Shown piece by piece: positions 1 to 64,000 of a DNA stretch of 64,000 bases. Every line of letters begins with the position of its first letter. The first letter of the stretch is position 1. Made by a program: the position numbers and the translations under genes. The notes below the pieces were generated by a model that worked only from the letters and a program-made list of their open reading frames with translations, had not been told where the DNA came from and did not search any database. Source of the DNA: Luteitalea pratensis (lineage in GTDB: Bacteria > Acidobacteriota > Vicinamibacteria > Vicinamibacterales > Vicinamibacteraceae); assembly GCF_001618865.1 (NCBI RefSeq), contig NZ_CP015136.1, positions 2,205,001-2,269,000 of the forward strand, in the 5' to 3' direction.

Positions 1-984
1 TTGGCCGTGTGTCGAAAGCACCGCGCGGACCAGTCCGGCGGCGACGTTTGCCGTCGGCGCGATCACCGGCCCGAGGTGGATCGCGGCGTAGCCCGGTCGC
101 CCAAGGACGGCGCCTTCGATGCCGCCGGCGCCGTCGTAGACCCACGCCAGTTCCGGGGCACCGCCGTGTAGCCAGGCGAGCATGGCGCCGCGGTCGAGCC
201 CGCTGGCCTGGCCATCAAGGAGCGCGATGGCGTCGTGGTCCGCAGATGTGGCTCTTCGAACGCGCGACAGCGGATTGCGTTCGGACGCGCGAACGGGTTT
301 CACAGGCGCCGGTTCTCTCCGCATTCGGGTCAACGTCGTGTCGGCGCGAAAGCCGAGCGCTTCGTAGAGCGGCCGACCGAGTGGCGTGGCGTCGAGCCCG
401 ACCGTCGTGACGTCGGCGACGTGCGCCAGACCGCGCCGCAACAGCGCGGTGCCGATGCCGCTGCCGCGATGAGCCGGGTCGACGAGCACCATCGCGATCC
501 ACGCCATCGAGGCGGGTACCGGGTGCCGGGTTCCGGGTTCGAGATGACGCAGTCCGAGGTTCTGGTCATCAGCCCCCGGGATCGGGTGCGGGGTGACGGT
601 CGCCGGGTCCTGGATAGCGGGAACCGGGTGCGAGAACCGTCGAGCAAGCTCGACGGCTACGTCGTCGTCATTTCGGTCGAGGCGTTCGTCGCTCTGGCGG
701 CGGCCGAGGCGAGCGTCGCCGTCCCGGTCGTGGCGGGCGTCGCTGTCCCGGCCGGTCATCGTCTCCGTCTCGCGATGCGCGGCGGCATACCGCACCGTCG
801 CGACCGAGCCGATCACGACCCCGGCCTCGTCGGTGGCCACCGTTGCGCCGTCCGGCGTGAGCCTGAGAAACTGCTCCCAGTCTCTCGCCAGCTGGTTCCA
901 GTGACTCAGCCGGCAGAGGCGCAGACCCGCGTCGACGTCGTCTCGGGTCATGCCGCGGAGAATCACCGATCGCGATGCGTTCAC
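1..984 (-). CDS. GNAT N-acetyltransferase with in-frame repeat insertion (3' end outside window)
   Basis: The minus-strand frame is open from a GTG at 984 to the window edge; an in-frame TAG lies just upstream, so GTG 984 or ATG 951 are the only good starts. The N-terminal segment (MTRDDVDAGLRLCRL, then ATVATDEAGVVIGSVATV) and the later segment AWIAMVLVDPAHRGSGIGTA followed by GLDATPLGRPLYEALGF fit a GNAT acetyltransferase; RGSGIG is the acetyl-CoA-binding R/QxxGxG loop. The remaining sequence resembles the second, C-terminal GNAT-like half of YitH-type proteins. Substrate unknown. Oddity: about 90 residues (roughly 68-158) between the strand ending ATVRY and AWIAMV are absent from ordinary GNATs and are encoded by repeat-type DNA. 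The frame stays open, but whether the protein still folds is unclear. Confidence 0.75.
   Translation of the reverse strand, partial: MNASRSVILRGMTRDDVDAGLRLCRLSHWNQLARDWEQFLRLTPDGATVATDEAGVVIGSVATVRYAAAHRETETMTGRDSDARHDRDGDARLGRRQSDERLDRNDDDVAVELARRFSHPVPAIQDPATVTPHPIPGADDQNLGLRHLEPGTRHPVPASMAWIAMVLVDPAHRGSGIGTALLRRGLAHVADVTTVGLDATPLGRPLYEALGFRADTTLTRMRREPAPVKPVRASERNPLSRVRRATSADHDAIALLDGQASGLDRGAMLAWLHGGAPELAWVYDGAGGIEGAVLGRPGYAAIHLGPVIAPTANVAAGLVRAVLSTHGQ
510..785. repeat. Intergenic-type repeat block inserted inside the GNAT gene
   Basis: This block sits in the GNAT reading frame but has the composition of the window's intergenic spacers. It contains the CCGTCGAGCAAGCTCGACGG palindrome (637-656) that recurs near 22390, 28655, 28785, 29870 and 63370. 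It also holds runs of CGGGTNCCGGGT-type units at about 514-537 and 587-632, like those near 22255, 27870 and 29895. It is flanked on both sides by recognisable GNAT core sequence, so it reads as an expansion that kept the frame. Confidence 0.7.
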
Positions 985-1141
985 GCAGACAGGCTACCGC
1001 CGGGCAGGTCCGGCGGCTACACCCTCGAGCGCGTAGCGTCCGAGCGCCTCCGGTTCCGACCCGGACATCGGCGTCACCCCCCATCGAGCGCACGCGCTCG
1101 GCGATGACCGGCATCGCCACGCGATGGGGAACTCATGCAGG

Positions 1142-1172
1142 AGCGTTCGGCGTTCGACGTCCAGCGTTCGTC
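1142..1172. repeat. GCGTTCGGCGTTCGACGTCCAGCGTTC-type repeat
   Basis: One unit of the 'cgttcggcgttc / cgtccagcgttc' family, lying upstream of the epimerase gene. Close copies occur near 20346, 22318, 28690, 29728, 44265, 47157 and 63262. An upstream extension of the epimerase frame would read through it, which argues for a start downstream of it. The rest of the 985-1194 spacer shows no convincing gene. Confidence 0.75.
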
Positions 1173-1194
1173 TCCGGTTTGCCCGGCGGATAGA

Positions 1195-2253
1195 ATGCCC
1201 CCGATGCCTGCTTCAACGCCGCGATGGCCGACCTCCATCGCCGACGACACTCACCTCGACGACCTGCTCAGTACGCCGAGCCTTGCCGCCATCGACGCCA
1301 TGCGTCAGCTCGAGGGCGACCTCATCGTTCTCGGCGTGGCCGGCAAGATGGGGCCGACGCTGGCGCGCATGGCTCGCCGCGCGTCTGACGAGGCTGGGGT
1401 GAAGCGCCGCGTCATCGGCGTCGCGCGTTTCACGGACACGACGCATGAAGACCTGCTCCAGGCCCACGGGGTCGAGACGATCCGGTGCGACCTGCTCGAC
1501 GAGGCCGCGGTTGCCCGCCTGCCCGATGCGCCGTTGGTGGTCTACATGGCCGGACGCAAGTTCGGCTCGACCGGGCTCGAGTCGCTCACCTGGGCGATGA
1601 ATGCCTGGCTGCCCGCGGTGGTGTGCCGGCGCTACGCAGCAAGCCGCATCGCCGCCTTCTCGACCGGCAACGTGTACGGGTTGACGCCCGTGGGTCACGG
1701 TGGCTCGCAGGAAGGCGACGCGGTGTCGCCGGTCGGCGAGTACGCCATGAGCTGCCTCGCACGGGAACGGATGTTCGAACACTTCAGCCGCAGCCACGGT
1801 ACCCCGGTCAGCATCCTGCGCCTGAACTACGCGACCGAGATGCGCTACGGCCTGCTCGTCGACCTCGCACGCAAGATCGCCGCCGGCAGCTCCATCGAGC
1901 TTGCGATGGGGCACGCCAACGTCATCTGGCAGGGCGATGCCAACGCGATGTCGCTCGTAGCGCTGTCTCACGCGTCATCGCCGCCTTACGTTGTCAACAT
2001 CGCGGGACGAGACGAACTCTCGGTGAGGGAGGTGTGTCTCGCCCTCGGTGCCCGGCTGGGACATGAGGTGCGTTTCACCGGTGCGGAGGCTGGCGACGCG
2101 CTCCTCAGCAACGGCTCGAAAGGCTGGACCGATCTCGGGGCGCCGCAGGTCGAACTTGCGCAACTGATCGACTGGACGGCCGACTGGATCTCGCGAGGTG
2201 GCGCGAGCCTCGGCAAGCCGACCCATTTCGAATCACGGGACGGGAGGTTCTGA
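1195..2253 (+). CDS. NAD-dependent epimerase/dehydratase family protein
   Basis: About 352 residues. The Rossmann start is visible as LIVLGVAGKMGPTLARMARR, followed by a nucleotide-binding fold with RCDLLDEAAVARLPDAPLVV and VYMAGRKFGST, and a catalytic-region segment ending in EYAMSCLARERMFEHF, matching the YxxxK-type region in position although the Lys is not obvious. It is an extended-SDR-like sugar epimerase or dehydratase; substrate not evident. ATG 1195 (or 1204) is chosen because the longer frame would translate the repeat at 1142-1172. It lies 1 bp from the aldolase gene and forms an operon with the next two genes, suggesting a catabolic module for a small carbonyl compound or sugar acid. 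Confidence 0.8.
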   Translation: MPPMPASTPRWPTSIADDTHLDDLLSTPSLAAIDAMRQLEGDLIVLGVAGKMGPTLARMARRASDEAGVKRRVIGVARFTDTTHEDLLQAHGVETIRCDLLDEAAVARLPDAPLVVYMAGRKFGSTGLESLTWAMNAWLPAVVCRRYAASRIAAFSTGNVYGLTPVGHGGSQEGDAVSPVGEYAMSCLARERMFEHFSRSHGTPVSILRLNYATEMRYGLLVDLARKIAAGSSIELAMGHANVIWQGDANAMSLVALSHASSPPYVVNIAGRDELSVREVCLALGARLGHEVRFTGAEAGDALLSNGSKGWTDLGAPQVELAQLIDWTADWISRGGASLGKPTHFESRDGRF

Positions 2254-2254
2254 C

Positions 2255-3294
<1,040 letters not shown>

Positions 3295-3298
<4 letters not shown>

Positions 3299-5052
3299 TT
3301 CAGGCCGCACGACTCGCCCTCGCAGTCATCGCGTACGTCTGCCTGGCGATGACGGTCGCGTGCACCGCGACCCAGGCGCAGCCTCGGCCGGCCGCTGCTG
3401 ATGGACCCGCCGATCTCCTCGTCGTCCACGGCAAGGTCGTCACCGTCGATGCGCGGTTCACGATCGCGGAGGCTGTCGCGGTGCGCAACGGCCGCATCGT
3501 TGACGTCGGTACCGACGCGCACGTCCGGAGACTGGCGGGGCAGGCCACACGGGTGATCGATGCCCGCGGTCGTACCGTCATTCCGGGCCTCATCGACAGC
3601 CATGTGCACGCGATCGGCGCCGCACCCGTCGAGGCCATCACCCCATTCCGGACACTGGCGTCCATCTCCGAAGTGCAGGCCTGGCTGCGAGATGTGGCGC
3701 GACGAACCCCGGCGCCGTCATGGGTGTGGTCCACGCGCGTCTACCCGACGCGGTTGCGCGAGGGACGATTCCCTACCCGACTGGAGCTTGACGTCGCCGT
3801 ACCAGACCGTCCGGCGGTGGTGGACGGCGCCTACGCGTTCGTGCTGAATACACAGGCACTCGCGGCCGCAGGCGTCACCGCCGACACGCCCGACCCGCCG
3901 GGTGCGGTGATTGTTCGTGGGCCTGACGGCACGCCCACCGGCTTGCTGCGGAACGCGGGGAGCATGCTCGCGCGTTTCCGCCCGGCCGCACCGGCTTCCC
4001 TGCCTCTCGACCAGATCGAGCGGCTGCACCGGGCCTACCTCGCCACCGGGATCACGAGCATCGTGGAACGAGGGGGAAGCGTCGGCGGGTTTCGCACCTA
4101 CGAAGCGCTCAAGGCCGCCGCCCGCCTGCGCATCAGGTCGACGATCACGCTGATGCTGCCAACCGGATTGCGTGCGGAGCAGGCGGAAGCGGCCGTCGCG
4201 GCGATCGACCTCGCGCCACGTGCGGGGGACGACTGGTTGAAGGTCGGGCCGCTCAAGATCACCGTCGACGGCGGCATCCTGCTCGGCACCTCGTACATGC
4301 GCACACCGTACCCGGCGTCGTCACGTGCACTCTACGGCGATCAACCTTCGTCCTACCGCGGTGTCCTCTCGACGAGCGCTGAGGCCATTCGCGCGGTCAT
4401 GATCGCGGGGCACGCGCGCGGCTGGCAGATGTCGGCGCACGTCACCGGCGATGCCGGCGTGGACGCGGTGCTCGATGGCTTCGAGGCCGCCCAGCGCGCC
4501 ATGCCTCGTGCCGACGCGCGGCACACGCTGATCCATGCCTACTTCCCGAATCCGGAGACGGCCCGCCGGGTCGCGGCGCTCGGCGTGCAGGTGGATACGC
4601 AGCCCGCGTGGTTCTACAAGGACGCGGACGCGCTGGTCGGGGCGCTCGGCGTGCCCGGGCTGGCGCATTTCATCGGCCTGCGGACATGGCGCGACGCGGG
4701 TGTCCGCGTGGCCATCAACACCGACCACATGTTCGGCGCCGATCGGGACTCGGCGATGAATCCGTTCAACCCGTTCCTGACGATGGCGACCGCGGTGACG
4801 CGCCGGACCGAGTCAGGTCGGGTGATTGGCGCTGGCGAGGCAGTCACGCGAGAAGGGGCGCTACGGATGATGACCATCGACGCGGCGGCCATGACCTTCG
4901 ACGAGGGCAGTCGCGGGTCCATCGAGGTAGGGAAGCTGGCCGACCTGGCCATCCTGTCCGAGGATCTGCTGACGTGCCCGGACGATCGCATCCGGGCCAT
5001 CACCGCCGACATCACCATCATCGGCGGCGTCATCGCCCACCAGAGACATTAG
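3295..5052 (+). CDS. Amidohydrolase, YtcJ-like (amidohydrolase 3 family), exported
   Basis: 585 residues from GTG 3295, overlapping the preceding stop in a GTGA junction, so translation is probably coupled. The N-terminus has a hydrophobic signal segment ending LAMTVACTATQAQ, possibly a lipoprotein signal though the lipobox is weak. The metallo-amidohydrolase fold is evident from the small beta-domain (VVHGKVVTVDARFTIAEAVA, RVIDARGRTVIPGLIDSHVH) with the metal-binding HxH motif. Later INTDHMFGADRDSAMNPF carries the barrel-end aspartate region and GSIEVGKLADLAILSED closes the composite beta-domain. It hydrolyses an amide or related bond; substrate not deducible. Last gene of the epimerase-aldolase-amidohydrolase operon. 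Confidence 0.88.
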
Positions 5053-5055
5053 GGC

Positions 5056-5092
5056 AATGCCGGAATGCCGCGATGCCGCGATGCCGAACGTC
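5056..5092. repeat. GGAATGCCGCGATGCCG-type repeat
   Basis: Short tandem units of CGGCATTCC/CGGCATCGC (here on the opposite strand) directly after the amidohydrolase stop. The same family appears at 8695-8735 and 14300-14339. Confidence 0.6.
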
Positions 5093-5124
5093 GCCGCCGG
5101 CCTGGTCGGCCGGCGCCGTCTTCA

Positions 5125-5337
5125 TCACGGAGCCCCAGAAACGATGTTGGCCCCTTCTTTCATCCCACGCGGCACATGCTCCACTACCTGGCTCGGCGAC
5201 CATGTCCCCGGCGCGCGCGGCGTAGTCCACGTCGCCGCTGATCCCTCCGCGGCCGCGACAAGGTCGGTGACGGCGGCGCGATTGGCCGCAAGCACCTCAT
5301 TGACATCAGCCTCGGACCTCGAGTGCTCCAGCTTCAC
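5125..5337 (-). pseudogene. Remnant of a DinB-like protein
   Basis: A minus-strand fragment of about 70 residues reads VNEVLAANRAAVTDLVAAAE, then APGTWSPSQVVEHV. This resembles the first helices of the DinB/DUF664 fold, where 'aPgkWSiaqvveHl' carries the first metal-ligand histidine. The frame stops at 5125, well short of the usual ~150 residues, and no continuation is evident in other frames. An intact DinB-family protein is present elsewhere in the window (63461-63961). I read this as a truncated relic; apart from it and the flanking repeat, the gap 5053-5368 holds nothing recognisable. Confidence 0.45.
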
Positions 5338-5368
5338 GTCCGCCTTGGTGCGGGGCCGCATTCCAGCG

Positions 5369-6547
5369 TCAAGTCGCATCGATGCGCGCGACCGCCAGTT
5401 CGGGACGATCGAGCCAGTACTCCATGCGCCCGAAGGGAGTGCGCTGGTAGTGATGCAGACTTCCCTCCCATTCAATCATGTATCGACCGCCGGCGGCTTG
5501 GCGCAAGTCGGCCGCCTCTTCAGTGAACAGCGACTCATCACGTGCGCCCGCCGCGTCGTCAAATGACTGCGGGGGCGTGCAGCGTACTCGGTCGACGAGA
5601 AAATCGCAGAACCCATCTGACTTGTTCGCCGTGCGCGTCGGAAGGACCACGTTGATGGACAGGTCATTTGAATTGGTCGCCTTGTCGAACTTGCTCGTGA
5701 CGTAGCGAATGCCGAGCACATCCCTTCGCTTGAGCACCCAGCGCATCAACAGCTGAGCAATCAGGTACTCAGGCGGATCGGTCGCCGCAGGCTGCTGCTT
5801 CTGGACGGTACTCGCCATCAGTAGGGGCCAGAGCGAGAGATAATCGACGAGTTCGCTCTCGACGTCGTCAAGATACGGAGAGTTCGTGATCGCGCGGGGA
5901 TCGATCTGTACGACTCCTTCCAGCTCCGCAGCCGCAGTGAGCGGCTCGAGATAGGAGGCGTGATTGGCTGGAAGGTCGAGAAAATATTCATCACCGCGCA
6001 TGTCGATCTCGAATCGCGCCATCCGACACGACTCGAGCGATGGCCTCTGACACTCGAGCCAGCACACGTAGACGTTGTTGCCGAGGTAAATGGCCGGCCG
6101 TCCAGGGGGACTGAATCGGTACGAAGCTGCCTTCTTCTGAAACGGAAGGTGGAACACATCCCGTCTCGTCTTCGCCTCACTCCAAGTGGTAAGGCGATAC
6201 CATGACCGACTGCCTACCACTTTGTACGCATGACGGAGGCTCATGATTTTGAGCGTGCTCAGGTGCTCGTCGAGGATGTCTTCCATGAGTTGCCACGCCC
6301 GGTCATGACGTCCCTGTCGCGTGCAGTCGATGACCGCCTCGAGCGTGCTCGACAATTCGCGCATCCAATACAGGCGCTCCGCCAGTCTGTCGGCGAGCTG
6401 CCCACCAAACTGCTCCGTCTGCTCAAAGAAGTGGCGCAATTGCACGCCGAGATGGGCTCCAAAGTCACCTGCCTGACGCGCCTTCGGAATCTCGAACGCT
6501 GAATCGCGCAGGACGGCAAGGTTGTCATCGCCAATCGTGAGTGCCAT
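5369..6547 (-). CDS. RES-domain protein (392 aa) in a lower-GC cassette-like patch
   Basis: The start ATG at 6547 has GGAG seven bases upstream. Residues ~1-120 are predicted helical and unfamiliar. From about 130 the sequence follows the RES fold: VFHLPFQKKAASYRFSPPG, then RPAIYLGNNVYVCWLEC, then PPEYLIAQLLMRWVLKR and GIRYVTSKFD. It keeps the Arg, Glu and Ser that name the family (R in YRFSPPG, E in CWLE, S in YVTSK). RES proteins of Xre-RES toxin-antitoxin modules degrade NAD+; no Xre-like antitoxin is adjacent here, and the long N-terminal part differs from the short toxins. GC content and codon use are visibly lower than in neighbouring genes. It starts about 60 bp beyond an attC-like site, suggesting it arrived as a gene cassette. 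Confidence 0.7.
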   Translation of the reverse strand: MALTIGDDNLAVLRDSAFEIPKARQAGDFGAHLGVQLRHFFEQTEQFGGQLADRLAERLYWMRELSSTLEAVIDCTRQGRHDRAWQLMEDILDEHLSTLKIMSLRHAYKVVGSRSWYRLTTWSEAKTRRDVFHLPFQKKAASYRFSPPGRPAIYLGNNVYVCWLECQRPSLESCRMARFEIDMRGDEYFLDLPANHASYLEPLTAAAELEGVVQIDPRAITNSPYLDDVESELVDYLSLWPLLMASTVQKQQPAATDPPEYLIAQLLMRWVLKRRDVLGIRYVTSKFDKATNSNDLSINVVLPTRTANKSDGFCDFLVDRVRCTPPQSFDDAAGARDESLFTEEAADLRQAAGGRYMIEWEGSLHHYQRTPFGRMEYWLDRPELAVARIDAT

Positions 6548-6607
6548 TACCGAACTCCAATCCAGCCGGGGCTGCAGTGGGGCAATCGCCGTTTGTTCGC
6601 GCGACGT

Positions 6608-6676
6608 GCTAACGTTCGCGGCTCACCCGCAGCCGGTCATCGTCACTCGACTGTCTGGTGCAGCCGCTTGTTAGGC
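6608..6676 (-). other. Integron attC-like recombination site (site A)
   Basis: Read on the minus strand, the site begins with GCCTAAC (6676-6670, matching the R'' consensus RYYYAAC) and ends with GTTAGC (R'-like). Inside these, GCGGCTGCACC pairs with GGGTGAGCCGC to form a stem with one unpaired G in the 5' arm. That unpaired base in the L'' arm is the hallmark of folded attC sites. The R'' box lies inside the last codons of the upstream gene (residues PNKRLHQT), as is common for cassette genes. Confidence 0.6.
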
Positions 6677-7314
6677 GCCACGCGCGCATCGAGTTCCCTC
6701 AGGACTTCATCGACCACTTGATCGAGTCCCCTCGGAAACCCGACGCCGTGCTGTTCCTCGTCCGCCAAGTATACGAGCGCATGCTGAGGATGGCCTGGTA
6801 TCCAGGCTTCGTATTTGGCGTGCCAGAGACGCAGGTGAGTGTCCAGCTGATTCAGCTTCGACGCCAGCCTGCCGCGTCGACCATCTGCCCCTCGGGCAGT
6901 GCGGTATGTGAAGTCGGCGTGAAGCCATTCCGTCATAGCTTGATAGAGAGGACGGATTGAGTGCTTCGTCATGCTGCGAATGAAACCGTGAAGATCTGAT
7001 TCATCGGGCGTGAAGTTATCGAATGCGTCAGTGAAATGTCGTTCAAATCCCGACTGATCCGGCCCAACGTCTGGGTGAGTCTTACTCAGCATTCTTTCGA
7101 GACGCTCGACCAGTTGCGCCTGAACATGAAATGCTTCGTAAGAAGCATGAAGTAACGAAGCGAGCTCAAGCAATTGCCGTAAGCGCTCCGCGCGTCGATG
7201 CCGCCATGCCTCCCACGCCTCTACACCAAGCTTCGCTAGATAACCCAGAGCCGCGATGACTCCGCCGATCACCGCCGCCCCAAACCACTCCGGGAGGGTG
7301 TTAATGTCTGGCAT
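6643..7314 (-). CDS. Unknown single-pass membrane protein flanked by attC-like sites
   Basis: 223 residues from ATG 7314, preceded by an AGG core six bases upstream; a TTG at 7341 is an alternative. One N-terminal membrane helix (WFGAAVIGGVIAALGYLAKL) is followed by a charged cytoplasmic helix EAWEAWRHRRAERLRQLLEL and a mostly helical soluble part of about 170 residues without a recognised domain. The C-terminus APNKRLHQTVE is encoded by the R'' box of attC-like site A, as seen in many integron cassette genes. Base composition is lower in GC than the surroundings. The gene starts shortly after site B. Function unknown. Confidence 0.65.
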   Translation of the reverse strand: MPDINTLPEWFGAAVIGGVIAALGYLAKLGVEAWEAWRHRRAERLRQLLELASLLHASYEAFHVQAQLVERLERMLSKTHPDVGPDQSGFERHFTDAFDNFTPDESDLHGFIRSMTKHSIRPLYQAMTEWLHADFTYRTARGADGRRGRLASKLNQLDTHLRLWHAKYEAWIPGHPQHALVYLADEEQHGVGFPRGLDQVVDEVLRELDARVAPNKRLHQTVE

Positions 7315-7348
7315 TCGGAACCTCGTTGCTTCGCGATCCAAGTCAGGC

Positions 7349-7430
7349 GCCCTAAACGGCTAGCGTTCACCAGCGGCCGCTCGCTCACCATTGCAGCCGA
7401 GCGGCCGTTCTGGTGCAACGCGTGTCAGGC
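7349..7430 (-). other. Integron attC-like recombination site (site B)
   Basis: On the minus strand the outer boxes are GCCTGAC (7430-7424) and GTTTAGG (7357-7351), degenerate versions of R'' and R'. The inner arms form a strong imperfect hairpin: GCGTT pairs with AACGC, one G is unpaired, CACCAG pairs with CTGGTG, two A are unpaired, then CGGCCGCTCG pairs perfectly with CGAGCGGCCG, leaving a 14-nt loop (7384-7397). The bulged bases are all on the 5' arm, as in genuine attC sites. It lies immediately upstream of the membrane-protein gene. Confidence 0.6.
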
Positions 7431-7490
7431 CGCCTCCCCTGACAACAACTCGCTTCGGATCGCTCGAATCGTGGGTCGTTCGTCGAAGGC

Positions 7491-8570
7491 TCACGCGTCG
7501 AGGCATTCTCTCCACAACCTCCCGACGAGCTCACCCGCCGACGGAATGTCGCGAATCGCGTCGACGCCCTGGCCCGCCCAGAGCGCCAGCTCCAGCACTG
7601 CGCCCCGGTCATCGGATGATGGGTTGGCTGTGCTGTAACGGCGTTTCATGGCTCCGGTGACCGTGTTCGTCGTGAGGACATCCCCCTCGCCAGGACGTTG
7701 GCCAGGCGGCGGGCACCCTGCCGCTTCCCACAGCTCGAGCGTCCGGTTGCGCAGCACGCGATGCGGCGCATTGGCCCAGCCGTCCTGAAAGCAGACGGTC
7801 AGCACGGTGTCTGCCGCCTTTGCCCGAATGATGGCGGTCTTGTGCTCCTCGTGCGTGCCAGCCTCCTTCGTCGCAACGAAGCGCGTGCCGACCAACACGC
7901 CGGAGGCTCCGGTCAGAAGCGCACGCCGGATATGTGCGCCGTTGGCGATCCCGCCGCCAGCCAGCACCGGTACCGTTTTCGCCGCAGCGATCACCGCAGG
8001 CAGGACCTCGTAGAGCGCATTGGTGCCCTGCACGTGGCCGCCGGCTTCCGTACCCTGGCAGATCAGGTAGTCCGCGCCGACGTCAAGGGCGCGCTGCGCG
8101 CCGGCGGCGCTGCTGATCTGAATGCCCATCTTTGCGCCGGCCTTCCGGATGCTCGCCACGGTATCGGCGGTCGGAATGCCCCACGCAAATTGGATAATCG
8201 GCGCCCCGAGGTCGAGTGCGAGTGGGAGCGTGGCGGGGTCGCGTGCGAGCAGGTAGTTCACGGCGAAGGGACGATCGGTGGCGGCTCGAGCCTGCGACAC
8301 CCGCTGGCGCACGAGGTCCGCCGTATGAACCACACCGGTCCCGACGGCGCCAAGGCCACCCGCGTTCGAGACCGCCACCGCCAGCGCTGGTACAGCGGTG
8401 CCTCCCATGCCCGCGCTGAAGATCGGGTACTTCAATCCGAAGAGGGCCATCAAGGCACTGGCGCGCGGGGTCGGCATCGCAGTGCCGGGCTGGGCGTTGA
8501 GCTCGACACCGCTGGCACCAAGGCCGACGATGACCGCCTTCGCCAAGAAATCCCGACGGCTGGATGACAT
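7491..8570 (-). CDS. Nitronate monooxygenase / NAD(P)H-dependent flavin oxidoreductase, Tat-type
   Basis: 359 residues. The start is set at ATG 8570 because the protein then begins with a twin-arginine signal (SSRRDFLAKAVIVGLGASG). The TIM-barrel FMN-binding fold of the 2-nitropropane dioxygenase family follows: GLKYPIFSAGMGGTAVPALA, SNAGGLGAVGTG, the CQGTEAGGH segment with the catalytic His, and VLAGGGIANGAHIRRALLTG with GVLVGTRF for phosphate binding. Family members oxidise alkyl nitronates with FMN and O2. They are usually cytoplasmic, so a Tat signal is unusual and suggests folded FMN-loaded export. The next gene on the same strand also has a Tat signal. Confidence 0.85.
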   Translation of the reverse strand: MSSSRRDFLAKAVIVGLGASGVELNAQPGTAMPTPRASALMALFGLKYPIFSAGMGGTAVPALAVAVSNAGGLGAVGTGVVHTADLVRQRVSQARAATDRPFAVNYLLARDPATLPLALDLGAPIIQFAWGIPTADTVASIRKAGAKMGIQISSAAGAQRALDVGADYLICQGTEAGGHVQGTNALYEVLPAVIAAAKTVPVLAGGGIANGAHIRRALLTGASGVLVGTRFVATKEAGTHEEHKTAIIRAKAADTVLTVCFQDGWANAPHRVLRNRTLELWEAAGCPPPGQRPGEGDVLTTNTVTGAMKRRYSTANPSSDDRGAVLELALWAGQGVDAIRDIPSAGELVGRLWRECLDA

Positions 8571-8617
8571 GGTGCAGACTCCAGTCCAGGTTGTCTCCCC
8601 TGGTCGTGGCGGCCTAA

Positions 8618-8632
8618 CTACTCCTGGAGTAG
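8618..8632. promoter_or_regulatory. Candidate operator upstream of the nitronate monooxygenase gene
   Basis: A perfect 7-1-7 inverted repeat, CTACTCC-T-GGAGTAG, lies about 48 bp upstream of the start codon. The position and symmetry suggest a repressor site overlapping the promoter; no cognate regulator is adjacent. Confidence 0.35.
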
Positions 8633-8694
8633 ACCGGCCGGTGCGCCTCACGGCCAACCCGGGGGCGCGCCGAGCGGCCGTTCATTCATTTTCG

Positions 8695-8735
8695 GCATCG
8701 CGGCATTCCCGGCATTATCGCGGCTTTAACGGTTA
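8695..8735. repeat. CGGCATTCCCGGCATT-type repeat
   Basis: Imperfect tandem units (CGGCATCGCGG, CATTCCCGG, CATTATCGCGG) between the two flavoprotein genes, abutting the stop of the downstream-lying FAD gene. Same family as 14300-14339. Confidence 0.6.
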
Positions 8736-10223
8736 AGCGGGCAACACGTTCGCATTGAGCCGAAACAGGTTGGTCGGGTCGTACTGCTTCTTGGCCGCGA
8801 CCAGGCGCGGGTAGTTCTCGCGGTAGTTGGCGTTGAGCACCGCGCGCGATTCGTCGTTTACCTCGTTGACGTAGAAGCCGCTGGTCAGGGGCTCCATGGT
8901 CGCCCAGTACTTGCGCATGTACGCCATGTGCGGCGCCGCATCGTCGCCGATCTTCCATGACACGGCGGCCATGAGGCTGTGCTGCGCGTGCCGGTGCGGG
9001 AACGCGCAGGCATCGACAGGCTGGCGGCTGATTGCGCCGCCCGCGTGCTGGGTGAAGACGGCGGTGGATCGCGCGGGATCCCCGGCGAAGCCGTCGATCA
9101 CGCCGGCGATCAGCTTCTCGCTGATGCCGGTGGTGAAGCCGCTCTTCATGTACGAGCCCATCGTGCGCACGTCGGTGTAGTCGCCGGAGCGCTGGAACTC
9201 GACGTACGGGACCAGTTTCACCGAGTCGGCGATTGGTGTGCCGAGCTTCCTGATCGGCGCAAGATCGCGATCCGGATTGTCGCCGCTGTAGCACACGTGC
9301 AGCAGGACGACGCCTTCCTTGCCGCCGGGCTGCTGCGCCATGACGAAGTCCAGGTAGACCTCGTCAGGAGCCTTCGGGGTGAACTCCGCGTAGAAGCGCA
9401 GGAGGTCGCGTGCCTTCGCGATCGGGAAGACCATGTCGCCCGCGGTGACCATGCCGGCAAACGGATGCAGCGCGAACTCGAAGTTGGTCACCACGCCGAA
9501 GTTGCCGCCGCCGCCACGGACGCCCCAGTAGAGGTCCGGATTCTCGTTGCGGTCGGCATGCTTCACCGACCCGTCGGCGGTGACCACATCGACGGCCATG
9601 ACGTTGTCGACGGCGAGGCCGAACCGGCGCGCCAGGCGACCGAAGCCGCCGCCGGTCGTGAGGCCGCCAACGCCGGTGTGCGACACGGTGCCAAGTGGCG
9701 TCACCAGGCCCTCCGCAGCCGCTTCGTGGTCGACTAGGCCGAGGAGGGTCCCCCCTTCGACGAAGGCTCGCTTCGCCGCCCGATCGACGCGCACGCCGCG
9801 CATGTTCGAGAGGTCGATCTGCATCCCGCGATCGCAGGTCGACATGCCCGAGAAGCTGTGGCCCCCGCACTTCACCGCAAGGAGGAGGCCGTGGGCCGCG
9901 GCGAAGCTCACCGCACGCCGAACGTCGGCGGTGCCCGTCGGCTGCGCGATCAGCGCCGGCCGCCTGTCGATGGCGGGGTTCAGCACCCGCCGCGCTGCGT
10001 CGTAGCCCGCCGAATCTGCCAGGAGCACAGGACCCCGAACGCTGGCCGCCAGCGCCTTGATGTCGGCGGCCGAGAGCGTCACCGGCTTGCCATCGCCTCG
10101 CACGGCCTCGACGTCGTCGGCGGTGGCGGCAGTGACGCGTGTGAAGGCCGCGACTGGCCGGGACGAGACAAACGGGATCAGGCCGGCCGCAGTTGCGGCG
10201 CGCAGGAACGAGCGTCGATGCAT
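8733..10223 (-). CDS. FAD-linked oxidoreductase, berberine-bridge-enzyme type, Tat-exported
   Basis: 496 residues from ATG 10223, with GGAGG five bases upstream. The N-terminus MHRRSFLRAATAAGLIPFV is a twin-arginine signal. The PCMH FAD-binding domain is clear: IAQPTGTADVRRAVSFAAAHG, VKCGGHSFSG (the His is the usual covalent 8-alpha FAD attachment residue), GVGGLTTGGGFGRLARRFG and WGVRGGGGNFGVVTNFEF. The C-terminal BBE motif YDPTNLFRLNANVLP completes the family pattern. The second cysteine found in bicovalent BBE enzymes is not seen at the expected place. It probably oxidises a sugar or alcohol in the periplasm using O2 or an electron carrier. The gap 10224-10435 to the next gene holds only a GTTGCGCAAC palindrome (10307-10316). 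Confidence 0.88.
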   Translation of the reverse strand: MHRRSFLRAATAAGLIPFVSSRPVAAFTRVTAATADDVEAVRGDGKPVTLSAADIKALAASVRGPVLLADSAGYDAARRVLNPAIDRRPALIAQPTGTADVRRAVSFAAAHGLLLAVKCGGHSFSGMSTCDRGMQIDLSNMRGVRVDRAAKRAFVEGGTLLGLVDHEAAAEGLVTPLGTVSHTGVGGLTTGGGFGRLARRFGLAVDNVMAVDVVTADGSVKHADRNENPDLYWGVRGGGGNFGVVTNFEFALHPFAGMVTAGDMVFPIAKARDLLRFYAEFTPKAPDEVYLDFVMAQQPGGKEGVVLLHVCYSGDNPDRDLAPIRKLGTPIADSVKLVPYVEFQRSGDYTDVRTMGSYMKSGFTTGISEKLIAGVIDGFAGDPARSTAVFTQHAGGAISRQPVDACAFPHRHAQHSLMAAVSWKIGDDAAPHMAYMRKYWATMEPLTSGFYVNEVNDESRAVLNANYRENYPRLVAAKKQYDPTNLFRLNANVLPA

Positions 10224-10435
10224 GGAATCCTCCACGGCGATCAACGTTCGCGGGCCGTGCACAGAACAGCAGGGGCGACTCGAGTTGACCGCGCAAGGCA
10301 CTGTGTGTTGCGCAACGATGGCGCTATCCCGTTTCCATGTGCGGACTTACGTGGCTCGGCTGTTGCTGTGGCAGGCACCATGGCGCTGCCGACCCTGGGC
10401 GTCCGTCGCGCGATCGCGCCGCCGGCGCTGACGCG

Positions 10436-12076
10436 TCAGGGCTCGATCGCCCGCGTCCCGTAGGGCGGTGGCCCGATGGGCGTGATGGTCCACTCGCCGG
10501 CGGTGAACCGCTCGCCCTGCATCAGTTCCGCCCCGAGCCGGAGCCGTGGTGAGGTGCCACTGCCGCTCACCCGATACAGCCAGGTCGGCTCGACGATGAA
10601 CCATTCGGGAAACTCGTTGAGCCGGACGTAGTTGCGCGCCAGGTTGATCACGCGACGGTGGCGTGCGATGTCCAATTGCAGCCGCACCGAGTCGACACCA
10701 CCGACGAACACTCGCAGCGCGTCGCCTTGGCGCACCGCTCCGAGCCGCAGTCCCGGCGCCTTCTCGGCCGGCATCACGCCCTGACTCTTCATCAGCGCCC
10801 AGAGCAGGAGCGTGCGATTGAAGTTGCCTTCGCCGTACCAGTCCTCGAGGTGGCCGTCCGGTCGTTGCATCGCCAGCATCACCGCGGTCTCCGATTCGAT
10901 CCAGTCGAGCGCTTCTGGCACCGGCTCGCGGTTCACCAGATAGATCGCGCTCTCGATCGCGTCGGCGTAGCCATCGAAGGACCCCAGGGGAAGATTGGCC
11001 GAGGCGGCGCGTGGCTCCCACACGTGCTTCCGGTACTTCGGCAATTGCGTCAGCACCCGACGCACCGCGTCGCGGTAGGCCACGTCACCCGTCACCTGGT
11101 AGTACGTGTAGACGGCGCCGTATACATACCCCCAGTTGTCCGACAGCGTCTCGTCGCTCGGCTTCAGGGTCTGCGCATCGACCTGGTTGTACAGCATCCC
11201 GTCCGCGTTGGCCGACAGCAGGATCCGATCGAGCATCGTCTTCACCGCCGCACCGTAGCGCGCTGCCCGATCCGACTTCAGGTCCGACTCCAGGGCGTAC
11301 AGCAGCGTGAGTCCGACGACGAGCTCGTTGCCGTGGTCGCGCAGGCGGAGCTGGGGCTCGCCGCTGTGCGCGGCGAAATCCCATTTGGTCGAGGGCACGC
11401 CGAAGTTGCCGGGCAGCACCTCCTCCACGTAGGCGTCTGCGATCCCACGCGCCCATGCGAGGTAGCGTGGGTCGCCGGTCATCGTCGAAAGGCGCACCAG
11501 CACCTGGAGGAAGTCGCCGTTCAACTCACCGTCCGCTGCCGGGAGCCTGCCCCACTTCGTCGTGACGGGAGCGCGGTCCATCGCGTCGGCAATCATGTCG
11601 GCCATGCGATGAAACCACGGCGTGCGGCCGAGCAGTTCGGTGACGGTGATGAGCCCGTCCTTGGCGTACTCGCCAGCGCCGAACAGGCTGGCCGGGCCGA
11701 GCGTGCCGGTGAGCAGGTCGCGGTTGCCCGGCACTGACCCGTCCACGGTCATGTAGCGCACCTCGTTGCGCAGCATCTCCATCATCCGGCCTTCGTACAG
11801 GGCCGGGTCCGTGAGTCGCGCGGTGAGAATCAGGTACGGGTAGAGATCGGCAGCGAAGTTGTGCGGCGTGGCGACGCGGGCGGTGCCGTCGACGCGATCG
11901 GGCATCAGCGTCGTCTTCGCATCGGCGTCGCTCAACCAGGCCTGCAATGTCCGCTCGGAGGCAGCGATCGCGCGCTGGTACGCCTCGGCATTGCGTTCGA
12001 GCGACTGCGCGTCCGCGGTGGTGGCGGCCACGCCGAGCAGGGAACTGCCAATCAGGATCGCTGCAACGCGGCGCAT
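10436..12076 (-). CDS. Secreted protein with predicted alpha/alpha-barrel fold, unknown substrate
   Basis: 546 residues; ATG 12076 has GAGGAGA at good spacing, and the product starts with a classical signal peptide (MRRVAAILIGSSLLGVAATTADAQ). The body is a series of amphipathic helices with Trp/Tyr-rich loops (HNFAADLYPYLILTARL, LSDNWGYVYGAVYTYYQVTG, FDGYADAIESAIYLVNREP, HLEDWYGEGNFNRTLLLWAL). This looks like the (alpha/alpha)6 toroid of glycan hydrolases and lyases, with a small beta-rich C-terminal end. No certain catalytic pair was identified. It sits alone between the BBE-type oxidoreductase and the divergent GntR operon. Confidence 0.65.
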   Translation of the reverse strand: MRRVAAILIGSSLLGVAATTADAQSLERNAEAYQRAIAASERTLQAWLSDADAKTTLMPDRVDGTARVATPHNFAADLYPYLILTARLTDPALYEGRMMEMLRNEVRYMTVDGSVPGNRDLLTGTLGPASLFGAGEYAKDGLITVTELLGRTPWFHRMADMIADAMDRAPVTTKWGRLPAADGELNGDFLQVLVRLSTMTGDPRYLAWARGIADAYVEEVLPGNFGVPSTKWDFAAHSGEPQLRLRDHGNELVVGLTLLYALESDLKSDRAARYGAAVKTMLDRILLSANADGMLYNQVDAQTLKPSDETLSDNWGYVYGAVYTYYQVTGDVAYRDAVRRVLTQLPKYRKHVWEPRAASANLPLGSFDGYADAIESAIYLVNREPVPEALDWIESETAVMLAMQRPDGHLEDWYGEGNFNRTLLLWALMKSQGVMPAEKAPGLRLGAVRQGDALRVFVGGVDSVRLQLDIARHRRVINLARNYVRLNEFPEWFIVEPTWLYRVSGSGTSPRLRLGAELMQGERFTAGEWTITPIGPPPYGTRAIEP

Positions 12077-12148
12077 CGTCGTCTCTCCTCAAAAGAGTCC
12101 CAGTTGTAACACGTGGCTGGCGCGCATGGGCAGGCGGCAGATTGAGGC

Positions 12149-12186
12149 TTGACGACGCCGGCGTGGTGTACTAGTGTACTAATACA
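12149..12186 (+). promoter_or_regulatory. Promoter/operator of the gntR-slipin operon
   Basis: A TTGACG -35-like box at 12149-12154 is followed by a 20-bp inverted repeat at 12167-12186 with half-sites TGTACTAGT and ACTAATACA (8 of 9 positions symmetric). The palindrome covers the expected -10 region and ends two bases before the GTG start of the GntR gene. YtrA-type GntR proteins bind sites of this kind, so autorepression is likely, and the mRNA may be leaderless or nearly so. Confidence 0.6.
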
Positions 12187-12187
12187 A

Positions 12188-12574
12188 GTGTTCACTATCG
12201 TGATCGACACTCGTGACCCCACTCCCATCTACGCGCAGGTCGAGCGTGGCTTGCGGGCGGCCATCGCGGTCGGTCGCCTCCAGCCGGGCGAGCAACTGCC
12301 GACGGTGCGCCAACTGGCCGTGGACGTGTCTGTGAACGCCAACACCATCGCGCGTGTCTACGCCGAGCTCGAGCGACAGGGTGTCCTCGAGACGCGGCGT
12401 GGCGTCGGCACGTTCGTGGCGACCACCGCCCCACGCGCGGTGCCGGCGCGTGAACATCGCCGCCAGCTGGCGACGTTCCTGACGCGCATGCTTGCCGAGG
12501 CCACCGGCGCGGGCTTCACGATTGACGAGGTGCTCGACGGCCTGCAGGCGCGCCGGGCGGGAGGAGACCAATGA
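12188..12574 (+). CDS. GntR-family transcriptional regulator, YtrA-like
   Basis: 128 residues from GTG 12188; the longer frame would run through the promoter. The winged-helix domain is complete: PTPIYAQVERGLRAAIAVGR, LQPGEQLPTVRQLAVDVSVN, ANTIARVYAELERQGVLE and TRRGVGTFVA. Only a short helical tail follows, without the large effector domain of FadR or HutC types, which is the YtrA layout. Its stop overlaps the slipin start (ATGA), and the palindrome immediately upstream is probably its own operator. YtrA regulators normally control membrane-associated operons induced by envelope stress, which fits the slipin neighbour. Confidence 0.9.
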   Translation: MFTIVIDTRDPTPIYAQVERGLRAAIAVGRLQPGEQLPTVRQLAVDVSVNANTIARVYAELERQGVLETRRGVGTFVATTAPRAVPAREHRRQLATFLTRMLAEATGAGFTIDEVLDGLQARRAGGDQ

Positions 12575-13530
12575 GCCCCATGTTCCCAGGCATCCGCGCC
12601 GCGGCTGAGACCAGCCCCGCCGTGCCCCGCACCAATGTCATCGCCATCATCATCCTGCTGGCATGCGCAGCGCTGGGGGCGGCCGGAGCGTTTGCGCTCG
12701 ACTCACCGGTTCCGATGATCGTCATGGTGCTGATCGGGCTCGTGCTGATGCAGGCGCCTCGGGTGGCGCAACAATGGGAGCGGGCCGTCGTGCTGCGGCT
12801 CGGGCGCTACAGCGGCCTGCGCGGCCCTGGCCTGTTCTGGATCGTGCCCTTCATCGATCGTGTGCCGGCCTGGATCGATCAGCGGACGGTCACCACCACG
12901 TTTGCCGCCGAGCAGACCCTGACGCTCGACACGGTGCCGGTCAACGTCGACGCCGTGCTGTTCTGGATGGTGCACGATGCCGAGAAGGCCGCGCTCGAAG
13001 TACAGGACTACGCGCAGGCGGTCAGTTGGGCGGCACAGACGGCGCTGCGCGACATCATCGGCCGCACTACTCTCGCCGACCTGCTCCGCGGCCGCGAGCA
13101 GATCGAACTCGACCTGCAGAAGTTGATCGACCAGCGGTCCACGCCCTGGGGCGTGACCGTGTCGTCGGTGGAGATGCGCGACATCGTCATTCCGAGTGAA
13201 CTGCAGGATGCGATGTCACGCGAAGCGCAGGCCGCCCGCGAGAAGCAGGCTAGGATCATCCTCGGCGAGGCCGAACTCGCGGTGGCGCGGTCGTTCGAGG
13301 AAGCGTCGCGCGTCTATATCGACAACCCGACGGCGCTGCACCTGCGCGGCATGAACATGCTGTACGAGGGGCTCAAGGAGAAGGGCGCCTTGATGATCGT
13401 GCCGAGCAGTGGCCTGGAGTCGATGGGCCTGGGCGCACTCTCCGGCGCCGCCGCCATCGCCCGGCGTGACGGGTTCGGGACCGGTCCTGCGCTGTCTGCG
13501 TCACACGGGGCGCCGGCCGCCGACCACTGA
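12571..13530 (+). CDS. Slipin / SPFH (band 7) membrane protein
   Basis: 319 residues. Two hydrophobic N-terminal segments (NVIAIIILLACAALGAAGAF and VPMIVMVLIGLVLMQAP) precede the SPFH domain: WERAVVLRLGRYSGLRGPGLFWIVPF, IDQRTVTTTF, VPVNVDAVLFWMVHDAEKA, then TTLADLLRGREQIELDLQKL and the Ala/Glu-rich region EAQAAREKQARIILGEAELA. This pattern is typical of prokaryotic stomatins (slipins), which form membrane microdomain scaffolds. No NfeD-type protease partner follows. It is co-transcribed with the GntR regulator through a 4-bp overlap and so probably belongs to an envelope-stress response. Confidence 0.9.
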   Translation: MSPMFPGIRAAAETSPAVPRTNVIAIIILLACAALGAAGAFALDSPVPMIVMVLIGLVLMQAPRVAQQWERAVVLRLGRYSGLRGPGLFWIVPFIDRVPAWIDQRTVTTTFAAEQTLTLDTVPVNVDAVLFWMVHDAEKAALEVQDYAQAVSWAAQTALRDIIGRTTLADLLRGREQIELDLQKLIDQRSTPWGVTVSSVEMRDIVIPSELQDAMSREAQAAREKQARIILGEAELAVARSFEEASRVYIDNPTALHLRGMNMLYEGLKEKGALMIVPSSGLESMGLGALSGAAAIARRDGFGTGPALSASHGAPAADH

Positions 13531-13611
13531 TGAGCTCCCGACGCGCCGGGTTGGCGGAAGTGTGCACCCACCGGATCGCCGACGTTGTTCAGGGCAGGGG
13601 GCGTGCGCACG

Positions 13612-14142
13612 ATGGTCACCGCCCGGCGAACGTGGATCGCGGTTCTGCTGATCGGAGCGGCAATCGGGGGAGCCCTGGTCTGGTTCCTGCTCGGCCGTGC
13701 CGCTCCCACAGGCCGGCACTCCAACGCTTCGAACCCCGCGCCGACCACCACGACTGCGTCGGCACCGCCCAACTCGTCTTCGGGCGCGCCCGTGGTGCCC
13801 CCGACAGCCGAAGTGGTTCGGCCGCCCGCTCCACCCTCTCATTCGCGCGCCGAACCGGCCACCGCACCGTCGGTCCCTGCCGCCGACGTCGTCGCGCAGT
13901 TCGTGCGCAAGCGGATGACCCAGGCGTCGGTGGCGTTTGTGGCGCCCGATGAACTCGCGAGGAACGAGCCTGGCGTCGCCGTGCTGCGTCTCGCGCCCAC
14001 CACCATCCCGCCGAGTGAGTTGAAACGCGAGTTGCAGGAGATGCTCAGCCGGGCCGGCGCGCGTCGGACACGTCTCACGTCTCAAGTCTCAAGCCTCAAG
14101 CCTCAAGCCTCAAGCCTCAAGTCTCAGGGGAGTACTACTTGA
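13612..14142 (+). CDS. Unknown membrane-anchored protein with repeat-encoded C-terminus
   Basis: 176 residues from ATG 13612. It has an N-terminal membrane anchor (WIAVLLIGAAIGGALVWFLL), a Pro/Thr/Ser-rich linker of about 60 residues (about 30-85), and a small folded-looking segment VVAQFVRKRMTQASVAFVAP through ELKRELQEMLSRAGARR. The last ~20 residues (TSQVSSLKPQASSLKSQGSTT region) are translated from the CTCAAGCCTCAAG tandem repeat. The original 3' end may therefore have been replaced or extended. It lies 81 bp after the slipin gene on the same strand. No family recognised. Confidence 0.55.
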   Translation: MVTARRTWIAVLLIGAAIGGALVWFLLGRAAPTGRHSNASNPAPTTTTASAPPNSSSGAPVVPPTAEVVRPPAPPSHSRAEPATAPSVPAADVVAQFVRKRMTQASVAFVAPDELARNEPGVAVLRLAPTTIPPSELKRELQEMLSRAGARRTRLTSQVSSLKPQASSLKSQGSTT

Positions 14143-14170
14143 GTGGCTGAGACCTGAGACCTGAGCCCTG
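14073..14170. repeat. GTCTCAAGCCTCAAG / GAGACCTGAG tandem repeat
   Basis: Imperfect 9-10-bp units, CTCAAGTCTCAAGCCTCAAG, then GAGACCTGAGACCTGAGCC. The first part is read as the end of the preceding gene. Same family as 17599-17690, 28745-28780 and 29533-29665. Confidence 0.8.
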
Positions 14171-14282
14171 ACAAGTCCGACAGCTACACGAATCTGTTGG
14201 ATGCTTTCGACATTCCAGCCGGCGTCTCCGAACATATGTCCCGCGTCGAGGTGGTGCCCCGCGCTGACTGTGCGCTGAATGT

Positions 14283-14339
14283 TCTTGCAGTCAATGCTTT
14301 CGACATTCCCGGCATTCCCGGCATTCCGGCATTACCGTA
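14283..14339. repeat. CGACATTCCCGGCATTCC tandem repeat
   Basis: Four to five units of CGGCATTCC-type sequence immediately beyond the stop of the sialidase-like gene. The spacer 14171-14282 holds no recognisable gene. Confidence 0.75.
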
Positions 14340-14347
14340 ATGCGCCC

Positions 14348-15463
14348 CTATGGTTGCCAGATCGTCGCGCCGATGAAGCGCTCGGTGTTGCCGACGTTGT
14401 AGTAGTAGACCGTCACGAGCTTGCCGTCGGGACGCTGGACGGTGCGCGTGTACCCGAGATCCCACGTGCCGCCGTCGCTGCGCAGCGCGACCTCGTCGTC
14501 CCACGTCTTGCCCTCGTCCTTGCTGATGCGGGCCCGGATGCCATAGGGCTCGGCACGGTAGCCGTAGGTGATCACGAGGCGACCGTCCTTCAGCTTGACG
14601 AGGCCTGGCGGGTTGCCGCGGCCCGTGTCGGGCACGGCACGCGCGACGTGCTGCCAGGAACTGCCGTTGTCGTCGGAGCGGTACGTTTCGATGAAGCGGC
14701 GATAGCGGACAGCGGTCAGGATCGATGTCGGCGACAGGCGAACCGACGAAGGCATGATGCCGAACTCATTGCCGGACGGTTCGTCATGCAGGTACGCCAG
14801 TCGCGCCCAGGTCTTGCCGCCGTCGGTCGTGCGGGCGGCGATCACCCGTCCTTCCTTCTGGTTGGCCTTGGCGGCGGTCAGGAAGATCGTCATCGTCTTC
14901 GGGCCGTCGACCAGGTAGTCGGTGCGCGCGGCGATGCCCGGCGTGCCCATGTCGGGCAGCGCGAACGGTCCCTTCCACGTATGGCCGCGATCGGTCGAGT
15001 AGTAGAAGCGTGAGGGGCCGACATGGATGCTCGCCATGCGGGCCGTGAACACGAAGTCCGGATGCGTGAACGGGATGTCGCCCGGACTCTCCGTGACGGG
15101 GCGGCCGCCGGCTTCGCCCGGGACGCCGGCTTGCTGCGCGCCCGGAGGTGGCTTGAGATCCGCGGGCCGTTCGATGGTCCAGGTGGCGCCGCCGTCGAGG
15201 CTGCGTGCGAGCAGGTGCTCGGCTGGCCGGCTGTAGTCGATTGAATGCCCGGCCTGGCTGTCCTTGAAGTATCCCGCCTCGAAACCGGCCAGGATCTCGT
15301 TGCCCCACGCCCAGATGCCATGATTGGCGGGCCAGCCGCCGTACCGGCCGGCAACCTTGTAGACGTCGACGTGCTGGACAGAGCGCGGTTCGCGCGGTTG
15401 CGTCAGCGACAGGGCGGAAATCGCCAGGGGCAGCGCCACCAGCGTGAGGAGTGATCGAGGCAT
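14348..15463 (-). CDS. BNR-repeat sialidase-like exported protein
   Basis: 371 residues from ATG 15463 with a signal peptide (MPRSLLTLVALPLAISALS). Five Asp-box/BNR motifs of the S-x-D-x-G-x-T-W kind are visible in order: SLDGGATWT, STDRGHTWK, TTDGGKTWA, SDDNGSSWQ and SKDEGKTWD. They indicate a six-bladed beta-propeller of the sialidase superfamily. A catalytic Arg triad cannot be assigned, so true exo-sialidase activity is uncertain; many such proteins act on other glycans or only bind. It is divergent from the amidohydrolase gene, and the two start codons overlap in one CATG as annotated, so one start may lie further downstream. Confidence 0.8.
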   Translation of the reverse strand: MPRSLLTLVALPLAISALSLTQPREPRSVQHVDVYKVAGRYGGWPANHGIWAWGNEILAGFEAGYFKDSQAGHSIDYSRPAEHLLARSLDGGATWTIERPADLKPPPGAQQAGVPGEAGGRPVTESPGDIPFTHPDFVFTARMASIHVGPSRFYYSTDRGHTWKGPFALPDMGTPGIAARTDYLVDGPKTMTIFLTAAKANQKEGRVIAARTTDGGKTWARLAYLHDEPSGNEFGIMPSSVRLSPTSILTAVRYRRFIETYRSDDNGSSWQHVARAVPDTGRGNPPGLVKLKDGRLVITYGYRAEPYGIRARISKDEGKTWDDEVALRSDGGTWDLGYTRTVQRPDGKLVTVYYYNVGNTERFIGATIWQP

Positions 15464-16700
15464 GCAAAAGTCTCGCACGATTTGGAACACGTTTCAAAAA
15501 GTAGGCCGGCGCCTCGGGTTGGTGTCGACCGGGGTCGGGATCGCGATTGGCGGTGGTGCGATGGCCCTGCTGATGGCGGCGCAGGAACGCGAGCAGGATC
15601 CGCCGATGGGGCCGGCCATCTTCGTCGGCGACACGGTGCTCAAGCCGTACGATCCGACACCGGCGCTGACGACGAAGGAAACCCGCGTCGATCGCGCGAA
15701 GTACCCGGCGACAGACATCCACGCCCACTGGCCGGCGAGCGTCGAGCCCGCGGCGCTGCTGAAGGCGATGGACGACCTCGGAGTCGAACGGGCCGTGAAC
15801 CTGAGTGGCGGGTTCGGGCCGCAACTCGATCGCATGCTCGCGCGTTATTCCGACGCAGCACCGGGCCGCCTCGTCATCTGCGGCAACATCGACTTCTCGA
15901 AGATCGACGAGCCTACCTTCGCTGCCGATCACGTCGCGATGCTCGAGCGCGCCCAGGCGCGCGGCATGGCCGGACTGAAGATCTTCAAGAACCTCGGGCT
16001 GACGATCAAGGACCGCACCGGCAAGGTCGTGCCGATCGACGATCCGCGCATCGAACCGATCTGGGCGGCCTGCGGCCGGCTGCACATCCCGGTGCTGATC
16101 CACTCGGCCGATCCAGTGGCGTTCTTCGCGCCGATCGACGACAAGAACGAACGCTGGCTGCAGTTGAAGCGGCATCCGGACTGGAGTTTCTACGGCCCGG
16201 GCTTCCCGGCGCGCGAGGAGGTGCTGCTGCAGCGCGATCGCGTGATGGCGCGTCATCCGAACACGACGTTCATCGGTGCGCACCTCGGCGACAACGGCGA
16301 GGACCTCTCGGCCCTCGAGGCGCGGCTCGGCCGCTACCGCAACTTCGTCGTCGACCTCTCGGCGCGCGAGGCTGAAATGGGGCGGCAGCCGTACGCGGCG
16401 CGCGCGTTCCTGATCCGCTGGCAGGATCGCGTGCTGTTTGGCACCGACCAGTATCCGGGGCGGCCCGACCAGCCACGGCATCGCCTCTATTACCGTCTGC
16501 TCGAGACCGCCGACGAGTACTTCAAGTACTACGACCACCCGTTCCCGCCGACGGGGGAGTGGCGCGTGTACGGGCTGCACCTGCCCGACGCGGTGCTCAA
16601 GAAGATCTACCAGTCCAATGCCGACCGCGTGCTCGGCTGGCGTGTGCGCGACAGGCAGCGCCAGGCGTTCCGGCCGCGCGACTCGTCGACGGCGCCGTGA
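15462..16700 (+). CDS. Amidohydrolase 2-family metal-dependent hydrolase, exported
   Basis: Up to 412 residues from ATG 15462. A long N-terminus (VGRRLGLVSTGVGIAIGGGAMALLMAA) acts as signal or anchor. The TIM-barrel domain shows DIHAHW with the HxH metal motif, GLKIFKNLGL, IPVLIHSADP (metal His), TTFIGAHLGDNGEDL and DRVLFGTDQYPG (metal Asp), the pattern of amidohydrolase-2 enzymes such as ACMSD-type decarboxylases and related hydrolases. Substrate unknown. The start is uncertain: ATG 15462 overlaps the divergent gene's ATG, and a palindromic operator-like element lies inside the proposed 5' end, so a start near 15520-15560 is possible. Confidence 0.8.
   Translation: MQKSRTIWNTFQKVGRRLGLVSTGVGIAIGGGAMALLMAAQEREQDPPMGPAIFVGDTVLKPYDPTPALTTKETRVDRAKYPATDIHAHWPASVEPAALLKAMDDLGVERAVNLSGGFGPQLDRMLARYSDAAPGRLVICGNIDFSKIDEPTFAADHVAMLERAQARGMAGLKIFKNLGLTIKDRTGKVVPIDDPRIEPIWAACGRLHIPVLIHSADPVAFFAPIDDKNERWLQLKRHPDWSFYGPGFPAREEVLLQRDRVMARHPNTTFIGAHLGDNGEDLSALEARLGRYRNFVVDLSAREAEMGRQPYAARAFLIRWQDRVLFGTDQYPGRPDQPRHRLYYRLLETADEYFKYYDHPFPPTGEWRVYGLHLPDAVLKKIYQSNADRVLGWRVRDRQRQAFRPRDSSTAP
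15481..15498. promoter_or_regulatory. LacI-type operator-like palindrome between divergent genes
   Basis: TTTGGAACA is followed by CGTTTCAAA, an 18-bp inverted repeat with 7 of 9 matching positions and a central CG-containing core, resembling LacI/GalR-family operators. It lies 18 bp outside the ATG of the BNR gene and within the annotated 5' end of the amidohydrolase gene, so it could control both if the latter starts further downstream. Confidence 0.4.
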
Positions 16701-16803
16701 GCGTCACGTTTCACACTTTCGCCACGACCGTGCCGATGCGTCTGCCGTCAGTAGTCACGGACGCGCGCGACGACTTGCGCCCGCGCGTCCTCGAGGAACA
16801 GAC

Positions 16804-17538
16804 GTGACGACAGGCCTGCGGTGGCTGGTAGCGGCGACGATGACGATGGCGTTGACCACAGGTGCGGCGCCGTCCGGCGTAGCACGAGCGCAGGAGCCTG
16901 TGCCCGGACGCCCCGCCCTCGGTGGCGTGTGGGAGTTGAATCGCGAACTGTCCGCACCGGCCGGCGGCGGCCCCGGCGGTGACGCCGGCCGACAGGGCGG
17001 CGGTCGAGGGGGCGGCGGTGGGGGCAGGGGCGGCGCGGGTGGCGGCGGCATGGGCGGCCCTGGCGGCGGCGGTGGTGGTCGTGGAGGCGGTGGCATGGGC
17101 GGGCCGGGCGGCGGAGGTGGCGGCCGCGGTGGGCATGGGGGCGGCCCGCCGAACGAGGAAGAGATGCAGCAGATGCGCGAGACGATGCATGAGCTGATGC
17201 AGCCGGCGGCCCGGCTCACCATCGTGCAGCACGAGGACACCGTCAGCTTCACCGACGACCAGGGCCACGTCCGCAAGTTCGTCGCCAACGGCAAGGACGA
17301 GAAGCACCAGCTCCAGGCGGCCACGCTCGAGACGAAGTCGGCGTGGAAGGACGGCGCGCTGGTGATCCAATGGGAGACCGGCCGGGGACCAACGGTGGTC
17401 CGGTCCTACCGCGTCGACACCGAGTTGCGCAGGCTCGTGATCGAGACCTCGATGAAGGGCGGCCGCAACCCCGGTGGTGCCGACCGCCCGCCGATCAAGC
17501 ATGTGTATGACGCGGTGGTCGACACGGCACAGGACTGA
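16804..17538 (+). CDS. Secreted glycine-rich protein of unknown function
   Basis: 244 residues from GTG 16804, with GAGGA six bases upstream. A signal peptide (LRWLVAATMTMALTTGAAPSGVARAQ) is followed by GGVWELNRELSAP. A Gly-rich stretch of about 60 residues built from GGGGMGGPGGGGGGRGG-like units (about 55-115) comes next. The C-terminal domain (PAARLTIVQHEDTVSFTDDQ, KFVANGKDEK, DGALVIQWETGRGPTVVRSY, LVIETSMKGG) looks like a lipocalin-like beta-sheet protein. Similar secreted proteins with a 'GtWelN' start and Gly-rich insert are common in Acidobacteriota. Role unknown; it follows the amidohydrolase gene by 103 bp. Confidence 0.7.
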   Translation: MTTGLRWLVAATMTMALTTGAAPSGVARAQEPVPGRPALGGVWELNRELSAPAGGGPGGDAGRQGGGRGGGGGGRGGAGGGGMGGPGGGGGGRGGGGMGGPGGGGGGRGGHGGGPPNEEEMQQMRETMHELMQPAARLTIVQHEDTVSFTDDQGHVRKFVANGKDEKHQLQAATLETKSAWKDGALVIQWETGRGPTVVRSYRVDTELRRLVIETSMKGGRNPGGADRPPIKHVYDAVVDTAQD

Positions 17539-17712
17539 CCGTCGACCTGACTCGTCCGCCGTAGCCTTGGCGAAGGTGGAAGTCGACGCCGAGCCTCGCG
17601 TGAGACCTGAGACTTGAGACGTAAGGCGCAGGACACAGGTCTCAGGTCGCAGGGCTCAGGACTCAGGGCGCAGGTCTCAGGCTCAGGTAGCCTGCAGGCT
17701 GCAGGCTGTAGG
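17539..17712. repeat. Mixed intergenic repeats between convergent genes
   Basis: The stretch starts with the CTGACTCGTCCGCCGTAGCC / TTGGCGAAGGTGGAAGTCGACG element (17543-17585). It continues with GAGACCTGAGACTTGAG and CAGGTCTCAGG tandem units (17599-17690) and a short AGCCTGCAGGCTGCAGGCT inverted motif. No gene. Confidence 0.8.
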
Positions 17713-17714
17713 CT

Positions 17715-19160
17715 TCACGCGCCAAGCGTGAAGATCTTGCCCGGATTCATGATGTCGAGCGGATCGAGCGCCTGCTTGATGGCGCGCATCACGGCGATTG
17801 CGCCGTCGCCGGCTTCCTCTCGCAGGAATCCCATCTTGTGCAGGCCGATCCCGTGCTCGCCCGAGCACGTGCCGCCCAGCGACAGGGCGCGGTGCACCAG
17901 TGCCTTGTTGAGGGTCTCGGCGACGCCCCAGTCCGCGGCGCTGTCCGGATCGATCAGGTACCCGAAATGGAAGTTGCCGTCGCCGACGTGGCCGAGCAGG
18001 TAGTGGGGCAGGCCCGAGGCCTCGGCTTCCGCGGCCGACTCCAGCAGGCAGTCGGCGAGACGCGAGATCGGCACGCAGGTGTCGGTCGAGATCACGCGGC
18101 ACCCCGGATAGGCGTGGATGGCGGCGAAGTACGCGTTGTGCCGCGCGGTCCAGAGGCGGGTGCGCGCTTCGGGCGTGGTCGCCCATGCGAAGGCTTCGCC
18201 GCCTTCCTCGGTGGCGAGCGCCTCGGCTGATCGCGCCTGGTCCTCGACGTCGCTGGCCGAGCCGTGGAACTCCATCAGGAGCATCGGTTGTTCCGGCAAC
18301 TGCAGCCGCGAGTGGGCATTGACCATGCGCACCGAGTGCGTGTCGAGCAACTCGCAGCGCGCAATCGGCACGCCCGCCTGGATGATGCTCATCGCCGTGC
18401 GCACCGCGGCGGCGATACCCGTGAACGAGCACGTGGCTGCGCCGACAGCGTCGGGAAGCGGATGCAGATTCAGCGTGATCTCGGTGATCACGCCCAGTGT
18501 GCCTTCGCTACCGACGAACAACCGCGTGAGGTCGTAACCAGCACTGCTCTTCGTGGCACGCGTCCCGGTGCGGATCACCTCGCCACTCGCCATGACGACT
18601 TCCAGCGCCAGCACGTTCTCGCGCATCGTGCCGTAACGCACGGCATTGGTCCCGCTGGCGCGCGTCGCGCACATCCCGCCGATGCTGGCGTCGGCGCCGG
18701 GATCGACGGGGAAGAACAGCCCCTTGCCTTCGAGTGCGCGATTGACCGCAGTGCGTGCCACGCCGGGCTGCACGGTGATCGTCATGTCGTCGGCATGCAC
18801 GGCGAGGATGCGCGCCATGCGCCCGAGGTCGAGGCTGATGCCCCCTTGCACCGCGAGCAGATGGCCCTCGAGCGAAGAGCCCGCACCATACGGGATGACC
18901 GGGACGCGGTGCGCGGCCGCGAGACGCACGGTGTCGACGACGTCTTCGGTGGACTCGGCAAACACCACCGCTGCCGGCGGCGGCACCTGCGTGAACGGCG
19001 ATTCATCCCGTCCGTGCTGCTCGCGCACCGATGCCACCGTCGAGCACCGCTCACCAAATCGAGCCTTCAGGGCCTCGATGAACACGGCCGGGACCTCGCG
19101 GATGGCCAGATGCCCTTCAAGCGGGGACGCCGATGCATCGGACAGGCGGCTGGCCGTCAT
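17715..19160 (-). CDS. FAD-binding oxidase, D-lactate/glycolate dehydrogenase type
   Basis: 481 residues from ATG 19160. It has the VAO/PCMH FAD domain (AVVFAESTEDVVDTVRLAAA, VIPYGAGSSLEGH, ITVQPGVARTAVN, ADASIGGMCATRASGTNAVRYG and GSEGTLGVITEITL) and the C-terminal FAD-oxidase domain with GHVGDGNFHF, GTCSGEHGIG and DIMNPGKIF. This matches cytochrome-linked D-lactate dehydrogenase (Dld2-type) and glycolate oxidase GlcD, which oxidise 2-hydroxy acids and feed electrons to the respiratory chain. No GlcE/GlcF partner genes are adjacent, favouring the single-subunit D-lactate dehydrogenase type. Confidence 0.88.
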   Translation of the reverse strand: MTASRLSDASASPLEGHLAIREVPAVFIEALKARFGERCSTVASVREQHGRDESPFTQVPPPAAVVFAESTEDVVDTVRLAAAHRVPVIPYGAGSSLEGHLLAVQGGISLDLGRMARILAVHADDMTITVQPGVARTAVNRALEGKGLFFPVDPGADASIGGMCATRASGTNAVRYGTMRENVLALEVVMASGEVIRTGTRATKSSAGYDLTRLFVGSEGTLGVITEITLNLHPLPDAVGAATCSFTGIAAAVRTAMSIIQAGVPIARCELLDTHSVRMVNAHSRLQLPEQPMLLMEFHGSASDVEDQARSAEALATEEGGEAFAWATTPEARTRLWTARHNAYFAAIHAYPGCRVISTDTCVPISRLADCLLESAAEAEASGLPHYLLGHVGDGNFHFGYLIDPDSAADWGVAETLNKALVHRALSLGGTCSGEHGIGLHKMGFLREEAGDGAIAVMRAIKQALDPLDIMNPGKIFTLGA

Positions 19161-19373
19161 GCCGCCACAGTACGGCCACCGCGCGCGAACCTGCAACCCG
19201 ATTGTCCGCGTCCACCTGCAGCACTGGCCGGGGCCGGACGCGAAGTCATCGAGCTCAGCGCGTGCGCGATTGCGTGTCCGGTGGTACCGTGGCCGCTCGG
19301 CGATAGTCCAGTCGGGTCAAACACCGCGAGGCGGCTCATCAGCCACAATCGCTCGCGAGTGAAGGAGAAATCC

Positions 19374-20321
19374 ATGAACCGCTCGAAGAGTCGCTTGAAT
19401 CAGATGCGGGTTGTGCAAGCGTTCATCACACTGCCGATGATTGTGGCGCTGTTCAGCGGCAGGGCCAACGGACAACTCCCCGCTGCCGCCGCGCCGCTTA
19501 AGGCGATTGCAATCAACGGAACCACGCTTCATTACGTCGAGCGAGGATCTGGGACACCAATCGTGTTCGTCCACGGCAGCCTCGGTGACTACCGTACGTT
19601 CCAGCCACAGTTTGACGCCCTGTCGTCCAACTTCCGCGTTGTGGCGTACAGCCGACGTTTCCATCCGCCCAACGATGTGCCGGCAGGAGTTCCTTCGTAC
19701 GCGCTTCAGGTACACGTCGATGATCTGGCCGAACTCGTCAAGGTGCTCGGCCTCGGTCCCTGTCACTTCGTCGGCGCATCCTACGGGGCGTACGTCGCAC
19801 TCGCATTTTCGTTGCAGCACCCTGACCTGGTGCGCAGTCTGGTGCTCGGTGAGCCGCCGGTGTTTCCTCTCCTTCAGAATTCATCTGTAGGGCGCGGCCT
19901 ACTGGAAGCCTTCAGACGGAATGCGATCGAGCCGGCCCGCGAAGCGTTTCGGGCTGGCGAATTGGAGACCGGACTCCGCAGGTTCATCGATGGCGTCATG
20001 GGCGAGGGCACCTTCGACCGAATGCCACCGGAGGCACGGAAGCGCGTGATGATCTTCGGCCCGGAGATGCGGCTCGAAATGCTGACTGATTCCTCGATCG
20101 CCATGACCCCACTCGCGTGCGAGGCGCTCGCGAAGCTGAGTCGTCCGGTCCTGCTGATATCGGGCGACCGCAGCGTGCCGATGTTCCATGTCGTGACGCG
20201 CGAACTGGAGCAATGTCTCGAGGGCGAGACACACGTCATGCTCCCCGATGCCGACCACGGCCTCCACGGCAGGAATCCCGCGTTCTATCTCGAATCCGTC
20301 AAGGTCTTCCTGGCTCGATGA
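19374..20321 (+). CDS. Alpha/beta hydrolase, exported
   Basis: 315 residues; ATG 19374 has AAGGAG six bases upstream. A signal peptide precedes the cap-less alpha/beta-hydrolase core: TTLHYVERGSGTPIVFVHGS (oxyanion HG), FVGASYGAYVALAFS (nucleophile Ser in GASYG), LLISGDRSVPMF (Asp) and LPDADHGLHG (His). These form a complete catalytic triad. Substrate unknown; fold relatives include esterases, peroxidases and epoxide hydrolases. The sequence looks slightly less GC-rich than its neighbours. It is a single gene, with the GCGTTCGGCGTTGGACGTCC repeat (20346-20372) behind it. Confidence 0.85.
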   Translation: MNRSKSRLNQMRVVQAFITLPMIVALFSGRANGQLPAAAAPLKAIAINGTTLHYVERGSGTPIVFVHGSLGDYRTFQPQFDALSSNFRVVAYSRRFHPPNDVPAGVPSYALQVHVDDLAELVKVLGLGPCHFVGASYGAYVALAFSLQHPDLVRSLVLGEPPVFPLLQNSSVGRGLLEAFRRNAIEPAREAFRAGELETGLRRFIDGVMGEGTFDRMPPEARKRVMIFGPEMRLEMLTDSSIAMTPLACEALAKLSRPVLLISGDRSVPMFHVVTRELEQCLEGETHVMLPDADHGLHGRNPAFYLESVKVFLAR

Positions 20322-20423
20322 CGCGCTACCTTCCCGGTGACGTAGCGTTCGGCGTTGGACGTCCAGCGTTCATCTGCGGTCGCCACGGTGCCCGGTGCCC
20401 GGAACACGGAGCCCGACCGATAT

Positions 20424-22223
20424 CTACCTTCGTGGCCGGACGATGACGTACGTCGGCAGGCCCACCGACTTGAAGCGAGTCAGCAGCGACTTCGCGGGCT
20501 CGGCGTCGGGATCCTCGGCCTGCACCTTCACCTTCACGTACCCGTCGATTGCCGTCTTCACGCCGGCATCCTCGAACGTCGTCGCATCCATCGTCAGGCA
20601 GTTCTTGCACCAGGTCGCCCAGAAGTCGATGAGCACCGGCTTGCCTTCGCGCTCGGCCTGCGCGAGCCCGGCGGAGAGCGACGATGTCCAGCCCTCCTGG
20701 AGCTTGTCCTGGACGCTGCGGCTGACCGCACCGGCGTCCACCCGGCGGTTATCCCAGATCTCGTAGGCGAGGTAGCCGTAGTACGCCGCGGTGAGGAGGA
20801 TGAGCACGCCCATGGCCTGCTTCACGCGCACCATCCAGGCGCCGGGCCTGGGCAGCCAGGCCATGCCGGCTCCGGCGAGCGGCCACGGCAGTGCCATGCC
20901 GAGGCCGAGCACGAACGGCAGCGCCAGGGCGACCGATGTCCCGCCGGCATAGAGGCTGCTCGAGAACAGGATCACCTGGATCACGACCGGCGCCACGCAT
21001 GCGCCCGCGAGCAGCGCGGCGACGCCGCCCATGGTGAAAGCGAGCGCCAGCGAGCCGCGGCGTCCCTGCGTGTCGGGCCCGCGCGACAGGTTCGAGAAGT
21101 CGATCAGGATGACGTCGAACATCGCGAGGGCGAGCACCACGAACAGCACCGCGATGCCGAGGTTGAACCACGGCGACGCGTTCAACGTGCCGAAGGTGCC
21201 GGCGGTGAGGATCACGATCAGGCCGAGCACGCCGTAGACGAGCGCCATCGCCGCGCCGTAGGCCAGGCCGAGCAGGAACCCGCGCTGCTTCGAGCCGGCC
21301 TTGGCTCCCGCCCCGATGATCGCGAGGTTGATCGGGACCATCGGCAGTACGCAAGGCGTGAGGTTGAGCGCGAGGCCACCGATCAACACGATGAGGAGGA
21401 TCGCGAGCGGTCCACGCCCGTCGAGCAGGCCCTTCTGGGGCACGCCCGCCTCGGCGTCACGCACGAATTGCAGGAAGTCGTCGGCAGGCAGGTAGCCGCC
21501 GGTGGTGCCCTGTACCGTGAACCGATCGAGCGTACGCAGCACATCGGCGTCGCTGCCGCCTGTTTCGGCCGCGGCCGTCGCCTTGCTCGAGCCGATCGAT
21601 CGGGTCGTCGGGGCGGCATTGGGTTGCGTCATGCGCCCCTGCGACAACCGCGCGAACACGTCGCCGTGCTCGCTGGCGCTGGCAGCGGTGCCGGCCGGCG
21701 CGATGCGCACCTTCCATTCGAACGTGGCCGTCTGGGGCGCGAAGCACAGTTTGTCGTCGCAGGCCTGGTAGCGCAGCCGGCCGGGGATGACCAGATCGCC
21801 AGGCTTGGCGTCGTCGGCGATGGCCAGTTCCGCGCCGGTCACGAACTCGCGTTCAAAAACCGCCAGCGGCTGAGACTGACCTGCCTGCTCGAAGTCGGTG
21901 GCCTCGGGGTAGAAGAGGTGGCGGACGGTCACGCCCGCAGGCGCCTGCACCGTCAGCACGGTCGGAATCAACGAGGGGTCGCGTGGCGCGTCCGACTGGA
22001 CGTGCAGGCCGGCGGGCAACTTCACCGTCAACGCCACTCGCGTGGTCGAGCCGGCCGCCACCATCGTCGCGGCGGTGAAGGGCGCGACGTCCGCCTTCGG
22101 ACGTCGCATCTGCCCGGACAGGCTGGTGCCGACTGACGCGACCGCAAAGGCCAGCAACCCCAGCCATGCAGGCCAGCGCCCTGAAGGGCGAGGCGACGGG
22201 GAGGAAGCGCTGAGGAGCGTCAC
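20424..22223 (-). CDS. dsbD: Thiol:disulfide interchange protein DsbD
   Basis: About 599 residues from GTG 22223 (GTG 22250 is an alternative; a repeat starts just beyond). All three DsbD parts are present: a periplasmic alpha-domain with the redox pair in YQACDDKLCF, an eight-helix membrane domain with conserved cysteines in LNLTPCVLPMVPI and GACVAPVVIQ, and a C-terminal thioredoxin domain with DFWATWCKNCLTMD (CxxC). DsbD moves electrons from cytoplasmic thioredoxin across the inner membrane to reduce periplasmic proteins, for example in cytochrome c maturation or disulfide isomerisation. The alpha-domain is followed by an extra linker (residues ~185-260) poor in known motifs. Confidence 0.92.
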   Translation of the reverse strand: MTLLSASSPSPRPSGRWPAWLGLLAFAVASVGTSLSGQMRRPKADVAPFTAATMVAAGSTTRVALTVKLPAGLHVQSDAPRDPSLIPTVLTVQAPAGVTVRHLFYPEATDFEQAGQSQPLAVFEREFVTGAELAIADDAKPGDLVIPGRLRYQACDDKLCFAPQTATFEWKVRIAPAGTAASASEHGDVFARLSQGRMTQPNAAPTTRSIGSSKATAAAETGGSDADVLRTLDRFTVQGTTGGYLPADDFLQFVRDAEAGVPQKGLLDGRGPLAILLIVLIGGLALNLTPCVLPMVPINLAIIGAGAKAGSKQRGFLLGLAYGAAMALVYGVLGLIVILTAGTFGTLNASPWFNLGIAVLFVVLALAMFDVILIDFSNLSRGPDTQGRRGSLALAFTMGGVAALLAGACVAPVVIQVILFSSSLYAGGTSVALALPFVLGLGMALPWPLAGAGMAWLPRPGAWMVRVKQAMGVLILLTAAYYGYLAYEIWDNRRVDAGAVSRSVQDKLQEGWTSSLSAGLAQAEREGKPVLIDFWATWCKNCLTMDATTFEDAGVKTAIDGYVKVKVQAEDPDAEPAKSLLTRFKSVGLPTYVIVRPRR

Positions 22224-22251
22224 CTCAGCATCGTACCAAGGGAACAGCACG

Positions 22252-22514
22252 GGTGCCGGGTGCCGGGTGCCGCGTACAGGGCCGGTCTCGGAGAGCCGGC
22301 CCTACCGTCGCAACGGCGTTCAGCGTTCAGCGTTCGGCGTTTGTGGCGATGGTCAGTCCCGAATCCCGAATCCCCGAGTCCCGATTCCGTCGAGCAAGCT
22401 CGACGGCTACGCCTCAGCACTTCCGTCCTCGATCCTCCGTCCTCCGTCCTCCCTCCTCCCTCCTCCCTCCTCCGTCCTACCTCGCTCCTCCGTCCTCCCT
22501 CCTCCGTCCTTGCT
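22252..22514. repeat. Mixed intergenic repeats
   Basis: In order: GGGTGCCGGGTGCCG units (22252-22270), GCGTTCAGCGTTCAGCGTTC (about 22316-22340), CCCGAATCCCGAATCCCCG, the CCGTCGAGCAAGCTCGACGG palindrome (about 22387-22406), then a CCTCCGTCCTCCCTCCTCC purine/pyrimidine-skewed tandem array (about 22430-22505). No gene; open frames here are repeat translations. Confidence 0.85.
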
Positions 22515-23234
22515 CTACGCGCTTACTCCCACGCGAAAGGTGGCCGTCATGCCCGTCGCCGGGCTGCCCGCGACCGTGGCCATCTCGTTCGCGATGCTGT
22601 CGGCGAAGATGCCGTCGCTGGCGTTCGTGGTCCTGTTGACCCCGCGCGAAGCGTAGACGCCCTGCGTGTGCACGATGGTGCTGATGTCCTCGGGAAACGC
22701 CATCTGCGTGACCTTGAGGGAACGGCGGGCGCTGGCCACTTCCACGTGGATGTGGGTCGCGCGGCCCTGGTACCAGCCCGGATACAGCGTGGTGAACGTC
22801 ACCTCGCCGGCGCTGTTGGTCGTCTGGATGCCGCGCAGGTACGTGCGCGCCGTCTGCGAGCCGTACTGCGAGTAGTTGCCGGCGACGTCGCATTGCCAGA
22901 TCTCGACGGCCACGTTGCTGAGCGGTGCGCATCCCGCCGCGACGTTGACGACCGTGATCGTCAGTTGCAGCGGTGTGCCCTCACGGTCCTCACGGATGTC
23001 GCTGCGAATCAGGTCCTGCAGCGACGGATACGGCCCGAGGGTCTCGCTCGGCGAGACCGAGCACGCCGCGTTGGTCGTGCCCGTGCCGCCGGTGGTCGTG
23101 GTGCCGGAGCCGGTCGGGGACGTGCTCGTGGGACTCGTGGGCGAGGATCCACCACACCCGAACGCCAACGCCGCACCTGCGGCGGCACTGAGCATGAGGA
23201 TTGCCTCGCGGCGCTCCCGGACGAAACTTCCCAT
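22515..23234 (-). CDS. Intradiol ring-cleavage dioxygenase-like lipoprotein
   Basis: 239 residues. The N-terminus carries charged residues, a hydrophobic stretch and the lipobox-like AFGCGG, so the protein is probably a lipoprotein; a Ser/Thr/Gly-rich linker follows. The catalytic domain has the Fe(III) ligands of intradiol dioxygenases: Tyr121 in WQCDVAGNYSQYG, and Tyr155, His161 and His163 in YPGWYQGRATHIHVEV. The beta-sandwich features ETLGPYPSLQDLIRSDI and GVYASRGVNRTTNASDGIF also fit. Such secreted members cleave catechols or hydroxyquinol released from plant or humic material. It stands alone, without other aromatic-degradation genes. Confidence 0.88.
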   Translation of the reverse strand: MGSFVRERREAILMLSAAAGAALAFGCGGSSPTSPTSTSPTGSGTTTTGGTGTTNAACSVSPSETLGPYPSLQDLIRSDIREDREGTPLQLTITVVNVAAGCAPLSNVAVEIWQCDVAGNYSQYGSQTARTYLRGIQTTNSAGEVTFTTLYPGWYQGRATHIHVEVASARRSLKVTQMAFPEDISTIVHTQGVYASRGVNRTTNASDGIFADSIANEMATVAGSPATGMTATFRVGVSA

Positions 23235-23261
23235 GTCTTGGCTACCTCTCCCAGGAAGGTC

Positions 23262-24347
23262 TCAACGCGACGCGATCAGGTCGACGACCGCCACCGCTGT
23301 CGTCGTCAGTTCGAGTGACTGGCCGCCCCGATCCACGGCGAGCGTCAGGGCCTGTCCTTCGCGCAGCGTGTACAGCGCGAGATAGAGCGTGGCCAGTTCC
23401 ATGTCGGCCACCGGCTGATTGTCGACGGCAACGATGACATCGCCTTCGCGGACGCCAGCGCGATCGGCGGGAAGTCCGGCCGCGACGTCGGAGACGACCA
23501 GCTGCGCCCGCTCCGATCGGACCCTGTCGTCCGAGAACCGACGCGTCACACTGCGCGCGACGAGCCCGACGACGCCGCGCCGCCGGGGTGTCGACGACCG
23601 TGCCTGCGTCATTGCTGCGTCCAGCAGCGCGGCCGGCAGTGCGGCCGTTGCCGACGCCGTCGTCCCTGCCTGTTCCACGAACGCCGAGGCCAGGCCGACG
23701 AGTTCACCGTCCATGTTGACGACCGGGGCACCGACCACACCGTGCGGCGCATCGGTCACGAGGTACGGCACCGGCGAATCCTGCCGCACGGGCGCCCCCG
23801 TCGCGAGAACGATGCCCGGCGTCACTCCATGGGTGCCCGACGCGCCTGGCAGGACCGTGATGGTGCGGTCACCCTGATGGACGGGCCGCCGTGCCAGCGC
23901 GAGAGCCGGCAGGCCGCTGGCGTCGATGCGCAGCACCGCGAGATCGAGGTCCGGGACGATGCCCACGAGCGAGGCTGGCAGCAGCTGCGTCGCCGCAGGC
24001 CGTGGGTCCGATGCAGTGCCGGCCAGCATCACGTCGACCTGCATGGCCTCATCGACGAGCCTCGCGCTCGTCAGGATGTACCCGGCTTCGTCGACGATCG
24101 TGCCGGCGCCCACGAGCCGCTGCATGCTCAGGACGCCGCTCGCATGGTCGGTGCCGTATGCGGTGGCGACCACCTGCACGACACTGCGTGCGACCTGGCT
24201 CGCCACGCGCTCGGCTTGCGGCGAGACCACTGAGAGCTCCACCTCGTCGGGGGACGTCTGCGCGAGGACGGGGCAGGCCACCGCGGCCATCAGCACGCTG
24301 GCCGCACAGGTAGCTCGCAGGTGACCGGACAGCGATGCGGCCGCCAT
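23262..24347 (-). CDS. HtrA-like trypsin-fold/PDZ protein lacking catalytic His and Ser
   Basis: 361 residues from ATG 24347, overlapping the upstream stop (TGATG). A signal peptide (CAASVLMAAVACPVLAQ) is followed by a trypsin fold of DegP type and a PDZ domain (about 265-350, GLPADRAGVREGDVIVAVDN). The active site is not intact. In GYILTSARLVDEA the position of the catalytic His (normally TNAHVV) is Arg96. Asp135 in PDLDLAVLRI is kept. In PHGVVGAPVVNMDGE the GNSGGP motif has become GVVGAP, so the nucleophile Ser is Val205. It should therefore be a non-proteolytic chaperone or binding protein. It is coupled to the small Cys/His protein upstream and follows the response-regulator gene. Confidence 0.85.
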   Translation of the reverse strand: MAAASLSGHLRATCAASVLMAAVACPVLAQTSPDEVELSVVSPQAERVASQVARSVVQVVATAYGTDHASGVLSMQRLVGAGTIVDEAGYILTSARLVDEAMQVDVMLAGTASDPRPAATQLLPASLVGIVPDLDLAVLRIDASGLPALALARRPVHQGDRTITVLPGASGTHGVTPGIVLATGAPVRQDSPVPYLVTDAPHGVVGAPVVNMDGELVGLASAFVEQAGTTASATAALPAALLDAAMTQARSSTPRRRGVVGLVARSVTRRFSDDRVRSERAQLVVSDVAAGLPADRAGVREGDVIVAVDNQPVADMELATLYLALYTLREGQALTLAVDRGGQSLELTTTAVAVVDLIASR

Positions 24348-24589
24348 CACGCGGCCTCGCCGGTCGACGTCGCCTCGAACACGGCCATGTCATCGTCGAT
24401 GACGAAATCGGCCTGGTGCCCGCGGTGGGGGCAGGAGTCCTCCGGGTCCTCGACGACAGTCAGCGCACGCCGGGCGGCCGTCGTGTACAGCGCCACTTCG
24501 CAGCCGCAGGCGAGTCGTCGCACCCGCTGGCAATGCACCGGCTGCGCCCGTTCCACCATCGTCAGCATCCGTCCCGTCTTTGGTCTCAT
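24347..24589 (-). CDS. Small Cys/His-containing protein coupled to the HtrA-like gene
   Basis: 80 residues from ATG 24589, which has a strong GAGGAG seven bases upstream. It overlaps the HtrA-like start (TGATG), so the two are translationally coupled. Cys/His residues occur as VHCQRVRRLACGCEV and DSCPHRGHQADF, which could form a zinc site, but no known family is recognised. There is no signal peptide or membrane segment, so it is probably cytoplasmic. It lies between the response regulator (88 bp away) and the exported HtrA-like protein, all on the same strand. Confidence 0.6.
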   Translation of the reverse strand: MRPKTGRMLTMVERAQPVHCQRVRRLACGCEVALYTTAARRALTVVEDPEDSCPHRGHQADFVIDDDMAVFEATSTGEAA

Positions 24590-24677
24590 CCGACGCTCCT
24601 CGTCTCTGCAGGCACCTGGCGGTTCTGACGGAGCGGGTTTGGCGAATGTGTGGCAGGGCGATGAGAGGACTTTGGCG

Positions 24678-25406
24678 CTATTCGAGATCCGCGAATTTGT
24701 AGCCGACGCCCCAGGCCGTGAGGATCAGGGCGGGCTGGCGGGGATCGGTCTCGAGCTTCTTGCGGAGGCGGCTCACGACCGTATCGACCGTGCGTTCGGT
24801 GACATAGGCGTCGCCGCTCCACACCGTCTGCAGGAGTCGCGCCCGGCTGAACACGATCCCCCGCCGCGCCACGAGCTGGTGCAGCAGGTCGAACTCCTGG
24901 CGAGTCAGTTCCGCCTCGCTGCCGTGGACGAGCACCTGCCGCCGCTCGACGTCCAACGTGATGCCGGTCGACAGCTGCAGCACCGTCGAGGGGGCCGCCG
25001 CCTGCGTCTCGTCGTCCGGGGGCTGGTGCCGGCGCATCACCGCACCGATGCGCGCCTGCAGCTCGCGCACGCCGAACGGCTTGGTGAGGTAGTCATCGGC
25101 GCCGCTGTCGAGGCCGACGACGATGTCGGCCTCGGAGTCGCGGGCGGTGAGCATCAGGATGGGTGTGTTCGTGTTGGGGCCCGCGGTACGCACCGCGCGG
25201 CACAGCGAGATGCCATCGAGGCCGGGCAGCATCACGTCGAGCACGAGCAGGTCGAATGCGGTCGCCCGCGCGACGTCGAGCGCCTGGCGGCCATCCCCGA
25301 GGTCCTCGACGGCGAAACCCGCCAGCCCCAGGTGCAGCTGCAGCAATTCACGGATGGATGCATCGTCCTCCACGACGAGCACCCGTCGGCCATCAGACGG
25401 AATCAT
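24678..25406 (-). CDS. OmpR/PhoB-family response regulator (orphan)
   Basis: 242 residues from ATG 25406; the longer frame upstream is a translation of tandem repeats. The receiver domain has VLVVEDDASIRELL, the phospho-acceptor Asp57 in LLVLDVMLPGLDG, LMLTARDS and DDYLTKPF. The C-terminal winged helix shows ITLDVERRQVLVHG, LTRQEFDLLHQLV, YVTERTVDTVVSRLRKKL and ILTAWGVGYKF. No histidine kinase gene lies next to it. It may control the two genes downstream on the same strand (small Cys/His protein and HtrA-like protein). Confidence 0.92.
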   Translation of the reverse strand: MIPSDGRRVLVVEDDASIRELLQLHLGLAGFAVEDLGDGRQALDVARATAFDLLVLDVMLPGLDGISLCRAVRTAGPNTNTPILMLTARDSEADIVVGLDSGADDYLTKPFGVRELQARIGAVMRRHQPPDDETQAAAPSTVLQLSTGITLDVERRQVLVHGSEAELTRQEFDLLHQLVARRGIVFSRARLLQTVWSGDAYVTERTVDTVVSRLRKKLETDPRQPALILTAWGVGYKFADLE

Positions 25407-25426
25407 CAGCGTGCCGTATGGTACCG

Positions 25427-25512
25427 CAGGAGGGAGGACGGAGGACGGAGGAGGGAGGATGGAGGAGGGAGGAGGGAGGATGGAGGATGTGGCATGAGGC
25501 ATGAGGCATGAC
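25427..25512. repeat. GGAGGACGGAGGAGGGAGG tandem array
   Basis: Purine-rich 7-8-bp units (GGAGGAC, GGAGGGA, GGAGGAT) followed by three GGCATGA units, between the divergent response-regulator and DPP-IV genes. Mirror-image copies are at 22430-22505. Such strongly strand-skewed DNA can affect replication or transcription structure, which is speculation here. Confidence 0.8.
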
Positions 25513-25536
25513 GTGCGTGTTAGTGTGCGGGGCACC

Positions 25537-27840
25537 ATGAGGAAGCGAATTCGCGGGCCAGTGCCGGCGGCGACGTTGGCGCTGGTGCTGCTCGCCGGTG
25601 CTGCTGCGCATGCACGCCAGGACGACGTTGCGACGCGGCTGTCGCAGCAGATCGACCGGCTCACATCCTCGACGTATGACCCGCCGCGGTTCGGTCCTGC
25701 GCGCTGGGTGCCCGGACGAGATGCGTACACGATTGCGGAGTCGGCGGCCCCGCCAGGGACCGGCATGGACATCGTCAGATACGACGCGGCATCGGGAGCG
25801 CGCGAGGTGATCGTAGCCGCGAGCATCCTGACCCCGCCTGGTGCCAAGGGCGGGCTCGACATCGACGACTACACATGGTCGCCCGACGGCCGGTTCTTGC
25901 TGATCTTCACCAACACGCGCAAGGTCTGGCGCGACAACACGCGCGGTGACTACTGGGTGGTGGACCTCGAACCCGCAAGTCATGCGCGTCACCCATCACC
26001 AGAGACGGCGCCGCGGCTCAGCAAGCTCGGGGGCGACGGGCCCGAAGCCTCGCTGCTGTTTGCCAAGTTCTCGCCCGACTCCACACGCGTGGCGTACGTG
26101 CGTGCCAACGACATCTACGTCGAGCGTCTCGAGGACGGACGCATCACCAGGCTGACCAGCGACGGCAGCGAGACGACGATCAACGGCACCTCCGATTGGG
26201 TCTACGAAGAAGAGCTCTTCGTGCGCGACGCCTTCCGCTGGAGTCCTGATAGCCGCGCCATCGCCTACTGGCAGTTCGACAGCACGGGCGTCGAGTTGTT
26301 CACGCTGATCAACAACACCGACACGCTGTATCCCACGCTGACCCGCATCCCATATCCGAAGGCCGGTACTCGCAACAGCGCGGTGCGAGTCGGGGTCATC
26401 AGTGCCGACGGCAGCGCGACGACGTGGATGCAGGTGCCTGGCGATCCGCGAGAGCACTACATTGCCCGTGTGAGCTGGATCGACGCCGACACCCTGGCCA
26501 TCCAGCAACTGAACCGCCTGCAGAGCCGCAACGATCTGCTGCGCGCGGACGCGCGGACAGGCGTGACGGGCCTGCTGTTTCGTGACCAGTCCACGACCTG
26601 GGTCGACATCGTGGAAGACGTGCGCTGGATCGATGGCAACCGCGCCTTCGTCGTGGTGAGCGAACGCGACGGTTGGCGGCACGTGTATCGGGTGGCGCGT
26701 GATGGCGCCGAGCCCCGTCTGCTGACGAGGTTCGACGCGGACATTCTGGGGGTGGCAGGGATCGACGAAGCCGCGGGATGGCTCTACGTCACAGCTTCGC
26801 CCGACAATCCCACGCAGGCATATCTGTACCGTGCGCGACTCGACGGAACGGGGATCCCCGAGCGGGTCACGCCCGCATCGATGCGCGGGACGCATTCGTA
26901 CGTGCTGTCGCCCGACGGCACGCTGGCCTTCCACACCGCGTCGCGTGTTGACATCCCTCCCGTGGTGGACATCGTGACTCTGCCGGCACATCGCTCGCTG
27001 CAGACGCTGACGGATACATCGGCGCTGACCGCCAAGCTCGCGCCGATCGTCGCCACACCGACCGAGTTCCTGACCGTCGACATCGGTGGAGGCGTGTCGC
27101 TGGATGGCTGGCTCCTCCGTCCTTCGAACTTCGATACGTCGAAGCGGTATCCGGTGATTGTCTTTGTGTATGGCGAGCCCTGGGGCCAGACCGTCGCCGA
27201 TCGCTGGGGCGGCCCGCACCTGTTCCACCGTGCGCTGGCGGATGCCGGCTACCTCGTCGCGTCGTTCGACAACAGCGGGACGGCGACCCCGAGGGGCACC
27301 GCCTGGCGCAAGGTCATCTACGGCACGATGGGGGAGCTGTCGTCGAAAGAACAGGCCGCGGCAGTGCGGGCCCTCGCCGCAGCGCGCCCGTACGTGGATC
27401 TCTCCCGGGTCGGCATCTGGGGCTGGAGCGGTGGCGGGTCCAACACGCTGAACGCGATGTTTCGGTATCCGGATATCTTCCACGTCGGGGTCGCGGTCGC
27501 GCCAATGCCCGACCAGCGCCTGTACGACACCATCTACCAGGAGCGTTATATGGGGACGCCCCAGGGCAACCCCGAGGGGTACCGGGTGGGATCGCCCATC
27601 AACTTTGCCGACGGACTCAAGGGGCGCCTGCTGATCGTTCACGGCTCGGGCGATGACAACGTGCACTATCAGGCCACTGAACGCCTCGTCAACCGGCTCG
27701 TCGAACTCGGTAAACGCTTCGACATGATGGTGTATCCCAACCGCACGCATGCCATGAGGGAAGGCGCTGGCACGTTTGCTCACCTGCATCAGCTGATTGC
27801 GCGCTATTTCCTCGACCACCTGCCACCGGGCGGGAAGTAA
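25537..27840 (+). CDS. Dipeptidyl peptidase IV-family serine peptidase (S9B)
   Basis: 767 residues from ATG 25537 with a signal peptide (PAATLALVLLAGAAAHA). The N-terminal part is the DPP-IV beta-propeller (YTWSPDGRFLLIFTNTRKVW, DWVYEEELFVRDAFRWSPDS); Glu224 and Glu225 form the double-Glu motif that binds the substrate N-terminus. The C-terminal alpha/beta-hydrolase domain has Ser631 in WGWSGGGSNTL, Asp706 in HGSGDDNVHYQ and His738 in NRTHAM. It should release N-terminal X-Pro or similar dipeptides from peptides in the periplasm. Single gene; the upstream array separates it from the divergent regulator. Confidence 0.92.
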   Translation: MRKRIRGPVPAATLALVLLAGAAAHARQDDVATRLSQQIDRLTSSTYDPPRFGPARWVPGRDAYTIAESAAPPGTGMDIVRYDAASGAREVIVAASILTPPGAKGGLDIDDYTWSPDGRFLLIFTNTRKVWRDNTRGDYWVVDLEPASHARHPSPETAPRLSKLGGDGPEASLLFAKFSPDSTRVAYVRANDIYVERLEDGRITRLTSDGSETTINGTSDWVYEEELFVRDAFRWSPDSRAIAYWQFDSTGVELFTLINNTDTLYPTLTRIPYPKAGTRNSAVRVGVISADGSATTWMQVPGDPREHYIARVSWIDADTLAIQQLNRLQSRNDLLRADARTGVTGLLFRDQSTTWVDIVEDVRWIDGNRAFVVVSERDGWRHVYRVARDGAEPRLLTRFDADILGVAGIDEAAGWLYVTASPDNPTQAYLYRARLDGTGIPERVTPASMRGTHSYVLSPDGTLAFHTASRVDIPPVVDIVTLPAHRSLQTLTDTSALTAKLAPIVATPTEFLTVDIGGGVSLDGWLLRPSNFDTSKRYPVIVFVYGEPWGQTVADRWGGPHLFHRALADAGYLVASFDNSGTATPRGTAWRKVIYGTMGELSSKEQAAAVRALAAARPYVDLSRVGIWGWSGGGSNTLNAMFRYPDIFHVGVAVAPMPDQRLYDTIYQERYMGTPQGNPEGYRVGSPINFADGLKGRLLIVHGSGDDNVHYQATERLVNRLVELGKRFDMMVYPNRTHAMREGAGTFAHLHQLIARYFLDHLPPGGK

Positions 27841-27865
27841 GCAGCAATTTGAAATTTGAAGCTGA

Positions 27866-27912
27866 TGCGTCCGGTGCCCGGTACCCGGTGCCCGGTACCC
27901 GGTACCCGGCAT
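27866..27912. repeat. CCGGTACCCGGTGCCCGG tandem repeat
   Basis: Five to six 9-bp units of the CCCGGTRCC type between the peptidase stop and the reductase start. Same family as 29893-29965 and the block inside the GNAT gene. Confidence 0.85.
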
Positions 27913-27921
27913 AATCGATCC

Positions 27922-28566
27922 ATGACCATCGGATTCATCGGCGCAGGACACATCGGCAGCGTTGTCGCGCGTGCGGCGATTGCGGCCGGACATTCGGTCG
28001 TGCTCAGCAACTCTCGCGGACCCGAGACGTTGGCCGACCTGGTCACGCAACTCGGTCCGTCTGCGAGGGCGGCGACGCCCAGTGACGCCGCGCGAGCCGG
28101 CGCCATCGTGGTGGTGACGATTCCGCTCCGGAACATCGCAGATGTGCCGATCGAGCCACTCGCGGGCAAGGTCGTCATCGACACCAACAACTACTACCCG
28201 CAGCGCGACGGCCACATCGCCGAACTCGACGACGAGTCGACGACGACCGCAGAACTACTGCAGCGCCACCTGCCGACGTCGAAGGTGGTCAAGGCCTTCA
28301 ACCACATCTACGCGGCGCAGATCACGACCGACGGCACGCCTGCGGGCACGCCGAACCGTCGTGCGCTGGTGATTGCGGGAGACGATGCGGCGGCGAAGGC
28401 GACGGTGACGCAACTGCTCGACCAGTTCGGGTATGACACGGTGGATGCCGGCCCGCTGGCCGAAGGATGGCGCATCCAGCGCGACACGCCCGGGTACGGC
28501 CCGCGGCGCAACGCCAAGGAACTCCGCGCGGATCTCGCAGCCGCGAAGCGGTATCGCGATATGTGA
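27922..28566 (+). CDS. NADPH-dependent F420 reductase-like oxidoreductase
   Basis: 214 residues; ATG 27922 is chosen because the upstream extension is repeat-encoded. The Rossmann motif MTIGFIGAGHIGSVVARAAI with SNSRGPETLADL resembles the NADP-binding start of F420H2:NADP+ oxidoreductase (Fno-like, often annotated NADP oxidoreductase coenzyme F420-dependent). VVVTIPLRNIADVPIEPLAG, VIDTNNYYPQRDGHI, VVKAFNHIYAAQI and GDDAAAKATVTQLLDQFGYD fit as well. Whether F420 is used is unknown; many bacterial members reduce other substrates with NADPH. Single gene. Confidence 0.85.
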   Translation: MTIGFIGAGHIGSVVARAAIAAGHSVVLSNSRGPETLADLVTQLGPSARAATPSDAARAGAIVVVTIPLRNIADVPIEPLAGKVVIDTNNYYPQRDGHIAELDDESTTTAELLQRHLPTSKVVKAFNHIYAAQITTDGTPAGTPNRRALVIAGDDAAAKATVTQLLDQFGYDTVDAGPLAEGWRIQRDTPGYGPRRNAKELRADLAAAKRYRDM

Positions 28567-28826
28567 CCGGTCACCGGGAACCGGGAATCGGGAACCGGGA
28601 ACCGGGAATCGGGAATCGGGAATCGGGACCGATCGAGAAAAACCGGTGTAGCCGTCGAGCTTGCTCGACGGTCAGCTCGCCGCGGCTTACCGTCCAGCGT
28701 CCAGCGTCCAGCGTCCGGCGTTGTCCACGTAGCTCAGGCAAGTGCTTGAGACCTGAGTCCTGAGTCCTGAGACCTGAGTCGCGCCGTCGAGCTTGCTCGA
28801 CGGGCGACGAGACCGCGGATCGGGTG
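28567..28826. repeat. Dense mixed intergenic repeats
   Basis: In order: GGGAATCGGGAACCGGGAA units (28568-28628), the GCCGTCGAGCTTGCTCGACGG palindrome (about 28652-28672 and again about 28782-28802), CGTCCAGCGTCCAGCGTCC units (about 28692-28725) and GAGACCTGAGTCCTGAGTCC units (about 28747-28780). No gene. Confidence 0.85.
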
Positions 28827-29513
28827 TCAGCCGACGAGCATCGGCATCGCCCAGAGGACACCCACGACGAGCGAGAGCACGCCCGCCGACAACTGGAGCC
28901 ACGCCTGCAGGTGCGGGCGGGAGGCGATGCGCGAGAGCTGCCAACCCGCAAGCCCGGAGACCGCCGTCATCGCGGCCACTGACCCCAAACCGAAGAGCGC
29001 GACGAATACGAGGCGGGCTGGCAGCGAGGTGAATGCCCCCATCGCGAGCGCGGCGAGCGCGCCGCTGCCCGCGAGTCCATGTACGACGCCAACCAGGTAT
29101 GCGCGCGGCGACAGGGCCCATGTGCCGACATGCAGGTGATGTCCCTGCGCCGGATGGTGATGGGCCGTGTGCCCGTGCCTGTGCCAGGCGTCGCGTCCGC
29201 GGCGCATGTCGGCAATGCCACGTCGCACGGCCCGGGCGCCCAGCCCGATCAGCATCAGCGCGACGAAGAACTCGAGGGCACGCATCGTCGACGATGAGAG
29301 TTCCGCACGCAGCCCGCCGAGCACCACGCCAGCCGCGAGCAGCGCCGACGTGTGTCCGAGCCCCCACCATGCCCCGAGCCATGCCGTGCGGCGGCTGCCG
29401 TGACCCTCTGCGACGAGGGTCGACATCGCGGCCACGTGATCGGGCTCGCAGGCGTGTCGCATGCCGGTGACGAGACCGAGCACGCACGTGATGACGACAG
29501 TGTCAGCGGTCAA
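28827..29513 (-). CDS. Nickel/cobalt-permease-like membrane protein (NicO/UreH type)
   Basis: About 228 residues; the start is a TTG at 29513 and is tentative. The N-terminal helix carries GLVTGMRHACEPDHVAA, which matches the HX4DH nickel-binding motif of NiCoT and UreH-type permeases. Five to six further hydrophobic helices follow. Between them a His-rich cytoplasmic loop (HRHGHTAHHHPAQGHHLHVG, about 110-130) suggests metal buffering. The later GVVHGLAGSGALAALAMG is also characteristic of the family. It probably moves Ni2+ or Co2+ across the inner membrane; direction and metal are not certain. No urease or hydrogenase genes are adjacent. Confidence 0.82.
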   Translation of the reverse strand: MTADTVVITCVLGLVTGMRHACEPDHVAAMSTLVAEGHGSRRTAWLGAWWGLGHTSALLAAGVVLGGLRAELSSSTMRALEFFVALMLIGLGARAVRRGIADMRRGRDAWHRHGHTAHHHPAQGHHLHVGTWALSPRAYLVGVVHGLAGSGALAALAMGAFTSLPARLVFVALFGLGSVAAMTAVSGLAGWQLSRIASRPHLQAWLQLSAGVLSLVVGVLWAMPMLVG

Positions 29514-29966
29514 TCAGGGCCATCCGTAATCGAAGGCTCAGGTCTGAGGTCTCAGGTCTGAGGTCTCAGGTCTCAGGTCTCAGGTCTCAGGTCTCAGGTC
29601 TCAGGCTCAAGCTCAGGGCTCAGGGTAACCTGGGGCTTGAGACTTGAGACCTGAGACTTGAGGCGGAAGATTGAGCCAGTCTCACACACGCGGCGCGTTG
29701 CGCGCGTCTGACATACATGGAAAACGCCGAACGCCTAACGCCGAACGCTGAACGGCAAGCCCAAGGCCCAAAGCGGCCGCGGCTCAACCTGACCGTCGAC
29801 CTGACTTGTCCGCCGTAGACTTGGCGAAGGTGGATGGTCGACGGCACCACTGTCAGGGGAGAACGTAGGCGTCGAGCTTGCTCGACGCGACTCCGGACTC
29901 CCGGTTCCCGATTCCCGGTACCCGGTACCCGGCACCCGTTGCCCGGTACCCGGTACCCGGTGCCCG
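29514..29966. repeat. 450-bp spacer filled with repeats
   Basis: A long GGTCTCAGGTCTGAGGTCTC array with at least ten units (29533-29620) passes into GAGACTTGAGACCTGAG (29636-29660). Then come GAACGCCTAACGCCGAACGC units (about 29727-29752), the CTGACTTGTCCGCCGTAGAC / TTGGCGAAGGTGGATGGTCGAC element (29791-29840), the GCGTCGAGCTTGCTCGACGC palindrome (about 29868-29887) and CCCGGTACCCGGTACCCGG units (29893-29965). No gene seen. Confidence 0.85.
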
Positions 29967-30641
29967 TCAGCCATCCCGCGGTGCGCGTACGACGCGCTCG
30001 GTGCGTGCGGAGCGTTCGTCCGACCACGCCCGGAACGTCAGCGTCGCCGCGCCGAGTTCGACCACGTCGCCGTCGGCCAGGATGCGCGGCTCGGCGATCC
30101 GCTCACCGGCCACGAATGTCCCGTTGCTCGACTCGAGGTCGGCGATGGTCGTCTTGTCGGTGCCGACGTCCACACAGGCGTGCCGCCGCGATACCCCAGA
30201 AGCCTCCACCCAGACATCACACCGCGGATCGCGCCCGACGACGTTCTCGCCGGCCGCGAGCGGGAAGGCGTGGTCGTTCCGCACCAGCCAACAGAGGCGC
30301 TCCTCGGTGCGCGTCTCCGGCCGCACGGCCGCGAGGGTCTGCGCCGGTCCGCTGAACGCATAGCCAACGCGGTGCACCGTGCGGACGAAGCTGGCCTGGC
30401 GCGAGTCGTCGCCGAGCACCTGGCGAATCTCGGCGATCACCACGCTCAGGTTGGCCTCGCCCACGAACGTGTCCTGCCAGACGTGGTCGTGGATCTCGCG
30501 CTTGCTCACCACCGTCGGACGACGATCGAGCAGCAGCGCGAGCAGGTCGAATGCCTTGGGCGAGAGGTGCACGCGGGCGCCCGCGTCGAGCAGTTCGCGC
30601 GTCTCGGTGTCGAACGTGAAGCGGCCGAAGGCAACCCTCAT
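29967..30641 (-). CDS. Winged-helix (OmpR/CadC-type) DNA-binding protein fused to an FHA domain
   Basis: 224 residues from ATG 30641. Residues 1-95 are an OmpR-type winged helix without a receiver: FGRFTFDTETRELLDAG, LSPKAFDLLALLLDRRPTVV, EANLSVVIAEIRQVLGDD and FVRTVHRVGYAF. Residues ~125-210 are an FHA domain: AGENVVGRDPRCDVWVEASG, VSRRHACVDV, DLESSNGTFVAGERI and LADGDVVELGAATLTF, with the phosphothreonine-binding GR, S..RH and NG elements. It could couple Ser/Thr phosphorylation to transcription. It is divergent, by 89 bp, from the FHA/phosphatase/kinase operon, whose shared promoter region it may control. Confidence 0.88.
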   Translation of the reverse strand: MRVAFGRFTFDTETRELLDAGARVHLSPKAFDLLALLLDRRPTVVSKREIHDHVWQDTFVGEANLSVVIAEIRQVLGDDSRQASFVRTVHRVGYAFSGPAQTLAAVRPETRTEERLCWLVRNDHAFPLAAGENVVGRDPRCDVWVEASGVSRRHACVDVGTDKTTIADLESSNGTFVAGERIAEPRILADGDVVELGAATLTFRAWSDERSARTERVVRAPRDG

Positions 30642-30730
30642 GAACGCTCTGCGAATCCTTGGAAATCCCTTGGGACTTCGTGACGGGGTCCGGTGCATAG
30701 TACCCGACGACAGCGGAGGTAGACGGCGGA
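30642..30730. promoter_or_regulatory. Divergent promoter region of the FHA/kinase locus
   Basis: The 89-bp gap lies between the winged-helix/FHA gene and the FhaA-like gene. It holds an AT-richer CATAGT (-10-like, about 30696-30701) and GGAGGT near 30715 as the likely ribosome-binding region of the rightward operon. No clear palindrome was found. Confidence 0.35.
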
Positions 30731-31642
30731 ATGACAGCGGGGAAGGCTCCAAGCGGTCGGGAGATCTGGAAGGCGGTTCGCGAGGAACTCGTGCTGAACC
30801 TGTACGCGCTGCCGTTCAGCACGATTGCGCCGACCGTGTACCACGTCTACCTGCATCCGGAGGACTTCGACGCCATCGAAGGCATCTCGGGCACGCTGAC
30901 CGAGCAGATCCGGCAGGCCCTCACCGAAGAGGTCACTCGCCTCAACCGCGACATGGGCGGTCGCGTGAAGACCATCATGGCGCGCCTGCTCGAGCGTGAT
31001 CGGCTTGCTCCGGTCGAAATCCCGCCCGGCGGCTGGGAGGTGAACCTGCGCCGCGATCCCGATGGCGAACTCGCCCGCGGCCAACTCGGGATCGTCTCGA
31101 CACTCGCCATGCCCGCGCCAGTCGAGTACGGCGGCACCCCCACCACACGCATCGTCCGCAGCATCGTCGGCGCGTCTGGCCGGGCGGCAACGGTGAGCCA
31201 CGTGCCGCAGCAGGCTGGGTCTGCCGTGCCGGGGGCCGCGATGCCATCTGATGGCGGCGTGCGCGAGACGGAGGGCCGCTCGAGCCCCGACCGCGCCCGC
31301 CTCACGTACTCGGACGACCAGGGTGCGCACACGTTCATGATGCGCAAGGACACCGTGTCCATCGGCCGCGGCGGGAGTGCCGTGTGGGTGGACGTGCAGG
31401 TGATCACGACCGCACGCGTCTCACGCGAGCACGTCCGGATTCGTGGCGACGCCTCCGGCGGGTTCTTCGTGCAGGACGTCAGCCTGTGGGGTACCACCGT
31501 CGACGGCGCCCCGATCCCGCCTGCGGTGAAGGGACCCGAGGGCGTGGCGCAGCCAGGCCCCGAGCAGCCGCTCCCGGCCCGTGCCCGCATCGGCCTTGCC
31601 GACGCGATCACGATCGACTTCGAGGCCCTGGGCGCGCCATGA
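30731..31642 (+). CDS. FhaA-like protein: DUF3662 plus FHA domain
   Basis: 303 residues. The N-terminal ~110 residues (GREIWKAVREELVLNLYALP, APTVYHVYLHPEDFDAIEG, LTEQIRQALTEEVTRLNRDM) resemble the DUF3662/FhaA N-terminal domain, which in mycobacteria binds cell-wall proteins. A variable linker is followed by an FHA domain (about 195-300: TVSIGRGGSAVWVDVQV, RVSREHVRIRGD, GFFVQDVSLWGTTVDG). FHA domains bind phosphothreonine, so it is a likely substrate or adaptor of the kinase four genes on. First gene of the rightward operon; its stop overlaps the next start (ATGA). Confidence 0.85.
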   Translation: MTAGKAPSGREIWKAVREELVLNLYALPFSTIAPTVYHVYLHPEDFDAIEGISGTLTEQIRQALTEEVTRLNRDMGGRVKTIMARLLERDRLAPVEIPPGGWEVNLRRDPDGELARGQLGIVSTLAMPAPVEYGGTPTTRIVRSIVGASGRAATVSHVPQQAGSAVPGAAMPSDGGVRETEGRSSPDRARLTYSDDQGAHTFMMRKDTVSIGRGGSAVWVDVQVITTARVSREHVRIRGDASGGFFVQDVSLWGTTVDGAPIPPAVKGPEGVAQPGPEQPLPARARIGLADAITIDFEALGAP

Positions 31643-31728
31643 CCTGGCTGCACATTCTCTTCCTTGTCGCCCTGCTGTCGGCCGTGGCTTGGATTGGCTG
31701 GCTTGCCTGGATGTTCGATCGTGGCTGA
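31639..31728 (+). CDS. 29-residue single-pass membrane peptide
   Basis: A small open frame begins with an ATG inside the ATGA overlap with the FhaA-like stop and ends with a TGA eight bases inside the following PP2C gene. It encodes a 29-residue peptide starting MTWLHILFLVALLSAVAWIG and ending WMFDRG: one continuous hydrophobic helix with a charged C-terminal end. The tight overlap on both sides argues that it is translated and not a gap. It might be a membrane partner of the phosphatase, kinase or SEDS protein. No family recognised. Confidence 0.55.
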   Translation: MTWLHILFLVALLSAVAWIGWLAWMFDRG

Positions 31729-33409
31729 CAGCGCGACCATTCCCGTGCTGCTCTCGGCTGCACTCTCCGACCCGGGACGCGTCCGTACGAACAACGAGGA
31801 CCTGCCCATCCTCGATGCCGAGCGCGGCGTCTTCGGCGTGATTGACGGCGTCGGCGGACACGCGGCCGGCGAACTCGCCGCCGCCATCGCCCGCGACGTG
31901 ATCCTGCAGCGCCTGGCGCGTCCGCTTGGCACGCCCGCGGAACGTGTGCGCGAGGCGATCGCCATCGCCAACAACGAGATCTTCCGTCGCGCTGCCAGCG
32001 AGCCCACGCTCGCCGGCATGACGTGCGTCGTCACGCTGGCGGTCGTGAGCGACGGGCGCGTCACGGTTGGCCACGTCGGCGACAGCCGGCTCTACAAGCT
32101 GCGTCCGTCGGGGGTGTGCAAGCTCACGCACGACCACTCACCGGTGGGCGAGCGCGAGGATGCGCACGAGATCGGCGAGATCGAGGCCATGCATCACCCG
32201 CGGCGGCACGAGGTCTTTCGTGACGTCGGCAGTGCGCTGCGCGACAAGGACGAACCTGACTACGTCGAGGTGATCGACGACACGCTCGAAGACGACGCGG
32301 CGATCCTGGTGTGCAGCGACGGGCTGACCGACATGATCCCGTCGGCGACGATCGAGCGCGTGGTGCGCCTGCACGCGGGTGATGCGGGGGCGGTGACGAC
32401 GGCACTCGTGGCTGCGGCCAACGAGGCGGGCGGTCGAGACAACGTCACGGTGGTCTACGCCGAGTCCCCGGGGTTCGCCGCCGCGTTCAAGGCCGGCACG
32501 CCCGCCATACCCGTGAGTGATGTGGCCCCAGCGGCTGATGCTGCGGGCGGGGGCACGGCTGGCCGATCGCTCGGCGCACGCCTGCTGGCCGGCCGCACCA
32601 CATGGTTCATCGTCGGAGCCGTCCTCGGGGTGCTCGGCGCGCTCCTCCTCGCCTGGCGACTCTCCACGGAGGTGCCCGTGGGCGGACGCACCATCGTTGC
32701 CGCGCCCCAGGCGTCGGAGACGGTCGGCACGCTGGCCGCGGCTGTGCAGACCGCCCACGCAGGCGACGTCATCCGCCTCGAGCCCGGCACGTATGCCGAG
32801 TCGATCGTCGTCCCCGAGGGCGTGTCGCTCCGAGCCCGCGTGCCTGGCAGCGCGGTGTTCGTCCGGCCGCCGGGCGCGACCGGCGAGTGGGTCGCCCTCG
32901 TCGCGCCGGGAGACGGCGGCGCCATCTCCGGCCTCCGGATCACCTCGACCGCGGAGGCGCCGGTGCAGGTGGGCGTGCGAGTCGACGGGCAGGGACGATC
33001 GATCGAGTTGTTGCAGGTCGATGGCCCCGTCACGGCAGGCGTGGACATGCTCGAGGACGCCTCGGCGACGCTGCAGGGCAGTCATTTCGCGGTCGCCGGT
33101 CCGGCCATCGTGCTGGCGGCGCGAAGCCAACTCGACGCCACCGGCAATGTCTTCGTGGCGCCCGCAGGGAGCAGCCCCGTCGTGCCCGCGCTGTCTCGCC
33201 GCGCCGCCGCCGTGGCAGCGAGCCGCACCGCACAGCCGGTGGCCCCGAGCATCTTCGCCATGCGCCTCGAAGACGGCGCCCGCGTCGTCCTCAATCGCAA
33301 CATCTTTGCCGGCTTCGGCCCGACGCCGATCAAGGGCCTGACCGATGCCGAGCGGGAACCCATGCGTACCGCCAACGTCGTCGTGTCTCCGGACCTTTCC
33401 ACCCGCTGA
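31721..33409 (+). CDS. PP2C-type Ser/Thr phosphatase with membrane segment and beta-helix ectodomain
   Basis: 562 residues from GTG 31721, overlapping the 29-residue ORF. The PP2C domain (1-250) is complete: RTNNEDLPILDAERGVFGVI, IDGVGGHAAGELAA, VGHVGDSRLYKLR, LVCSDGLTDMI and GGRDNVTVVYAE supply the metal-binding aspartates. A membrane helix (TTWFIVGAVLGVLGALLLAW, about 290-310) follows. An external region of about 230 residues (AGDVIRLEPGTYAESIVVPE, GVSLRARVPGSAVFV and further short strands) resembles a pectate-lyase-like right-handed beta-helix. Mycobacterial PstP has a much smaller outer part. The ectodomain may sense cell-wall glycans. It dephosphorylates targets of the adjacent kinase, by analogy. 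Confidence 0.85.
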   Translation: MADSATIPVLLSAALSDPGRVRTNNEDLPILDAERGVFGVIDGVGGHAAGELAAAIARDVILQRLARPLGTPAERVREAIAIANNEIFRRAASEPTLAGMTCVVTLAVVSDGRVTVGHVGDSRLYKLRPSGVCKLTHDHSPVGEREDAHEIGEIEAMHHPRRHEVFRDVGSALRDKDEPDYVEVIDDTLEDDAAILVCSDGLTDMIPSATIERVVRLHAGDAGAVTTALVAAANEAGGRDNVTVVYAESPGFAAAFKAGTPAIPVSDVAPAADAAGGGTAGRSLGARLLAGRTTWFIVGAVLGVLGALLLAWRLSTEVPVGGRTIVAAPQASETVGTLAAAVQTAHAGDVIRLEPGTYAESIVVPEGVSLRARVPGSAVFVRPPGATGEWVALVAPGDGGAISGLRITSTAEAPVQVGVRVDGQGRSIELLQVDGPVTAGVDMLEDASATLQGSHFAVAGPAIVLAARSQLDATGNVFVAPAGSSPVVPALSRRAAAVAASRTAQPVAPSIFAMRLEDGARVVLNRNIFAGFGPTPIKGLTDAEREPMRTANVVVSPDLSTR

Positions 33410-33426
33410 CAGGCTGGAGACCACGA

Positions 33427-35457
33427 ATGTCCTGGCAGGTCGCAGGTTACGAAACGGATGCAGACAAGCCCTTCGACCAGGGCAGCTTCGGCACCGTGTG
33501 GCATGCGCGGCGATTGAGCGACGGCACGCGCGTCGCGCTCAAGCTGGTGTTGCGCGACCACGCGGCCGACGCCGTCGAGCGCATCGAGGCCGAGCGACGC
33601 GGCGCAATGCTGCAGCGCAGTTTCCACGATGCGCACGGGATGGTCCCGGCGGTCCATGACGTCGGCTACGACCTGGATGGTGACCTGTATATCGCCATGG
33701 AGTTGATCCAGGGTGGGTCGCTCTCGGATTTGATCGCGACTGGCGCACTCGAGTCACGTGCGGCTGCCGATCGCGCGACGGCGATCTGCAGCTTCCTGGA
33801 GAAGGCGCACAGTTTCTCGACGACGATCGAAGGCGAGCGGTACGACCGGCTGGTCCACGCGGACCTGAAGCCGGGACACATCTTCGTGCGCGACACCGGC
33901 AACGTCATCGTCCTCGACTTCGGCATCGCCAAGGCACTCGACAAGTCCAAGCCGCTCACCACCAACAACTGGGGCACCTCCGCGTACATGTCGCCGGAGC
34001 GCCTGCTCGACGGACGCGTCGACGAGCACGTCGACTTCTGGTCGCTCGGTGTGATGCTGTACGAGATGCTGGCGGGCCATCGCCCGTACCGCGCCCTGCA
34101 GGCGCCATCGCTCAAGAGCCAGCTCGAACGCGCCATTCGCGGCAATGCGCCGCGCGAGCCGTTGCCGGAAACGGTGCCGGCGCCGCTGGTGGCCATCGTC
34201 AACAAGCTGCTCGCCTATCAGCCGGACCGGCGGTACCCGAGTGCAGGGACGGTACGAGCCGATCTGGCCTTGTTCCTCGGCGGCGGGCGGCCTATCGCCC
34301 TCGCCGAATACGACACGCCGGCAACCACCCGCGTCGACGCGCCGCGCGACGTGGACGACGAGGAAGCGCCTGCCTACGCTTCTGTGGCCTACGGTGCCGA
34401 AACGGAGCGTCGTCCCCAGGATCTCGCGCTTGCCGTGACGGGCGCCGTGCCGTCCACCGATCCGCTGCCGCTCATGCCGCCAGCCCTGCCAGGCGGCATG
34501 GCCGCAGACGTCCCAACCACGGCTATCGACGTACCGGTCGAAGGGGGTACGGCGGCCCGTATCGCGACGGCCTCGTCTCCGGTACCGCGGCCCCGACGCA
34601 CGCGTCGGCTATTGTCAGCGGCGGCGGCATTGCTTGCCTTGTACGTCGGCACGTCCGAGGCAGTGGCGTGGATCGGCGCGGAACGCTTCCGTGACGTCGT
34701 CAGCACGATCGACGGTCCTGCGCTTGCGACCGCCGAAGACAGCTACGACCGCGTCGCGTCCACCGGTCCGTTGGACCTGGCGCTGCGCTGGCGAGTCGAT
34801 GGCCGCCTTCAGTCGCACCTGGTCGGCCTCGCCAACCGGGTGATCGAGGACTACCGTCACGAGCAGCCGTCGCTGTCGCTGTCGGACTGGAAGCAGGCGC
34901 AGGAGGCGCTGCGCTGGAGCCTGCGTCTGGCGCCTGGCGATCGCGAGGCCCGGGCACGCCTGCAGACGTGCGAAGCGCACATCCTGCGGATCTCCACGAA
35001 ACCTGGCCGTTCCGATACGACGCAAGCCACGTATCGCCGGGCCATCGATCGTTTTCGGGACGCCGCGCGACTCGATCCCGGATCGTACGACCCATACCTC
35101 GGTATCACGCGTATCGCCGTGTACAACCTCGTGCCGGCCGACGTGGAACTTGCGTCGCAGGCGATGGCGGATGCCGAGAAGCGCGGCTACTCACCGGGCC
35201 GTCGCGAACGCGCGCTGCTCGGCGACGGGCACATGCGTCGTGGCGAGGTACTGCGTCACGAGGCACGCAACGTCTCTGGCACTCAGCGCACGCACGCGCT
35301 CGAGCAGGCCCGCGACAGCTTCCAGGCGTGCATCGAGGCGTTCGAGCCCATCCTGGGGTTCGCCAACGCTGCCAGGAACATCGAGACCTGCAAGGCCCAG
35401 GTGGCGCTCGTCGAGAAGGAAATCGAGAATGCGCAGGCCAAGGAGAGCGAGTCCTGA
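33427..35457 (+). CDS. Membrane-anchored Ser/Thr protein kinase
   Basis: 676 residues from ATG 33427. Kinase domain (about 1-285): Gly-loop DQGSFGTVWHA, Lys39 in VALKLV, catalytic loop HADLKPGHI with Asp146, LDFGIAKA with Asp164, GTSAYMSPERL and DFWSLGVMLYEM. The usual HRD Arg is Ala, and the metal-binding Asn of DLKPxN is His151, so its mechanism or regulation may be atypical. A Pro/Ala-rich linker leads to one membrane helix (LLSAAAALLALYVGTSEAV, about 395-415) and an outer, helical TPR-like domain (ALRWSLRLAPGDREARARLQ, YRRAIDRFRDAARLDPGSYD). It lies between the PP2C and SEDS-PBP genes, overlapping the latter by 1 bp, and is the likely PknB counterpart. Confidence 0.88.
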   Translation: MSWQVAGYETDADKPFDQGSFGTVWHARRLSDGTRVALKLVLRDHAADAVERIEAERRGAMLQRSFHDAHGMVPAVHDVGYDLDGDLYIAMELIQGGSLSDLIATGALESRAAADRATAICSFLEKAHSFSTTIEGERYDRLVHADLKPGHIFVRDTGNVIVLDFGIAKALDKSKPLTTNNWGTSAYMSPERLLDGRVDEHVDFWSLGVMLYEMLAGHRPYRALQAPSLKSQLERAIRGNAPREPLPETVPAPLVAIVNKLLAYQPDRRYPSAGTVRADLALFLGGGRPIALAEYDTPATTRVDAPRDVDDEEAPAYASVAYGAETERRPQDLALAVTGAVPSTDPLPLMPPALPGGMAADVPTTAIDVPVEGGTAARIATASSPVPRPRRTRRLLSAAAALLALYVGTSEAVAWIGAERFRDVVSTIDGPALATAEDSYDRVASTGPLDLALRWRVDGRLQSHLVGLANRVIEDYRHEQPSLSLSDWKQAQEALRWSLRLAPGDREARARLQTCEAHILRISTKPGRSDTTQATYRRAIDRFRDAARLDPGSYDPYLGITRIAVYNLVPADVELASQAMADAEKRGYSPGRRERALLGDGHMRRGEVLRHEARNVSGTQRTHALEQARDSFQACIEAFEPILGFANAARNIETCKAQVALVEKEIENAQAKESES

Positions 35458-38400
35458 TGCGCATCATCGACACTGCAGGCGCGCGCGCCGCCACGGCACG
35501 TCCACGTTCGGCCACCGCGAGGCGCACGGCAAACGTCGAGGCGCTTGGACTCGTCGCCGCCTCCATCGTCATGGTGTTCGGGCTCGGCCTGACGACGTGG
35601 GCACGCCTCGGCGCGAGTGCTGCCGTCGGCGCGGGACGCACCGTGCATCTGCGCACGCTCAACTCCGCTGCCGACCTCCTTCCCGTACTGACGATGGTGA
35701 CGGGCGAGGCCGAACGCCAGGCCATCGCCGAGCGCGTCTACCGCCGCGCCACCGATGTCACCGTGCCGATCGACCACGTCGGGGCGTTGGCCGGGATCGA
35801 CTTGTCCGAGGCCGAACTCAAGGCAGACCGGAGACTCACCCGGGCCCGGGCGCGGCTGGCAGGCAGGGCCGGGACCGGGGCAGTGCGGCTTCTCACCGCC
35901 GCGGACCTGGCCGCGTTGAAGACACACGTAATCGTCCGCACACCGCGTGAGTACGTCTCGCGTCTCGGCAGGTCGATGGCCGCATTTTTTGCCCTCTTCT
36001 GGATCGCCCACCTCGTCCGCCGGTGGCGCGGTGCCGACGACGATCCCGCGTTGCTGCCGATCCTGCTGATGCTCTGCGGCCTCGGCTTCATGAGCATGAT
36101 TGCGTTGCGCGATCCGCTGCGAGACGGGCTCATCGCGTCGACCTTCGTCAGTGGCGTCTGCGCCGGCCTCGTCCTGCTCCTGATCGCGTCCGAGATCGAT
36201 TACGAATCGTCCGCTCTCCGCCGGTCTGTGCTCCTGCCACTGGGCGCGGCGCTTGCACTTGCGGCGCTCCTGCTCGTCTTCGGGTCCGGGCCAGGCAGCA
36301 GCGGGGTCAAGGTGAACCTGTTCGGCGGACAGCCGGTGGAAGTCATCCGGCTGCTGGTGGTGTTTGCCATTGCAGGGGCGCTCGCGCGGAGGTTCGAGCT
36401 GCTCCGCGAGCTCTCCGAACCAGCCACCGCAGCGCGTCCATGGCTTGGGCTCGTCGGTCTGCCTCGTTGGCGCGACGTGCGGCCCGTCGTGGCGAGCATG
36501 GCGCTGGTGCTCGCGTTCTTCTTCCTCCAGAAGGACCTCGGCCCGGCGCTCGTGCTTTCGTGTGTCGTGATCGCCCTCTATGCGATCGCGCGCGGTCGGC
36601 TCGCGTTCGTGTTCGTGGGATTCGGAATGCTCGCCGCCGGCTTCGCGGTGGCATACGCGATTGGATTCCCTCCGACAGTGGGCCAGCGCGTCAGCATCTG
36701 GGCCGATCCCTGGAACAACGGCGTGCCCGGTGGCAACCAGATCGCGCACGGCCTGTGGGGAATGGCAACGGGCGCGGCGTGGGGGAGCGGTCCGGGACTT
36801 GGCAGCCCGCAGTCGATTCCGGAGGGCCACACCGACTTCGTGCTCGCGGTGCTCGGCGAACAGCTTGGTTTTGTCGGCGTGCTGGCTGTCCTGGCGCTGT
36901 ACGCGCTGCTGGCGTGGCGGTGCCTGCGCGTCTCGCTGCGCGCGCCGGGCGACTACAGCGCCCTGCTCGGCATCGGCGTGACCCTGGCGTTGGTCGTGCA
37001 GGCATTCGTGATTGGCGGCGGGTTGCTTGGCGTGCTGCCCCTCACCGGCGTGGTGACGCCCTTTCTCAGCTACGGGCGCTCGTCGATGCTGGCCAACTGC
37101 CTGGCCACCGGCGTGGTGATGGCGGTGGGACGGCGGCGCGGGCCGGTGCGTCTGCACCTCCAGCAGCCGGTGCGGGTGCTGGCCACGATCCTGGCGGTGC
37201 TCGGCGGCGTGATCGCCTCTCGGGCGGCGTGGGTGCAGGTCGTCGAGGCCGATACGCTGGCGACGGCGGCGAGTCTCAGCGAACAGGGCGATGGCGGCTA
37301 TCGCTTCGAGTACAACCCGCGACTCGTCGCCGCGGCGCGCACGATCGATCGCGGCACGATCTCCGATCGCCATGGCGTCGTCCTCGCCACCAGCCTGCCC
37401 GGGGAGACTGCAGGCATCGACGCGGCGTTTACCAGGGCGGGGCTTGTTCGAGAACGCACCTGTGCGCCGGACGAGCCACGGTGCTACCCGCTGGGGGGCA
37501 TCACGTTCAGCGTGCTGGGCGACTGGGCCGGGCAGGTGAACTGGGGCGCGCGCAACGCGTCGTACGTGGAGCGTGAACGCGATGCGCGGCTCAAGGGATT
37601 CGACGATCGACAGCGGGTTGTCGACGTCGTGCATCCCCAGACAGGCGTGCACGGCAGGACCATCCGGCGCGACTACTCGGCGCTGCTGCCCCTGGTCCGC
37701 CATGGTGCCGCATCGACGCGCCCAGAGGTGGCGCTCCTGCTCGGACGTCCGCGCGACGTGCGCGTGACCCTGGATGCGCGTCTGCAGCAGCGCGTGGCGC
37801 GGGCCTTGCGCACCGGCATGGAGCGCGGCGCGCACACACGCGGCGCGGCCGTCGTGCTCGACGTCGAGACCGGCGACGTGCTCGCATCGGTGAGCTATCC
37901 ATGGCCGTCCGGCATCGAGGGCACCATGGCCGCGTCCGACGATCGGCATGTGGACGCGTTGCTCGATCGCGTGCGGTACGGCGTGTATCCGCCGGGCTCC
38001 ACGTTCAAGCTGCTCGTCGCCGCTGCCGCACTACGCACCCATCCCGAACTGCAGACCGTCACGCACATGTGCGTGCGCCTGCCTGGCGGACGCGTCGGCA
38101 ACACCATCAGGGGCTGGACCCGCCCGGTGCGCGACGACGTGAAGGACGTGACGCCGCACGGCGCGGTCGACCTGCACGAGGGCCTCGTGGTCTCCTGCAA
38201 CGCCTACTTCGCGCAGCTCGCGATGCAGCTCGGTCCGCGTCCGCTGCTCGACGCGGTGTCGCTCTTCCAGATCGAGGCGGCGCAGCCATCCACGGTCGCC
38301 GCCCTGCGCAACACGCTGCCGCATGCCGCGTACGGCCAGGCCGACGTGCTCGCCTCACCGCTGAAGATGGCCCGCGTCGTGGCCGCGATCGCTGGCGACG

Positions 38401-38756
38401 GCCGCGTCCTGCCCGCGCGCTGGACCGAAGCCGACGCTGATGCGGCCGAAGACGCGCCGCGGCTCCTCAGCGAGGCAGACGCGCGTCGCCTCGCGCAGTA
38501 CATGCGCGACGTGGTGACCTCCGGCACCGGCCGGACCTTGCTCGGCAATGCCACGCCGATCGCAGGCAAGACGGGTACCGCCGAAGTCGATGGGCGCCCC
38601 GCCCACTCGTGGTTCATCGGCTTCGCGCCGTATGGCGGATCGCGACCGATCGCGTTCGCGGTGCTCGTGGAGAACGCGGGCTATGGCGCGCGTTCCGCCG
38701 CCCCGGTGGCCGGCGAGATCGTTGACGCCGCGCGTGAGCTCGGTCTGTTCAAGTAG
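35457..38756 (+). CDS. SEDS (RodA/FtsW) glycosyltransferase fused to class B penicillin-binding protein
   Basis: 1099 residues with no internal stop or frameshift. Residues ~20-590 are a polytopic SEDS protein with FLQKDLGPALVL (catalytic-type Asp360), EGHTDFVLAVLGEQLGFVG and PLTGVVTPFLSYGRSSML. An unusual soluble insert (about 55-165) follows the first helix. Residues ~600-1099 form a class B PBP: TISDRHGVVLATS, active-site Ser848/Lys851 in PGSTFKLL, SxN as Ser913-Cys-Asn915 in VVSCNAYF, and KTG at 1038 in AGKTGTAEV. SEDS proteins polymerise lipid II and bPBPs cross-link the strands; here both are one chain, whereas most bacteria use separate RodA-PBP2 or FtsW-FtsI pairs. It lies in the FHA/PP2C/kinase operon. 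Confidence 0.92.
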   Translation: MRIIDTAGARAATARPRSATARRTANVEALGLVAASIVMVFGLGLTTWARLGASAAVGAGRTVHLRTLNSAADLLPVLTMVTGEAERQAIAERVYRRATDVTVPIDHVGALAGIDLSEAELKADRRLTRARARLAGRAGTGAVRLLTAADLAALKTHVIVRTPREYVSRLGRSMAAFFALFWIAHLVRRWRGADDDPALLPILLMLCGLGFMSMIALRDPLRDGLIASTFVSGVCAGLVLLLIASEIDYESSALRRSVLLPLGAALALAALLLVFGSGPGSSGVKVNLFGGQPVEVIRLLVVFAIAGALARRFELLRELSEPATAARPWLGLVGLPRWRDVRPVVASMALVLAFFFLQKDLGPALVLSCVVIALYAIARGRLAFVFVGFGMLAAGFAVAYAIGFPPTVGQRVSIWADPWNNGVPGGNQIAHGLWGMATGAAWGSGPGLGSPQSIPEGHTDFVLAVLGEQLGFVGVLAVLALYALLAWRCLRVSLRAPGDYSALLGIGVTLALVVQAFVIGGGLLGVLPLTGVVTPFLSYGRSSMLANCLATGVVMAVGRRRGPVRLHLQQPVRVLATILAVLGGVIASRAAWVQVVEADTLATAASLSEQGDGGYRFEYNPRLVAAARTIDRGTISDRHGVVLATSLPGETAGIDAAFTRAGLVRERTCAPDEPRCYPLGGITFSVLGDWAGQVNWGARNASYVERERDARLKGFDDRQRVVDVVHPQTGVHGRTIRRDYSALLPLVRHGAASTRPEVALLLGRPRDVRVTLDARLQQRVARALRTGMERGAHTRGAAVVLDVETGDVLASVSYPWPSGIEGTMAASDDRHVDALLDRVRYGVYPPGSTFKLLVAAAALRTHPELQTVTHMCVRLPGGRVGNTIRGWTRPVRDDVKDVTPHGAVDLHEGLVVSCNAYFAQLAMQLGPRPLLDAVSLFQIEAAQPSTVAALRNTLPHAAYGQADVLASPLKMARVVAAIAGDGRVLPARWTEADADAAEDAPRLLSEADARRLAQYMRDVVTSGTGRTLLGNATPIAGKTGTAEVDGRPAHSWFIGFAPYGGSRPIAFAVLVENAGYGARSAAPVAGEIVDAARELGLFK

Positions 38757-38762
38757 GGACCC

Positions 38763-39566
38763 ATGGACGTGAATCGACTGGCTGGCTTCGGCAAGGATCT
38801 CCACTCACGGATCCGCACGTTCTTCAACACGCCGCTGGACGCCAACGCGACGCCGCTCGAGATCGGCCAGGCGGTGCTGGACCAGGTGGAACGCCAGGTG
38901 CAGCCCGTCGCCCGCGGCCGCCGGGTCTTCCCGTTTGTCGGTCTCGCGATCCGCGTGCGCACCAACCCGGCGTCGAGCGCGGCGATGATCGCCGCGTTCG
39001 AGGACTTCGCCACCCGCGTGCGTGAGCGACTCGCCGAGGTCCGGTGCGAGGCGCCGCGGCGTCTCGACGTCGATGTCGAGTGCCTGGAGGTGGCGCCGGC
39101 CTCCTGGCCAGAGGCCCGTGTCTTCGACGTGAGCTACATCGCCGACGAGGCTCTGCCCGTCAAGAGCCCGGCGCGCGGTGGCGGCACGGCGCCGGTGGTG
39201 CACATCACGGTGGTCGCCGGTACAGCAGTGGAGTCGTCATGCCGCTTCGCCGAGGGCACGGTGTCGATTGGCCGGTGCGCCGATCCAGCCGACGACATGG
39301 GGTACGTCCGTCGCAACCGCATCGCCTTCCTGGATGTCGTCGACGGCATCAACGAGACCGTCGGACGCGCCCATGCCCGCCTGCGCTGCGACGCGGTAGC
39401 GGGCGAGGTCCGGCTGTTTGACGAGGGCAGCCGCAACGGCACGTCGATCCTGCGAGACGGCGACGTCATTGCCGTGCATCGTCGCGATCCGCGCGGGGTC
39501 CGGCTGCGCTCGGGTGACGAGATTCGCCTCGGGCGGGCCCTGCTCCGAGTCGAGATCGATGGGTAA
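38763..39566 (+). CDS. Second FhaA-like protein: DUF3662-like N-terminus plus FHA domain
   Basis: 267 residues, 6 bp after the SEDS-PBP gene. The N-terminal ~100 residues (FGKDLHSRIRTFFNTPLDAN, LEIGQAVLDQVERQVQPVARG, VFPFVGLAIRVR) are a DUF3662-like domain. The C-terminal FHA domain (about 160-265) shows AEGTVSIGRCADPADDMGYV, NETVGRAHARLRCD, VRLFDEGSRNGTSILRDG and GDEIRLGRALLRVEI. It differs from the first FHA protein and closes the operon. It is probably a phosphothreonine reader linking the kinase to the cell-wall synthase. Confidence 0.85.
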   Translation: MDVNRLAGFGKDLHSRIRTFFNTPLDANATPLEIGQAVLDQVERQVQPVARGRRVFPFVGLAIRVRTNPASSAAMIAAFEDFATRVRERLAEVRCEAPRRLDVDVECLEVAPASWPEARVFDVSYIADEALPVKSPARGGGTAPVVHITVVAGTAVESSCRFAEGTVSIGRCADPADDMGYVRRNRIAFLDVVDGINETVGRAHARLRCDAVAGEVRLFDEGSRNGTSILRDGDVIAVHRRDPRGVRLRSGDEIRLGRALLRVEIDG

Positions 39567-39584
39567 CAGGCCGGGATCAGCGGG

Positions 39585-39690
39585 CAGGCTCAAGGCACGA
39601 GGGACAACGAACACGTCAGAAGGGCGTCAAGACATACCCTTGTGACTCCTCCCGTCGTCGCTTGTCCCTTGACCTGGCGAGCGGCCAGGG
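39585..39690. repeat. GTCAGAAGGGCGTCAAGACA / CTTGTCCCTTGACC repeat
   Basis: The element CAAGGCACGAGGGACAACGA / CACGTCAGAAGGGCGTCAAG is followed by the inverted TTGTCCCTTG. The same family is found at 55060-55240 and 56160-56340. It separates the FHA operon from the histidine-kinase gene. Confidence 0.7.
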
Positions 39691-39765
39691 ACCTCCCGCT
39701 TCATGCGTTCGCCCGGCCCTGTCGATTGTCAGGCGGAGCGCCCGCGTAGCGTGGGCGCCCGAACC

Positions 39766-41979
39766 ATGCTGCCCCTCGCCTCCGAGCCATCCGAGTCGTC
39801 ACCGACGAGATCTCGCTCCCGTGCGTCCGCAGTCTTGCCGCTGCCCACCTCGCACGACGATCCCGTCGCCCTCACCGCCGCCGTTCACGAGGCGGTCGCG
39901 GGGATCCAGCAGGCGCTGTTGTGGGGAATGGATGTCGACGACTGCCGTAGCCTTGCCCTCGATGCGTTCGTCGAGCTGACCGCCAGCACGTGGGGCGCCG
40001 TCGCGCACATCGCCAGCGATTCCGGCGCCGCCGCCCCCACACTGCATATCGATCTCGACCGTAACACGAGGGTCCCAGCGGATCCGGATGGTCCCGCGCC
40101 GCCCTCCCGCGACGAGTTCGCTGCCCTGGCGCTGCCTCACGTGCGCCGCGCGACGACTCGCCGCGCACCGTTGACCGTGCGATTGCCCGGCCCCGCGGGC
40201 GCCGCCCAGCGCGCGGGCGTGCGCGCCTCGCCCGACTGGATGCTCGTGCTGCCGGTCCCTGCCGGCAGTGCTCCCAACTCCGTCGTCCTCCTCGTTCGCG
40301 GTGCGGGCGGGTATACGGAGGCCACGGCATCGGCCGTCGAGCCCTTGCTGCGGCTCACGGCGCACGTCGACACGTGGGCCCGGGAGGTCGAAGCGCGGCG
40401 CGCCACGGAACGCGAACTCGAACGCGAGCGCCGTCGCCTGGGCCTGGCGCTGCAGGCCTCCAACGTCGGTGTCTTCGAGTTCGACGCGGGCACCGGGGCG
40501 TTGCAGTGGGACGCCCGCCTGTGGACGATGCACGGGTTGTCACCACGGGATCAGCCGTGGACGATCGGCGACTGGTCGTCCTTGCTGCATCCAGACGATG
40601 CGCATCGCGTGGTGGACGACCTCATGGCGTCGGTGGAGCAGCAGCGACCCCTGGAGACGCAGTACCGCATCGTCTGCGGCGACGGCGAGGTGCGCTACAT
40701 CCGATCCAACGGGCAGATTTTCGAGCATGCGGCCGGCCGGCTGGTGATGGTGGGCGCCAGCATCGACGTCACCGTGGATGTGCGTCTGCAGCAGGAACTC
40801 GCCGCCGAGCGCGCGCAGGCAGAAGCCGCGACGCGGGCCAAGTCGCAGTTCCTCGCGACGATGAGCCACGAAATCCGCACGCCGATGAATGGCGTGCTCG
40901 GCATGCTCGAGTTGCTGTTACGGAGCGGCCTCAGCGCCGAGCAGCACGAGCTCGCGATGACGGCGCACGAGTCAGCCGAGTGCCTGCTGCGGATCCTCAA
41001 CGACATCCTGGACTTGTCGAAACTCGAGAGTCACCAGGTATCGATCGAGTCGATCCCGTTCCAGCCCGCGAAGGTGATCGCCGACACGGTCGCGTTGTTG
41101 GTGCCGCGTGCAGCCGAGAAGAACCTGCAACTCCATCGTGACATCGATACGGACATTCCCGACTGGATCAGCGGCGACCCGATGCGGCTGCGCCAAGTGG
41201 TGCTGAACCTCACGGGCAACGCGATCAAGTTCACCGCCGAGGGGCACGTCACGGTTCGCGCCCGCCTGGAGCGTGACGCCATCCAGACGCTGCAGCTGCG
41301 CGTGGAGATCACCGACACCGGCGAAGGCATTCCCCACGAGGCGCAACCGCGCCTGTTCCAGCACTTCGTCCAGGCCGATTCGTCGACCTCGCGCCGATTC
41401 GGGGGCACCGGGCTGGGCCTCGCCATCAGCCGACAGCTCGTGGAGTTGATGGGCGGGCGCATCGGGCTGACGAGCGCGCCGAGGCAGGGCAGCACTTTCT
41501 GGTTCGTTGTTCCGGCGGTCGCCACGTCGCCACCGCAGAACGGCGAAGATGCGGCCAGGCCCCTCCACAAGGCGCCGGCGCCGGTGGTGGTCGCGCCGCT
41601 TCGAATCCTCGCGGTGGACGACAACGCCGTGAATCGCCGCCTCGTGCAGGCATTCCTGGCCTCGGGCAAGCACGTGGTGCGGGCGGTGGACGGCGGACAC
41701 GAAGCCCTGGCGGCGCTGGCGGAAGAAGCCTTCGACCTCGTGCTCCTCGACATCCAGATGCCGGTGATGGACGGCCTGACCTGCCTGCGTCACATCCGAA
41801 CGAGCGGAGGCGCGATGCGTGACGTGCCGGTCATTGCCTTGACCGCCAATGCCATGGCTGGCGACAAGGAACGCTACCTGGCGGAGGGGTTCACCGACTA
41901 CGTTTCCAAGCCGATGACGATGCAGAGCCTCGCGGAGGCGATGGCGCGAGCGACGGCTCCGCGCCGCATCCTGGTGTGA
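39766..41979 (+). CDS. Hybrid sensor histidine kinase/response regulator
   Basis: 737 residues from ATG 39766. The order is a GAF-like N-terminal region (about 30-200), a PAS domain (about 230-330: LGLALQASNVGVFEFDAGTG, LLHPDDAHRVVDDLMAS, RYIRSNGQIFEHAAGRLVMV), HisKA with phospho-acceptor His368 in MSHEIRTPMNGVLG, HATPase (VLNLTGNAIKFT, ITDTGEGIP, FGGTGLGLAISRQL) and a C-terminal receiver with Asp662 in LLDIQMPVMDG and Lys in YVSKPM. There is no membrane segment, so it is a cytoplasmic sensor. No DNA-binding partner is adjacent, so its output is unknown. The 41980-42125 gap behind it holds nothing recognisable. Confidence 0.9.
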   Translation: MLPLASEPSESSPTRSRSRASAVLPLPTSHDDPVALTAAVHEAVAGIQQALLWGMDVDDCRSLALDAFVELTASTWGAVAHIASDSGAAAPTLHIDLDRNTRVPADPDGPAPPSRDEFAALALPHVRRATTRRAPLTVRLPGPAGAAQRAGVRASPDWMLVLPVPAGSAPNSVVLLVRGAGGYTEATASAVEPLLRLTAHVDTWAREVEARRATERELERERRRLGLALQASNVGVFEFDAGTGALQWDARLWTMHGLSPRDQPWTIGDWSSLLHPDDAHRVVDDLMASVEQQRPLETQYRIVCGDGEVRYIRSNGQIFEHAAGRLVMVGASIDVTVDVRLQQELAAERAQAEAATRAKSQFLATMSHEIRTPMNGVLGMLELLLRSGLSAEQHELAMTAHESAECLLRILNDILDLSKLESHQVSIESIPFQPAKVIADTVALLVPRAAEKNLQLHRDIDTDIPDWISGDPMRLRQVVLNLTGNAIKFTAEGHVTVRARLERDAIQTLQLRVEITDTGEGIPHEAQPRLFQHFVQADSSTSRRFGGTGLGLAISRQLVELMGGRIGLTSAPRQGSTFWFVVPAVATSPPQNGEDAARPLHKAPAPVVVAPLRILAVDDNAVNRRLVQAFLASGKHVVRAVDGGHEALAALAEEAFDLVLLDIQMPVMDGLTCLRHIRTSGGAMRDVPVIALTANAMAGDKERYLAEGFTDYVSKPMTMQSLAEAMARATAPRRILV

Positions 41980-42125
41980 CACATCCCGGCCTCCTACGCT
42001 TCTTTCGAGCCGGCGTCCCACGTGATGGCCGTCACGTTTCGCACTATCCTAAGGAATAGGGCGGGAAGTTCGGGCTGCAGTGAACGGCGTCGTGCCGGCA
42101 CCGGCCTGCGGGGTCTGATGCGCGG

Positions 42126-42608
42126 ATGCCGAACAAGGCGAGTGCAGGGGTACTGATGTACCGGCGACGAGCCAGCGGGCTCGAAGTGTTCCTCGTACAC
42201 CCCGGTGGCCCGTTCTGGGCTCGCAAAGATGTTGGCGCGTGGTCGATTCCGAAGGGCGAGATCGAGCCGGGCGAGGCGCCGATCGACGCGGCGCGTCGCG
42301 AGTTCGCCGAGGAAACCGGATCGGTCGTGTCGGGCGCGTTCGCGCCATTGGGGTGGGTACGGATGCGCAGCGGCAAGGTCGTGCACGCCTGGGCGGTCGA
42401 GGGCGAGATCGACGCCGACGCGATCCGCAGCAATGTCTTCACGCTGGAGTGGCCACCGCGATCCGGCCGTCAGCGGCAATACCCCGAGGCTGATCGCGCG
42501 GCATGGTTCCCGCTCGACGAGGCCCGGCGCCGCATCCTTGCCGCGCAGGCCCCGCTGATCGATTCCCTCGAAGGGCTGGTCTCGTCGTCACAGCGCAGCC
42601 CCGCATGA
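42126..42608 (+). CDS. NUDIX hydrolase
   Basis: 160 residues. The full Nudix box is present: GEIEPGEAPIDAARREFAEE followed by TGS (GX5EX7REUXEEXGU). The start KASAGVLMYRRRASGLEVFL with GGPFWARKDVGAWSIPKG matches the bis(5'-nucleosyl)-tetraphosphatase/MutT-like group that typically reads 'DVFDGAWsipKG'. It hydrolyses a nucleoside diphosphate linked to another moiety; the exact substrate is unknown. Its stop overlaps the next start (ATGA), so it is co-translated with a secreted protein of unknown function. Confidence 0.9.
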   Translation: MPNKASAGVLMYRRRASGLEVFLVHPGGPFWARKDVGAWSIPKGEIEPGEAPIDAARREFAEETGSVVSGAFAPLGWVRMRSGKVVHAWAVEGEIDADAIRSNVFTLEWPPRSGRQRQYPEADRAAWFPLDEARRRILAAQAPLIDSLEGLVSSSQRSPA

Positions 42609-43828
42609 AAGCGGCCGCGTACGCGACCCTCGTCGTCGCCGCCCTCTGTGGCGCCGGCGTGCCCCTCCTGGCGCAGCCCTGGTACATGACCGAAGCGGCC
42701 GGCACGTGGAAGCCCTGGAAGATGCAGCTCTCCTCGAGCACGCGCGCCGCCGCCAAGGCGACGGCGGTAGAACTCAAGGCATTCGAGGGAGAGCTCGTGA
42801 AGTTCACCGCCATCTGGCGGCGGGCACCGGGTGTCGCCGAGCCGAAGGGCTTCAGCGTCGAGACCTACGGACATCTCGGCGGCACCGAGCGCCGCCTGCC
42901 GGGGCAGCCGCCGATCGCCAGGATGCCAGTGGCCGGCGGGGTCACTTTTGCGGCCTTCCCGATCTTCGAGTACGAACGCAAGGGCAAGCGGGTGCGCGAG
43001 GATACAGGCGAGACCGCGACGATCGGGTTCGCCGTCAACGACCTCGATGCAGGGATCATCGGCCGGCCGGGACCGGAGGAGTGGCGCTCGGTCGAGCACG
43101 ACGTCATCTTCCCGTTTACTCGCACCGGCGAGCGGGCCGGCTTCCCACGCTTTGAGGAGATCGTCGTGATGACGAGGCGAGAGGCGCCGCTCTGGACCGC
43201 CGTGCCCGTGCTCGAGGCGTGGCAACTGCAGGAGAGGGTCACGCGGCAGGGCCTCGAGGAGGCGACGTCGCAGATCGCGAAGCTCACGGCCGCCCTGGAG
43301 GCCGAGGTCGACCCCGCGGAGAAGGCGAAGCGTCAGGCCGACTACCAGCAGACCGCGAAGACGATGCCAGATGCGGTGGCCTACCTGAAGCAGATGGCGG
43401 AGGTCGAGGTGATACGCGAGCGCACCGCGCGCGCTGACCTCGCCCCGACGGCGTTCGAGCCAAAGCGCCAGAAGCAGGCCACGCAGGATCTGGCGAGCGT
43501 GCAGGCGATCATCGCCGCGCTGACGCCGGAGGAGCGGACGGCGGCGGCGTGCTACGTGCCGGGGACGACCCGGGTCGAGGGACGCATCAAGGCCGGTCCG
43601 GCCAACGTCCGCTGCACGGCGCTCGTGCGCCCCAACTACGACTTCTTCGATCGGACGCTGCCGCGCAGCGCGCCGCAACTGGTGATTCTCTGGCAGGCGA
43701 AGCGGTGCTACGAGGACGACCGCGAGCGCGTGTCAGATGAGCGCAAGGGCTGGGTGGCCGGCTGCGTCGCCAACCGCAAGCTGCTGGAGACGTGGGATCG
43801 CCAGGCGATCCTGGAGTGGCTTCAGTAA
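42605..43828 (+). CDS. Secreted protein of unknown function
   Basis: 407 residues from ATG 42605 (ATGA overlap with the NUDIX stop). A signal peptide (MKAAAYATLVVAALCGAGVP) is followed by PWYMTEAAGTWKPWKMQLS. The central region is beta-rich and the middle is a long charged helix (about 215-300; LEEATSQIAKLTAALEAEVD, PAEKAKRQADYQQTAKTMPD) that could form a coiled coil. The C-terminal part contains four cysteines (AACYVPG, VRCTALV, KRCYEDD, AGCVANR), which could make two disulfides in the periplasm. No family recognised. The coupling to a NUDIX gene is probably positional only. Confidence 0.7.
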   Translation: MKAAAYATLVVAALCGAGVPLLAQPWYMTEAAGTWKPWKMQLSSSTRAAAKATAVELKAFEGELVKFTAIWRRAPGVAEPKGFSVETYGHLGGTERRLPGQPPIARMPVAGGVTFAAFPIFEYERKGKRVREDTGETATIGFAVNDLDAGIIGRPGPEEWRSVEHDVIFPFTRTGERAGFPRFEEIVVMTRREAPLWTAVPVLEAWQLQERVTRQGLEEATSQIAKLTAALEAEVDPAEKAKRQADYQQTAKTMPDAVAYLKQMAEVEVIRERTARADLAPTAFEPKRQKQATQDLASVQAIIAALTPEERTAAACYVPGTTRVEGRIKAGPANVRCTALVRPNYDFFDRTLPRSAPQLVILWQAKRCYEDDRERVSDERKGWVAGCVANRKLLETWDRQAILEWLQ

Positions 43829-44279
43829 CGCCTAGTGCTTGATGCTTGAGGCTTGACGCTTGATGCTTGACGCCTGGGGTCGGGCAGCCGACCTCCAAAA
43901 GGTGGGGCCCGCTCTCCGAGCGCGGCCCGTGTAGGCCGGGCCGGGACGGCCGGCCCTACCGTCGTCCGTCGGCCTGACATGTCCACCGTAGCGTTGGCGA
44001 AGGTGGAAGGTCGACGGCTACATCGCCGCGACAAAGACGTAGGCGTCGACCTTCAGGACCAGGACGTAGGCGTCGACCTTCAGGTCGACGCTGACGCTGT
44101 CAGCGTTCGACGTCCCACGTTCGTTCCAATCGTCACGCCGACGCTACCTCGGCGATCCGCGATCCCCGATCCCGATTCTGTTTCGTCGTCCGTCGACCTT
44201 CAGGTCGACGGCTACAACGCCGCGAGCAGGACGTAGGCGTCGACCTTCAGGTCGACGCTGACGCTGTCAGCGTCGGCGT
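43829..44279. repeat. 450-bp spacer filled with repeats between convergent genes
   Basis: In order: CTTGATGCTTGAGGCTTGAC units (43835-43870), GTAGGCCGGGCCGGGACGGCCGGCC-like palindromic GC block (about 43931-43958), the CTGACATGTCCACCGTAGCG / TTGGCGAAGGTGGAAGGTCGAC element (about 43973-44017), and then at least four copies of GTCGACCTTCAGGTCGACG with GACGTAGGC spacers (about 44040-44260). CAGCGTCCGGCGTTC runs into the end of the esterase gene. Open frames here are repeat translations; no gene. Confidence 0.85.
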
Positions 44280-45740
44280 TCAGCGTCCGGCGTTCGTCTG
44301 GACATCACGCCGACGTTCGCTGCTCGCCCACGCGATGAAGTGCTTCCAGTTGGGTGCGTCGGTGTGGCCGCCGTCGTGCTGGCGCCACGCGAGATCGCCG
44401 TCGAGGAGGCTCTGGTTGACGGCGGGCATCGGTGCGGTGCGCCAGGGCTCGGTGACGCCGAGATCCTTCGCGCCGAGCAGGCGCCAGGCCGGCTGCGCGG
44501 CGAGGCTGGCCATCCAGGCGCCGCGCTGGTCGATCCAGTGCGCGTCGCCCTTTTCCGGAATACCGTGGCTGATGAAGACGCGTCGAGGCGCACAGAGGGC
44601 GATCAGCGAGTGGCTGTCCACCGGCAGATCCACTGGTGCCTTGGTCACGCCGGCCGGTGCGGCCGCGCCGTAGATCAGGTAACGCCCGGCGAACCAGTGG
44701 TATTCGCCACTACCGGTGAGGTTCTCGATGGCCTCGCCGAACGTGCGTCGTATCAGCTTGGCGCCGCCGGCTCCGGAGGATGCGATGAGGCCCATCGCGA
44801 AACGCGTGTCGAACGCCATCGTGACCAGGGCTGCCTTGCCGTAGCGCGAGACCCCCTCGATGGCGACGCGTGACGCATCGATCGACGGATCGGTTGCCAG
44901 GTGGTCGAGGGCCCGGCTCGCGCCCCACGCCCATGCCCGCAGGGAACCCCAGTCCTCGGGATTTCGCCGCTCGCCGCGATTGGTGAGCCCGATGATGCCT
45001 CGCGTCAGCCCCGCGCCGTTGTCGGCCTGCACGCTGGACGGGTTGAGGAAGGCGTACCCCCAGCCGGCGGCGATCAGTTGTTCGGTGCCTGGCGGATCGT
45101 CACCAGGCTGCGGCGTCGGCGGCCGGAACCCCGGCGGCAACGCTGGCGGCGGATCGCCTGGCAAGCCACCGCCGCGGAACATGATCACCAGCGGCACGGC
45201 CTTCGGGGCCGCTGCCGGCGTGACCAGCATCAGGGTGATGTCGACGGTGATCGCCGGGGCGTGCCGGTTGTCGACGTGGCCGATCAACTCGCGCCCGAGC
45301 ACCGGGTGTCCGGCGACGGTCATCGACACGCGACGTACTTCGCGCCACGTCACGCGCGGCACATCACGCGGCACGCGCCCATACACCTCGCGCGAGAAGT
45401 CCTCGAGCAGTTCGGTCCGTCGCCGTGTCCAGGCCGCGGCCGTGGTCACCCGCGACCCACCCTTCGTGGCGAGGATGTCAGGGATATCGGTGAACGGGTT
45501 GGCCTTGGCCTCGTCGCTGTTGGCGGCGTTGGGCGCCGATGGATTGCCGCTCGGTCCGGGCCGCATCGCCGTGATCCCGAGCTGCCGTTGCATGTCGGCG
45601 TAGTCGGCCGCGGTCTCTTTCGCCAGTCGTTCCCGTGCCTCGTTCGCAGCCTGATTCCCGGTTGACGATGCCGGCGCTTGCGCACGCGAGGCGGCCGCAG
45701 GCAGCGCGAGGAGCATGACGACGACGATGACGTGTTGCAT
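44280..45740 (-). CDS. CE15 glucuronoyl methylesterase-like esterase, secreted
   Basis: 486 residues from ATG 45740 with a signal peptide (MQHVIVVVMLLALPAAASRA). The alpha/beta-hydrolase has the CE15 signature GVSRYGKAALVT (nucleophile Ser298), preceded by the GSLRAWAWGASRALDHL helix and followed by ASSGAGGAKLIRR. The catalytic His is in the C-terminal HDGGHTDAPNWKHF region. CE15 enzymes split the ester between glucuronic acid of xylan and lignin alcohols. The absence of an acidic residue at the fungal position in ASSGAGG is shared with bacterial members. The last ~8 residues are encoded by repeat sequence (CAGCGTCCGGCGTTC). It is followed in the same direction upstream by the RDD gene (18 bp away). 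Confidence 0.85.
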   Translation of the reverse strand: MQHVIVVVMLLALPAAASRAQAPASSTGNQAANEARERLAKETAADYADMQRQLGITAMRPGPSGNPSAPNAANSDEAKANPFTDIPDILATKGGSRVTTAAAWTRRRTELLEDFSREVYGRVPRDVPRVTWREVRRVSMTVAGHPVLGRELIGHVDNRHAPAITVDITLMLVTPAAAPKAVPLVIMFRGGGLPGDPPPALPPGFRPPTPQPGDDPPGTEQLIAAGWGYAFLNPSSVQADNGAGLTRGIIGLTNRGERRNPEDWGSLRAWAWGASRALDHLATDPSIDASRVAIEGVSRYGKAALVTMAFDTRFAMGLIASSGAGGAKLIRRTFGEAIENLTGSGEYHWFAGRYLIYGAAAPAGVTKAPVDLPVDSHSLIALCAPRRVFISHGIPEKGDAHWIDQRGAWMASLAAQPAWRLLGAKDLGVTEPWRTAPMPAVNQSLLDGDLAWRQHDGGHTDAPNWKHFIAWASSERRRDVQTNAGR

Positions 45741-45758
45741 GGAATCGACCTCGAGTGC

Positions 45759-46244
45759 TCAGGGGACGTGGGTGTGGATGACACGCGTGCCGGCCCACTT
45801 GTCGTGCCAGGTCTGCCGGATGGGCGAGCGGAGCGCGAACAACGGGCCGATGATCGACAGCAGCGAGATTAGCTTGCCGCTGTTACGCAGGAAGGAGCGT
45901 CGCAGGTCGATGCGTCGTCCGTCGAGGTCCACCACGCGGATGCTCAGGAGCCATTTGCCGATCGTGCCTTCGAGCGGCGATGCCTCGGCCACGGTGGCAT
46001 ACGCCAGGTAGAGGAACATGGCGATGTTCCGGATCAGCGACCGCTCCGCAAGGAACCGGATCTGCGCGTCGGGGTCGTCGGGGACCGCTTGCAGGAACTG
46101 CGCCAGCGCGTTGTCGAACCCGAGCAGGGTGTAGAACACAGCGGCGACGGCGAGCGTGATGATCACGCTGTCGAAGAAGTAGGCGCCGAACCGGCGCGGG
46201 AGTCCGGCCGGCGTGGCCACGGTCGGGACGTCGAACGTGCCCAT
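45759..46244 (-). CDS. RDD-family membrane protein
   Basis: 161 residues. The defining Arg-Asp-Asp positions are visible: LPRRFGAYFFDSVIITLAVA (R and D) and EGTIGKWLLSIRVVDLDGRR (D), with two to three membrane helices (FDSVIITLAVAAVFYTLLG, NIAMFLYLAYATVAE, GKLISLLSIIGPLFAL). RDD proteins are small inner-membrane proteins of mostly unknown role, some of them ion transporters. It lies 18 bp upstream of the CE15 gene on the same strand and is divergent from the acetyl-esterase-like gene. Confidence 0.9.
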   Translation of the reverse strand: MGTFDVPTVATPAGLPRRFGAYFFDSVIITLAVAAVFYTLLGFDNALAQFLQAVPDDPDAQIRFLAERSLIRNIAMFLYLAYATVAEASPLEGTIGKWLLSIRVVDLDGRRIDLRRSFLRNSGKLISLLSIIGPLFALRSPIRQTWHDKWAGTRVIHTHVP

Positions 46245-46306
46245 GCGCCCGACAGCATACCCCGCGTCACGGAACGCCAGAGCCCGCTTCGGGTATCTTC
46301 GACCGC

Positions 46307-47170
46307 ATGCGCACGATTGTCTTGTGTGGTGCCCTGCTGCTGGCCTCGCCGGCGGCGGCGCAGCGGCTCGTGGAGATCCCCCTCTGGGCGGGTGTCGCGC
46401 CAGGCTCGGAGGGCAAGACCGGCGACGAAGTCGTGGAGACCTCGGCCACCGGCGAACTGCGCATCACCAACGTGCATCGGCCCAGCCTGACGCCGTACCT
46501 GCCGCCAAAGGACAAGGCGACTGGCGTGGCGGTGCTGGTCATTCCCGGCGGCGGGCACCGGCAGCTCGTGATCACCCATGAGGGCTACAACGTCGCCGAG
46601 TGGCTCAGCGCCCACGGCATCGCGGCGTTCGTTCTGAAGCACCGGCTGGCCCGCGAACCGAACTCCACCTACAAGATCGAGGTCGAGGCGCTCGCGGACG
46701 CGACGCGGGCCATGCGGCTGATCCGCGCTCGCGCAAAGGAGTGGGGGATCGATCCGGGCAGGGTCGGCGCCATGGGGTTCTCGGCCGGCGGCGAACTCGT
46801 GGCGATGATCGCGACGCGCGACGTCAAGGGATCGGCCTCGGCCACCGAGGCCATCGATCGCGAATCGGCGCGCCCCGACTTCCAGGCGCTGATCTACCCG
46901 GGACGCACCGGCGACATCCAGCCGGACGCGAACACGTCGCCCGCCTTCCTGGCCGCCGCCTACGACGATCGCCAGGACATCGCCGAAGGCCTCGCCGACG
47001 TCTACCTGCGCATGAAGCGCGCCGGGGTTCCGGCGGAACTGCACATGTACGGCAGCGGCGGCCACGGCTTCGGCTTCCGCGCCACCAACACGCGTCCCGT
47101 GGGCACATGGCTCACGCGGCTCACAGAGTGGCTGACAGACAGGAAGATACTGACGAACGCCGAACGTTGA
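46307..47170 (+). CDS. Acetylxylan-esterase-like alpha/beta hydrolase, secreted
   Basis: 287 residues with a signal peptide (MRTIVLCGALLLASPAAAQR). The fold resembles bacterial carbohydrate acetyl esterases of the BD-FAE/esterase-lipase type: ATGVAVLVIPGGGHRQLVI (oxyanion HGGG-like), GAMGFSAGGELVAMIAT (nucleophile Ser159), FLAAAYDDR (Asp) and MYGSGGHGFGFR (His). The start PLWAGVAPGSEGKTGDE is characteristic of this group. With the CE15 esterase on the other side of the RDD gene it suggests hemicellulose debranching. The final residues KILTNAER run into the GAACGCCGAACG repeat. Confidence 0.85.
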   Translation: MRTIVLCGALLLASPAAAQRLVEIPLWAGVAPGSEGKTGDEVVETSATGELRITNVHRPSLTPYLPPKDKATGVAVLVIPGGGHRQLVITHEGYNVAEWLSAHGIAAFVLKHRLAREPNSTYKIEVEALADATRAMRLIRARAKEWGIDPGRVGAMGFSAGGELVAMIATRDVKGSASATEAIDRESARPDFQALIYPGRTGDIQPDANTSPAFLAAAYDDRQDIAEGLADVYLRMKRAGVPAELHMYGSGGHGFGFRATNTRPVGTWLTRLTEWLTDRKILTNAER

Positions 47171-47318
47171 ACGCCGAACGCCTACTGCATGCCGCCTGCA
47201 GGCAAGGCTCAAGGCCGACGGCCGAAGGCCCAAGGCCGGCCGTAATCCGTAATCCGTAATCCGTAACCCGTAGGCGGTAGGCTGTAGGCCGCAGGCCGCA
47301 GGCCGGTCGTGCCCGGTG
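47156..47318. repeat. Mixed repeats between convergent genes
   Basis: GAACGCCGAACGTTGAACGCC (47156-47177), CAAGGCTCAAGGCCGACGGCC, four CCGTAATCCGTAATCCGTAA units (about 47241-47272) and GTAGGCCGCAGGCCGCAGGCC (about 47283-47303). No gene. Confidence 0.8.
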
Positions 47319-48740
47319 CTACTTCCTCACCGCGACCTGGTTGTCGATCGCCAATTGCATTTTGCCCTGAGTGGAAAGGCTGAAGGTGATATCGGGAATG
47401 CGGCTGTCCAGGTCGACGAAGACGCCGTTGCCGATCGGCTGGAGCGCTATCGTCGAACCGTCCGGGACCTGGAGCGTGAGGTGGCCATCAGTCGCGGCCA
47501 CGACGCCATCGCGGCCGCCCAGGTGGTACCGGCCTTCGTACGAACGCAAGGTCTCGAGGGGCACGGTGGCGATCGTCACTTCGCGTTCACGCATGTCCGG
47601 CCAGCCGTACTCGCTTGCAACGGCGCGCAGCACGTCGGCCGTCAGGCGTCCGCCCTGCTCGGCGTTGGTCATCACCACGGCGCCAGACGGGCGATCGCGA
47701 TGGCCATGGATCTGGCATCGGAAGCCCTCGTTGCTGCCGCCGTGACCGAAGCTCCGTTTGCCGCTCTCCGTGTTCACGCCAAACCCCAGGCCATAGTCCT
47801 GCAGCACCGGCGTCAGCATCGTCTCCACGGTCTCGCGACGCAGGACGCGGCCTGGCTTCTGTATCTCCAGGATCACCAGCGCCAGGTCGGACGGCGTCGT
47901 CCAGAGCCCCGCCGCAGTCTGCTCGGGATAGGTGTGGCGCTTACCTGGAATGACGACGCCGTGGTCGTCGTGCCCGGCGGCGGCCAGCGCGAGCGCCGCG
48001 GCAGGGAGCGGCTGCTCGTAGGTGCTGTGCGTCATCCCGAGCGGCCCGAGCACGAGTCGCTGCGCCACGCGCTCGAAGGGTTCGCCGGTGACGTCTTCGA
48101 TGAGCAGTTGCATCACTTCGTAGCCGCCGCCGGAGTAGCGCCACTGTGTGCCGGGCTTCAGGTCGATGCGCACCGCCGCCGTGTTGGCCGGCGTCACGCC
48201 GTCGAGCAGTTGCACGAGCGAGGGGACCTGCGCGCCGACGGCGTAACCCGGGAACCCATGCACGGTGAGTCCGGCCGTGTGACTCAGGAGCCGGCGCAAG
48301 GTCACGGGCTCGCCAACGGCGGCCGCGCTCGCAGGAACCTTCCAGCGTTTCAGCTGCGTGTTGACATCCGCATCGAGCGTGAGCGTGCCGAGTTCGACCA
48401 GCCGCAGCGCCGTCATCGCCGCGACAGGCTTGCTGATCGACGCGGCCTGGAACCTGGTCTCGACGGTCACCGGCCCACCGTCGCCCGTCTGCCCGTAGCC
48501 CTGCGCCCACGCCACGCGGCCCTCGTCGATCACCGCGATGCTCACGCCACGCACATGCCACTCCGACATGCGATCGGTCAGCGCATGCCGCACCACCGCG
48601 CGCCCCTTGACGGTGACCGCGCCACGCAGCCCGCGCTCGACCCGTTCCCGCCGTTCGACCTGGCCGGCCTGCTGGCCGCCTGTCGACGCCATGCAGGCAC
48701 TCATTACGAAGGCCGTCGGCAGCAGAAGCAATGTGCGCAT
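47319..48740 (-). CDS. Serine beta-lactamase-like hydrolase (class C/PBP4* family), lipoprotein
   Basis: 473 residues. The N-terminus has a lipobox-type VMSAC ending, so it is probably lipid-anchored. The penicillin-recognising serine-enzyme fold shows Ser101/Lys104 in RFQAASISKPVAAMT, a YxN-like WRYSGGGYEVMQLL (Tyr-Ser-Gly, Asn missing as in many esterase-type members), PLGMTHSTYEQPLP, and the KTG-equivalent FGHGGSNEGF. A C-terminal beta-barrel domain (about 385-470, LRSYEGRYHLGGRD) resembles the DUF3471-type tail. Such proteins act as esterases, D-aminopeptidases or peptidoglycan hydrolases; the substrate is unknown. Confidence 0.88.
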   Translation of the reverse strand: MRTLLLLPTAFVMSACMASTGGQQAGQVERRERVERGLRGAVTVKGRAVVRHALTDRMSEWHVRGVSIAVIDEGRVAWAQGYGQTGDGGPVTVETRFQAASISKPVAAMTALRLVELGTLTLDADVNTQLKRWKVPASAAAVGEPVTLRRLLSHTAGLTVHGFPGYAVGAQVPSLVQLLDGVTPANTAAVRIDLKPGTQWRYSGGGYEVMQLLIEDVTGEPFERVAQRLVLGPLGMTHSTYEQPLPAAALALAAAGHDDHGVVIPGKRHTYPEQTAAGLWTTPSDLALVILEIQKPGRVLRRETVETMLTPVLQDYGLGFGVNTESGKRSFGHGGSNEGFRCQIHGHRDRPSGAVVMTNAEQGGRLTADVLRAVASEYGWPDMREREVTIATVPLETLRSYEGRYHLGGRDGVVAATDGHLTLQVPDGSTIALQPIGNGVFVDLDSRIPDITFSLSTQGKMQLAIDNQVAVRK

Positions 48741-48811
48741 GAATCACACCTCCCCGAGGGTGACAGGAGATACGGCGACTGCCGGAAAAGGTTTGCACGG
48801 CGATCGAAACG

Positions 48812-48850
48812 ACAAAGGGGGCGAGGACCATGGTCCCCGCCCCCTTTGTT
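48812..48850 (-). terminator. Strong GC-rich hairpin, likely terminator of the TonB-receptor gene
   Basis: ACAAAGGGGGCG and CGCCCCCTTTGT flank GGACCATGGTCC, giving a long near-perfect stem (about 18 bp). It lies downstream of the receptor gene, transcribed right to left, and ahead of the next gene on the same strand. On that strand it ends in TTTGT, a short T-tract only. Confidence 0.65.
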
Positions 48851-48932
48851 ACGCCTAACGCCTAACGCTTAACGCCTAACGCTCGCAGCCTGCAGGCTAC
48901 AGGCTGCAGCCTACCGCGAAGGCCGAAGGCCG
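48851..48932. repeat. AACGCCTAACGCTTAACGCC and GCAGGCTACAGGCTGCAGCC repeats
   Basis: Four 9-bp units of AACGCCTAACGCTT type, then AGCCTGCAGGCTACAGGCTG inverted units, next to the stop of the receptor gene. No gene. Confidence 0.75.
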
Positions 48933-51900
48933 TCAGAACGTGACCTTCATCGCCACCTGGATGTTGCGCTCCGTCGTGCCGCAGAGGGCGCAGGACGGGT
49001 TGGGCAGCATCGCGGTGATCTGACCGAACAGCGGGTTGCCGAGCGTGCCGTTGGGCTGCGCGAACTGCGGGTGGTTCAGCAGGTTGAACGCCTCGACGCG
49101 GAACTCGGTGTTGACGCGGCCGATTCGCGTCGACTTGATCACCGAGAAGTCGATGTTGAACTGCCCGGGTCCGCGCAGGATATTGCGCCCGGCGTCGCCG
49201 TAGGTGCCGGTCACGTCCGCGGGGGCGACGAAGGCCGACGTGTCGAACCACCGCTCGATCGTCGGGTTGTCGATGGCGCCGTCGGCGAGGCGATTGGGTC
49301 GGTTGCCCGTGCCGGTCGACTGCACGCCCTGCGTCTGCGTGACCGTGAAGGGCAGGCCCGACCGCAGGTAGAGGATGCCGCTCGTCTGCCATCCGCCGTA
49401 CCAGTGCCCGCGACCGATCGGCAGCTCGTACACCCAGCTGGAACTGAGCGTGTGCGTCACGTCGTAGTCGGCCGGGCCGCGGTTGTACTGCGGGTCGTAG
49501 ACGTTGGTCAGGGTGACGCCGCCATCGTTGTCCGAGTTCAGGTCGATAACCTTGTTCCAGGTGTACGAGTTCAGCATCGAGAAGTTGTCGGCGAAGCGAC
49601 GCTGGACCTTGATGAAGAACCCGTTGTAGTCGAGCGTGCCCGTGCTCTGCACCTGGCCGATGCTGCGCAGCGCTGGCGAGACCGCCGCATACGGGCGATT
49701 GACGTTCTGATCGGTGACGCCGACGACCGGTGGGGCTTGGTTCGGGTCGCCCTTGAGCAGCATGTTGCGGCCCTGCGATCCGACGTACGCGAGTTCGACC
49801 ATGTAGTTCGTGCCGAACTGCTTCTGCACGTTCAGGTTCCAGTTACGCGCGAAGCCGTCGCGGAAGTAGATGTCGAAGATCGACCGGGTCGTGCCGGCGG
49901 CCGGTCGCGACGGATCGACACCTGGAGGCGGCGGCAGGCCGTCCTGGACGCGCAGTGTGGTCTGGCCGACGTTGGTCGTCAGCGCCGTCGACTGCAGGAA
50001 CGGCGGGTTCTGCGCCTTGGACGACGATGTGCCGCCGGGCGTGAAGTTCCAGAAGACGCCGAAGCCGCCGCGGACCACGAGGCGGGCATCGCCGGACACG
50101 TCATAGGCGAAGCCCAGGCGCGGGGCGAAGTCCTTCTTCGAATAGGTCTGCAGGTAGCGCCCGACCTCGACGCCCTCGAGCACCGCATTGTCGGACGCGA
50201 GGATGAACTGTCCCGTCGTCTCGTCGAAGTTCGACTGCCGATCGTCCTTCTCGATCCACGGCACGAACACGTCCCAGCGCAGGCCGAGATTCAGCGTCAG
50301 GCGGTTGCTGACGCGGAAGTCGTCGTGCACGTAGAGCGCGTACTCGGGGCGCTGTTCCGTGTACGTCTCGGCGTCGAACAGGTTGCGCGTCTTCGAGGTT
50401 GCGAAGCCGAGCAGGAAGCTCGCCACGTCCAGGCCGGTGTTGGCGTTGATGGTGCAACCGCTCGCCAGGCCGGCGCAGTTGGACGTCTGGTTATTCGTAA
50501 AGGCGAAGTTACCGACAATGGTGTCGGCGTTGAGGATTTCGCGCGACCGCAGGGTCAGGCTGCCGCCCACCTTGATCGTGTGCTTGCCCTTCAGCCACGT
50601 CACGTTGTCGAAGAACTGGAAGTCGTTCTGGTTCGTGATCAGCGGCTGGTTGCCGTTGGCGCCCATGTTCCGGATGGTCTGGAACCCGAGCTGGGTCATC
50701 GCCGACGTCGCATCGTTCAGGTTGATGCCGGGGATGCCGACGGCGGCGGCGGGGTTGGTGAGATATCCGATTGGGGTCATGAAGAACTTGATCGAGTTCC
50801 AGCCGAAGCGCGCCTCGTTCAGCCAGTTGGTGCCGAAGGTGTGCGTGTCGTTGAACGCGAAGCTCTGCGCCTTGATGTCGCCCTTGCCGGCGCCGAACGT
50901 GGTGCCCGCGTCGCCAAGCGGCAACGAGGCCGGCAGGTCGCGCAGCGTCTTCTGGTAGCTGTAGCGGCCGAAGAAGCGGTTGGCCTGCGTGAGCACGTGG
51001 TCGACCTTGACGTCGAACTGGTCGTCGTTGCGCGTCAACTCCGGGTTGATCAGGTAGTTGTTGATTTGCTGGCCGGTCGCGCTGATGCTGCCGGCCGTGT
51101 TTGGCTCGGGGTAGTACCGCTGCATGACCTGCGCGGAGGCCGGGTCGAAGCGGTTGCCCGGGATCACGTTGCCGGGGAATGGCTGCTGCGTGAGCGGGTC
51201 ATAGATGACGCGGTTGATCTCGCTGAAGTCACCGGCGCGCATCTTCATCGACGGGACGGTCGAGAGGAACGTCTGGCCGGCGTTGATGCGCAGGCCCTGG
51301 TAGTCGGTGAAGAAGAACGTCCGGTCGCGGATGATGTGGCCACCGATGGTGCCGCCGAACTGGTTCTGCTGGAAGTCCGGCTTCGGCCGGCCGGCGCGGT
51401 TGTTGAAGAAGTTGTTCGCGTCGAAGGCATCGTTCCGGTAGAACTCGAAGGCGCTGCCGCGATACTGGTTCGATCCCGACTTGAGCTGCAGGTTCACCAC
51501 GCCGCCGAGCGATCGTCCGAACTCGGCCGAATAGGTGCTCGTCTGCAGCTTGAATTCGTCGAGCGCATCGACGCTCGGGAAGATCACGACCGTCTGCAGC
51601 CACGTCTCGTTGTTGTCGACACCGTCGAGCATGTAGTTGTTGTCGCGCGGCCGCTGGCCATTGGCCGAGAACGCCGCCGACGCGCGCCATGCGAGCGACC
51701 CGGCGCCGTCGATGTTCGACCCGGGAATGCCGCGCATCACGCCGGGAACGGTGCGCGTGAGGCTCACGAAGTTGCGGCCGTTGAGCGGCAGGGCCTTGAT
51801 CTGCTCCTCATCGACCGTCGTCGACAGGTCGGAGCTGCTCACCTGGACCAGTGGCGTCGTGGCGATGATTTCGACCGTCTCGCTCATGTTGCCGAGCTCG

Positions 51901-52259
51901 AGCCGGGCGTCGACGCGCACGCGCTGGTCGACGCTCACGGTGATGCCTTCGACGACGACGCCCTTGAAACCCTGCAGCTCGACACCCACCTTGTAGGTGC
52001 CGGTCTGGACGGAGGGGGCGGTGTATTCGCCGTTGCCGTCGGTCACGTACGTCCGGCTACGACTGGTGTCGATATTGGTCACCGTGACGGTGACGCCTGG
52101 CATGACCGCACCGCTGTTGTCGGTGACGGTACCGAAAATGGTGCCCGTGACGGCCTGGCCGTGGACGGCCCGGGGCAGCAGGAGCAGGGCAAGGGCTAGA
52201 GTGGACGCGAGGATACGCACTGGGCGGGATCCTCGCGAGGGTTGTTGCAATCCGGACAT
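48933..52259 (-). CDS. TonB-dependent receptor, Oar-like, with carboxypeptidase-regulatory domain
   Basis: 1108 residues from ATG 52259, preceded by GGAGG. A signal peptide (VRILASTLALALLLLPRAVH) is followed by a carboxypeptidase-regulatory-like domain (GTIFGTVTDNSGAVMPGVTV, TDGNGEYTAPSVQTGTYKVG). The plug then shows EEQIKALPLNGRNFVSLTRT, YMLDGVDNNETWLQTVVIFP and VDALDEFKLQTSTYSAEFGR. The large beta-barrel ends in QVAMKVTF, with the terminal Phe of outer-membrane proteins. This architecture is expanded in Acidobacteriota and is thought to import large polymers. It is divergent from the AlkZ-related gene (181-bp gap 52260-52440, no clear operator), and a strong hairpin terminator lies downstream. 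Ligand unknown. Confidence 0.93.
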   Translation of the reverse strand: MSGLQQPSRGSRPVRILASTLALALLLLPRAVHGQAVTGTIFGTVTDNSGAVMPGVTVTVTNIDTSRSRTYVTDGNGEYTAPSVQTGTYKVGVELQGFKGVVVEGITVSVDQRVRVDARLELGNMSETVEIIATTPLVQVSSSDLSTTVDEEQIKALPLNGRNFVSLTRTVPGVMRGIPGSNIDGAGSLAWRASAAFSANGQRPRDNNYMLDGVDNNETWLQTVVIFPSVDALDEFKLQTSTYSAEFGRSLGGVVNLQLKSGSNQYRGSAFEFYRNDAFDANNFFNNRAGRPKPDFQQNQFGGTIGGHIIRDRTFFFTDYQGLRINAGQTFLSTVPSMKMRAGDFSEINRVIYDPLTQQPFPGNVIPGNRFDPASAQVMQRYYPEPNTAGSISATGQQINNYLINPELTRNDDQFDVKVDHVLTQANRFFGRYSYQKTLRDLPASLPLGDAGTTFGAGKGDIKAQSFAFNDTHTFGTNWLNEARFGWNSIKFFMTPIGYLTNPAAAVGIPGINLNDATSAMTQLGFQTIRNMGANGNQPLITNQNDFQFFDNVTWLKGKHTIKVGGSLTLRSREILNADTIVGNFAFTNNQTSNCAGLASGCTINANTGLDVASFLLGFATSKTRNLFDAETYTEQRPEYALYVHDDFRVSNRLTLNLGLRWDVFVPWIEKDDRQSNFDETTGQFILASDNAVLEGVEVGRYLQTYSKKDFAPRLGFAYDVSGDARLVVRGGFGVFWNFTPGGTSSSKAQNPPFLQSTALTTNVGQTTLRVQDGLPPPPGVDPSRPAAGTTRSIFDIYFRDGFARNWNLNVQKQFGTNYMVELAYVGSQGRNMLLKGDPNQAPPVVGVTDQNVNRPYAAVSPALRSIGQVQSTGTLDYNGFFIKVQRRFADNFSMLNSYTWNKVIDLNSDNDGGVTLTNVYDPQYNRGPADYDVTHTLSSSWVYELPIGRGHWYGGWQTSGILYLRSGLPFTVTQTQGVQSTGTGNRPNRLADGAIDNPTIERWFDTSAFVAPADVTGTYGDAGRNILRGPGQFNIDFSVIKSTRIGRVNTEFRVEAFNLLNHPQFAQPNGTLGNPLFGQITAMLPNPSCALCGTTERNIQVAMKVTF

Positions 52260-52440
52260 CCGACCTCCTCCGAAAGTGACGGAATGACGCACCGCGAGAC
52301 GCGGTCCTTCGGGCAAGGGGGACCGGCAAAAACGGAACAGCACCCGTAACGACGTGATATGCGAGTTTGGAGAGGAAATACCACATTGTCACGAGCTGGT
52401 GCAAATGGTTCATCCGTCGACCCCGGTGTAGCCTCGATGC

Positions 52441-53301
52441 ATGACCACACGCAGGCCCCGGCCGCCGGCCGCTCGTGTCGACACAGGGATACGGGGGCGT
52501 GCCGCGCTGCTGACGCCGGTGGCCGAGGGGCATCGGGACAGGCACTGGTGCCGCGACGAGCCGCTGCGGCTGGAAGGCGTGGCGGAGGCCGAACGGTTCA
52601 TCGAGCGGGTCGGATTCGCGGCGTGCCTCACCGATGCGCGACGGCCGGGGCCGTCGCTCTACATCGCCGTCTGCGGCAGGCGCGACGTGGTGATGCCGCG
52701 CAACGTGCAGAAGGACGAAGAGGCCTCACACACCTGGCTGCTGAAGGACGACCTGCTGCGGCGCGGCAAGGTCTATTACGCCAAGCTCGCGCGCGGCAAG
52801 GCGATGTTCCTCGCGCCGCGGATGGTGCCGCATTTCCAGGCGATCTGGGGTGTCCGGCGGGCCGAGGAGGGGAGCCGGCTGGGCGCGGACGCGCGCGCCA
52901 TCCTGCGCGTGCTGCGTCGAGAGTGGGAGATGAGCACGGCCGACCTGCGGGCGGATTCGGGCGTGACCGAGCGTCCGGCGTTCACCCGCGCCCTCGACCA
53001 ACTGCAGGCAGCGATGCTGGTGATCCCGAGCGAGGTCCACTACCGTCCGAAGTTCACGTATATCTGGACGCTCGCCGTCGGCCGCTTCCCCGACCAGCTC
53101 CGCCGGCGCGTCAGTCGCGACGCGGCGCTGAAGGAGGTGGCTCGCGCGTTCCTCACGAGCGCCGGCATGACCGTGCCCGGTGAACTCGCCCGTGTCACCG
53201 GCCTCTCGCGCGTGGACGCCGGCCTCGGCAACCGCGCCCTGGTCGCCGAAGGCGCGGCCGTCTCACCCCAGCGCGGCGTCTACCTGTTGCCGGGACTCTG
53301 A
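52441..53301 (+). CDS. AlkZ-related winged-helix protein
   Basis: 286 residues. Segments such as [80 protein letters not shown] and [20 protein letters not shown] suggest a protein of tandem winged helices distantly related to the AlkZ/YcaQ DNA glycosylase group. The QxD/QxQ catalytic motif of true AlkZ enzymes is not visible, so glycosylase activity is doubtful. No signal peptide; probably cytoplasmic. It is divergent from the TonB receptor and followed by repeats. Confidence 0.55.
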
Positions 53302-53490
53302 CGCCTACAGCCTACGGCCTGCGGTCCTACGGGCTACGGACTACGTCCTACGACCTCCGGTTTCAGGCCTTCGGTCTAGAGGCTTGAGGCTAGAGGCTAG
53401 AGGCTAGAGGCTAGAGGCTAGAGGCTCGAGGCTCGAGGCTTGAGACTGGCCGTAGGCGTTAAGCGTGAAGCGTGAAGCGTTAAAGTGTCT
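53302..53490. repeat. TAGAGGCTAGAGGC array and related repeats
   Basis: CCTACGGCCTGCGGTCCTAC units (53306-53360), then about eight 9-10-bp TAGAGGCTAGAGGCT units (53377-53435) grading into CTCGAGGCTTGAGACTGG, then GCGTTAAGCGTGAAGCGTGA (53456-53484). The array runs to a few bases before the GTG of the next gene. No gene. Confidence 0.85.
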
Positions 53491-53492
53491 GG

Positions 53493-54140
53493 GTGCAAAC
53501 CAGCCTCCTTCGCGCTTCGTTGACGTCGTTCCTCATGGTGGGCATCGCGGCCCACGCTGCCGCGCAGGTCGGGGTGCGCCCGGCCGAGCAGTGGATTCCG
53601 TTGCTCGACTCGCCCGAGCGCATCGAGTCCATGCACGTGCCCGAGCTGATCTCGCGCCTCGGCGTGCAGAAGGAGATGATGATTGCCGACGTCGGCGCCG
53701 GCTCCGGCGTGCTCACCGGGCCGCTCGCGCTCGCCACCGGGCCGCGCGGTACCGTGTATGCCTCCGACATCGACCAGGCGCTGCTCACGCACATCGAGCA
53801 GCGTGCGCAGTCGTCGCGCCTCACCAACGTCAAGACCGTGCTCGGCACGTTCACCGACCCCAAGCTGCCCGCGCCGGTCGATCTCGCGCTGATGAACGAC
53901 GTCCTGCACCACGTGGCCGATCGCGCCGCATACCTCAAGACGCTCGCCAGCCAGATCAAGCGCGGTGGGCGCCTCGCCATTGTCGACTTCAAGGCCGAAA
54001 GCAGTCCGCACAAGGGCAATGCGGAGTTGATCGTCACCGAGTCGCAGGTGAACGACTGGGCCGCGCTCGCAGGTCTCGAGCGCACGGACTCCTTCTCCCT
54101 GTACGCCGATCGCTACTTCGTGATCTACACGAAGCGATAA
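53493..54140 (+). CDS. SAM-dependent methyltransferase with an export signal
   Basis: 215 residues from GTG 53493. The SAM-binding Rossmann fold is clear: MMIADVGAGSGVLTGPLALA (motif I), GTVYASDIDQALLTHIEQR (acidic loop), VDLALMNDVLHHVADRAAYL and KTLASQIKRGGRLAIVDFKA. Oddly, the N-terminus SLLRASLTSFLMVGIAAHAAAQ reads as a cleavable signal peptide, placing a SAM enzyme in the periplasm where SAM is not expected. The repeat array ends a few bases before the start codon, so no normal promoter or Shine-Dalgarno is visible. Substrate unknown. Confidence 0.8.
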   Translation: MQTSLLRASLTSFLMVGIAAHAAAQVGVRPAEQWIPLLDSPERIESMHVPELISRLGVQKEMMIADVGAGSGVLTGPLALATGPRGTVYASDIDQALLTHIEQRAQSSRLTNVKTVLGTFTDPKLPAPVDLALMNDVLHHVADRAAYLKTLASQIKRGGRLAIVDFKAESSPHKGNAELIVTESQVNDWAALAGLERTDSFSLYADRYFVIYTKR

Positions 54141-54177
54141 GCCGGCGCGCCGCGCACGTACCGCGCGCCGGACTCGT

Positions 54178-54204
54178 AGCCGTCGACCTTCAGGTCGACG
54201 GTCG
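54178..54204. repeat. GCCGTCGACCTTCAGGTCGACGG palindrome
   Basis: One copy of the CGTCGACCTTCAGGTCGACG inverted repeat between convergent genes; several copies are present at 44040-44260. It could act as a bidirectional terminator hairpin here. Confidence 0.75.
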
Positions 54205-54214
54205 GGCGCAAACC

Positions 54215-55033
54215 CTACCTCGGGACAACCGCGACGGCACGCAATGGGCCGCCGCTGCCGCCGCCCACCTTCATCGACAGCGCGAACAGCACCGCGCCGC
54301 GTGCGGGCAACTTGTCGAGGTTGGTGAGGTTCTCCAGGCCCGGCACACCGGCGGCCGCCAGGATGCGATGCGTCTCGAACGTCGTCGACTGCCCGCGGTC
54401 CATGCTTGCCGTGTCGATGCCGACGAGGCTGATCTGGCGCTCCTTGACCAGGAACGTCGCGAGATCCGGAGCGAGCCCGGGGAAGTGCAGCTGCGCCACA
54501 CCTTCGGCGCCCTTCAGCGCCGTCCCGAGGTACCTGACGGCGTCGGGCCAGCGCGCCGACCACCCGGTCCGAAACAGGACGCGGCTGCCGCGGCTGATGC
54601 GGCCGTGCGTCGCCTCCCATCGTCGCAGGTCGTCCACCGAGATCAGGTAATCGACGTCCTTCGCCGACTGCGCGCTCACGTCGATCACGACAGCATCGCC
54701 GACGAGGCGCGACAACTCCACCTTGTCCGCCGTCGTCTGGCCGGCGGCAAAGTGCACGGGGGCGTCGAGATGCGTGCCGCCGTGCTCGGTCAGGTGGACG
54801 ATGTTGGAGGCGTAGTACCAGCCGCCAGCGGTCACGCCGTCCGCGACCTTTTCGAGGCGCATCGGATCGGAGGTCGGCCACACCAGCGTCGTCTCGTTGA
54901 ACGTGTGCGTCAGGTCGACGAGTTCGGCCTTCGCGACGAGCGCCGCGAGGTCAGGCGCGGGTGGTGCCTGCGCCGCCGGGGATGCTGCGGCGAGCATCAC
55001 GAAGAGGAAAGCGGCGCGAGCATGCAGGGTCAT
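54215..55033 (-). CDS. Cyclase/kynurenine-formamidase-family metal hydrolase, secreted
   Basis: 272 residues from ATG 55033 with a signal peptide (ARAAFLFVMLAAASPAAQ). The family signature is HLTEHGGTHLDAPVHF, whose His and Asp residues bind Zn2+ or Mn2+, preceded by VDLTHTFNETTLVWPTSDPM. GSRVLFRTGWSARWPDAVRY and ISLVGIDTASMDRGQSTTFE are also conserved regions. Members hydrolyse N-formylkynurenine, isatin or similar amides; the secreted form and lack of tryptophan-catabolism neighbours leave the substrate open. Gene on its own, flanked by repeats. Confidence 0.88.
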   Translation of the reverse strand: MTLHARAAFLFVMLAAASPAAQAPPAPDLAALVAKAELVDLTHTFNETTLVWPTSDPMRLEKVADGVTAGGWYYASNIVHLTEHGGTHLDAPVHFAAGQTTADKVELSRLVGDAVVIDVSAQSAKDVDYLISVDDLRRWEATHGRISRGSRVLFRTGWSARWPDAVRYLGTALKGAEGVAQLHFPGLAPDLATFLVKERQISLVGIDTASMDRGQSTTFETHRILAAAGVPGLENLTNLDKLPARGAVLFALSMKVGGGSGGPLRAVAVVPR

Positions 55034-55057
55034 GGCACACAGACTACCGCGGCGAGG

Positions 55058-55245
55058 GGAAGCCGAGATCAAGGGACGAGGGAGAACGAAAAAGTCACAG
55101 GGGCATCAAGGGACGAGGGAACGGGAACGCAAGGCCCAAGCGATGAGGCGGCGGTTCGCCTTGTCCTTTGCAGCTTGCTGTCTCGTCCCTTGTGTCTTGA
55201 CGCCCTCCTGACTTGTTCCCTGTCGCTTGTACCTTGGACAGGTCG
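55058..55245. repeat. GGGACGAGGGA...GTCACAGGGGCATCAAGGGACGAGG repeat block
   Basis: Imperfect copies of CAAGGGACGAGGGAGAACGA / AAAAGTCACAGGGGCATCAA are followed by an inverted version CTTGTCCTTTGC, CTTGTGTCTTGACGCCCTCC, TGACTTGTTCCCTGTCGCTT, giving a large imperfect inverted repeat of about 180 bp. It is nearly duplicated at 56160-56340. No gene. Confidence 0.8.
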
Positions 55246-55271
55246 GTGGCGCGCCTCGTACGCTGTGGTGC

Positions 55272-56156
55272 ATGGAGCCCGAGGCCCCAGACGCCGCCGA
55301 CCTCGCCCTGCGCGCCACCGACAACATCCAGCGTGCCGGCGACTGGGCGCTCGTGCTGCACTCGGCGGGCATCGACCACCGCGTCGAGATCCGCGATGGC
55401 GCCCTCGCGCTGATCGTCAGGGTCGAGCACGGTCCGGCGGCATCGGCCGCGCTCGACGCGTTCGACGCCGAGAGCCGCCCCGTGATCGACGCTCCCGTGC
55501 CGGATCTCGGTCCGAGCCCACTCGGACTTGCGTGCGCGGTGTTGCTCACGTTCATGTTCCGGGTCACCGGCCCCGGCGAGGCGCGGCCGGCGTCCGCGTG
55601 GTTCGACGTCGGCAGCGCCGCCTCATCGGCGATCCTCGACGGAGAGACCTGGCGGTCCGTGACCGCGCTCATGCTGCACGGCGACCTGATGCACCTGGTC
55701 GGAAACGTCGTCGCGTCGCTGCTCTTCGTCTCGGCGGTCGGACGCTGGCTCGGCGTCGGCCTCGGAGGCGCGCTGATCCTCGCGTCCGCGGTTGCCGGCA
55801 ACCTCCTCACGGCATGGTCCTACGGACCGGGACACCTCTCCATCGGCGCGTCCACGGCCACGTTTGCAGCGCTCGGTCTGCTGGCCGGCGTGCAGGTCGT
55901 TCGCAGATTCGGGCTCGTCGAGCGCCGCCGCCGGGCATGGGTCCCGCTCGTCGCCGGCCTGTGCCTGGTCATCATGCTGGGCGCCAGCGAACGTGCCGAC
56001 ATCGTCGCGCACCTGTACGGCCTCGCGGTTGGTATCGTCGCCGGCGCAGCAGTGGCTGCAACAGGCATTCGACCGCCCGGTCGAATCGTGCAAGGCCTGC
56101 TCGCCGTCCTGACGCTCGGCGTCCTGATCGGCTCGTGGTGGCTCGCGCTCGCCTGA
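55272..56156 (+). CDS. Rhomboid-family intramembrane serine protease
   Basis: 294 residues from ATG 55272. An N-terminal soluble domain (~80 residues) precedes six to seven membrane helices. Catalytic features: HGDLMHLVGN with Asn145 in the oxyanion region, Ser194 in LSIGASTATFAALG (GxSx), and His247 in ADIVAHLYGLAVG. The dyad Ser-His is complete, so it should cleave membrane-protein substrates in the inner membrane; GAST replaces the common GASG. It is flanked on both sides by near-identical repeat blocks. Confidence 0.9.
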   Translation: MEPEAPDAADLALRATDNIQRAGDWALVLHSAGIDHRVEIRDGALALIVRVEHGPAASAALDAFDAESRPVIDAPVPDLGPSPLGLACAVLLTFMFRVTGPGEARPASAWFDVGSAASSAILDGETWRSVTALMLHGDLMHLVGNVVASLLFVSAVGRWLGVGLGGALILASAVAGNLLTAWSYGPGHLSIGASTATFAALGLLAGVQVVRRFGLVERRRRAWVPLVAGLCLVIMLGASERADIVAHLYGLAVGIVAGAAVAATGIRPPGRIVQGLLAVLTLGVLIGSWWLALA

Positions 56157-56159
56157 TGA

Positions 56160-56344
56160 TCAAGTGACAAGGGGAGAACGAAAAAGTCACAGGGGCATCA
56201 AGGGACGAGGAACAGGGAACCAAGGCCCAAGCGATGAGGCGGGGAGTCGCCTGGTCTCTTACCCTCTTGCGATCCTCTCCCTTGTGCCTTGACGCCCTTC
56301 TGACTTGTTCCTTGTCCCTCGTCCCTTGGACACGTAGGTCTCAT
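56160..56344. repeat. Second copy of the GGGACGAGG / CTTGTCCCTCGTCCC repeat block
   Basis: GTCACAGGGGCATCAAGGGACGAGG and the inverted CTTGTGCCTTGACGCCCTTC, TGACTTGTTCCTTGTCCCTC closely match the block at 55058-55245. It abuts and appears to have cut off the 3' end of the gene fragment at 56345-56548. Confidence 0.8.
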
Positions 56345-56548
56345 CAGCCGCCCCGGCTCAGGAGACAGCGCCGGCCAGAGTTCCAGCGTGAACGTGCGCG
56401 TGACGAGCGCCGGCGCGCCGTCGGTGTGCAGGCGCGTGAAGTCCGCCCGCCACATCCCGGGCTGCACGACGTGCGAAGCCCCCATCAGCAGGTACGGGAT
56501 CGCCAGTAATGCCTCGACGTGCCTGGCTGACGAGAGCGCATCGTTCAT
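56345..56548 (-). pseudogene. Truncated small membrane-protein gene
   Basis: From ATG 56548 the frame reads MNDALSSARHVEALLAIPYL, LMGASHVVQPGMWRADFTRL, HTDGAPALVTRTFTLELWPA, then leaves gene-like sequence at about 56345 and runs through the repeat block as a Gly/Lys/Arg-rich tail to 56198. The front part looks like the first half of a ~130-150-residue integral membrane protein (one helix plus an amphipathic segment). The remaining helices are missing, so the gene is probably dead or encodes a chimera. Confidence 0.5.
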
Positions 56549-56774
56549 GGGTACTCCTCATTCGCGCCTACGGCCTACGGCCTGCAGCCTACCTGGAGCG
56601 GATATCGTGACTACCAGTGCCGCAGGCGCCATGGATCACTTGTCCGACGGTAACCGACGGGACACGGGAGGACGAATGTTGGGCCGCTGCGACCGTAGCC
56701 GCCGACCCTGGTCGCAGATGCTCCGGGCCGCGGTCGTGGCCGTCGACCTTGTTCGTCCGGCAAGGCCCGGTTGC
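56549..56774. other. Intergenic stretch without a recognisable gene
   Basis: Contains CCTACGGCCTACGGCCTGCAG repeat units (about 56567-56592) and otherwise non-repetitive DNA with no supported reading frame on either strand. Confidence 0.5.
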
Positions 56775-57713
56775 TCAGACCGAACCGGGTGGCGGCGTTT
56801 CCATCACCACGTCGGCGAGCACACGGACGCTTTCGGCGTCGAGTTTGCTGCCGCTCACCGATTGCATCCACGCCAGCGCCGCTTCCGGACTCCGCGCCTC
56901 CTTGTAGGGGCGTTGCTCGGTGAGCGCGACGAAGACGTCGGCGACGCTCAGGATGGCCGCCTCGACCGGGATCTGGTCCGCGCGCAGCCCGAGTGGGTAG
57001 CCGGATCCGTCGGGGCATTCGTGGTGCGCAACGACGATGTCGGCGATGTCGCGGGTGCCGTCTATCGCCTCGAGGATGCCCCCGGCGGTCACCGGATGCT
57101 GCTGGATCACGTCCCGCTCCTCAGGCGTCAGCGAGTCGGTCTTGAACAGCACATCGTCGGGCACCCCGATCTTGCCGACGTCGTGCATCAGCGCCGCCAG
57201 CCGCAGTACTTCGAGCCGATCGGCCGACAATCCCCGGGCGTGCCCCAGTTGCAGGGCGACGCGCGCGACTTCCTCGCTGTGCCGGGCCGTGTGGCGGTCC
57301 CGCGTGTCCAGCGCCGCTGAGAGAGCCGCGATGGCCTTGACAATCGCCAGGCGCCGGGCACGCTGCACCGCGGCGGCGGCCCGTTCCCGTTCCCGGTCGC
57401 GCTGGTCGACGAGCGCGCCGACGACCCATCCCACGAGCAGGAACACCGCGCCGGACGCGATCTGGCTGACGTTCTCCATCTGCTGATTCGCCCAGTCCAG
57501 CAGGACATGCGGCACGAACACGACGATGGCGGCGGCAGCAGTCAGCAGGCCGCCGCGCCGGCCATACCACACGGCCGCCACGATCACGGGGAACAGGTAC
57601 GCCGTGCGGAGTGTCACGTGTACGACGTGCTGCGTATGGCCGCCCATGTGCAGGCTGAAGTGCAGGGCCGTGATGACAGCGAGAGCGGAGAGGAGTATGG
57701 CGGGCTTGCGCAT
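56775..57713 (-). CDS. HD-GYP cyclic-di-GMP phosphodiesterase, membrane-anchored
   Basis: 312 residues from ATG 57713. The N-terminal ~120 residues carry several membrane helices (AILLSALAVITALHF, TAYLFPVIVAAVWYG, GLLTAAAAIVVFVPHVLLDW, GAVFLLVGWVVGALVDQ). The HD-GYP domain shows RDRHTARHSEEVARVALQLG, LRLAALMHDVGKIGVPDDVL (HD), HPVTAGGILEAI, VVAHHECPDGSGYPLGL (HHExxDGxGYP) and EAAILSVADVFVALTEQRPY. All metal ligands and the GYP motif are present, so c-di-GMP hydrolysis is likely. No diguanylate cyclase lies nearby. It probably regulates biofilm or surface functions. Confidence 0.92.
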   Translation of the reverse strand: MRKPAILLSALAVITALHFSLHMGGHTQHVVHVTLRTAYLFPVIVAAVWYGRRGGLLTAAAAIVVFVPHVLLDWANQQMENVSQIASGAVFLLVGWVVGALVDQRDRERERAAAAVQRARRLAIVKAIAALSAALDTRDRHTARHSEEVARVALQLGHARGLSADRLEVLRLAALMHDVGKIGVPDDVLFKTDSLTPEERDVIQQHPVTAGGILEAIDGTRDIADIVVAHHECPDGSGYPLGLRADQIPVEAAILSVADVFVALTEQRPYKEARSPEAALAWMQSVSGSKLDAESVRVLADVVMETPPPGSV

Positions 57714-57845
57714 GCGTGTACGTGCACCGCAGCATGCACCATTCCACGCCAGCGCGCGAGACGAGAGCCGGTCGAACGGGCTTCGCGGGTGGCGGGTTCG
57801 ACGCGTCACGTTGCGACGCGTGGAGCAGGCCGAATCGACGCTCCG

Positions 57846-58784
57846 TCAGGGGCGACGAGTCCGGTGACCCGACGCCGCGGTGTCCCCGAACAGAGCGGCG
57901 CGGGTCGAGCCGGAGTGGTGGAAGAACGCGTTGGCGAACTCGTAAATCAGGATGCACGAGAGCGGTGCCGTGAGCCACACGACGGCCGCTTCGACCGGGA
58001 AGATCGCCGTCCCCCGCGACCACGCACCGATCACGAGGCCGATCATGCCGGCGGGTTCGTAGCCCCACCAGTCTCGCGGAATGGCGAGCGTCACTTCCCA
58101 GATGATCGACGTCAGCAGCACGTAGAGCGTCGTCACCGCGAGGCCCTGCCAGTTGGTGAGGTGCCCCACCGCGCGATACAGGAACATCGCCGGCAGGATC
58201 GCCCCTGCGGTCAGGAACGCGAAGTAGGTCGGAAAGGTGCCGTTGGCACGCCACAGGACGATCGCGGTGACGGCAGCGATCGCCGCGAGTGCGACGAGGT
58301 GGGGCGAGAGACGGATCAGCGCGTAGTCGAGTCGATCGTCACCGGAGTGATAGCGACCAAGCCAACGCTCGTCGGCGCACGCGTACGTGAGCACGATCAC
58401 GATCGGGCCCATGACATAGAAGAGCAGCTCCTCGACCGGCACCAGCCCGCCCAGGCCTGGCACACACAACACGTATGGCGATGTGCCTGGCGCCGCATCG
58501 CAGCCGGGAAAACGGAACGTCAGGTGGCCGAGCACGAGGTCGAGCGCAACGCCCATGACCGCGATCGTGCCGGCCGACCAGCGCAGCGCCCGTCGACGCC
58601 GGCCGGTGCCGGTCGCCGTGAGGCTCTGGAACACCGGCCACAGGTACAGCAACGGGATGCCCCAGAACACCAGACTCGAGAAGTAGGTGAGCCGACCCAC
58701 GGCATCGAGTGCGAGTGGCGTGGCGATGGTCACGATCAGGACGACCAGCCAGCCCAGGTTGATCCAGAACGTGCGCAGGTCCAT
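57846..58784 (-). CDS. Lycopene-cyclase-domain membrane protein (CrtYc/d-like)
   Basis: 312 residues with about seven membrane helices. The two repeats of the heterodimeric (CarR/CrtYcd) lycopene cyclases are visible: VPVEELLFYVMGPIVIVLTY carries the PxE(E)xL motif, and IFPVEAAVVWLTAPLSCILI a second PxE motif; YFSSLVFWGIPLLYLWPVFQ and DWWGYEPAGMIGLVIG also match. Both domains are in one chain, so beta-ring formation on lycopene or cyclisation of another terpenoid is possible. No phytoene synthase or desaturase is adjacent. The stop of this gene and the esterase start form a same-strand pair with a 9-bp gap upstream. Confidence 0.85.
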   Translation of the reverse strand: MDLRTFWINLGWLVVLIVTIATPLALDAVGRLTYFSSLVFWGIPLLYLWPVFQSLTATGTGRRRRALRWSAGTIAVMGVALDLVLGHLTFRFPGCDAAPGTSPYVLCVPGLGGLVPVEELLFYVMGPIVIVLTYACADERWLGRYHSGDDRLDYALIRLSPHLVALAAIAAVTAIVLWRANGTFPTYFAFLTAGAILPAMFLYRAVGHLTNWQGLAVTTLYVLLTSIIWEVTLAIPRDWWGYEPAGMIGLVIGAWSRGTAIFPVEAAVVWLTAPLSCILIYEFANAFFHHSGSTRAALFGDTAASGHRTRRP

Positions 58785-58793
58785 GCGACCCCT

Positions 58794-59987
58794 TCACTTC
58801 CGCGGCTTGAACAGGTTCGGTAGCAGGTGCGTGTACAACAGGTAGCGCCAGGTGGCCCAGTCGTGGGCGCCGTTGCCGCCAATGGCGTACTCGTGCCGGA
58901 TCGCGTGTCTGTCCAGGATCTGGTGGAAGACCACGCTACGGTTGGTCGGCTGGTCCTCGTGCGTGCCGAGCCCGACCAGCAGGTAGTCCACCTTGGTGTT
59001 GATGTCCGGATCGGTGAGGAACTGCGGCGTCGACGTCTCCGAGGCAGGATCGCCGGCGCTGAGGATACCGAACGACGCGAACAGGTCCAGCGCCTTGAAG
59101 CCCACGAGTTGCGCGTGACGCCCGCCCATCGACAGTCCCGCGATGGCGCGGCCATGGCGGTCGGCCTGGACGCGATACTGCGACTCCACCAGCGGCATGA
59201 TCTCCGTTCGCAACTCGCGATCGAACAGCGTGAAGGTCTTGTCGGCGTGCTGCGGGTCGCTGCGATGCACGACCTGGTTGTTGGGCATCGCGATGACCAT
59301 CGGGACCGCACGGCCCTCCGCAAGAAGGTTGTCGGCGATGAAGCCGGCGCGGCCGTCGAGCCACCAGCCTGAGGCGATCTCGCCGCTGCCACCGAGCAGG
59401 TACAGCACCGGGTAGACCTTCGTGCGGTCGTAGGCAGGTGGCGTGTAGACGAAGAGCTCGCGCTCGCCGTCAGTCACCGTGGATTGGTAGACGTGGCGCG
59501 TGATCGTGCCGTGCGGGACCGGCCGGGCGTCGTAGTAGGCCGGCCCCTCGCCGTGGACCACGAGCGTGCTGTACCCCGGCTGGTTGCCGAAGCCGCCGAG
59601 AGTGTTGTTCGGGTCGACGACCGGGACGCCATCGACGAGGAACTTGTACACGTAGATGTTCTGCGGTACCGGCCCGAGGGTCAGCGTCCACGTGCCGTCG
59701 GCGCCCTTCGTGAACGGCCACGACGACTCGGCCCGGCCGAGCGCGGCGGCGATCGTCGGCGCCGAGAGCTGCACCTCCTGTGCCCGCGGGGCCTTGACGC
59801 GAAACGTCACACGACGCTGTTGGTCGACGTCGGGCGACACGACGTTGGCCCCGAATGGCACCAGTCCGCCGATGTTGCGGTGCGGAGCCCAGTCGAGGTT
59901 GACGTGCGCCTGCTGCGCGAACGCAGGCGAAGCGCCCAGACATGCGATGACGGAGGCGGAGACGAGTCGAGCAGTGGCGGTGCGCAT
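58794..59987 (-). CDS. Secreted esterase, feruloyl/acetyl-esterase type (CBM48-like domain plus esterase D fold)
   Basis: 397 residues from ATG 59987 with a signal peptide (RLVSASVIACLGASPAFAQ). The N-terminal beta-sandwich (about 30-150: VTFRVKAPRAQEVQLSAPTI, DGTWTLTLGPVPQNIYVYKF) is CBM48/E-set-like. The esterase D-type hydrolase follows: LFVYTPPAYDRTKVYPVLYL, LGGSGEIASGW, AIAGLSMGGRHAQLVGF (Ser286), an Asp in LVGLGTHEDQ and a His in GNGAHDWATWRYLL. This layout is seen in bacterial feruloyl and xylan acetyl esterases of CE1. It lies 9 bp from the lycopene-cyclase-like gene, although the two have no obvious shared function. Confidence 0.88.
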   Translation of the reverse strand: MRTATARLVSASVIACLGASPAFAQQAHVNLDWAPHRNIGGLVPFGANVVSPDVDQQRRVTFRVKAPRAQEVQLSAPTIAAALGRAESSWPFTKGADGTWTLTLGPVPQNIYVYKFLVDGVPVVDPNNTLGGFGNQPGYSTLVVHGEGPAYYDARPVPHGTITRHVYQSTVTDGERELFVYTPPAYDRTKVYPVLYLLGGSGEIASGWWLDGRAGFIADNLLAEGRAVPMVIAMPNNQVVHRSDPQHADKTFTLFDRELRTEIMPLVESQYRVQADRHGRAIAGLSMGGRHAQLVGFKALDLFASFGILSAGDPASETSTPQFLTDPDINTKVDYLLVGLGTHEDQPTNRSVVFHQILDRHAIRHEYAIGGNGAHDWATWRYLLYTHLLPNLFKPRK

Positions 59988-60107
59988 GTTGTCGATCCTG
60001 CCGGTGGCGCATCCTCGCACGTGGCGGGTGTGTCGGCAAGACCGGCAGAGCACGGCGGACCTGTACGGCTTGCCCGACCCGAGCGTTTCAAGCGGTGGAG
60101 ACGTGCG

Positions 60108-60629
60108 ATGAGCGCAATCGACGACAAGTACACGCAACTCGGTGGCCCTGGGGGCTTCCTGGGCAGACCGTTCGATGCCGGTGCAGGCAGTGGCGAAATG
60201 GATACGGCCGACCGGCGGGGTCGCTTCCGCGACTTCGAACGCGGGACGATCTACTGGACAGCCACGACCGGCGCTCACGAGGTCCACGGCGACATCCGTC
60301 TCAAGTGGGCACGCCTTGGTGGCGGCAGGAGCTTTCTCGGTTACCCGTTGACCGACGAAACCGGCACTCCCAACCGGCGCGGCCGCTTCAATCACTTCGA
60401 GCACGGGTCGATCTACTGGACACCCACGACCGGGGCGCACGAAGTACATGGCGCCATTCGCGACAAGTGGGCGAGCCTGGGGTGGGAGCGCAGTCGCCTC
60501 GGTTTCCCGACGAGCGACGAGAAGGCCGTGCCCAACAGCCGTGGACGCATCAGCGAATTCGAGGGCGGCGTCATCGTCTGGACGCCGGAAGGCGGCGCGC
60601 AGGTCCGCGTGCGCATCGACGACCCATAA
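60108..60629 (+). CDS. LGFP-repeat protein
   Basis: 173 residues from ATG 60108. Three ~54-residue repeats are visible, each containing a [FL]LG[FYR]P core: GGFLGRPFDAGAGSGEM, GRSFLGYPLTDETGTPNRRG and RSRLGFPTSDEKAVPNSRGR, with FEHGSIYWTPTTGAHEVHG linkers. LGFP repeats are typical of actinobacterial wall-associated proteins and are thought to bind cell-wall glycan; here no signal peptide or anchor is present, so the location is unclear. The gene is single, 120 bp after the divergent esterase start, with no visible Shine-Dalgarno beyond a GTGGAG. Confidence 0.85.
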   Translation: MSAIDDKYTQLGGPGGFLGRPFDAGAGSGEMDTADRRGRFRDFERGTIYWTATTGAHEVHGDIRLKWARLGGGRSFLGYPLTDETGTPNRRGRFNHFEHGSIYWTPTTGAHEVHGAIRDKWASLGWERSRLGFPTSDEKAVPNSRGRISEFEGGVIVWTPEGGAQVRVRIDDP

Positions 60630-60718
60630 ATCCCGAGTGACCAACAACACGCTGCGCATGGCCGGCCAACGTACAAGGTGTTCCTCGCGTCTGCGCGCGG
60701 GCCTGATCGACCAGCGAA

Positions 60719-62398
60719 CTACAGGCTCCTGGTCCTGAGCTGCTCCAGCAGGAAGTGCGTGGAGCGCACGGCCAGCGCCATGATCGTCAGCGTCGGGTTC
60801 TGCCACGAGCTCGACGGAAAACTCGAACCGTCCATCACGAACAGGTTGCCGACGTCGTGCGTCTGGAGGAATGGCGTGAGCACGGACGCCTTCGGGTCCG
60901 TGCCCATGCGCGCGGCGCCGACCTCGTGCGCCTGGCCGCGCATGCCGTGGCTCTGGCGAATGTTCGTGGCGCCGATGCGATCGAGGATCTCGGCCGCGTG
61001 CGTTGCCATGTCGCGGTGCAGAGCACGCTCGTTGTCGCGCGGCGTGATCCGCAGGCGTACGACAGGGATGCCGAACGCGTCGAGCGTGTCCTTGTCGACC
61101 GCGCAGGTGTTGTCCTCGTATGGCAGGCACTCGCCGAACCCAGCGAAGCTGAGCGTCGCGGGGCGCGGTTGCGCGATGGCGCGCTTGTAGGCCTCCCCGA
61201 TCCCCGGGGCGGCGAAGTTGAAACCCGCGCCGACGTACGTGCTCAGCCCATAGCCGCGCACGAACCCGTCCGTCCTGGGCCCACCTGGCAGGTTACGGAA
61301 GCGCGGCGTCAATAGCCCGCATGGACGATTCGCCCCCGCCATCGTCGGCTGTTCGACGAGATCCGGCAAGTCGCCCGAGGCACCTGCGCCGGCGAAATGC
61401 GTCATGAGGTACTTGCCCAACACGCCGCTCGAGTTCGCGAGGCCGTTCGAATCCTGGCGCGTTGCCGAGTTGAAGAGCATGCGAACGGATTCGAGCGTCT
61501 GCGCGCAGAGGGCCACCGCGCGTCCGAAGATCTCGCGCGGTTGCCGGGTGGTGCGGTCGATGTAGAGCACACCACGGGCCCGGCGCGTGTTCGGGTCCAT
61601 GAGCACCTTGTACGCCATCGCGCCGGTCACGAGCGTGCACCGGCCCGTCGCCACCGCATCCCTCATCGTCGTGAACGCGGAGTTGAAGTAGGAGTGCGTC
61701 ACGCACCCGTGCTCGCACGGCCCGCAGTAGTGGCACGCCTGGCGCCCGTTGATCGGCTTCGTGAGGTTGGCGGTGCGGCCCTGCGTCACGGTATACCCGA
61801 ACGCTTTCTTGACGCGCGAGCGGACGGCCATCTCGTTACAGGTGAGGCCCATCGGCGGCTGGAAGGGGCCGTCGGGGTACTGCGCCAGTCCCTCCTTCAT
61901 GCCGGAGACGCCCACGTACTCCTCGACGAGGTCGTAGTACGGCTTGATCTCCGCGTACGTGATTGGCCAGTCGACGCCGACGCCGTCGTGCGACGCCGCC
62001 TTGAAATCGATGTCGCTCATGCGCAGGCAACCGCGTCCCCAGATGTTCATCCGGCCGCCGACCACGCGCGGCCGCACCCACAGGAACTTCGGATCGGAGT
62101 CGTCCAGGTAGGGTTCCTCGATATCGTTGACGTACCAGTCGGCGTTCCATTCGCGGACGGCGTACGACTGCGACTGCTGCGGCTGCGTGTGCTCGAACGG
62201 GGTCTTCGTGCGGCCCCGGTACTTGAGCTGGGGCGGCTGGACGTGCTCCTTGTAGTCCGCGTCGCTGAGCGCTCTACCAGCCTCGAGCACGGCCACGCGC
62301 AAGCCGGCCTCGGTGAGGCGCTTGGCGGCCCAACCCCCGGACGCACCGGATCCCACGATGACGACGTCGAAGTGCTGGCCCGCGGGATCGGTCTGCAT
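60719..62398 (-). CDS. GMC-type oxidoreductase (gluconate 2-dehydrogenase FAD subunit-like)
   Basis: 559 residues from ATG 62398. The N-terminal dinucleotide fold FDVVIVGSGASGGWAAKRL and VAVLEAGRALSD bind FAD. The cysteine-rich region ACHYCGPCEHGCVTHSYFN and WPITYAEIKPYYDLVEEYVG match the gluconate 2-dehydrogenase/sugar dehydrogenase branch. The catalytic His is in IRQSHGMRGQAHEVGAARMG and the Asn in SSSWQNPTLTIMALAV. It has no own signal and is probably exported with its Tat-bearing partner, the small subunit encoded upstream (62613-63230). It oxidises a sugar or alcohol at the periplasmic side and passes electrons to a cytochrome not encoded here. Confidence 0.9.
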   Translation of the reverse strand: MQTDPAGQHFDVVIVGSGASGGWAAKRLTEAGLRVAVLEAGRALSDADYKEHVQPPQLKYRGRTKTPFEHTQPQQSQSYAVREWNADWYVNDIEEPYLDDSDPKFLWVRPRVVGGRMNIWGRGCLRMSDIDFKAASHDGVGVDWPITYAEIKPYYDLVEEYVGVSGMKEGLAQYPDGPFQPPMGLTCNEMAVRSRVKKAFGYTVTQGRTANLTKPINGRQACHYCGPCEHGCVTHSYFNSAFTTMRDAVATGRCTLVTGAMAYKVLMDPNTRRARGVLYIDRTTRQPREIFGRAVALCAQTLESVRMLFNSATRQDSNGLANSSGVLGKYLMTHFAGAGASGDLPDLVEQPTMAGANRPCGLLTPRFRNLPGGPRTDGFVRGYGLSTYVGAGFNFAAPGIGEAYKRAIAQPRPATLSFAGFGECLPYEDNTCAVDKDTLDAFGIPVVRLRITPRDNERALHRDMATHAAEILDRIGATNIRQSHGMRGQAHEVGAARMGTDPKASVLTPFLQTHDVGNLFVMDGSSFPSSSWQNPTLTIMALAVRSTHFLLEQLRTRSL

Positions 62399-62612
62399 GC
62401 TGGTATCCGGTGTTGTAGCCGTCGACCTTCCACCTTCGCCAAGACTACGGTGGACAAACCAGGTCGACGGGCGACCGTGTCTCCCGTGCCCTGACGATGA
62501 CCGCCGGACTGACCTGTCCGCCGAAGCCTTGGCGCAGGCGGGAGTCCGGCGGCTACGTCCGGTGGGGGGCGCCGTCGAGGTCGAACCAATGAGATGTCAT
62601 CTCGACGGACGC
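62399..62612. repeat. Repeats between GMC subunit genes
   Basis: Two copies, in opposite orientation, of the CTTCGCCAAGACTACGGTGG / GGACTGACCTGTCCGCCGAAGC family (62412-62475 and about 62508-62560) plus a GAGATG-T-CATCTC palindrome (62590-62602). The block separates two genes expected to be one operon. No gene. Confidence 0.8.
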
Positions 62613-63230
62613 TTACTCGTGCCCCTCGGCGTGCGTGCACGCAGGGAAACTCTCGAAGAACACGTTGCCCGTGAAGCCCAACTCCTTCATGCCGGCCTCC
62701 GACGAGTAGTGCGCGCCGGCAATCCACGACTTGAGCGTCGCCACCGGCGTCGTCAGCGACTCGAGCAGTGCCGGCTGTTGCGTGGCAGGCAGCGCACGGA
62801 ATGTCGAGCCGTGCTGATCGCGCGCCGCGGCGTCGACAGCGGCCAGCGCGCTGATGAACGTCAGCCGCAGGTCCTCGTGCTCGATCGCGAGCACTTCGTC
62901 GATCCAGGCCGGGCTGCCGCTCGCGACCGAACCGGGCACGATCAGCTCGGAGACGAGCGTGAGCGTCGCGAACTGGTGGGGGTCGAAGAACTGTGGCTTC
63001 TTCGCGACGGTGATGGCCGGTTTGGTCGGCCGTTGCGCAACGTGCGCCGCGAGCGGATGATGCGACTCGTGTGCGTCGGCCGGGGTCCCGGCCGCGAGGC
63101 CCAAGCCTGCCGCGAGGCCCTGCAGCGCCGAGCGGCGGGTGATTCCGCCCGGCGTGCCGGCGGATGCGCCAGCAGCGCTGGCGGAGTCTGGATGCCACAC
63201 AAGCGGAAGTGCGCGACCGTGATCTGTCAT
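62613..63230 (-). CDS. Gluconate 2-dehydrogenase subunit 3-like protein, Tat-exported
   Basis: 205 residues from ATG 63230; longer upstream frames run through repeats. A twin-arginine signal (ITRRSALQGLAAGLGLAAG) is preceded by about 30 extra residues. The rest fits the gluconate 2-dehydrogenase subunit 3 family: FFDPHQFATLTLVSELIVPG, PAWIDEVLAIEHEDLRLTFI and FRALPATQQPALLESLTTPV, with a carboxy-terminal Cys/His-containing end. The family's small subunit carries the Tat signal for the GMC flavoprotein, encoded by the next gene (60719-62398). Functional pairing is inferred from this known arrangement. Confidence 0.85.
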   Translation of the reverse strand: MTDHGRALPLVWHPDSASAAGASAGTPGGITRRSALQGLAAGLGLAAGTPADAHESHHPLAAHVAQRPTKPAITVAKKPQFFDPHQFATLTLVSELIVPGSVASGSPAWIDEVLAIEHEDLRLTFISALAAVDAAARDQHGSTFRALPATQQPALLESLTTPVATLKSWIAGAHYSSEAGMKELGFTGNVFFESFPACTHAEGHE

Positions 63231-63460
63231 GGACGTTCCGTACCGAAGAACCCGAAGACGAACACCGAACGCCGAACGCTGAACGCTGAACGCCGAACAG
63301 CCCAGCCAAAGGCGGAAGAGCCAAGGCCCAAGGCCGAGGCCGATGGCCCAAGCCAAAGTTGTAGGCGTCGAGATTGCTCGACGCTTGGCCGCGACATCGG
63401 ACTGGGACAGTCTCGGATCACGCGTGTGGCGGGCGCTCCGGAGTATAGCGCCCGGTTCGA
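63231..63460. repeat. Mixed intergenic repeats
   Basis: GAACGCCGAACGCTGAACGC units (63267-63300), CAAGGCCCAAGGCCGAGGCC and GGCCCAAGCC units (63312-63355), and the GCGTCGAGATTGCTCGACGC palindrome (about 63365-63384). No gene; frames here are repeat translations. Confidence 0.8.
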
Positions 63461-63961
63461 CTACCCGCGACGCTCGCGATAGTAGGCCACGAGATCCAGC
63501 GGTAACGGCGGCGCAGCGCCGAGTTGCCGCAGCATCGTCGTCACCTGGCCGCGATGGTAGGTCCCGTGGTTCACCACGTGCTGCACGAGGTGCCATGCGC
63601 GGTCGGCAGACGAGCTGCCGTTCAGGAGCCGGTATTCGACCACCCGCTGCACGCCCGCGTCATCCAGGCCATCCACGTAGGTGCGCAGGCCCCCCTGGGT
63701 CTCCGCCCATCCCGCCCGGAGCGCCGCGCAGTCCTCGAAGCGATCAAGCGGCAGCCTGCTCGTCGGCGAGACGCCATGCAGACGCGAGAGCCAGATCCAT
63801 TCCGCGTCGTGTACGTGCGTCAACGTGTCACGCACTGACCGGAAGCTGCTCGCGAGGTCGCGAACGAACTGCTCGGGCGTCAACGCGTCCACCGCGGCCA
63901 GCAGACGATGCGTCGCCCAGTAGTTGTAGTCGACGAGGGCGTGGAGGTCCTGCGGTGTCAT
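63461..63961 (-). CDS. DinB-family protein
   Basis: 166 residues from ATG 63961. The four-helix DinB/YfiT-like fold shows the three metal-ligand histidines in their usual places: SVRDTLTHVHDAEWIWLSRL (first His, helix 2) and HLVQHVVNHGTYHRGQVTTM (the last two in H-xxx-H), with DYNYWATHRLLAAVDALTPE at the N-terminus. Members include bacillithiol S-transferases and mycothiol-dependent enzymes as well as DNA-damage-inducible proteins; the activity here is unknown. It is monocistronic and next to the window end. Confidence 0.88.
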   Translation of the reverse strand: MTPQDLHALVDYNYWATHRLLAAVDALTPEQFVRDLASSFRSVRDTLTHVHDAEWIWLSRLHGVSPTSRLPLDRFEDCAALRAGWAETQGGLRTYVDGLDDAGVQRVVEYRLLNGSSSADRAWHLVQHVVNHGTYHRGQVTTMLRQLGAAPPLPLDLVAYYRERRG

Positions 63962-63983
63962 GGCGCGATCGTGCCACGACTTC

Positions 63984-64000
63984 GCATCGAGCAAGCTCGA
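63984..64000. repeat. CATCGAGCAAGCTCGA palindrome, cut by window end
   Basis: Start of another copy of the CGTCGAGCAAGCTCGACG inverted repeat upstream of the DinB gene. Same family as 637-656, 28652-28672 and 29868-29887. Confidence 0.65.

Follow-up and report, generated by a model that had tools for sequence, protein, structure and literature searches.

A tight six-gene operon of the soil bacterium Luteitalea pratensis, at 30731–39566 on the plus strand of the window (the whole 64,000-nucleotide stretch that was analysed), probably encodes an accessory peptidoglycan synthase, the third of the cell, together with a dedicated circuit of kinase, phosphatase and FHA proteins that gates it. The genes specify, in order, an FhaA-like protein, a 29-amino acid membrane peptide, a PP2C phosphatase, a Ser/Thr kinase, a fusion of a SEDS protein to a class B penicillin-binding protein (PBP), and a second FHA protein. 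The recurring combination of a synthase with a kinase, phosphatase and FHA set suggests a phosphorylation-switchable wall synthase; we infer the activities of the synthase and the kinase, the direction of control, the signal and the occasion of use.

Organization of the operon and its products

A sequence-only reading of this DNA had described six closely spaced or overlapping genes and a divergent winged-helix/FHA gene in what it correctly judged to be an Acidobacteriota-like genome. Coordinates and Pfam confirm this arrangement (Table 1), all seven reading frames being open and the positions and gene kinds as that reading gave them. Along the operon, consecutive genes overlap by 4 and 8 nt, are separated by 17 nt, overlap by 1 nt and are separated by 6 nt (calculated from the coordinates). 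The window contains no structured RNA at Rfam gathering scores and no tRNA (ARAGORN). The six flanking genes scanned for adjacency to a T6SS include none of that system, five matching unrelated families and one matching no family.

Table 1. Coordinates of the operon genes and the divergent regulator in the window
Feature	Position	Strand	Evidence
Winged-helix (Trans_reg_C) + FHA regulator, divergent	29967..30641	-	Pfam; ORF open to 30752
FhaA-like protein: FhaA_N + C-terminal FHA	30731..31642	+	Pfam; homologue alignment
Single-TM micropeptide, 29 aa	31639..31728	+	Micro-ORF in the corresponding position in L034, L035, L037, L041
PP2C phosphatase (GTG start), C-terminal parallel beta-helix-like ectodomain	31721..33409	+	Pfam; profile match
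Ser/Thr kinase, TM, helical ectodomain, no PASTA	33427..35457	+	Pfam; structure model m222467befcc7
SEDS-class B PBP fusion, 1099 aa	35457..38756	+	Pfam; motifs; structure matches for PBP half
FHA2 (second FHA protein)	38763..39566	+	Pfam

The fusion is a single 1099-amino acid ORF without an inner stop, in which Pfam recognizes FTSW_RODA_SPOVE (163.8 bits, residues 229–559) and Transpeptidase (123.8 bits, residues 796–1089). PF01098 above its cut-off and the catalytic Asp place it among the SEDS polymerases, and PF00905 with the SxxK, SxN and KTG motifs among the class B PBPs; the key residues are D460, S848/K851, S913/N915 and K1038/G1040. D460 aligns with D262 of Escherichia coli RodA and D275 of Pseudomonas aeruginosa FtsW. 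According to part of one report (PMC6207328), replacement of the former by Ala blocked polymerisation in a designed, otherwise active RodA-PBP2 fusion. The PBP half is similar in structure to PBP3 and PbpA (Z scores of 34–37). Since the Foldseek and VIA matches listed for the fusion are all taken by this half, the assignment of the SEDS half is sequence-based.

The kinase domain (Pkinase, 121.9 bits, Pfam) has M. tuberculosis PknB as its best relative of solved structure. The protein has a transmembrane segment at about residues 395–413 and, in the model, an all-helical ectodomain; Pfam gave no PASTA match in it and placed the genome's four such matches elsewhere. In the L. pratensis lineage (5 of the 15 kinases examined) the catalytic Asn, kept for instance in the L035 kinase, is replaced by His, so that activity of the kinase is not certain. 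The PP2C phosphatase, with a transmembrane segment at about residues 296–314, has catalytic residues that are unchanged in 10 aligned sequences, and a profile search matched its C-terminus to the PL6 alginate lyase AlyGC (E 9e-7).

The FhaA-like protein scores 28.1 bits for FhaA_N against a cut-off of 25 and also carries an FHA domain (Pfam). All 14 of its aligned homologues have the FHA domain and ten have FhaA_N, while R213 and S231 are invariant throughout; the FHA domain is likewise found in 13 of 14 aligned homologues of FHA2. The 29-amino acid peptide has no Pfam match. A single-TM micro-ORF occupies its position in four of nine loci inspected, its likeness to the peptide being judged by eye in L035 and L037.

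The likely start of the divergent winged-helix/FHA gene is the ATG at 30641 and not the TTG at 30752. This gene, on whose account a transcriptional branch had been suggested, lies next to the module in five Luteitalea-like loci only and is not part of the module core. Beyond L. pratensis, a homologue divergent from FhaA is found in the four nearest relatives only (L034, L041, L114, L115); weak matches occur in L066 and L044, where FhaA is not adjacent. With three FHA proteins at the locus, one of them bearing a DNA-binding domain, information could flow in reverse: the synthase would inform the kinase of the state of lipid II or of cross-linking, which the FHA proteins would relay to other targets such as this regulator. 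This confinement and the retention of the catalytic residues of the fusion make such a flow very improbable.

A probable synthase beside the canonical elongation and division sets

The L. pratensis genome also has the canonical MreBCD-PBP2-RodA and dcw FtsW-FtsI sets, so that the fusion would be a third synthase of the cell. The implication drawn earlier, that the locus controls elongation or division, is unsupported. The fusion could instead serve as the main synthase of elongation or division, with the kinase controlling it. This would fit its domains, which are of the RodA/FtsW and PBP2/FtsI types, and the perturbed cell length on knockdown of actinobacterial rodA or pbpA described in an excerpt of PMC6554272. 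We nevertheless regard it as unlikely, given the canonical sets and the absence of the fusion from both genomes sampled in the sister genus (2) and from the other 29 genomes sampled in the order.

Phylogenetic analysis separated the SEDS domain of the fusion from canonical RodA and FtsW by a branch with 100/100 support, on the side of the actinobacterial pkn-operon RodA, in a tree from which all but three of the acidobacterial single-SEDS rows L011–L033 had been dropped, together with a Listeria RodA, a Rhodococcus fusion and five further fusions; this tree did not settle the order of the lineages. In another tree, made after removal of ten acidobacterial single-SEDS rows, the domain fell on one side of a branch with actinobacterial RodA at support of only 90/80. 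In the PBP trees, one of which left out one Rhodococcus and four acidobacterial fusions, the fusion did not group with actinobacterial PbpA. The fragmented G258 fusion was excluded from every tree. The SEDS trees contradict a descent of the fusion from RodA or FtsW of the same genome.

Distribution of the fused and unfused modules

The association of genes is not unique to this genome: it recurs in acidobacterial loci and on a Spirosoma (Bacteroidota) plasmid. Most fusions of relatives are 43–77% identical to that of L. pratensis; the G059 fusion is 33% identical, and a motif search of its PBP half gave no SxxK and no SxN. A kinase gene adjoins the fusion in all 19 acidobacterial fusion loci, and each of the 18 that extend far enough on the relevant side has PP2C. 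Downstream of the fusion an FHA gene was found in 18 of 19 (not in L040), the one in L034 amounting to 63 residues before the contig ends. FhaA occurs in 16 of the 17 loci holding that side (it was not found in L039), G051 having it downstream, and the order in G059 is FhaA-PP2C-SEDS/PBP-kinase-FHA. No common flank emerged from 147 flanking ORFs of 16 loci, no family being present in more than three loci at E 1e-8. Recurrence of the gene set in such diverged relatives shows that the operon is more than a chance grouping.

Within the window's genus the fusion is found in four of five genomes and is missing from the fifth (G298, 830 contigs). The patchy distribution of the fusion in the sample, together with the resemblance of the PP2C ectodomain to polysaccharide-active beta-helices, might be expected if the fusion made or modified some envelope polymer that is not bulk peptidoglycan, such as a layer of resting cells, with the beta-helix sensing that glycan; the peptidoglycan-synthase motifs kept in both catalytic halves render this improbable.

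Genomes outside Acidobacteriota were sampled via plasmid and phage records only. The Spirosoma plasmid bears the same gene set as the acidobacterial module, its second FHA gene being recognized from the record annotation and a locus-trained profile (Pfam gave none at 1e-3); the locus-search profiles were trained on the same loci, and their E-values serve as guides only. The idea of active transfer is weakened, since this plasmid and the Rhodococcus plasmid pFiD188 are predicted to be non-mobilizable. Viral carriage was also considered and rejected: two IMG/VR scans confirmed no relative, and among 40 phage records with some match none covered 80% of the query at a single site.

Some Acidobacteriota possess instead a separate-gene operon with the order FHA-PBP-SEDS-PP2C-kinase-FHA. 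The complete six-gene version was seen in 4 of 20 FhaA_N neighbourhoods inspected and parts of it in 11 more, the remaining five showing nothing of the set beyond an FHA or a kinase gene. Among 297 sampled genomes the fusion is present in 7, the unfused SEDS type in 27 and both in 1. One or the other occurs in 30 of the 32 genomes with FhaA_N vs 3 of the 265 others (Fisher p 2e-35, uncorrected for kinship, one family supplying 18 of the 27 unfused genomes). This near-complete co-occurrence in the phylum sample points to this SEDS type as a likely partner of FhaA. By comparison, FhaA_N was found in Corynebacterium glutamicum only among 14 control genomes. Linkage of SEDS and PBP genes to the kinase set is not strict, because of those five sparse neighbourhoods and because no FHA, PP2C or kinase genes of these types were found in the stretches read around the unfused SEDS genes of G051 and G063 or around the PBP genes that match them in G051, G063 and G309. 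That the fusion formed when the unfused acidobacterial operon simply lost a stop codon is unlikely, the PBP gene there preceding the SEDS gene.

It is possible, and we put it forward tentatively, that a third, kinase-linked class of SEDS-bPBP synthases exists beside RodA-PBP2 and FtsW-FtsI. As a rule its genes would lie together with those for FHA proteins, PP2C and a Ser/Thr kinase, in some cases on plasmids. Members would occur in Actinomycetota, as the RodA-PbpA of the pkn operon, in Acidobacteriota, in both fused and unfused form, in Bacteroidota and perhaps in Bacillota, where Monoglobus has one together with an FHA gene. The single-chain fusion would have arisen more than once, presumably so that a complete synthase that can be switched comes under the control of phosphorylation.

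Proposed mechanism and comparison with known systems

SEDS proteins have their C-terminus in the cytoplasm, and in the fusion the SEDS polymerase would be joined via a further membrane helix to the class B PBP transpeptidase. With both halves in one polypeptide, polymerisation and cross-linking would be locked at 1:1. The transmembrane PknB-like kinase, through its helical periplasmic domain, and the membrane PP2C, through its periplasmic beta-helix, may respond to what they sense of the envelope by setting phospho-threonine marks, which the FHA proteins would read and then recruit, activate or restrain the synthase. The occasion of use is most likely conditional remodelling or stress and not routine growth.

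Control of wall synthesis by Ser/Thr kinases has been studied mainly in Gram-positive bacteria; here a bacterium with an MreB-type Rod system has the same circuit alongside a one-chain synthase that is complete in itself. Because that system is present, the specific job of the fusion can be tested with the main machinery intact. As a natural single-chain SEDS-bPBP of fixed stoichiometry, the protein is attractive for studying the coupling of polymerisation to cross-linking and the gating of both by phosphorylation.

Canonical RodA-PBP2 and FtsW-FtsI share the SEDS catalytic Asp and the bPBP motifs with the fusion. It differs from both the Rod complex and the FtsW-FtsI divisome in that its SEDS domain lies outside the canonical clade and its gene is in neither the mre nor the dcw cluster. 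The unfused acidobacterial operon has the same parts in the same phylum, but as separate genes with PBP before SEDS, and its SEDS proteins form their own clade (100/100).

Natural SEDS-PBP ORFs are noted in part of PMC10449877, which cites the Rhodococcus RHA1 genome paper. The Rhodococcus plasmid fusions resemble that of L. pratensis in having both domains in one ORF. Those of R. pseudokoreensis and WAY2 are of the RodA-PBP_dimer-PBP2 type, and the stretch read showed no kinase set there, whereas pFiD188 has a kinase-PP2C-FHA-fusion arrangement. A single origin of all SEDS-PBP fusions, with Rhodococcus and acidobacterial fusions in one clade, was rejected by AU tests on SEDS (p 0.00125; fourteen acidobacterial single-SEDS rows and two fusions dropped) and PBP (p 0.027; three fusions dropped), with the caveat of long branches.

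The match in gene kinds to the actinobacterial fhaA-fhaB-pstP-rodA-pbpA-pknA-pknB locus, which the sequence-only reading had proposed, is borne out by Pfam and by comparison with loci of Nonomuraea, Tsukamurella, Actinomyces and Nocardia. Common to both operons are an FhaA_N(DUF3662)+FHA protein, a second FHA protein and a membrane-anchored PP2C. The actinobacterial operon, however, has separate rodA and pbpA genes, fused into one ORF in L. pratensis, and the PASTA kinase PknB, in place of which L. pratensis has one kinase with a helical ectodomain and no PASTA. The ectodomains of the L. pratensis proteins differ from the actinobacterial ones, and the order is FHA-PP2C-kinase-SEDS/PBP-FHA as against FHA-FHA-phosphatase-SEDS-PBP-kinase(s). 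Gene order, the single kinase without PASTA and the other ectodomains had escaped the earlier reading. A further difference from the actinobacterial locus is that the L. pratensis genome has MreB-RodA-PBP2 besides the operon.

Organization of the operon and its products

The host genome is a single contig of 7.48 Mb. Six genes are arranged in series on the + strand in the order FhaA-like, a 29-aa transmembrane (TM) peptide, PP2C, Ser/Thr kinase, SEDS-PBP fusion and second FHA protein; three of the junctions overlap, by 4, 8 and 1 nt, and the other two leave gaps of 17 and 6 nt. The gene kinds named in the sequence-only reading are borne out. A winged-helix/FHA gene is divergent from the operon and lies about 90 bp away if its start is at 30641. 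The relatives of the locus are acidobacterial, the fusion on MAG contig L034 being 76% identical. To the left of the operon lie repeat arrays with 14-nt (2 x 7) spacing, of CCGGTAC and CTCAGGT type and inverted too, which are mostly intergenic, and a palindromic REP-like element around CGTCGAGCTTGCTCGACG occurs in three copies.

Coordinates of features in the window and on Rhodococcus plasmids
Feature	Sequence	Coordinates	Strand
Operon (six genes)	window	30731-39566	+
FhaA-like (FhaA_N + FHA)	window	30731-31642	+
29-aa TM peptide	window		+
PP2C	window	31721-33409	+
Ser/Thr kinase	window	33427-35457	+
SEDS-PBP fusion (1099 aa)	window	35457-38756	+
Second FHA protein	window	38763-39566	+
Repeat arrays	window	27857-27923, 28567-28628, 29523-29626, 29887-29974	
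REP-like element	window	28648-28670, 28780-28802, 29865-29887	
Kinase-PP2C-FHA-fusion run	L133 (pFiD188)	2496-10010	
Stand-alone fusion	L134 (linear plasmid)	7489-10329	
Stand-alone fusion	L135 (linear plasmid)	7504-10329	

Pfam assigns residues 229-559 of the fusion to FTSW_RODA_SPOVE and 796-1089 to a transpeptidase domain, with no PBP_dimer domain at E 0.01; a hydrophobic segment (574-592) links the halves. D460 aligns with P. aeruginosa FtsW D275 and E. coli RodA D262; a designed RodA-PBP2 fusion is reported to have lost polymerisation when it carried D262A (PMC6207328). D460, S848-x-x-K851, S913-x-N915 and K1038-x-G1040 are invariant among 11 aligned fusions. The AlphaFold model (mean pLDDT 73) matches solved PBPs, reaching Z 36.7 with PBP3; for M. 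tuberculosis PbpA (3lo7), Z is 34.7 at 31% identity, with an rmsd of 3.3 A across 341 residues.

The best solved relative of the kinase domain is M. tuberculosis PknB. The kinase model has one TM helix and is then all-helical through its C-terminal end, Pfam finding no PASTA repeat. The catalytic-loop Asn is replaced by His in five Luteitalea-like loci (the window, L034, L041, L114 and L115) and kept in the other ten kinases examined; the same five loci carry the divergent winged-helix/FHA gene. The PP2C metal-site residues are invariant (n=10 aligned), and a single TM helix is followed by a domain with a profile match to polysaccharide lyases of the parallel beta-helix type (AlyGC, E 9e-7). 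FhaA homologues possess FHA in 14/14 cases and FhaA_N in 10/14.

Conservation in Acidobacteriota and the unfused relative

The association of a SEDS-PBP fusion with PP2C and kinase is not confined to this genome, recurring across 19 acidobacterial loci with the window counted in (one, in G258, has its fusion spread across two contigs). A kinase gene adjoins the fusion in all 19, PP2C is present in 18/18 loci covering that side, an FHA gene lies downstream in 18/19 (none was found in L040), and FhaA in 16 of the 17 covering its side (none in L039). Gene order is rearranged in G051, and is FhaA-PP2C-SEDS/PBP-kinase-FHA in G059. Since no flanking gene family was common to more than three of 16 loci compared, the module looks self-contained. 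The winged-helix/FHA gene adjoins the module in five loci only, so the proposed transcriptional branch through its protein would be a lineage-specific extra. The fusion is patchily distributed: 4/7 genomes of the window's family, 4/5 of its genus, 0/2 of the sister genus and none of 29 other sampled genomes of its order; elsewhere 3/15 of the family of G188 and 1/14 of the order of G051.

FhaA_N was found at 51 places in 32 of 297 genomes, and the surroundings of 20 were read. A complete unfused FHA-PBP-SEDS-PP2C-kinase-FHA operon is present in four (L143, L145, L150, L154), parts of it in 11, and just an FHA or a kinase gene in five. In G259 this operon is divided over contigs, FHA-PBP-SEDS being separate from PP2C-kinase-FHA (L139, L141; G259:C1, C8). 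The unfused-type SEDS profile matched 27/297 genomes at E <= 1e-60 (best match per genome <=2e-128), 18 of them from one family, and the fusion profile seven; the two types span 6 and 5 families, and G051 alone has both. Either type occurs in 30/32 genomes with FhaA_N versus 3/265 without, those three having the fusion (p 2e-35, genomes being treated without correction for shared ancestry). Some genes speak against strict linkage: in the stretches read, neither the unfused SEDS of G051 and G063 nor the matching PBP genes of these two genomes and of G309 have an FHA, PP2C or kinase neighbour.

Fusions outside the phylum and ancestry of the two halves

In Spirosoma oryzicola (Bacteroidota), a plasmid of 137 kb encodes FHA and PP2C proteins, then two kinases, a 1,323-aa fusion and lastly another FHA protein. 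Rhodococcus plasmid pFiD188 has kinase-PP2C-FHA-fusion as a run on one strand, its kinase being a DUF4407-kinase. Two other Rhodococcus linear plasmids carry single-chain RodA-PBP_dimer-PBP2 fusions, with no kinase or FHA neighbours within the stretch read. That single ORFs for SEDS-PBP fusions exist is mentioned in PMC10449877, citing the Rhodococcus RHA1 genome paper; titles and abstract openings among the open-licence literature matches listed revealed no such module in Acidobacteriota or Bacteroidota.

In a 45-row SEDS tree a 100/100 branch separates 14 canonical-kind rows (RodA, FtsW, SpoVE, the two from the window genome itself and a Rhodococcus fusion) from 31 others, comprising 14 fusions, 10 unfused acidobacterial and five actinobacterial SEDS (three belonging to pkn operons and two to plasmids on which no complete operon is in view), a Monoglobus FHA-linked SEDS and the pFiD188 fusion. 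Branching order within the 31 is not settled; in another SEDS tree the fusions and actinobacterial SEDS form one side of a 90/80 branch. PBP trees group the acidobacterial and Spirosoma fusions (96/97, 92/83, 92/97) and do not place these with actinobacterial PbpA. A single clade for all SEDS-PBP fusions was rejected by tree tests, so fusion probably took place more than once, with long branches calling for caution.

Predicted function and comparison with known systems

The window genome also contains an mreB-mreC-mreD-PBP2-rodA cluster (L112), and its dcw cluster (L111) includes ftsI and ftsW; mreBCD, mraZ, murG and ftsQ were identified by eye from sequence and order. Judged from this gene content, the fusion is a third synthase of its host. 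Engineered RodA-PBP2 fusions are reported to be active (PMC6207328), so the natural one should work as well. In the counterpart that has been studied most, PknB is described as phosphorylating PbpA, FhaA as binding phosphorylated MviN and PstP as opposing PknB (PMC3601408, PMC3989709, PMC6554272); by analogy, the module would pair a synthase with a kinase-phosphatase-reader circuit of its own.
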